DNA from: a virus
Strand: one strand, 5' to 3'
Virus record (IMG/VR): IMGVR_UViG_3300042924_003932
Span: 1-22,163 of that record
Length of the DNA stretch: 22,163 nucleotides
Shown piece by piece: positions 1 through 22,163 of this stretch; position 1 is the first letter of the stretch; each line of letters starts with the position of its first letter. The translations under genes were made by a program, and so were the position numbers. The notes beneath the pieces were generated by a model that did not search any database, was not told the DNA's origin, and worked only from the letters and a program-made list of their open reading frames with translations.

Positions 1-3000
1 ATTCCAATATCCTTGATTGTCTTTAGTTATTCCACCATTCTTTTGCTTCTGCGCTGGTTGATTGTTTTGTAATGCAGATGTTACAGCAGTTGCACCACCA
101 GCGACTGGTGCAACTGTTAACATTTTGTTTAAAGCATCAGACACTAATTTATAATTAGTATCATTAGGTTTCATTATATTAAATAATCTTAAATACTTTC
201 CACCTTTTTCATCAAACATTGCATCTATGAAAGTCTCTTTAACCATCTCTGGAGTTATTTTAGAATAACTATCTGAAGGAATTGTTCCTTTATCCATCAT
301 GTATTGTTGAACTTCAGAAAGAAAGGCAGACTTTTCTTGGCCTCTAGATCCAGAATCAAAATAATTTGTTGCTTTTTGTTTATTTGAAAAATAGTTAAAT
401 AACTGAGATGGGTCAAGCTTACCTCTAGTTGATTTTATTTCATCCCAATCTACTTTTTCAGGAGTTTTCCTTAGCTGTAAACCGCTTAACATATCATCTA
501 TTTCTGAAGTGGGTTTCATAGCAGCCTCTATAGCTTTTTCCTCTGCATCTGGTCTAAGAAAATATTTAAATTTAATACGATCTTTATCAACTTTATCCAT
601 TCTTGAATTTTTAATAGAATTTTGTACAGCATGTTCTATTTCATGTCTTGTAACTTTTTTAACTTCAGGTAACTCTGGATGAAGTCCTATTTTACCCCTC
701 CAATAATGACCTAGTGTATTTTCATCAGCAACAATTTTTAAATCATCTAAAACTTTTTTATTTGTAATTCCTAAATCCTTTAATCTTTTTCGCCCTTCTG
801 GTGTTTGAATTCTTTTTCTAAAATTTTCCAACACTTGAGTAGCATTAGGATTATTTAATTCAGGTAAATTATCAAAACGCATTTCTTCAATAAACTTTTT
901 AGGAATTGATGTAAATATATTTTCTACAGAAGAACTTGTAGATCCAAATGGAGTATTATTAGGGACCATTTTTTTACTAAAAGCTTTTGCACCTGTTTTA
1001 ATAATATCATCAGCTACACCAGCCCCAATAAGATTTACTGGATCGAGAACAGCATCCATTGCAAAGTTGCCAAGATTTTTTCCAAATGATGAATAGCTAT
1101 CTAACCAACCACCAGGGTTTTGGAATCCAAATGCTTCAGAAGGTGTTTGTTCTTTCCCTGTAACCAACTGCATCATCTCCTTTTGTGGAGCACCCATCAA
1201 CTCACCAACATATCTATAGAAGTTTGCCATTCCCTTAGACATGGCTTCTTTCATACGCTCGTCTTTCCCCTCTACAACAAACTCAGGAAGTTCTAGACCT
1301 TGGTACATTTTTTCACCACCATCCTGCATGCTCTTTGGTTTCCAATCCAATCCATTCTGATAGAATTTCATTTCTTGACCATTCTGTGCAGAAGGAATAT
1401 CGCCACCAAACTTCTTCTGATTATAAAGAGATGTCACCTCTTCATATTTTGGATTTGTAGAAGCTTTCTTATAGTTCTTATTGAATGATGGATCTTCTTG
1501 GAGAAGAATCTTATTTACATAATCACTAGTTTCTTTTGGGAGGTTATTTAACCAATCGTAAGAACCATAGATGTCTACACCTTTATCCTTTTGTTCATTG
1601 AGATAATTAGATAGGTTTCCTCTACCCCAGTTATATGCAGCTAGAGTTTTTGCAATTCTTACACTATCAGATTGTTCAGGTTTATTGATGAAGCTAGCAT
1701 TGTATAAATCATCCATTGCAAACTTCTGAAGCTCTACAGCATCTTTTGGATTGAATGGATCTAGTTTCTTTCCACCTTTCTTATTAGAATAATCTTTTAA
1801 AACACCTTCTCCAATCTGTGTAAGACCTTTGTATCCTGCTGGAGAAACAGCAGCTGGATTGAATGTTGATTCTTTATATGCTTGTCTTTGCAGAAGTTCG
1901 TTTGTTAATCCTTTCTTATAGTTTGTTGGTGCTGCTTCTACAGTGGCTGTAGCTTCTTCAGATGGATATATATATTCTAGGATTTTTCTTCCAAGTAGTA
2001 ATGGGGACATAATACCATTCTGTGCTGAAGCCATTGTCTTCTTTGCATACTTTCCTTTACTAGGAGCAGAACCAGCTGTACGTGCGTATGTAAATCCTAC
2101 AGAACCAGGAATAGACATACCACCCATTGCCATTGGTAATTCTTCATCACCATCTGCTTTAGCGATAGTGTTCATCAATTTGACAAAGTTCTCCTTGCCC
2201 ATTCTATCAGTGAATCTTTTGAAAACTCTTTCTTTCCCAAAACTTTGTTTTACCTTTTCAAAATCTGATTCTGTAAACTTCTTTCCTTTTGTAATATCAT
2301 AGATGCCTTTATCATACATCATGAATCGAAGAGCGTCTAAATCAGCTTTTGCTTCCCATGGTTTTCCCAAGTGTTCAAAATCTCCAGCAGCTTCTATACT
2401 AGCTTCTCTTTCTTTAGATCCTTGTACACCAGATACTATAGGTTTTTTTAAAGGAAGTTTAGATCCCATAAAAATTCCAAACTCGTCATTAGACATTGTA
2501 CTTGTAGGAGTGGCAACATGTGCAATTTCGTGTGCTTCAACAGACTGTTTAGAAAAGGTTTTATAATCTGAAGGATTTACATTTATAGTTGACCCATCGT
2601 AATAATCAATTATAGCTTCAGATCTTTTAGATGGATCATATTCTAAAGGTTGAATATTTTCTAAAAGTCCCAGTCTTTCTTTTTTGACCTGTTCTATTTG
2701 TGAAAGTTCATCAACCCTTTGTTTATTAGGAACATCTGAGTATCCTGTAGATTTTAATCTTCGTTCATATTCAGGACTTTGAATCCAAGACTTATAAAAC
2801 TCTGCTGGATCTTTTGTTTGTAAATATGGGACAGTTGGGGAAATAGTAGGTGTTTCGCCAGTGATCTGTTGCATTGGAGAAACTGGAATAAGTTTTCCAC
2901 CACCTTGAAACTGTCCTCCCCATGCAGGGGAATAGTTTCTTCCTTTGGTGTTATATCCTAGTCCAACAAAACCTTCAGGAAGGCTAACGTTTGAATCATT

Positions 3001-3042
3001 AGCGTTGTCTGCTTTACCAAAGTTATCTAACCATCCTTTCAT
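1..3042 (-). CDS. Large virion protein with lytic transglycosylase-like domain and two HExxH motifs (C-terminus cut by window edge)
   Basis: The minus-strand frame is open for 1014 codons from ATG at 3042 to the left edge, one base after the stop of the gene before it. Domains seen: HEIAH at residues 171-175 followed by WEAKAD at 229-234, which fits a gluzincin-type zinc site (two His, distal Glu230). An SLT-like lytic transglycosylase domain spans about 383-482, with probable catalytic Glu391 in KES.FNPAAVSPAG, then GLTQI at 406-410 and AAYNWGRGN at 468-476. A second metalloprotease-like motif, HEIEH, is at 800-804 with acidic candidates at 834-839. Motifs rich in GG and AQNG recur near 304-345, 545-576 and 1001-1005. 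Its size, place after the muzzle gene and wall-cutting domain suggest an internal virion protein ejected into the cell to breach peptidoglycan, comparable to crAss-like cargo proteins. The role is inferred; the transglycosylase motif is the firmest part. Confidence 0.85.
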   Translation of the reverse strand, partial: MKGWLDNFGKADNANDSNVSLPEGFVGLGYNTKGRNYSPAWGGQFQGGGKLIPVSPMQQITGETPTISPTVPYLQTKDPAEFYKSWIQSPEYERRLKSTGYSDVPNKQRVDELSQIEQVKKERLGLLENIQPLEYDPSKRSEAIIDYYDGSTINVNPSDYKTFSKQSVEAHEIAHVATPTSTMSNDEFGIFMGSKLPLKKPIVSGVQGSKEREASIEAAGDFEHLGKPWEAKADLDALRFMMYDKGIYDITKGKKFTESDFEKVKQSFGKERVFKRFTDRMGKENFVKLMNTIAKADGDEELPMAMGGMSIPGSVGFTYARTAGSAPSKGKYAKKTMASAQNGIMSPLLLGRKILEYIYPSEEATATVEAAPTNYKKGLTNELLQRQAYKESTFNPAAVSPAGYKGLTQIGEGVLKDYSNKKGGKKLDPFNPKDAVELQKFAMDDLYNASFINKPEQSDSVRIAKTLAAYNWGRGNLSNYLNEQKDKGVDIYGSYDWLNNLPKETSDYVNKILLQEDPSFNKNYKKASTNPKYEEVTSLYNQKKFGGDIPSAQNGQEMKFYQNGLDWKPKSMQDGGEKMYQGLELPEFVVEGKDERMKEAMSKGMANFYRYVGELMGAPQKEMMQLVTGKEQTPSEAFGFQNPGGWLDSYSSFGKNLGNFAMDAVLDPVNLIGAGVADDIIKTGAKAFSKKMVPNNTPFGSTSSSVENIFTSIPKKFIEEMRFDNLPELNNPNATQVLENFRKRIQTPEGRKRLKDLGITNKKVLDDLKIVADENTLGHYWRGKIGLHPELPEVKKVTRHEIEHAVQNSIKNSRMDKVDKDRIKFKYFLRPDAEEKAIEAAMKPTSEIDDMLSGLQLRKTPEKVDWDEIKSTRGKLDPSQLFNYFSNKQKATNYFDSGSRGQEKSAFLSEVQQYMMDKGTIPSDSYSKITPEMVKETFIDAMFDEKGGKYLRLFNIMKPNDTNYKLVSDALNKMLTVAPVAGGATAVTSALQNNQPAQKQKNGGITKDNQGYWN

Positions 3043-3043
3043 A

Positions 3044-3910
3044 TTACTTGTAACTTATTTGTGCTGGAGCTATAATGAATTGTGAAACTAAATGAGCATC
3101 TGATTTATTATCAAGAATGTGTCTGATTTTCAATTCTTTAGCTCTGAGAGGTTCTTTCTTAAATGATCTTGCTCCATAGTCCATATTGATTTGATTCACT
3201 TCTTTATCAAGAGAAAGTGATTGACATGTTCTGACAAACAATGGTATGCTCTTGTCCTTCACTACAGACCAGAATGTATTATACTGATAGAAGTTATCAC
3301 TTTTGGTAAATGTGATAGTCTTGCTTTCAGCATTTAATATAGGATATTGTAAGTAGGATTTCAAATTGTTTATTGGTTTTGGTACCAGCTCCAATACACC
3401 TGTACTCTGTTGTCCATTGTAAAGAACAGCTTTGTTAAACCATGTATTGTCAAGTTCTATTCTTGACACATCATTTGATATACCATACGGATCATTAAAA
3501 TATCTATATACTTTGGTATAGTCTTTTACATTCTGCAAAATCTCATCTTGATATTGATATGCAAAAGGATATTCAATAATGTATGGTTCTGTATATCCAT
3601 AGAATACATTATATATTGCATGGTTATTAAGATGTCTCCATACACAGGCTGTTTGAATAGTTTCTAAAGGAGTATTTTGATATTGATCTTGTGTAATAGT
3701 TGTAACAGCAAATGATTTTTCATAAGCACATTTTCCTTCAGATGTGATTGTAATCAAGTTAACACTATCATCTACAATGAAACTAATCCCTGTAGTCACT
3801 TGTGAAAGTGTTACACCTGAGGCAATAACATTCCCATACGCATCTGTGATGGTGAAAGGCCCTGAGTTAGGGCCTGTTTTTGTTAGCTTTATAGTGATTG
3901 TCTTTGACAT
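3044..3910 (-). CDS. Muzzle-associated tail protein, probable detached C-terminal part of the muzzle, with N-terminal decoration module
   Basis: A 288-aa protein. Residues 1-73 form a beta-rich module (LTKTGPNSGPF near the start, SEGKC at 57-61) that also makes up the 82-aa protein at 19742-19990 and the N-terminus of the protein at 3912-4370. Residues about 85-288 are different: aromatic-rich, with QDEILQNVKDYTK, TWFNKAVLYN, SFKKEPLRAKELKIRHILDN and a C-terminus rich in Ile and Gln. From memory, this resembles the C-terminal end of large crAss-like muzzle/stem proteins, usually fused to the propeller-like part found here in the 1689-aa gene two positions upstream. I infer that the muzzle has been split by insertion of decoration modules. 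ATG at 3910 lies one base after the preceding stop, with no Shine-Dalgarno sequence. The gene is certain; the muzzle link is moderate. Confidence 0.8.
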   Translation of the reverse strand: MSKTITIKLTKTGPNSGPFTITDAYGNVIASGVTLSQVTTGISFIVDDSVNLITITSEGKCAYEKSFAVTTITQDQYQNTPLETIQTACVWRHLNNHAIYNVFYGYTEPYIIEYPFAYQYQDEILQNVKDYTKVYRYFNDPYGISNDVSRIELDNTWFNKAVLYNGQQSTGVLELVPKPINNLKSYLQYPILNAESKTITFTKSDNFYQYNTFWSVVKDKSIPLFVRTCQSLSLDKEVNQINMDYGARSFKKEPLRAKELKIRHILDNKSDAHLVSQFIIAPAQISYK

Positions 3911-3911
3911 G

Positions 3912-4370
3912 TTATGACGGGCATCCTATATCTAGTGTTTGTATAATAGAACTGTTATATGGAACTGGAACTGTACAAGTAGTTATACTTGCTCCTGAGT
4001 ATGTATAATACTTAATTGGTGGGCCAGGAAGAACATATCGTTGACCCGCACCAAGATTTGGTACAAGTAATGTAAATGCATAATCTGCTGGATCACATCC
4101 TTCAAGTTCATAATATGTAGGACACGTACTTGTTGTTGTAGTGGTAGTCACATTAGTAAGAACTACATCAATAAAGTTTGTACAAGAACCCGTAGATTGA
4201 ATACGAACAATTGCAGTACCAATAGGAGCAAGCGATGTTAAGTAACCAGCTACAAGAGCTGATTTAAGTACGCCTGTTTCAAATGCTGTATTGTAAGCAT
4301 CTACATCAGAGAAGAGATTAAATGGGCCCGTGTCTGTCCCAGCTGTTGTTAATGTTAGTAGTATATTCAT
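3912..4370 (-). CDS. Small two-domain decoration protein with a Thr linker
   Basis: A 152-aa protein of unknown function. Residues 1-73 are a clear paralogue of the 82-aa protein at 19742-19990: both have TLT.AG.D.GPFNL, then an alanine-rich middle, VRI.S.G.CTNFIDV and a threonine run. Thr75-80 leads into a second domain of about 70 residues starting CPTYYELEGCDP, with Cys92, Cys132 and Cys150. That domain may be related to the C-terminal domain of the 1689-aa protein, which shares a [YF].L...DP pattern. The gene sits between the 1689-aa muzzle-type gene and its probable C-terminal partner, separated by 11 bases and 1 base, so it is probably a virion surface component. There is no signal peptide or membrane segment. 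No enzymatic motif was seen. Confidence 0.8.
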   Translation of the reverse strand: MNILLTLTTAGTDTGPFNLFSDVDAYNTAFETGVLKSALVAGYLTSLAPIGTAIVRIQSTGSCTNFIDVVLTNVTTTTTTSTCPTYYELEGCDPADYAFTLLVPNLGAGQRYVLPGPPIKYYTYSGASITTCTVPVPYNSSIIQTLDIGCPS

Positions 4371-4381
4371 AATTTATATTA

Positions 4382-7300
4382 TTATGTACATTCTGTAGGT
4401 CCTGATGAACCACCATCTCCTGATATTAATATTATTCCTGGAATTGTGTAAGCCTGAACTACCACTCCTGTTCCACCAAATGGAACACTCACTGTAGTTA
4501 AAGTGCCACTTGGGAAAGCATAATATTCAAATGTTGATCCAGCAGGATCCCCTTCGTCAAATAACGTATATTTTCCACAACCTCCACTATATGGTGAAGC
4601 TGTAGTTGTTGTAGTTGTTGTTGGGGTGGCAGTGGTAGTTGTTGTTGTAGTTGGTGCAGCAGTTGTAGTTGTAGTGGTTGTTGAAGAAGTTGATGTTGTG
4701 GTAGTAGTTGTAGAACTAGTAGTTGTTGTAGTTGTAGAGGTAGAGGTTGATGTGGTAGTAGTAGTTGTATTAACATATTCACCTTCTCCTTCCAAATTAC
4801 AATTTAAAGGTTGAATCACTCCAGTTCCAGCTAGAGAACAATTTGTTTGTATAACTGTAGCTGTAATGTTACACTGCAAAGGAGCAACTGTTGTTGTAGT
4901 TGTACTTGTTGTTGATGTAGAAGACGTACTTGTTGATGTTGTACTAGTAGTGGTTGGATTAGGAACCAATGTTCCCACTAAGAAATCAAAGTCTTCACAG
5001 CAATTGTTTTGTCCAGAATAGAAGAAGTTATTCTCTGCAATGTAGAAGTTTGGGATATAGCTATGAAAACTTATCCAACTCTTTGTGTTCATGTTGAAAG
5101 ATAGTGTCCAGGATACATTGCAGAAGTATTCTTCATCATTAAGACTAACATCTTGTCTAATAGTTAGGCCATTAACAATGTTATTGATGTAGAAACTTTG
5201 TTCAACTGGATCATACAGAATGTTATTTGACTTTGGTGCATAATCAAGTTTTGTAATAATCACTCTATCATATACAGCATCATAAACACCATGTAGTCCT
5301 ATTCCCTTAAAGTGATTATCAATATTCACATCTGGGAAGTTATTATCAATCATGAATGGTAGATGCTCAACAAAGAATCTGTTCATTCCTGATCCAAATG
5401 CAGACAAGTCATTCACTTGTGTTCCTTGTACTAAGAACACTTGTCCTCTTTTTGAATCCACTGTAACTTGACCTTGAGGAATCTTCAAAAGCATCTTGTG
5501 CTGACTTCCTACATATCCAAGATCAGTTTCAGCAAAGTCAATTGGAGGTGCACTCCTGAACAATAATGGATTACCTACATAAGCAGCTTGAGGGTTGCTT
5601 GTATCAATGGTCAATAAATTATTGTACAATAGTGACTTGTTCTCAAATCTAGCTAGAATAGCTTTGTTCTGTATACCATCTAAGCTTACAAGATTTCCAT
5701 AGTTCTGTGGGAAATCAAAATAAGAGATAGCTCTATAGATAAGCCAGTTGTTTATTCTATTATCAGCATCAATGTTTTGAGCATCAGAATAAATTGTTCT
5801 GAATGGATAATTTGTAAAGCAAAGTCTTGATTCCCAGTCAGGAGGCAAATGAGTGAACGTATTTTCTTTGTTTTGCTTAGAGAATGTGGTGTTATAGAAG
5901 TAGGTGTTGTCTTGTACAATAGGCACAAAACTTTCCTGAACCCAATCATCTGGAATGTCTGTACTAACGTTTGGCCAGAATTCTCCTTCTCTATTGTTGA
6001 ATGCTTGTCTTAAATCAACATTGTAAGAGCTTTCACAATAGAAGTTTGGAATACCATAAGCAAACAGATAGAAGTAGCCATCATAGTATGTGATGGTTGA
6101 GCTTGGTGTCACTTCTCCAGGTCCACTTGGTGAAACAGTTGTACTGGTAGTGGTGGTAGATGTAGATATAATCACATCTGTTCCCACTTCATTAGGACAG
6201 TCAAAATTGTGTGCTTTGTAAGAAATGATATTAGCCATCACTCCTTGTCCAGGAATGCTGTAGTTCTCGAGAATAGATCTTGCAGAGTGCCAGTATCTAG
6301 GATAGGCAACATTACCTATTTCATCATAAAAGATGTCGCTATCATCAGGAGCATTCACTCTGTTGTCAATAAAGAATGGAAGCTTTGTTTTGAAAGCAAC
6401 TCTGCTAATGAATGTATCACCACCAAACACAGTAGTGGATGGATTAGGTGAGTTAATTATGTATTGATAACCTGTATCAATTGTTTCGTATGAATAAATT
6501 TGCCCCCACTGATTAATAATTAAGTCTTTCAGTGATGCATAATATGAAACAACCTGTATCGGTTCTTCTTTAGCTGGCGTTGAGCAGTTTCCTATTTCTG
6601 AAATAGTGAATCTTGATCTATCTGTAACAATACTTATTGTTCCAGAAAGCATGTTTGGACTCTGATCAGGATAGGGAAGAGCTGTAGTATCTTCGTTTGT
6701 TTTTACAAAGACAGAGCTTTCTCTGTTCCAGTTGTTAATTGGAAGATCATCACCAAGAGCTTGTACACCTGGAATTAAGTATCTAGATATATCAAGTTCT
6801 CTTTGTTTGATTCCCTGATTATCAGGAACACCTACACCATAGTTGTAATCAGCAATAGAGTTAAATGAGTATGCATAGTTTCTTCTAGTAATACCATTAA
6901 CATAGATAGTCAAATAAGACTGATATGCAGTGAACATGGCTGTTGCACTGAACGGTGTAGTAATCTGCCCAAGCTTTGCAGAACTATCAAGAGCAGCCTT
7001 CTGTGCAGCTTCACTGAGCAGTTTGTATTTAGCGTTGTCTCTTACTTCTACAAAGTGGGCTTTACCTGCACCAAACATTACACTTTCTAGCTTAAGAATG
7101 TCTGCTAAGAATGGTTGACCAAATGATGTCTCTGGAGAGTTGAAGATTTGTCTGTATCTGTTCTCATCTTTAAAACCATCAAGTAGTGTTGTACCACCAC
7201 AGCCTGTTGCAGATCTTACTTGTTCTATTAGTCTTATTTGAGGACTCCAAAAAGTATTATTGCAATTTTCTATACATATCACTGCTGTTCCAGCAACAAC

Positions 7301-9451
7301 TTCAACAGTATCCTCGTTATCCCCAACACTAAGTGTTGTTGGACCCAAGAATCTATCATCATAAGATGCTGTGAATGTTTGTAAAGCAGGAGCATCAAGT
7401 GTGTAGATATCATAATTAGCATACCCAACTTCTCCTTCACCAATAATAATTGTTGGCTTACCAACAGCACAGATCACATCATCTTGTGTAGAGGTGTAAT
7501 CTTTGTACGTAATTTTGTTGTTCTCACAAGAATAATATTGAATTCTAGCTAACGAAGAACCATCAACTGGATTTGTACCAAGACTAGTTATGTAAACATC
7601 AAATGGTTCACACTCGCTCTGATAAGCATTGTTTGTTGTTGTAAGGAATGGATCTTCGTTAAGATCGTTATATGGATAGTTAGGGAAATAAAACGACTGG
7701 TCTTCTCTTGTGTATTCACCAACGTTTCTAAGAATACCCTTAGCTACAATAGACTTGTTAACACTTCTATCACCACGAACTATCTTAAATCCTACAATGT
7801 CAGCTTTCTGATCATCTGTAAGATTTGATACTTGTATAAGGTTTAAAATTTGAGAAGGATCAAGTTTTACACCAATAGGGAAAACAGCATCATTCCCCAT
7901 CATCATTGATTGTGATGTTGAGAAGATTTTACTTTCGTAAATAGGTGAGATGTTTACATCTGGAAACTTGTGGTGTCTGATTTTTTGTCCTGCAAGGTTT
8001 CCCCACACGTCTGTGTTGCATGGGTATTCTTCAACAGATTCCCAATAGGCAAATTCCCCAAATTGATATGGTCCCTTGTAAGAAACATTTGGTGAATATT
8101 CTGGAGAGAATCCTGTGACAGAAGCTGTGTTATAAATCTTCCAATACGGTGCATCATGTGTTACTGGGTCTGGTTCTCCTATGAAGTCTGGACTAGTATC
8201 AGGAATATTTGGTAATAATTGTTCGTACGATGAGATAGCTTTTCCTGGAATATGGAAACCATCTGTCTGTTTTCCATTCTTTAGAAGAAAAACTATTTCA
8301 AAAGCATACACTTCATCACGAAGATATCCTCTTAAGTTCGTTGCGTTTATTTCGTCTGCGTAGTTTTCTGTTGGAGGAATTCTCCAAGTCTCCCATAACA
8401 AATCAATACTATTAGCAATTTGTTGATAGTTGATTCTATCAATAGATGTTAACTGATCCCATACAAGAACATCTTGTACAGCTGTTAAATCTTGAGCAAT
8501 TTCATAGAATGGAAACTTCTCAAAGATATCAGCAATGTCAAGAATGATTGTTGATTGACCTGTATAAGTGATTTGTCTATTGCTGTTGTCAATAAAATAT
8601 GTACCAACAAGATCAACAGATGACACACCATTGATTGTCTTGATTACAGCAAGATTGAAATACTCAAACTGTCCAGTTGTATCAAGGTTATCAACATTGA
8701 CAACAATAGACTTTCCTACAGGGTAATTGAAATTGGGTGTTATAATAAACTTATCAGCAATTGGTGTAGGGTTGGTGATTGAGTAGTAAGATGTAAAAGG
8801 ATTGCCAGCTGGATCAGAATACTGAACAGCAAACTGATATGTACCAGAAATAAGATTTCCGCCACTAACAACATCAATAATTGTTAGCTCAGGAATGTTA
8901 AAATTAGGCTGTAACTTGAGTTGATTACAATCAAGATCATCTGTATAGATTGGACTACAAAGAGGACTTCCTGATCTTAATATTTTAGGAATGTCATCAA
9001 TGTCCAAGTATCTTCTAGCATTATATCCATCTGTCCAATAGATTTCTGTATTGCAGTTTGTGATTCTATGGACAATCTTGTGTATAGGATAGTTGATATT
9101 AAAGTTTAAGCAAGGAGCATTTACCAACACTCTGTAAACACAATCATTATTATCCATGTAGCCAATTTGGCTATCTCCTGTGGTGGGATTTGTAACAAAG
9201 AATATATGTTTATTCTTCTCTACGATAAAGTGTTCACCAATGACAACAGATCCTTCAGGTACACGAATACAGAATTCGTTACCAAGTTCATTCTGGTAGT
9301 TTACAGAATTGGAATCAAAGTTTTCAACAGCAGCATTAAGAGCATAAGTTAACCTCCCCTTTTGAATTTGATTCAGTGACTGATCAAGATTCAATCCTGT
9401 AGTGGCATTATTATACTCCTGTCTGACGTTACCTTCTTGTTGCTCAGCCAT
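4382..9451 (-). CDS. Very large muzzle-type tail protein with Thr-rich C-terminal appendages
   Basis: A 1689-aa protein, the largest complete gene here. The N-terminal motifs GLNLDQSLNQIQKGRLTYAL (19-38), SNSVNYQNE (48-55) and YWTDGYNARRYLD (138-150) match what I remember of the large stem or muzzle proteins of crAss-like phages, which close the tail channel at the distal end. The family-like part runs to about residue 1485, ending near WISFHSYIPNFYI. A short Ser/Thr insert sits at about 1096-1105. The C-terminus is appended decoration: Thr/Ser linker 1497-1522, a Cys-containing module 1523-1560 with two NC.L.G.G units, a long Thr linker 1561-1617 ending in three T7-x-x-P units, and a glycine-rich final domain 1618-1689. 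ATG at 9451 is 5 bases after the preceding stop, behind an AT-rich leader. The family assignment is from memory, not from a search. Confidence 0.85.
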   Translation of the reverse strand: MAEQQEGNVRQEYNNATTGLNLDQSLNQIQKGRLTYALNAAVENFDSNSVNYQNELGNEFCIRVPEGSVVIGEHFIVEKNKHIFFVTNPTTGDSQIGYMDNNDCVYRVLVNAPCLNFNINYPIHKIVHRITNCNTEIYWTDGYNARRYLDIDDIPKILRSGSPLCSPIYTDDLDCNQLKLQPNFNIPELTIIDVVSGGNLISGTYQFAVQYSDPAGNPFTSYYSITNPTPIADKFIITPNFNYPVGKSIVVNVDNLDTTGQFEYFNLAVIKTINGVSSVDLVGTYFIDNSNRQITYTGQSTIILDIADIFEKFPFYEIAQDLTAVQDVLVWDQLTSIDRINYQQIANSIDLLWETWRIPPTENYADEINATNLRGYLRDEVYAFEIVFLLKNGKQTDGFHIPGKAISSYEQLLPNIPDTSPDFIGEPDPVTHDAPYWKIYNTASVTGFSPEYSPNVSYKGPYQFGEFAYWESVEEYPCNTDVWGNLAGQKIRHHKFPDVNISPIYESKIFSTSQSMMMGNDAVFPIGVKLDPSQILNLIQVSNLTDDQKADIVGFKIVRGDRSVNKSIVAKGILRNVGEYTREDQSFYFPNYPYNDLNEDPFLTTTNNAYQSECEPFDVYITSLGTNPVDGSSLARIQYYSCENNKITYKDYTSTQDDVICAVGKPTIIIGEGEVGYANYDIYTLDAPALQTFTASYDDRFLGPTTLSVGDNEDTVEVVAGTAVICIENCNNTFWSPQIRLIEQVRSATGCGGTTLLDGFKDENRYRQIFNSPETSFGQPFLADILKLESVMFGAGKAHFVEVRDNAKYKLLSEAAQKAALDSSAKLGQITTPFSATAMFTAYQSYLTIYVNGITRRNYAYSFNSIADYNYGVGVPDNQGIKQRELDISRYLIPGVQALGDDLPINNWNRESSVFVKTNEDTTALPYPDQSPNMLSGTISIVTDRSRFTISEIGNCSTPAKEEPIQVVSYYASLKDLIINQWGQIYSYETIDTGYQYIINSPNPSTTVFGGDTFISRVAFKTKLPFFIDNRVNAPDDSDIFYDEIGNVAYPRYWHSARSILENYSIPGQGVMANIISYKAHNFDCPNEVGTDVIISTSTTTTSTTVSPSGPGEVTPSSTITYYDGYFYLFAYGIPNFYCESSYNVDLRQAFNNREGEFWPNVSTDIPDDWVQESFVPIVQDNTYFYNTTFSKQNKENTFTHLPPDWESRLCFTNYPFRTIYSDAQNIDADNRINNWLIYRAISYFDFPQNYGNLVSLDGIQNKAILARFENKSLLYNNLLTIDTSNPQAAYVGNPLLFRSAPPIDFAETDLGYVGSQHKMLLKIPQGQVTVDSKRGQVFLVQGTQVNDLSAFGSGMNRFFVEHLPFMIDNNFPDVNIDNHFKGIGLHGVYDAVYDRVIITKLDYAPKSNNILYDPVEQSFYINNIVNGLTIRQDVSLNDEEYFCNVSWTLSFNMNTKSWISFHSYIPNFYIAENNFFYSGQNNCCEDFDFLVGTLVPNPTTTSTTSTSTSSTSTTSTTTTTVAPLQCNITATVIQTNCSLAGTGVIQPLNCNLEGEGEYVNTTTTTTSTSTSTTTTTTSSTTTTTTSTSSTTTTTTTAAPTTTTTTTATPTTTTTTTASPYSGGCGKYTLFDEGDPAGSTFEYYAFPSGTLTTVSVPFGGTGVVVQAYTIPGIILISGDGGSSGPTECT
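4601..4771 (-). repeat. Long Thr/Ser linker near the C-terminus of the muzzle-type protein
   Basis: Residues 1561-1617 are almost all Thr with some Ser. They end in three consecutive units of seven Thr followed by AAP, ATP and ASP. The linker joins a small Cys-containing module to the final 72-residue domain. Confidence 0.85.
4886..4963 (-). repeat. Second Thr/Ser linker of the muzzle-type protein
   Basis: Residues 1497-1522 mix Thr and Ser and separate the family-like body of the protein from the first C-terminal appended module. A shorter Ser/Thr insert of the same kind occurs inside the body at 6137-6166. Confidence 0.8.
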
Positions 9452-9456
9452 AGGTA

Positions 9457-10431
9457 TTAATTATTTCTTCTTCTTCCGTAACGATTTGTTCTGTTAGGAA
9501 GCTCATACATGTTGAATCTATTCAATTGTTGTCTTATTCTACGTTGCTTGGTCCAGACATCTTGTTTCTTAATCTCAATGTCTGCCATAATGAATGCTTC
9601 GTCAGAAAGTCCTTTGTAATATACAAGTTTTTGCTGAAGCTGATTAAAGGTTTCATCATTGGTTTGGTTAACAAGCGTTTCAAACACTTTGTATTTGATG
9701 AAGTGTTCTAGATATTCTCTAATACGATAATTATCAGGAAGAAGCTGGTTTCCAAGACTGTCGTAATCTTGAGCATAGAAAACAAGATGGACAACGCCAT
9801 TTCTGAAATTCGTAACAAACTTGTTGTCTCTAATATCGAATGAATCATAAGTAGATGAACCTGGTGTAAAGTTATGAATTGGAACAGCTCCTTGACCATA
9901 CATCTCCCAGTTTTCTGTATAGTTAACATCACAATGTCCTCTTGCAGAAATGTTTCCTGGCTTTAGAAGATATTGTCTTTGATAGGTCATTGCTGTCTCA
10001 TTATTTGTTTTGTAGACAGTCTGCATGAACTCAGGCATACAACTACCATCGCATCCTACATTACCACAGCAAGGACTTTCAGGAGAACAAGCTGTAGTGA
10101 TTGGACTTACCTGTATAGTGGTTTGTGTAGATGCTTGAGAATAAAATGAGTTAGCTGTTTGATATGGGAAGCCATTAATCACTGTGCACATCCATGCTTC
10201 ACGAACAGCGTGAAAGTTGTCTGGAAGTCTTGCTTCAAAATTATCAACAACAAGAGCTGATTCAGCTATCACGTACGTGGCTCTTCCCAGCTTCCTAAGA
10301 CACTTGTCTAGATAGGTGGGGAATAACAGATCATCTACAGCACCTGTGTCAAAGTAGCTTTTTAATTCTTCTTTGACAGTTGAGTAGATTGGATCTGGGC
10401 TTACGAAGTTAAATTTATAGTAATATGCCAT
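9457..10431 (-). CDS. Tail stabilisation/ring-type protein of crAss-like phages
   Basis: A 324-aa protein. The N-terminus (KFNFVSPDP at 6-14, VKEELKSYFDTGAVDDLLFP at 19-38, then LRKLGRATYVI, ARLPDNFHAVREAW) resembles the conserved protein annotated in crAss-like phages as a tail stabilisation protein, related to P22 gp4-type head-tail connectors. Such proteins form rings between portal and tail. A Cys-rich insert at 115-131 (Cys115, 121, 122, 127, 131) could bind metal or form disulfides. The C-terminal third is helical and charged, ending in an Arg/Asn-rich tail (YGRRRNN). It starts at ATG 10431, two bases after the preceding stop, and is followed after 5 bases by the muzzle-type gene, a neighbour expected for this family. 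Confidence is good for the gene and moderate for the exact ring position. Confidence 0.85.
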   Translation of the reverse strand: MAYYYKFNFVSPDPIYSTVKEELKSYFDTGAVDDLLFPTYLDKCLRKLGRATYVIAESALVVDNFEARLPDNFHAVREAWMCTVINGFPYQTANSFYSQASTQTTIQVSPITTACSPESPCCGNVGCDGSCMPEFMQTVYKTNNETAMTYQRQYLLKPGNISARGHCDVNYTENWEMYGQGAVPIHNFTPGSSTYDSFDIRDNKFVTNFRNGVVHLVFYAQDYDSLGNQLLPDNYRIREYLEHFIKYKVFETLVNQTNDETFNQLQQKLVYYKGLSDEAFIMADIEIKKQDVWTKQRRIRQQLNRFNMYELPNRTNRYGRRRNN

Positions 10432-10433
10432 TT

Positions 10434-10913
10434 TTAATTACGATTCCATGTTGCATAAATATGTTGGTACTTCTCATCAACTTTCAAATAATGGTTAATC
10501 AATCTAGAGTTTTGTCTAGTTGGTTTGAATAACCATAAATCAGAAAACTTAAATCTACAAGATCTTTTAAACCACTTCCATCCAAAGTAATATCCTTCTG
10601 TATGGTAGTTAAAGTTGTAAATGTACTTTCCCTTCTCTCTAGTTTTTTTCCAGTCGATTGGAAGATTTATATACTCTTTACCATCAACCATTGTGGTTCT
10701 CACTCTTTTCTTTTTGTTGATTGCAAAGTCCCCTATTCCACATGGGAGTTTTACCTTCTCCCCTGTTTCAAGCATGTGCTCAACAAACATTTCATTGAAG
10801 CCATAAACAACTCTCTTCCAATCATCGAAAGAGAGGTTTATTTCAGGCTTATCACTCTTGAAATTATTGTAGTTTTCTTTTGAGGCACTTCGCCAATCTA
10901 TTGTTACTCTCAT
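10434..10913 (-). CDS. HU/IHF-like DNA-bending protein (crAss-like IHF-type virion gene)
   Basis: A 159-aa protein. After a leader to about residue 28 there is a helical segment (FDDWKRVVYGFNEMFVEHML, 29-48) and then GEKVKLPCGIGDFAINKKKR (51-70), the arrangement of HU/IHF proteins: a helix, then a beta strand with the GIGxF turn and basic residues entering the DNA-binding arm. The arm is long (about 70-118, basic and aromatic). The protein ends with KPTRQNSRLINHYL and a short tail. HU/IHF-like genes beside the ring and muzzle genes are a known feature of crAss-like phages, although the function there is not settled (DNA binding in the head, or a structural role using the same fold). It overlaps the upstream gene by 4 bases (ATGA), which implies translational coupling. 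Confidence 0.85.
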   Translation of the reverse strand: MRVTIDWRSASKENYNNFKSDKPEINLSFDDWKRVVYGFNEMFVEHMLETGEKVKLPCGIGDFAINKKKRVRTTMVDGKEYINLPIDWKKTREKGKYIYNFNYHTEGYYFGWKWFKRSCRFKFSDLWLFKPTRQNSRLINHYLKVDEKYQHIYATWNRN

Positions 10914-11638
10914 CTAAACTGTGGTGCGTTTGGTGATTGACCATCTATTCCATCATCAGTCATGTCAGTCTTTATACTAAAGTATGTCTGAAGAATCTTC
11001 TGTGATGTTAGATCTAACACTTGCTTCTCCAAGTATCCTGGAAGAGCAAATTCTTTATCTAGAGGGTTCTGACAAAGCTGGTCAGTTGTATAGCTTGGAG
11101 TTCCGCATCCGCATTCAGGATACATAATGCTATTAGGTATGTCTTCTTCAAAGAGAGCTACAAATCTAACAGCCTGTAATGCTGGATTGCTGACATAAAG
11201 ATAACCATTTGAAATCCAGAAATACTGTTCTTTTTTAATAACAGGAAGTTTTAATAGATTGAGATAACGATTGACAGTGATCTCTTTCATCTTAGTTCCT
11301 TGTCCAGACATTGCGTTTATTGAATAAACACCTTGAATAACATATTGATAATTTCCTTCAGATATTCTAGGAAGTTGATATGTTGATCTTGCAACAGAGC
11401 AAGGATCTGCATAATCACAACATTCTGAGATGGGCACTTCACACATTTCTAAACATGGAATAGTTGTAAAAATTGTATCTGTTGCCCAGAGCTTTCTAAG
11501 GTTGGTTTCTCTTTTTATCAACAATAGTGCATTATTCCGCACTTCAGAGGCAATTGCTCTGTCTGTAATGAGGCTATCTGTTGATATGATTTTGTGCGTG
11601 CTCCTAACGTCAGAGACTAGCTTTCTTAATGTTGACAT
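10910..11638 (-). CDS. Cys-rich ring-type structural protein, first gene of the core tail unit
   Basis: A 242-aa protein if it starts at ATG 11638. An in-frame TTG at 11674 would add 12 residues, but the promoter box at 11679-11672 overlaps that codon, so a transcript from that box would not contain it. The N-terminus is helical and basic (LRKLVSDVRSTHKI...). A Cys cluster follows: Cys62, 66, 73, 74 and 80, in PCLEMCEVPISECCDYADPC. Cys176, 178 and 189 are in the C-terminal half (PECGCGTPSY). The ending GYLEKQVLDLTSQKILQTYF is helical. From memory, proteins with this Cys pattern lie just before the IHF-like gene in crAss-like phages and belong to the ring or tail-connector set. A specific role cannot be read from the sequence. 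Confidence 0.8.
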   Translation of the reverse strand: MSTLRKLVSDVRSTHKIISTDSLITDRAIASEVRNNALLLIKRETNLRKLWATDTIFTTIPCLEMCEVPISECCDYADPCSVARSTYQLPRISEGNYQYVIQGVYSINAMSGQGTKMKEITVNRYLNLLKLPVIKKEQYFWISNGYLYVSNPALQAVRFVALFEEDIPNSIMYPECGCGTPSYTTDQLCQNPLDKEFALPGYLEKQVLDLTSQKILQTYFSIKTDMTDDGIDGQSPNAPQFR

Positions 11639-11671
11639 CTTGTGTTGCTGATTTTCAGAGTTATATCTACT

Positions 11672-11679
11672 CAAATTTA
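11672..11679 (-). promoter_or_regulatory. Candidate Bacteroidota -7 promoter box
   Basis: Minus-strand TAAATTTG matches the Bacteroidota sigma-ABfr -7 consensus TAnnTTTG at every fixed position. It lies 34 bases upstream of ATG 11638 and just after the terminator at 11691-11724, where a new transcription unit would be expected to start. A TTTG is present upstream (11693-11690), but only 10 bases separate it from the -7 box instead of about 19-21, so no proper -33 box is visible. The site could be read by a host or phage polymerase. Confidence 0.45.
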
Positions 11680-11690
11680 ATCATTTTTCC

Positions 11691-11724
11691 AAATAAAAAC
11701 TCCCAGACATTAAATGCCTGGGAG
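11691..11724 (-). terminator. Rho-independent terminator closing the tail-fibre unit
   Basis: On the minus strand CTCCCAG and CTGGGAG form a 7-bp GC-rich stem, extended inward by GCAT/ATGT with one G:T pair. It is followed directly by TTTTTATTT. On the plus strand the stem is followed by AAAACC, so it works only for minus-strand transcription. It lies 66 bases after the stop of the 116-aa gene and before the promoter box for the core tail unit. Confidence 0.85.
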
Positions 11725-11733
11725 AAAACCTAC

Positions 11734-11787
11734 AAAACCAATAAAGTAGAGTTTTATTTAATTGACGTAAAATTGGTTTTATTTTAC
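11734..11787. repeat. Pair of overlapping inverted repeats before the terminator
   Basis: AAAACCAAT at 11734-11742 is a perfect inverted copy of ATTGGTTTT at 11772-11780 (29 bases between). GTAAAAT at 11767-11773 is a perfect inverted copy of ATTTTAC at 11781-11787 (7-base loop). The two structures share bases 11772-11780, so in RNA only one could form at a time. They sit between the stop codon at 11791 and the terminator stem. They may stabilise the 3' end of the mRNA, modulate termination, or arise by chance from AT-rich sequence. Confidence 0.4.
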
Positions 11788-11790
11788 ACC

Positions 11791-12141
11791 TTATACAACT
11801 TCCGTAGTGGTAGTTGTAGTGGTTTCTGAAACAACTGTAGTTGTACTAGTAGTAGTTGGTACAGGTGGTACATAGTCACCAGTGATGGTTAGGTTCAGCT
11901 GTGCTGCTACCCAGTCCCATGCATAACTATCCACTTCCCATTGAGTGTAAGCTTCACCAGTCATGCTCAAGTTTCCTTGTGCCACTTGTTGACCAACTGA
12001 TAGGTCTACAGTCTCAGCAAACAGCTGATAGTAGAATGTAGCACTTGTTCCTAATGTAACATTTACAGCGTAGGCATTTAGAATCTTTGCCTCTAGTACT
12101 TGTCCGTTGTCCCAGATTGAGACTGCTTCGATTGTTTTCAT
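11791..12141 (-). CDS. Small fibre-associated protein with Thr-run C-terminus
   Basis: A 116-aa protein overlapping the end of the S74 fibre gene by ATGA, so probably translated with it. The body (1-92: KTIEAVSIWDNGQVLEAKIL, then ATFYYQLFAE, VAQGNLSMTGEAY, YAWDWVAAQLNLTI) resembles, from memory, a small protein commonly found next to tail fibres in environmental phage genomes. A beta-rich fold is likely; function is unknown. The last 24 residues are a Pro/Thr/Val/Ser-rich tail that includes exactly seven consecutive Thr followed by Glu-Val-Val and a stop. Other Thr runs here lead to a further domain, so this tail looks like a linker whose distal module is missing, or a plain low-complexity end. 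It is the last gene before the terminator. Confidence 0.8.
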   Translation of the reverse strand: MKTIEAVSIWDNGQVLEAKILNAYAVNVTLGTSATFYYQLFAETVDLSVGQQVAQGNLSMTGEAYTQWEVDSYAWDWVAAQLNLTITGDYVPPVPTTTSTTTVVSETTTTTTTEVV

Positions 12142-14498
12142 GATAACTTGTTTTTTAGTTCTTGTATTTGTTCTTGTTGTTGTTGAATTGCCTTGACCAT
12201 TGTTACAATAATTGCATTGTAATTCAATCCTATAAAATCATTGTTTTCCTCGTATGCTAGAGGAATGAATTCTCTAACCTCTTGAGCTACCAAACCAACT
12301 TGCTTTTCATCTCCATCTTCTTGGAAATCCATGTTATAAAGCTTAGGCTTTAAACCTATGATTGCATTTAATCCAAGCTCATAAGACTCAAAGTTTCGCT
12401 TTCTTTTTACGTCAGAAGCTGCGACCCATACAGAGGAAGCATTCAAAAGAACGTATCCTCCATTAGTTGAATAACCATATAATGCTGAACTAATTCCTCC
12501 TATATATCCACTTGTAACACCTTGAAATCCTACACCTATAGAAAGAGAATTATTATTTGAACTAACAAGTAATGTATTTCCACTTCCGTTAATCGTAACA
12601 TTTCCAGTTGAGTTTATGCGCATTCGTTCGGAGTTTGATGTTAAGAATGCTATTTCTGATATTCCTGCTTCTAATCGTATAGAACTATAAGAAGTTCCAG
12701 CATTGTTAATACCTTGTATTCTTAATACTCTGGTTGCAGTTGTCGTTCCTACTGTTTCTATAAACATCCCAGTATTGTCTGCTCCACTGTACGCATATGT
12801 AGTAGAATCTCCCCACTTTAAAGGGCCAATAACATCTAGCTTAAATCCATTATCACTTGTAGTTCCAATCATCAAGTTTCCGCCTGAGGTAATGCGCATT
12901 CGTTCGGTCATTGCGCTGCTATTAAGTCTAGTATAAAAGTTAATGTCTCCTGAAATATTACCGTCAGTAGTATTTGATTTCATGCCACCAATTGCAGACC
13001 ATTCAGTATATGAACCACCCGAATTAAATGTGCCTCCAAATGTTACTGTGCCTCCATGATTAGAAACATTGAAAGCTTGAGAATCATAAACACCTAATCC
13101 CGAAAATGCAGTTGATTTATCCCATTGAACACTTAGTCTTGATGGAGGAGTAATAGTACCAATCCCCACGTTTCCACTTGAAGTAATGCGCATTCGTTCA
13201 GAACCATTAACCCCAAATACCATAGGGTTTGTGGAATTAATTAAAAAATTACTTATATCACCTCCAGCTTCTAAAATACCTAAACTTGCATTACTTAATC
13301 CAACTGTTGTACCTGTTGCATTAGCTCCATAAGCAAGCATACCAACATATCTGTTACCTGTGGTAACCGTATATAAGAATGTTCTTGCTGATACTCCTGT
13401 GTTAGGATTACTTAAAGTTAATCTTGCATCCCCGTTTGTATCTTGGAATACTGATAATCTTTGTCCTGGACTAGTCGTCCCAATCCCAACGTTGCCGCCG
13501 CTTAAAATACTTAAAGTACCGCTAGTTGTAGTTAAAAATAGATTATTGTCTGCCCTTAATTCAAGTGCATCTAATGTGCCAATACCTAATTGAGCGGAGT
13601 TTCCTAAATATCCAATGCTTGTTCCGCTTCTTCGAAAACCAATATAACCACCGCTTGCGTTTGTAGAATTAAAAATTGTATTAATTGCTCCTGTAACCTC
13701 AGATGTTAAAGTATCACTAAACCGCCCAGTTCCATTAACATCTAGCTTAAAGCCAGCGTCTGTGGTGGTGTTAATTAGTACGTTTCCTCCACTAGTAATT
13801 CTAATTCTAGGATTCCCAGATGTGTTGGTGTTAAAATCTAAATTATTATTCCCTAGAAAAATAGCACTTCCAGTCCCTCTACTGTTATTTATTAATAATT
13901 CAAAATCATTTGTGTATTGGATTCCTCCAGATTTAGTTTGTCCCAACGAATCAAAAAGCAATTGCGAACCATTACCAACAACATTTACTTGAGTAGCATT
14001 TGATTGTATGATACTATTTCCAATAGTTGTGCTGCCAGTAAAAACAGGAATTGTTCCGCTTGTACCTGTTCCAGTGACAGGGTTGGTCAAAGCGTTCTGC
14101 TTATTATTGAATGTAGTCCAGTCTGCTGCACTCAAAGCCCCTCTGTTAGTAGCACTTGCAGTAGGTACATTCAAGGTTATTACAGGGGTCGTGGTGCCAT
14201 TTGCAACAGTAGATGACAAGTCAGTACCACTTGTGCCTAATGTAAGAGCAGCAACGCTAGTAACTGTTCCCACACCAGAACCGCCCACTAAGGCTAACGT
14301 GCCTGTTGCAGATGGAAGTGTATATGTATAAGTTCCATTAGATATAGTGGAACCTAATGTCAAAACTCCACTAAACTTACCAGTTCCTGTTACGTCAAAA
14401 GTAGCTTGTGGAGAAACATTATTCATGCCCACTCTAGAGTTGACAATGTCAGCTGTTAGGAAGTCTGTTAGGAATGATAAATTAGTATTCTTTGACAT
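12138..14498 (-). CDS. Tail fibre with C-terminal S74 intramolecular chaperone
   Basis: A 786-aa protein. The body carries repeated beta motifs of the form ERMRIT.SGNV.IGT.(T/S).....L.V and a block near residue 100-140 typical of phage fibres (ATNRGALSAADWTTFNNKQN). The C-terminal 92 residues are a peptidase S74 (endosialidase-type) chaperone: SDVKRKRNFESYELGLNAI begins at Ser695, with Lys700 five residues on as in the known Ser-Lys self-cleavage dyad, then KPKLYNMDF, KQVGLVAQEVREF and a Gln-rich coiled-coil end (QQQQEQIQELKNKL). S74 domains trimerise fibres and then cut themselves off, so the mature fibre should end near residue 694. Unlike the two fibres upstream it has no collagen-like tract or Thr linker. 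ATG at 14498 follows a 62-base gap in which I see no terminator. Confidence 0.9.
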   Translation of the reverse strand: MSKNTNLSFLTDFLTADIVNSRVGMNNVSPQATFDVTGTGKFSGVLTLGSTISNGTYTYTLPSATGTLALVGGSGVGTVTSVAALTLGTSGTDLSSTVANGTTTPVITLNVPTASATNRGALSAADWTTFNNKQNALTNPVTGTGTSGTIPVFTGSTTIGNSIIQSNATQVNVVGNGSQLLFDSLGQTKSGGIQYTNDFELLINNSRGTGSAIFLGNNNLDFNTNTSGNPRIRITSGGNVLINTTTDAGFKLDVNGTGRFSDTLTSEVTGAINTIFNSTNASGGYIGFRRSGTSIGYLGNSAQLGIGTLDALELRADNNLFLTTTSGTLSILSGGNVGIGTTSPGQRLSVFQDTNGDARLTLSNPNTGVSARTFLYTVTTGNRYVGMLAYGANATGTTVGLSNASLGILEAGGDISNFLINSTNPMVFGVNGSERMRITSSGNVGIGTITPPSRLSVQWDKSTAFSGLGVYDSQAFNVSNHGGTVTFGGTFNSGGSYTEWSAIGGMKSNTTDGNISGDINFYTRLNSSAMTERMRITSGGNLMIGTTSDNGFKLDVIGPLKWGDSTTYAYSGADNTGMFIETVGTTTATRVLRIQGINNAGTSYSSIRLEAGISEIAFLTSNSERMRINSTGNVTINGSGNTLLVSSNNNSLSIGVGFQGVTSGYIGGISSALYGYSTNGGYVLLNASSVWVAASDVKRKRNFESYELGLNAIIGLKPKLYNMDFQEDGDEKQVGLVAQEVREFIPLAYEENNDFIGLNYNAIIVTMVKAIQQQQEQIQELKNKLS
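12616..13199 (-). repeat. Three identical 14-bp DNA repeats inside the S74 fibre gene
   Basis: The plus-strand string ATGCGCATTCGTTC occurs at 12616-12629, 12892-12905 and 13186-13199. It encodes ERMRI at the start of three successive beta repeats. Other copies of the protein motif in the same gene use different codons, so DNA identity is tighter than the protein needs. This fits recent duplication or local recombination. Confidence 0.75.
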
Positions 14499-14560
14499 GA
14501 TTCAATTGTTTTCATTTGTTCATTAATTCCGATCTGCCCTTATTCTCGCTCATTAGTTAA

Positions 14561-17383
14561 TTATCTAATCATTACTGTTAATTCTAGGCTAAAGTAAGAG
14601 CCTGCTGATGTTGAAATTATAATATTTGTTCCAGACCCACTTACACCACTAAGTGTGGCTATTGTAGTTGCGTTAGGACCATATGCTGCGCCACTCCAAT
14701 TTCCACTTGTATCTCTTGATATATAAAATTCTCTAGCCTCTGAACCGCCTCCTGACCCTGTTAATCCACAATATTTTGCAAAAACAGCCCACGAATTACC
14801 TGTGACAAGACCCATTAATGGAAATTCTGTTGGTAAGTTTATTGTTGTTGAAGAAGTAGGTCCATATATTAAAACTTTAGTACCGTGATAACTAGGTTCA
14901 TGTGTTAATGTCGGTATATGAGCAGTTCCATTTACTCGTAGTTTTGTTCCATTGTCCGATGTCGTTCCAATCAAGACGTTACCTCTATTAAAAGCATATA
15001 CACTTGATTCAAATTGTAAAGGAGTATAAAGAGAAGTAGAACGGTTATATGTAATTACTTCAGTAATTTGACTACCTATTTGTGTAAATTCAATTCCATC
15101 AGCTCCACCATTTGATATAACAAGTTGTCTTTCAGGGGTAGCTGTCCCAATACCTACTTGCCCTGTATTACGAATAATCATCCTATCTACTGAATTAGTA
15201 CTAAAATATATTGGATGACTTGAAAGTGTTGCAAGATATAATCCCTCCCCTGTTGTAGCAATATTATATGAACTTATATCCAATCTTCTTGCAGAGTTAG
15301 CTTGACCAACACTTATTGCTGTAGTAGTTCCTGCTGTTATAAATCTAGCTAAACCGCTTGCAGTAGAACTGCCTACACCACTTGCAGAAATAACATCTAA
15401 ACTTAAAGCCTTAACACTACTTGAAAAGGTAGCTGCGCCTGTGGAGGCTAGGGTGAGGGCTGATACATAATTAATTGCAAAATTTATCCCTGAACCTGTT
15501 GGTGTATTTAAATACAAACCAGCACCACCATCTGAACCAATCCATCTTTGAGAACCTAAACCAATAGATGTACCTGTGAAAATATTAGGGCCACTCCATG
15601 TAGCACTTGTCCCGTTCAAAGCACCTGTCAAAGTTCCACCTGTCAAAGGCAGGTAACCTGATAGGTCACTAGTTAACGCCATTGTACCTGAAGCATCAGG
15701 AATAACTATAAATTTATTAGTTGATGCATTTGAAGTAATATCGTGATATTGAGTAGAAGGTGCGCTATTATATACTCTAATTTTGGGAATAATTAATTTT
15801 CCATCTGACCCATCAATTGCAGTTGGGCTACCTGCTCCAAACGATGCAGTTCCTGTATGAGAAGTTGTAGAACTAAAATTAGCACTTGCACCAGTTAAAG
15901 TTCCACTAAACCTTACTGTTCCGTTGACATCAAGTTTATAGCTAGCATCAGCTGGGCTTGTACTAATTACTACGTTTCCGTTTTCAAATACCTTTAATTT
16001 CTCGGAATAGGTTGTGCCTGTATAAATTGATAAAGTTTGCCCTTGAATAGTTAAAGGTCTAGGACCAGTTCCAGCTAAAGAAAGAATGCTTTGGTCATAA
16101 ATGTAAACTCCATTCTTAGTGTTGCCAATTAAAGAGGAGCCACTAAACAAACCAACCCCATTAACCTCTAAAGTTGTGGCTGGAGTTGCTGTATTTATTC
16201 CAACATTTGTTCCATTGTCAAAGACTTGACTATTACCAATTGTTGTTGCTCCTGTAAACTTTGACAAGTAATTAGTCGTACCGCTTCCTGTTATTATTTG
16301 AGGAATGATGGCACTTGTATAGTTCAATACAGTGACAGTATCTCCTGCCAATAGTCCTATTCCTAAAACTACTGTTGTACCATCTGTAGCTGTATAATCT
16401 GTAGGAAGATATCTTACACCATTTACATATACATCTATTAGTCCAACTGTATAACCACCTGAAATAGTAAATGTAGTTTGTGATGCTGTTGCTACAAAAT
16501 TGTTTTCAATTCTTGATGATGTACCTGCTAAACCACTCGTACCGCTAGTTCCATTTACACCTGATGTTCCTGATGTTCCTGAAGTCCCAGTAGTACCACT
16601 CGTGCCTGATGTACCATTAATTCCAGAAGTACCCGAAGTGCCAGTGGTACCGCTAGTACCAGAAGTACCACTTGTACCATTGATTCCTGAAGTACCACTT
16701 GTACCATTAACTCCACTAGTACCACTTGTCCCACTAGTTCCTGAAGTGCCATTCACTCCAGAGGTTCCAGATGTACCTGTAGTTCCACTAGTACCAGAGG
16801 TCCCTGTAGTACCGCTAGTTCCTGAAGTGCCATCCGTACCGCTAGTTCCCGAACTTCCATCAGCACCAGAAGAGCCAGAGGTTCCTGTAGTTCCAGAAGT
16901 ACCCGAACTACCAGATGTTCCGCTAGTACCATCTGTACCACTCGTTCCAGATGTACCACTTGAACCTGAAGTACCACTGGTTCCAGTTGTTCCTGATGTT
17001 CCGCTTGTACCTGTTGTGCCAGAAGTACCGCTTGTACCATTTGAACCAGAGCTACCACTAGAACCTGTTCCTCCTGATGTACCACTAGTACCACTAGTAC
17101 CTGTTGTTCCGCTTGTACCACTGGTTCCAGAAGTTCCGTTTGTTCCACTACTACCAGAAGAACCTGTAGTTCCTGGAACACCAGAAATTACAACATCCCA
17201 ATTACAATACACACCACTACCAATGAATGTACTTGGAGTAAAAGTCAATTCACCAGTAGCAGGATTATAAGAAACTACTTGACCTACAATGTAATTGCTG
17301 TTGTCAGCAATCAATTGTATGAATTGGCCAGCAATAAATGATAATCCTGTATTAGTTGTTATTGTTATGTTAGAGTATGGCAT
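14561..17383 (-). CDS. Large collagen-like tail fibre, probable receptor-binding fibre
   Basis: A 940-aa protein. Residues 1-68 are a beta-rich module (ITITTNTGLSFIAGQFIQL, then VVSYNPATGELTF) also found in the middle of the 761-aa fibre just before its second collagen tract. Residues about 71-286 are Gly-Thr-Ser-type triplets, a collagen-like rod of roughly 70 triplets. After this comes a module with VYVNGVRYLPTDYTATDGTT, then beta repeats of the form NVGI.TATP...L.V.G shared with the S74 fibre. The C-terminal 80 residues are Gly/Ser-rich (WAVFAKYCGLTGSGGG, then YISRDTSGNWSGAAYG) with no S74 domain, and could hold the receptor-binding tip. ATG at 17383 follows an AT-only 18-base inverted repeat (17385-17402). 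The fibre role is well supported; the receptor is unknown. Confidence 0.85.
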   Translation of the reverse strand: MPYSNITITTNTGLSFIAGQFIQLIADNSNYIVGQVVSYNPATGELTFTPSTFIGSGVYCNWDVVISGVPGTTGSSGSSGTNGTSGTSGTSGTTGTSGTSGTSGGTGSSGSSGSNGTSGTSGTTGTSGTSGTTGTSGTSGSSGTSGTSGTDGTSGTSGSSGTSGTTGTSGSSGADGSSGTSGTDGTSGTSGTTGTSGTSGTTGTSGTSGVNGTSGTSGTSGTSGVNGTSGTSGINGTSGTSGTSGTTGTSGTSGINGTSGTSGTTGTSGTSGTSGVNGTSGTSGLAGTSSRIENNFVATASQTTFTISGGYTVGLIDVYVNGVRYLPTDYTATDGTTVVLGIGLLAGDTVTVLNYTSAIIPQIITGSGTTNYLSKFTGATTIGNSQVFDNGTNVGINTATPATTLEVNGVGLFSGSSLIGNTKNGVYIYDQSILSLAGTGPRPLTIQGQTLSIYTGTTYSEKLKVFENGNVVISTSPADASYKLDVNGTVRFSGTLTGASANFSSTTSHTGTASFGAGSPTAIDGSDGKLIIPKIRVYNSAPSTQYHDITSNASTNKFIVIPDASGTMALTSDLSGYLPLTGGTLTGALNGTSATWSGPNIFTGTSIGLGSQRWIGSDGGAGLYLNTPTGSGINFAINYVSALTLASTGAATFSSSVKALSLDVISASGVGSSTASGLARFITAGTTTAISVGQANSARRLDISSYNIATTGEGLYLATLSSHPIYFSTNSVDRMIIRNTGQVGIGTATPERQLVISNGGADGIEFTQIGSQITEVITYNRSTSLYTPLQFESSVYAFNRGNVLIGTTSDNGTKLRVNGTAHIPTLTHEPSYHGTKVLIYGPTSSTTINLPTEFPLMGLVTGNSWAVFAKYCGLTGSGGGSEAREFYISRDTSGNWSGAAYGPNATTIATLSGVSGSGTNIIISTSAGSYFSLELTVMIR
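16525..17173 (-). repeat. Collagen-like Gly-[Thr/Ser]-[Thr/Ser] tract of the 940-aa fibre
   Basis: About 216 residues are built almost wholly of triplets Gly-Thr-Ser, Gly-Thr-Thr and Gly-Ser-Ser, with occasional Asn, Asp, Val, Ala or Ile in the X position. Gly falls at every third residue without a break. Codons for the same residues vary from unit to unit, so the DNA is far less repetitive than the protein. Prolines are nearly absent. Confidence 0.85.
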
Positions 17384-17427
17384 TTTAAAATTAATATTTT
17401 AAGTTTTTAGATGGCTAACGCAATCAC

Positions 17428-19713
17428 TTAACAATTTAAAATCTGAGTTATAAATCCACTATTATCAACTAGAATCACTTGGCCAGAGCCAGAAGATGCA
17501 ACACTCTTATACCATTTAGTATTACCAGCAAGAACAGTGGATAAGCCAATATTAGTATAAATTATCTTACCATTATTGAATGCATCTTGTAATGTAGACG
17601 GGCAACCGCCTGCGCTAGAGAAGTATGCAATTAATGGTGTTCCAGTTCCGTTACAAGCATCAGTAGAAGTATTCCAACCCTGAGTTCCTGGAGACTGTGA
17701 TCCATCAAAGTATATTGTTAAAGAACAAGTTGCAGATGTAGTAGTGGTTGTAGTAGTTGGAACTCCAGTTGTTGTTGTAGTGGTTGTAGTTGACGAATCT
17801 GTTGTAGTAGTTGTTGTCGTAGGCGATCCTGTAGTTGTTGTGGTAGTGGTAGGTATTCCTGTTGTGGTAGTTGTAGTTGTTGTACTACCATTTAATGGTA
17901 AAGTTATACAATTTAAACTTTCACCATAAAATAAAGATGATATACCACTTGTTCCTGATGTACCTGATGAACCAGATGTACCAGAGGTTCCACTAGTACC
18001 TGTTGTACCTGAGGTTCCAGTACTACCTGAAGTACCACTGGTACCTGATGTTCCTGTAGTACCGCTTGTACCAGTAGTGCCACTAGTTCCACTTGTACCA
18101 GAAGTTCCTGTTGTACCAGAGCTTCCCGAGGTACCGCTTGTACCTGAACTGCCGCTTGTTCCTGACGTTCCAGATGTACCGCTTGTTCCAGATGTACCCG
18201 TAGTACCAGAAGTACCAGAAGTACCAGAAGTACCAGTAGTACCGCTTGTACCTGTTGTTCCGCTTGTACCCGTTGTACCGCTTGTACCATTTATTCCACT
18301 AGTTCCACTAGTTCCGCTTGAACCATCGCCTCCACTAGCACCATCTAAATTAACAATCCAAGAAGTGTAAGTGCCACCACCCACTGTTCGTGTAGGGGAA
18401 CCAAATGTAAGAGAGCCTGTATTAGAATCATAAGATATTACTTCACACTCTTGGAAATTAGAAGTGTCATAAACAATAATGATTGATTGTGCAGCAGTAT
18501 ATGCTAAACCTGTACCTACAGTTATTGTACCGCTGTTTCCTAAAGTGAAAGAAGACGTAGAAGTTGTTCTATATCTATCTCCAGAAATACCACTAGTTCC
18601 ACTAGTTCCAGATGTACCCGTAGTACCACTGGTGCCCGTTGTACCGCTAGTCCCAGAACTACCACTCGTTCCTGTGGTCCCACTTGTTCCTGTAGTCCCA
18701 CTTGTACCGCTAGTGCCTGTAGTACCAGAAGTACCTGAGGTTCCCGTTGTACCAGAGGTGCCAGATGTTCCACTGGTTCCACTTGTTCCAGCAGTACCAG
18801 AAGTGCTAATTGGAGCAGTGCCTAACGATCCATCACCTTTGATGTATTGTAAAGCTGTTCCAATTGCTGATATACCAATAATACCAGAAGTGGTGATTGG
18901 ACTATTTGAAACAGCAAATGCTGGAGGAACACTTATTCCTACAGAAGAAACTGTTCCTGGTGTGTATCCTAATATAGATATAATGTCACCAGCTGTAATG
19001 GGGGATGCTGCTGTAACCAGTCCTTTTGAGTTTACAGCAAACTTTAATGGTGTTACACCTACGTATGGATTAGGATTGACATTCTGTAATGTCAATGTTA
19101 TTGTTGATTGTGTAAATCCTGTTCCTAGTACATCACCTATGAAGGTGATTGATTGTGGAGCTGTTACCAATGGTGTTGTTGTAAGACTAGTAACTAGTCC
19201 CTTAGCATTCACTGTAACTACAGGGATTAAAGATCCTGCTCCAAAAGTTCCTGGATTTGAATTAACAGTGCTTAGCGTGAAAGCTACAGCACCTGGTCCT
19301 GTGGCTACACCATCACCAGAAAGAGCTGTGATGTAGTTTCCTGGAGGTTGGAAAGATGAGCTATCTAGTGTACCATCACCTTTAACAAATTGAGAGGATG
19401 TACCACCTGTTGTTATGTGCTTTGCAGCCTGAACATTACCTTGTAGTGTCAAGGTGTAATTACCAAGAATGGTTGTGTTTTGTATTAAACTACCACCTAA
19501 TTGTACTGGTTGACTTAATCCTGATTGAATTAAACCATTGTTGAAGATGTAACCCATCTGAGCATTTGTGAATGCTTGGTTTATCTTCTGTAGAGCAGTT
19601 TGTAAACTATCATTTGTATTTACACCAATGTACAATAAATTCTCACCCTCGTAAAAAACGCAAGAGGATGATAATAAAAGAGGACATGGTTCAGCTCCAC
19701 ATATAACGCTCAT
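17428..19713 (-). CDS. Modular collagen-like tail fibre with Thr linker and C-terminal Cys module
   Basis: A 761-aa protein with at least seven modules. (1) Cys-containing N-terminus and helical module, residues 5-52 (Cys5, Cys10, Cys18, then YEGENLLYIGVNTNDSLQTA and LQKI), shared with the two proteins upstream. (2) Fibre repeats about 105-300 with VNAKGLVTS, VNSKGLVTAASPI and KGDG. (3) Collagen-like tract about 304-376. (4) Beta module about 378-461, shared with the N-terminus of the 940-aa fibre. (5) Second collagen-like tract about 463-591. (6) Thr linker 610-662, built of five T7-8 runs separated by GIP, GSP, DSS and GVP. (7) Cys-bounded domain 663-761 (CSLTIYFDG ... ITQILNC), similar to the end of the 171-aa protein at 20009-20524. 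It is most likely a trimeric side fibre attached by its N-terminus. Confidence 0.85.
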   Translation of the reverse strand: MSVICGAEPCPLLLSSSCVFYEGENLLYIGVNTNDSLQTALQKINQAFTNAQMGYIFNNGLIQSGLSQPVQLGGSLIQNTTILGNYTLTLQGNVQAAKHITTGGTSSQFVKGDGTLDSSSFQPPGNYITALSGDGVATGPGAVAFTLSTVNSNPGTFGAGSLIPVVTVNAKGLVTSLTTTPLVTAPQSITFIGDVLGTGFTQSTITLTLQNVNPNPYVGVTPLKFAVNSKGLVTAASPITAGDIISILGYTPGTVSSVGISVPPAFAVSNSPITTSGIIGISAIGTALQYIKGDGSLGTAPISTSGTAGTSGTSGTSGTSGTTGTSGTSGTTGTSGTSGTTGTSGTTGTSGSSGTSGTTGTSGTTGTSGTSGTSGISGDRYRTTSTSSFTLGNSGTITVGTGLAYTAAQSIIIVYDTSNFQECEVISYDSNTGSLTFGSPTRTVGGGTYTSWIVNLDGASGGDGSSGTSGTSGINGTSGTTGTSGTTGTSGTTGTSGTSGTSGTTGTSGTSGTSGTSGTSGSSGTSGTSGSSGTTGTSGTSGTSGTTGTSGTTGTSGTSGTSGSTGTSGTTGTSGTSGTSGSSGTSGTSGISSLFYGESLNCITLPLNGSTTTTTTTTGIPTTTTTTTGSPTTTTTTTDSSTTTTTTTTGVPTTTTTTTSATCSLTIYFDGSQSPGTQGWNTSTDACNGTGTPLIAYFSSAGGCPSTLQDAFNNGKIIYTNIGLSTVLAGNTKWYKSVASSGSGQVILVDNSGFITQILNC
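17728..17886 (-). repeat. Thr-run linker (T7/T8 units) in the 761-aa fibre
   Basis: Residues 610-662 contain runs of 8, 7, 7, 8 and 7 threonines separated by three-residue spacers (GIP, GSP, DSS, GVP). The last three runs of the linker in the 1689-aa protein have the same T7-x-x-P build. Thr codons within each run are mixed, so run length is not simply a microsatellite. Confidence 0.85.
17943..18325 (-). repeat. Second collagen-like tract of the 761-aa fibre
   Basis: About 128 residues of uninterrupted Gly-x-y triplets with Thr or Ser at nearly every x and y position. The DNA contains a short near-perfect tandem array of a 9-base unit at about 18203-18245, the most repetitive DNA in the tract. 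Confidence 0.85.
18586..18805 (-). repeat. First collagen-like tract of the 761-aa fibre
   Basis: About 73 residues of Gly-Thr-Ser/Gly-Thr-Thr triplets lying between the fibre-repeat region and the module shared with the 940-aa fibre. Confidence 0.85.
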
Positions 19714-19741
19714 AGCTTGACTTTTTAAAATTTTCTATTCA

Positions 19742-19990
19742 TTACAGTGGTGCTGTAGTGGTAGTAGTGGTGGTAGCACTTACAGCTACATCAATAAAGT
19801 TTGTGCACACTCCTATACTAATTATTCTTACAGTGGTTGTACCAGCTGGAACAGTTGCAGCATATCCTGCTAACAAAGTTGCTTTTGCAATATTTACAGC
19901 AAATGCAGATACAAATCCATCAGCATTTGAATAAAGGTTGAATGGTCCTGCGTCTGCTCCAGCTGATGTAAGAGTTATAAATACAAACAT
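19742..19990 (-). CDS. Small single-module decoration protein ending in seven Thr
   Basis: An 82-aa protein made of one beta-rich module (FITLTSAGADAGPFNLYSNA at 4-23, later VRIISIGVCTNFIDV) followed by exactly seven Thr, then Ala-Pro-Leu and a stop. It is a close paralogue of residues 1-80 of the 152-aa protein at 3912-4370. The DNA is also alike: a 19-base string (CTACATCAATAAAGTTTGT on the plus strand) is identical at 19786-19804 and 4163-4181. A diverged third copy starts the 288-aa protein at 3044-3910. The gene lies between two appendage genes, with gaps of 18 and 28 bases. Function is unknown; a capsid or tail decoration is the simplest reading. The Thr run ending in a stop suggests either a loss of a distal domain or a minimal display unit. 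Confidence 0.75.
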   Translation of the reverse strand: MFVFITLTSAGADAGPFNLYSNADGFVSAFAVNIAKATLLAGYAATVPAGTTTVRIISIGVCTNFIDVAVSATTTTTTTAPL

Positions 19991-20008
19991 GCACTTTTAA
20001 TTTAATGG

Positions 20009-20524
20009 TTAGCAAGAAGTTGCTGCACTCAGCACTCCTCCACTTGATAATGTCCACTTAGTACTTAAATTGGTTATGTAAATATAACCACTGTAAGTAG
20101 TTGTTAAAGCAGTGTTGGTGTATAAAACTACACCATTTGCTAGTACAGGAACAGATGTATACAATATAGGCAGTAGTATAGCTGACGTACATGGATTTGC
20201 AATATTTGCTAATCCTCCTAAATACCAAGAATAATATCCAGGTCCTGTAGTTGTTGTACTAGTTGTACTAGTAGTTGGAGCACCTGATGTACTAGTTGTT
20301 GTAGTTAAAGGTGGTGTTGGAGATATCTGTGCTTCTATAAGAGCAATTGCATTGTCAATCTTCTGCAACACGACTGTAAGGTCATCACAACTTTGTATTC
20401 CTGTTCCTGCTAGGTTTGGACCTACATATTTAACATTTTCAGAAGATACAAAATTACATTGATCACCGCTGCAACCACATGGACCTAAAGATCCGCATCC
20501 TGGGCAATTAGTATTGAATGGCAT
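20009..20524 (-). CDS. Cys-rich N-terminal module, Thr linker and C-terminal Cys module protein
   Basis: A 171-aa protein if started at ATG 20524, four bases after the preceding stop. An in-frame ATG at 20557 would overlap that gene by 29 bases and add 11 residues out of line with the Cys pattern of neighbouring N-termini, so I prefer 20524. The N-terminus is Cys-dense (Cys7, 10, 16, 18, 23). A helical module follows (YVGPNLAGTGIQSCDDLTVV then LQKIDNAIALIEAQI) shared with the 761-aa and 364-aa proteins. A Thr/Ser linker at 74-93 connects to a C-terminal domain (96-171) containing GVVLYTNTALTT and TKW, ending in Cys, as in the 761-aa fibre. It looks like a short version of that fibre without the collagen rods, perhaps a minor tail-tip spike. 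Confidence 0.75.
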   Translation of the reverse strand: MPFNTNCPGCGSLGPCGCSGDQCNFVSSENVKYVGPNLAGTGIQSCDDLTVVLQKIDNAIALIEAQISPTPPLTTTTSTSGAPTTSTTSTTTTGPGYYSWYLGGLANIANPCTSAILLPILYTSVPVLANGVVLYTNTALTTTYSGYIYITNLSTKWTLSSGGVLSAATSC

Positions 20525-20528
20525 AGTT

Positions 20529-21623
20529 TTATGGGATGTACATGATGTAATATGCACCTATTGTAGGTTGGATGTTATTATGACTTAATCCTCCACCTGT
20601 CGATGAATTTGTAACACTAACTATTATTCCTGTTTTGTTGTTATTTGTAATAGTCGAAAGTGTTTTAGGAAGTGTCATGTCCAACAATGTACCAGACACA
20701 CCACTTTCATTTTGATCAGCTTGACCTTTTTTGTAAGCTAATGTATGATCATGCCCAGGATCTACAATACTGGTTGTTGCTATGTGGGTGTGAGAAGGGA
20801 TTTGAGTAGCTGATAAGGTCACATTATTCAAACCTGCTAAACCAAATAGTGAATAACTTGGATTACCTGCTGTAGATGGATTAACTATAGAACTCATTGG
20901 TATACTTCCAGCCATACTTCCATCTGTAGTTCCTACAGCAACACGTCCTCTCTTGTCTGGTGTACCATTGCTTCCATTACACAAAAACACATCTATGAAT
21001 TGTCCAGTACCTGCTCCTGTAACATCAAAACCTGTAAGAGGACCATAGTACTCATAAGCAATGTATGGTACCATGTTGTTCTTGTACAAGTTAGATGGAG
21101 CAATACTATTCAAATAAGCTTGAATAAGAGCATTTAAGTCAGCCAGCTTAACATAGTTTGTATCAACGTCAATTTCTAGTGCTGTTAAATCAACAGCTGT
21201 TGCACAGAGCTTGTTAATAGCTGCTTGAAGAATGTCATGTGTATCAGATGATGATGTTACACCTGTAAGACATCCAATTGTGTAATTGGCATTGAGGGTG
21301 GTGAGTGTTGATTCAATTGCTGTAACACTGGTTTTTAAAGAGCAAATTGATCGAATCAATGCTGATATAACATCATTAAGTGTTATTTCACCAGACACTG
21401 GAAGAAAGCCACTCACCAATGCGCAAAGATCAGCTGGATTGATAACAGGAATAATCCCATTACCAGTAGACAGATCTATTATGAATGTTGCAATTTGTAA
21501 TTCAACATTAGCAAGAGTGTCGCCATTTGAAATACCAAGGGCAGGAATATTAAATCCTGTATATCTTACGCACTGATCAGATATGATTTCTGTGCATCCG
21601 TTAAAGCAATTAGAGCAGCTCAT
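20529..21623 (-). CDS. Tail-collar-like short fibre or baseplate protein
   Basis: A 364-aa protein. The N-terminus has paired cysteines (MSCSNCFNGC). There follow three related helical segments: about 33-51 (NGDTLANVELQIATFII), 82-106 (LNDVISALIRSICSLKTSV) and 126-150 (SDTHDILQAAINKLCATAV). These resemble the single copies in the 171-aa and 761-aa proteins. The C-terminal half matches the phage tail-collar pattern: VFLCNGSNGTPDKRGRVAVG (212-231), the His pairs SHTH (277-280) and GHDH (290-293), and SHNNIQPTIGAYYIMYI at 347-363. In T4 gp12-type fibres such His pairs bind metal in a trimeric knot at the receptor-binding tip. It abuts the 88-aa gene with no gap. It is probably a short tail fibre or central tip protein. 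Confidence 0.85.
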   Translation of the reverse strand: MSCSNCFNGCTEIISDQCVRYTGFNIPALGISNGDTLANVELQIATFIIDLSTGNGIIPVINPADLCALVSGFLPVSGEITLNDVISALIRSICSLKTSVTAIESTLTTLNANYTIGCLTGVTSSSDTHDILQAAINKLCATAVDLTALEIDVDTNYVKLADLNALIQAYLNSIAPSNLYKNNMVPYIAYEYYGPLTGFDVTGAGTGQFIDVFLCNGSNGTPDKRGRVAVGTTDGSMAGSIPMSSIVNPSTAGNPSYSLFGLAGLNNVTLSATQIPSHTHIATTSIVDPGHDHTLAYKKGQADQNESGVSGTLLDMTLPKTLSTITNNNKTGIIVSVTNSSTGGGLSHNNIQPTIGAYYIMYIP

Positions 21624-21890
21624 TTATTTATATTTTAGAAGTTTTACTTTACTAGCTATTTGACATACGCTAAATTGACTAGCGTAATCTGGGTTACAAT
21701 ACTTATATGTTAAGATTCTTCTATAGTTTAGAAGATCTATCATTGTTGTATATGGAATAGGCATATTCAATGCGAATACAGTGTTGTTGTAAAGATTCTT
21801 TGCAACTTCTGTAATCTTGCATTCAATATCGCCTAATAATGTTGGAATATCAACACATTCAGGACAAGATGTTAATCTAGGTTGTAACAT
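21624..21890 (-). CDS. Small conserved-looking protein of unknown function
   Basis: An 88-aa protein that I cannot assign. Residues 9-12 hold a CPEC pair. A helical segment follows (LLGDIECKITEVAKNLYNN), then a second (TTMIDLLNYRRILTYKYCNP), and a basic end (ASKVKLLKYK). There is no signal peptide or membrane helix. Its stop codon is immediately followed by the start of the collar-like protein, and it begins 5 bases after the zinc-ribbon gene, so it belongs to the same operon. It may be an adaptor for the tail tip, but only position supports this. Confidence 0.7.
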   Translation of the reverse strand: MLQPRLTSCPECVDIPTLLGDIECKITEVAKNLYNNTVFALNMPIPYTTMIDLLNYRRILTYKYCNPDYASQFSVCQIASKVKLLKYK

Positions 21891-21895
21891 ATCTT

Positions 21896-22024
21896 TTAGT
21901 TTTTATCTGATGGTGGAGCAACTGTAATCTCATCCTTTTTCTTCTGTGCACAATATGCACACATTCCATTTTTCAGATTGCATCCACATCCAACACTTGC
22001 TCCGCAGTTTGAACACTTTGCCAT
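21896..22024 (-). CDS. 42-aa zinc-ribbon-like protein
   Basis: A short ORF with ATG at 22024, one base after the stop of the gene before it. It reads MAKCSNCGASVGCGCN at residues 1-16, then MCAYC at 21-25, then a run of lysines and an acidic/Pro tail ending in Lys-Asn. Cys4/Cys7, Cys13/Cys15 and Cys22/Cys25 give C-x2-C, C-x-C and C-x2-C pairs, enough for one zinc site. Tight spacing on both sides and the ordered cysteines argue that it is real despite its length. It could be a small structural or regulatory protein; nothing indicates which. Confidence 0.7.
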   Translation of the reverse strand: MAKCSNCGASVGCGCNLKNGMCAYCAQKKKDEITVAPPSDKN

Positions 22025-22025
22025 A

Positions 22026-22163
22026 TTAGTAATACGTTGTTACTGTTGCGTAATTATTTCCTGAACATCCACAGTTATTTCTTAAGAAGTTGTTCAGCAT
22101 TTTGTCAGCTTGAAGATACAATCTATTTGCTTCAACTGTAGCACAATTATTTGCAGCTGCTAA
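22026..22163 (-). CDS. C-terminal end of a small protein (start beyond the window)
   Basis: Forty-five codons are visible before TAA at 22028-22026, one base upstream of the zinc-ribbon gene start. The segment is helical at first (TVEANRLYLQADKMLNNFL), then has NNCGCSGNNYATVT and ends in two tyrosines. The C-x-C pair echoes those of the next genes downstream. The frame is open to the window edge. It cannot be identified from this fragment. Confidence 0.6.
   Translation of the reverse strand, partial: LAAANNCATVEANRLYLQADKMLNNFLRNNCGCSGNNYATVTTYY

Follow-up and report, generated by a model that had tools for sequence, protein, structure and literature searches.

Nearly proline-free Gly-Thr-Ser tracts in a crAss-like phage tail region as probable collagen-type fibre shafts

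Two neighbouring genes of a crAss-like phage fragment encode three uninterrupted Gly-X-Y tracts made almost entirely of Gly, Thr and Ser, which probably form the collagen-type shafts of trimeric tail fibres. The window, i.e. the whole stretch of 22,163 nucleotides that was analysed (IMG/VR record IMGVR_UViG_3300042924_003932), carries all three on the minus strand: rod 1 (74 triplets, 16517..17182, residues 68-289 of ORF1), rod 2 (45 triplets, 17938..18342, residues 458-592 of ORF2) and rod 3 (25 triplets, 18574..18798, residues 306-380 of ORF2). Glycine occupies every third position without exception in all 144 triplets; in a random arrangement with the same residue composition, a period without any break would arise with a probability of about 10^-35, 10^-21 and 10^-12 for tracts 1-3, respectively. 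The preliminary description of this DNA had placed tracts of 72, 43 and 24 Gly-containing triplets between 16525 and 18805, a span that takes in nearly all of the sequence concerned, and the pattern was confirmed at the slightly greater lengths given above. It had also described the rods as almost devoid of Pro and charge pairs, which agrees with the single Pro and six charged residues (five Asp and one Arg) that we counted. Its remark that the other positions hold Thr or Ser was correct as to composition, but the two residues are not interchangeable: Thr favours X (114/144, with Ser in 15) and Ser favours Y (103/144, with Thr in 25). GTS makes up 87 triplets, GTT 23, GSS 13 and GST one, and Gly stands at X or Y in only two. 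Both ORFs matched the Pfam Collagen family PF01391, with bit scores of 104 and 92.3 against a curated cut-off of 27.2; Pro or charged pairs, which are typical of proteins of this family without defining it, do not characterise the tracts. The plus-strand ORFs reading VPLVPEVP... were rejected, as they are the tracts read backwards.

The genes for the crAss muzzle protein (4382..9451, minus strand; PF25731, 1.6e-31) and crAss ring protein 1 (9457..10431, minus strand; PF24228, 1.7e-9) place the window, by gene content, in a crAss-like tail region. There the two rod genes adjoin each other: ORF1 (14561..17383, minus strand; 940 aa, Pfam Collagen 3.4e-30) and ORF2 (17428..19713, minus strand; 761 aa, Pfam Collagen 1.5e-26), both annotated here as fibre proteins. 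ORF1 is composed of a bead module, the 74-triplet rod and a non-collagenous part, and ORF2 of an N-terminal part, the 25-triplet rod, a second bead module, the 45-triplet rod, a Thr-rich linker and a C-terminal part. Poly-Thr linkers are present elsewhere in the window. ORF2 matches PHROG tail families, with the best-matching stretches lying mostly inside the repeat. Pfam found no recognised trimerisation domain in ORF1 or ORF2 and no Peptidase_S74 chaperone at the C-terminus of either; an S74 domain ends the product of the adjacent fibre gene (12138..14498, minus strand; 9.8e-6, over the cut-off). In relatives the chaperone can be part of the rod protein itself: an S74-type domain ends 39/215 T/S-rod ORFs in the fetched viral loci, in a count whose 139 Pro-type ORFs may include antisense GPX readings.

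The codons of the tracts were compared with a control in which synonymous codons were shuffled. Codon identity between equal triplets was 0.317, 0.348 and 0.242 for tracts 1-3, versus 0.331, 0.354 and 0.287 after shuffling, and the Ser codons are a mixture of TCN and AGY types (33/28, 20/19 and 7/11). As the codons of the repeats are scrambled to the shuffle level, DNA slippage is ruled out as the cause of the pattern, which is thus held at the protein level. Only tract 2 contains a longer exact repeat than most of its shuffles (26 nt, reached in 3%), and this fits the difference between its 45 triplets and the 42 found in the near-identical relative L004. In ORF1, the 74 triplets correspond to 15 in relatives L005, L006 and L008. 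The flanks are conserved in both cases, so in these alignments rod length differs between relatives by whole triplets. At about 0.86 nm each, the number of triplets would set the rod lengths to approximately 64, 39 and 22 nm, and a whole-triplet change between strains would shift the receptor-binding end of the fibre.

The strict period also bears on the idea that the tracts are flexible hydrophilic linkers, entropic tethers with no ordered structure. Their composition resembles that of engineered Gly-Ser-Thr linkers, the window has the poly-Thr linkers mentioned above, and the AlphaFold2 monomer model left the rods unstructured (tract pLDDT about 25-37, from a shallow alignment). However, a linker needs no strict period, and here every tract Gly has been kept despite saturated synonymous change; a reproducible X/Y rule and spaced hydrophobic residues, both described below, are likewise at odds with a tether, and we regard this explanation as very improbable.

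BLAST masks the rods themselves; named-phage relatives were searched for with the bead module and the ORF2 N-terminus. In the sets that were not fetched by rod composition, 245/256 tracts have more Thr at X. This placement of Thr in the X slot and Ser in the Y slot is opposite to that in the viral and Gram-positive collagens already described (PMC3368898, Table 4). Our own Pro-rich viral set also showed the opposite rule to the T/S rods, and the contrast held when it was recounted with one ORF per place, a precaution relevant to GPX tracts, which also read GPX on the opposite strand. The preliminary description had regarded the rod chemistry as unlike that of ordinary collagens; the reversed rule takes the departure from ordinary viral collagens further than it had claimed. 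Within triplets, Val or Ile at X is coupled to Asn or Asp at Y (57%, against 7% for triplets with Thr at X). Hydrophobic residues are uncommon at X and rarely lie two triplets or less apart (median observed/expected 0.13 and 0), a sparse spacing that suits an exposed surface; beyond this avoidance of close neighbours, no superhelical period of the hydrophobic X positions was seen. One scan of environmental phages yielded at least 120 GTS rod stretches. There may even be a second collagen-type rod chemistry common to these phages, a more tentative proposal than that of collagen-type shafts as such. This nearly pure G-T-S chemistry, in which Thr takes the X position and Y is Ser (or Asn/Asp where Val/Ile precedes it), would have a packing or decoration unlike that of any triple helix characterised so far, either as a three-chain polyproline-II rope stabilised by a hydroxyl ladder or as a rope completed by phage-made glycans on X-Thr.

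The reversed rule could also point away from a triple helix, towards a polyglycine-II-like or other polyproline-II bundle of one chain or of more than three, one of the options in the preliminary description. The coupling of Val/Ile at X with Asn/Asp at Y suggests distinct faces, GGT-rich stretches with the GGX motif occur in two module-bearing relatives (L047 and L052), and such bundles are described in phage tails, namely S16 gp38, Bxb1 and a cyanophage (PMC13243192). The known examples, including S16 gp38 and the snow flea antifreeze protein, share with the rods a Gly-rich, polyproline-II-type local pattern; as described in that source (PMC13243192), however, they consist of several short GGX strands, whereas the rods here are long, unbroken GXX tracts. 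Over the 9927 triplets of the ORF2-similarity set, Gly accounts for just 2.4% of the X positions and 1.3% of the Y positions, and the tracts of relatives run to hundreds of triplets, unbroken and without turns. The AlphaFold2 monomer showed no bundle either, a weak negative given the shallow alignment. As the tracts are GXX and not GGX, the polyglycine-II option is disfavoured, and we consider a bundle improbable.

The rods are joined to a small module of about 85 residues. In ORF2 it lies between rods 3 and 2 (18328..18582, minus strand; residues 378-462, HMM 1.8e-41), its ends overlapping the flanking rods by a few residues, and a shorter second copy precedes rod 1 (17171..17371, minus strand; residues 5-71 of ORF1, HMM 1.3e-22). 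The HMM detected 122 copies in 58 fetched loci, and a G-X-Y tract lies within 30 residues of 115 of them, on both sides in 86. The ORF2 copy is predicted to be a small all-beta domain (AlphaFold2 mean pLDDT 89.6). Foldseek gave no match to this model at E <= 0.001, and the VIA fold list, although headed by the phage baseplate/tail chains 8rk3, 8jov and 8vjh (Z 7.6-7.8; weak), also contains V-ATPase and helicase barrels; we therefore name no fold family. The HMM did not find the module in 117 bacterial genome-contig stretches, and among named phages, at the limits used, it matched only two records of one 735-kb metagenomic phage. The ORF2 N-terminus had no named-phage match at the limits used. 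Its first 45-50 residues (19564..19713, minus strand) are nonetheless conserved across relatives, 11 of which match the N-terminal query in this piece only, and they resemble the N-terminal ends of two further ORFs, at 20009-20557 (3e-6) and at 20529-21623 (3e-5). We propose that this segment is a docking piece.

In the favoured arrangement, three identical chains would coil around one another to give a three-stranded rope of polyproline-II type, with Gly buried and the Thr and Ser residues exposed. The chains would be held together by the bead modules along its length and by chaperone domains at the fibre ends, which are part of the same protein in some relatives and are encoded by the adjoining gene here. 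The proposed fibre recalls the tail fibres of crAss001, in which trimeric gp22 docks through an N-terminal segment, residues 1-26, at the ring-protein collar (PMC10172136); in contrast, the main text of that paper never uses the word collagen. Collagen-like rods between other domains are also a feature of the E. coli prophage side-tail proteins EPclA and EPclB, and for EPclA a trimer and a collagen-type CD spectrum have been demonstrated (PMC3368898). These rods are charge-rich, with Pro at 48.1% of X and Thr at 0.1% of X and 20.2% of Y (PMC3368898), unlike the rods in the window, which have Thr at X and virtually no Pro.

Stability could alternatively come from modification. Phage glycosyltransferases, together with methyltransferases, might decorate X-Thr, and the glycan shell would steady the triple helix and cloak the fibre, as in BclA; we think this unlikely. 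BclA is built of GPT triplets with Thr at Y, the rods here having Thr at X. Bacillus BclA resembles the rods in its few triplet types and Thr-richness, but its glycosylation is documented (PMC8968730), whereas that of the rods is putative. GT2 genes over the cut-off occur in 5/6 sizeable rod-bearing relatives, and the relatives' cassettes combine Methyltransf_24, GT32-type and GT2; GT2, GT2 and Methyltransf_24; or GT11 and GT2. A GT9-GT4-GT2-GT4-GT9 run lies about 1.5 kb from one relative's rod gene, and GT2 density is 8.5 per Mb in GTS contigs versus 3.7 per Mb in GPX contigs. An early look at crAss-like contigs of at least 98 kb found GT2 in 8/8 with strong collagen matches (G001-G005, which were picked by the module, together with G007, G013 and G015, the last with Pro-type and not T/S rods) and in 0/3 with none or one short match (G010, G011 and G016), but this striking link faded on adding 12 more muzzle-selected contigs. 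Among muzzle-selected contigs of at least 88 kb, with rod class per contig resting on the fetched loci, GT2 was present in 5/6 with T/S rods versus 7/12 others (p = 0.60), or 10/11 versus 7/12 when module-selected contigs were added (p = 0.15); contigs with any over-cut-off collagen match had it in 9/12 cases versus 3/6 for those without (p = 0.34, same selection and length). Below 88 kb, and hence outside this final test, were G006, G008, G012, G014, G018, G019 and G021 (collagen, no GT2), G009 (87.6 kb; both) and G017 and G020 (neither). GT2 thus did not follow the rods significantly in any of these comparisons. At 80 kb and above, 12/20 GTS and 6/10 GPX contigs carried GT2. These association counts cover GT2 only. 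Moreover, the substrates of phage glycosyltransferases may instead be DNA or sugars of the host, and the Pfam scan of nine ORFs of the window, itself a fragment, recognised no glycosyltransferase. A narrow test for the 2OG oxygenase family PF13640 found it in 0/6 cases.

For the collagen-type shaft, stability may derive from flanking trimers, length, hydroxyl hydration and a moderate habitat temperature, and not from Pro or salt bridges. A Pro-free GTS collagen-like protein is already in print, the Burkholderia protein Bucl3, whose tract is dominated by GTS/GSS, comprises 38-63 repeats and varies in length between strains; in contrast to the phage rods, it is predicted to be a bacterial surface protein (PMC4565658). 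The host-guest calculation reported there puts every Bucl outside the top four, hence Bucl3, at 20-35 C unmodified (PMC4565658), so special stabilisation is not required, which weakens the premise of the preliminary description that Pro-free rods need it. We found no structural study of GTS rods in the literature searched, and a text search for GTSGTSGTSG returned malaria MSP1 papers only. By host-guest propensities, GST should be steadier than GTS. If the rods are triple helices, their position rule is one that these values would not choose, and they would offer a direct test of them; collagen-type rods would then need neither Pro nor charge, and simple rods could be designed on this basis. 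Glycosylation of the rods, if present, would point to phage-built glycan coats on crAss-like fibres. Few long protein repeats are simpler than GTS rods, which seem to be a common, little-studied, nearly Pro-free style in environmental phages. The longest Burkholderia tracts inspected differ from the rods of the window in being nearly pure GTS, and the bacterial matches also include other styles, with GTT, GAS and GTC repeats.

Muzzle and ring-1 genes matched by Pfam in the window, a virus record of 22,163 bases, indicate a crAss-like phage tail region. Its adjacent minus-strand candidate fibre genes, ORF2 (17428-19713, 761 aa) and ORF1 (14561-17383, 940 aa), encode G-X-Y tracts of 25 and 45 triplets (rods 3 and 2) and of 74 triplets (rod 1), respectively. 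X is Thr in 114 and Ser in 15 of the triplets, and Y is Ser in 103 and Thr in 25; the types GTS, GTT, GSS and GST occur 87, 23, 13 and 1 times. The GTS:GST ratio of 87:1 (p ~3e-25 against a coin toss) indicates that the Thr/Ser order is non-random. The preliminary description of the rods as dominated by Gly, Thr and Ser and nearly free of Pro was borne out: the 144 triplets, all unbroken within their tracts, contain one Pro and six charged residues (five Asp and one Arg).

In none of the three tracts did codon identity between equal triplets differ from codon-shuffled controls by more than ~1.6 standard deviations, and both TCN and AGY codons were used for Ser. Synonymous sites have turned over, with the protein pattern retained. 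Chance and DNA slippage as origins of the tracts were both rejected, slippage because of the shuffle-level codon identity and the mixed Ser codons. Rod length varies by triplet steps among relatives: rod 2 has 42 triplets in locus L004, whose ORF2 counterpart is identical to ORF2 in its first 300 and last 167 residues, versus 45 in the window, and three ORF1 relatives (L005, L006 and L008) have a rod of 15 triplets versus 74.

The composition was compared with that of 58 loci (242 tracts, 9927 triplets) fetched by similarity to ORF2, a set not chosen by rod composition but possibly favouring ORF2-like rods. Thr, Ser and Pro made up 59.7%, 25.7% and 1.0% of X positions, and Ser and Thr 71.9% and 11.6% of Y positions; among 212 tracts of at least 15 triplets, 190 were Thr/Ser (T/S)-rich and Pro-poor, 20 intermediate and two T/S-poor. 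When muzzle-fetched loci were included (tracts of at least 12 triplets, one ORF per place, 65 loci), Thr was commoner at X than at Y in 245 of 256 tracts, and the 11 exceptions, from five loci, were Pro-containing or GGT-rich. In contrast, Thr favours Y in the collagens tabulated in PMC3368898 (Table 4), both viral (3.1% at X, 8.9% at Y) and Gram-positive (1.4% and 48.3%). A Pro-rich viral set, fetched by the GPX pattern and hence biased against Thr at X, had 2023 triplets in which X was not Pro; Thr occupied X in 86 of these and Y in 629. Of the 190 tracts in this set, 157 had an excess of Thr at Y and 14 an excess at X. Judged by composition, the T/S rods are a class of their own. Large crAss-like contigs selected by the muzzle gene seem to fall into two groups, one with T/S rods and one with short rods that contain Pro (T/S share at most 0.12), and no tract with a share between 0.12 and 0.70 was found among the matches listed (at most six per locus). 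In six crAss-like loci (L419, L426, L695, L700, L701 and L703) short Pro-containing, T/S-poor collagen tracts replace the T/S rods. N or D occupied Y in 57% of the 1327 triplets with V or I at X and in 7% of those with Thr at X, within-gene repeats in these counts not being independent. Hydrophobic X residues one or two triplets apart were rare (median observed/expected 0.13 and 0; 79 loci). Bacterial contigs L215, L202, L259 and L273 have GTT- or GST-type tracts, Pro-poor and Thr-rich, with Thr also at Y. Pro-free GTS collagen-like tracts have already been published, in Burkholderia; phrase searches of the open-licence literature found no paper on phage tracts of this kind, on the reversal of the Thr/Ser rule or on the rod-bead module described below.

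By host-guest values, Thr at X with Ser at Y is an unexpected order, which argues against an unmodified triple helix. However, for a group including Burkholderia Bucl3, whose Pro-free tracts are 38-63 triplets of mainly GTS/GSS, the authors' host-guest calculation gives 20-35 °C (PMC4565658, section 7), so that an unmodified helix would be plausible at the temperatures of the environment, particularly if its ends are clamped. The earlier observation that Pro and charge pairs are nearly absent stands, whereas the need for special stabilization deduced from it is weakened.

One such stabilization, modification of rod Thr by phage glycosyltransferases, seems unlikely to us, although the putative means for it exist in relatives. 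Of six sizeable relatives with rods, all but one, a 62-kb contig, have GT2 genes above the cut-off. Pfam cassettes comprised methyltransferase + GT32-type + GT2, GT2 + GT2 + methyltransferase, and GT11 + GT2, and a crAss-like contig (L331) has a GT9 + GT4 + GT2 + GT4 + GT9 run (8757-14999) separated by ~1.5 kb from a collagen gene of T/S type (16515-20000). The association of GT2 with rods, however, was not significant: among muzzle-selected contigs of at least 88 kb, GT2 occurred in 5/6 with and 7/12 without T/S rods (p = 0.60; G122 is at the cut-off and G119 passes only together with neighbours), in 10/11 versus 7/12 after adding five module-selected contigs (p = 0.15), and in 9/12 versus 3/6 when grouped by any collagen match over cut-off (p = 0.34). 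Outside this group, the counts for contigs fetched by GTS or GPX pattern were 12/20 versus 6/10 at 80 kb or more and 15/42 versus 11/50 for every contig searched; GT2 density was higher in the former (8.5 versus 3.7 per Mb), the GPX contigs being candidate rod carriers chosen by pattern.

A module of ~85 residues lies between rods 3 and 2 and ahead of rod 1 (67 residues matched in ORF1). An HMM detected the module 122 times, in 75 ORFs from 58 loci; 115 copies lie within 30 residues of a G-X-Y tract, and 86 are flanked by such tracts on both sides. As many of these loci, some overlapping, were fetched with a module-containing query, the counts show context rather than prevalence. AlphaFold2 predicted a small all-beta fold for the module (mean pLDDT 89.6). 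Foldseek gave no match at E ≤0.001, and the best VIA fold match, a JBD30 baseplate chain (Z 7.8), was below the tool's advised trust level. In a 735-kb metagenomic phage (L725, LR756501.1 103757-112026) the module occurs in a 2529-residue open frame with T/S-rich rods of 301, 44 and 402 triplets, the last with an expected length of ~345 nm; rods in the GTS-pattern viral set reach 639 triplets.

S74 domains are trimerizing chaperones, and the collagen arrangement has three chains in which every third residue is Gly. An S74-type C-terminal domain was detected with a home-made HMM in 39 of 215 T/S-rod ORFs, a floor because locus ends cut some ORFs, and in 13 of 139 Pro-type ORFs of the fetched viral loci. 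The crAss001 tail fibre gp22 is a trimer that docks via its first 26 residues (PMC10172136). Given the tail-region setting, trimeric gp22, S74 ends and Gly period, we favour a shaft in which three chains would form a collagen-type fibre; at 0.86 nm per triplet (PMC7824840), rods 1, 2 and 3 would measure ~64, 39 and 22 nm. The first 45-50 residues of ORF2 show similarity to the N-terminal ends of two nearby ORFs (E 3e-6 and 3e-5; ten sequences, composition correction off) and are the sole matched part of the N-terminal query in 11 relative rows (at least one contig twice), and may therefore be a docking piece.

A polyglycine-II-like or other polyproline-II bundle, within one chain or of more than three chains, in place of the triple helix is, in our view, very improbable. 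GXX repeats are described as forming triple helices and GGX repeats polyglycine-II bundles (PMC13243192), and in the ORF2-similarity set Gly made up 2.4% of X and 1.3% of Y positions; the family is not wholly GXX, since two of these relatives (L047 and L052) have long GGT-rich stretches alongside GSS/GTS triplets. An AlphaFold2 rod-bead-rod model (rods at pLDDT ~25-37) contained no bundle and neither showed nor excluded a multi-chain form.

Thr runs (TTTTTT, TSTSTT, TTTTTTTGxP), possibly mucin-like linkers, occur in six ORFs of the window (4608-4770, 11791-11830, 17744-17900, 19742-19770, and within 3912-4370 and 20009-20557), the C-terminal region of the muzzle protein among them. A small domain at the N-terminus, with the pattern xITLTSAGxDxGPFxLYS, is common to three minus-strand ORFs (19742-19990, 3912-4370 and 3044-3910); a comparison of few sequences gave E 2e-28, 2e-7 and 6e-6. 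The open-ended 1014-aa minus-strand protein at 1-3042, with an SLT transglycosylase domain (3.6e-11), is perhaps an ejected cargo protein.
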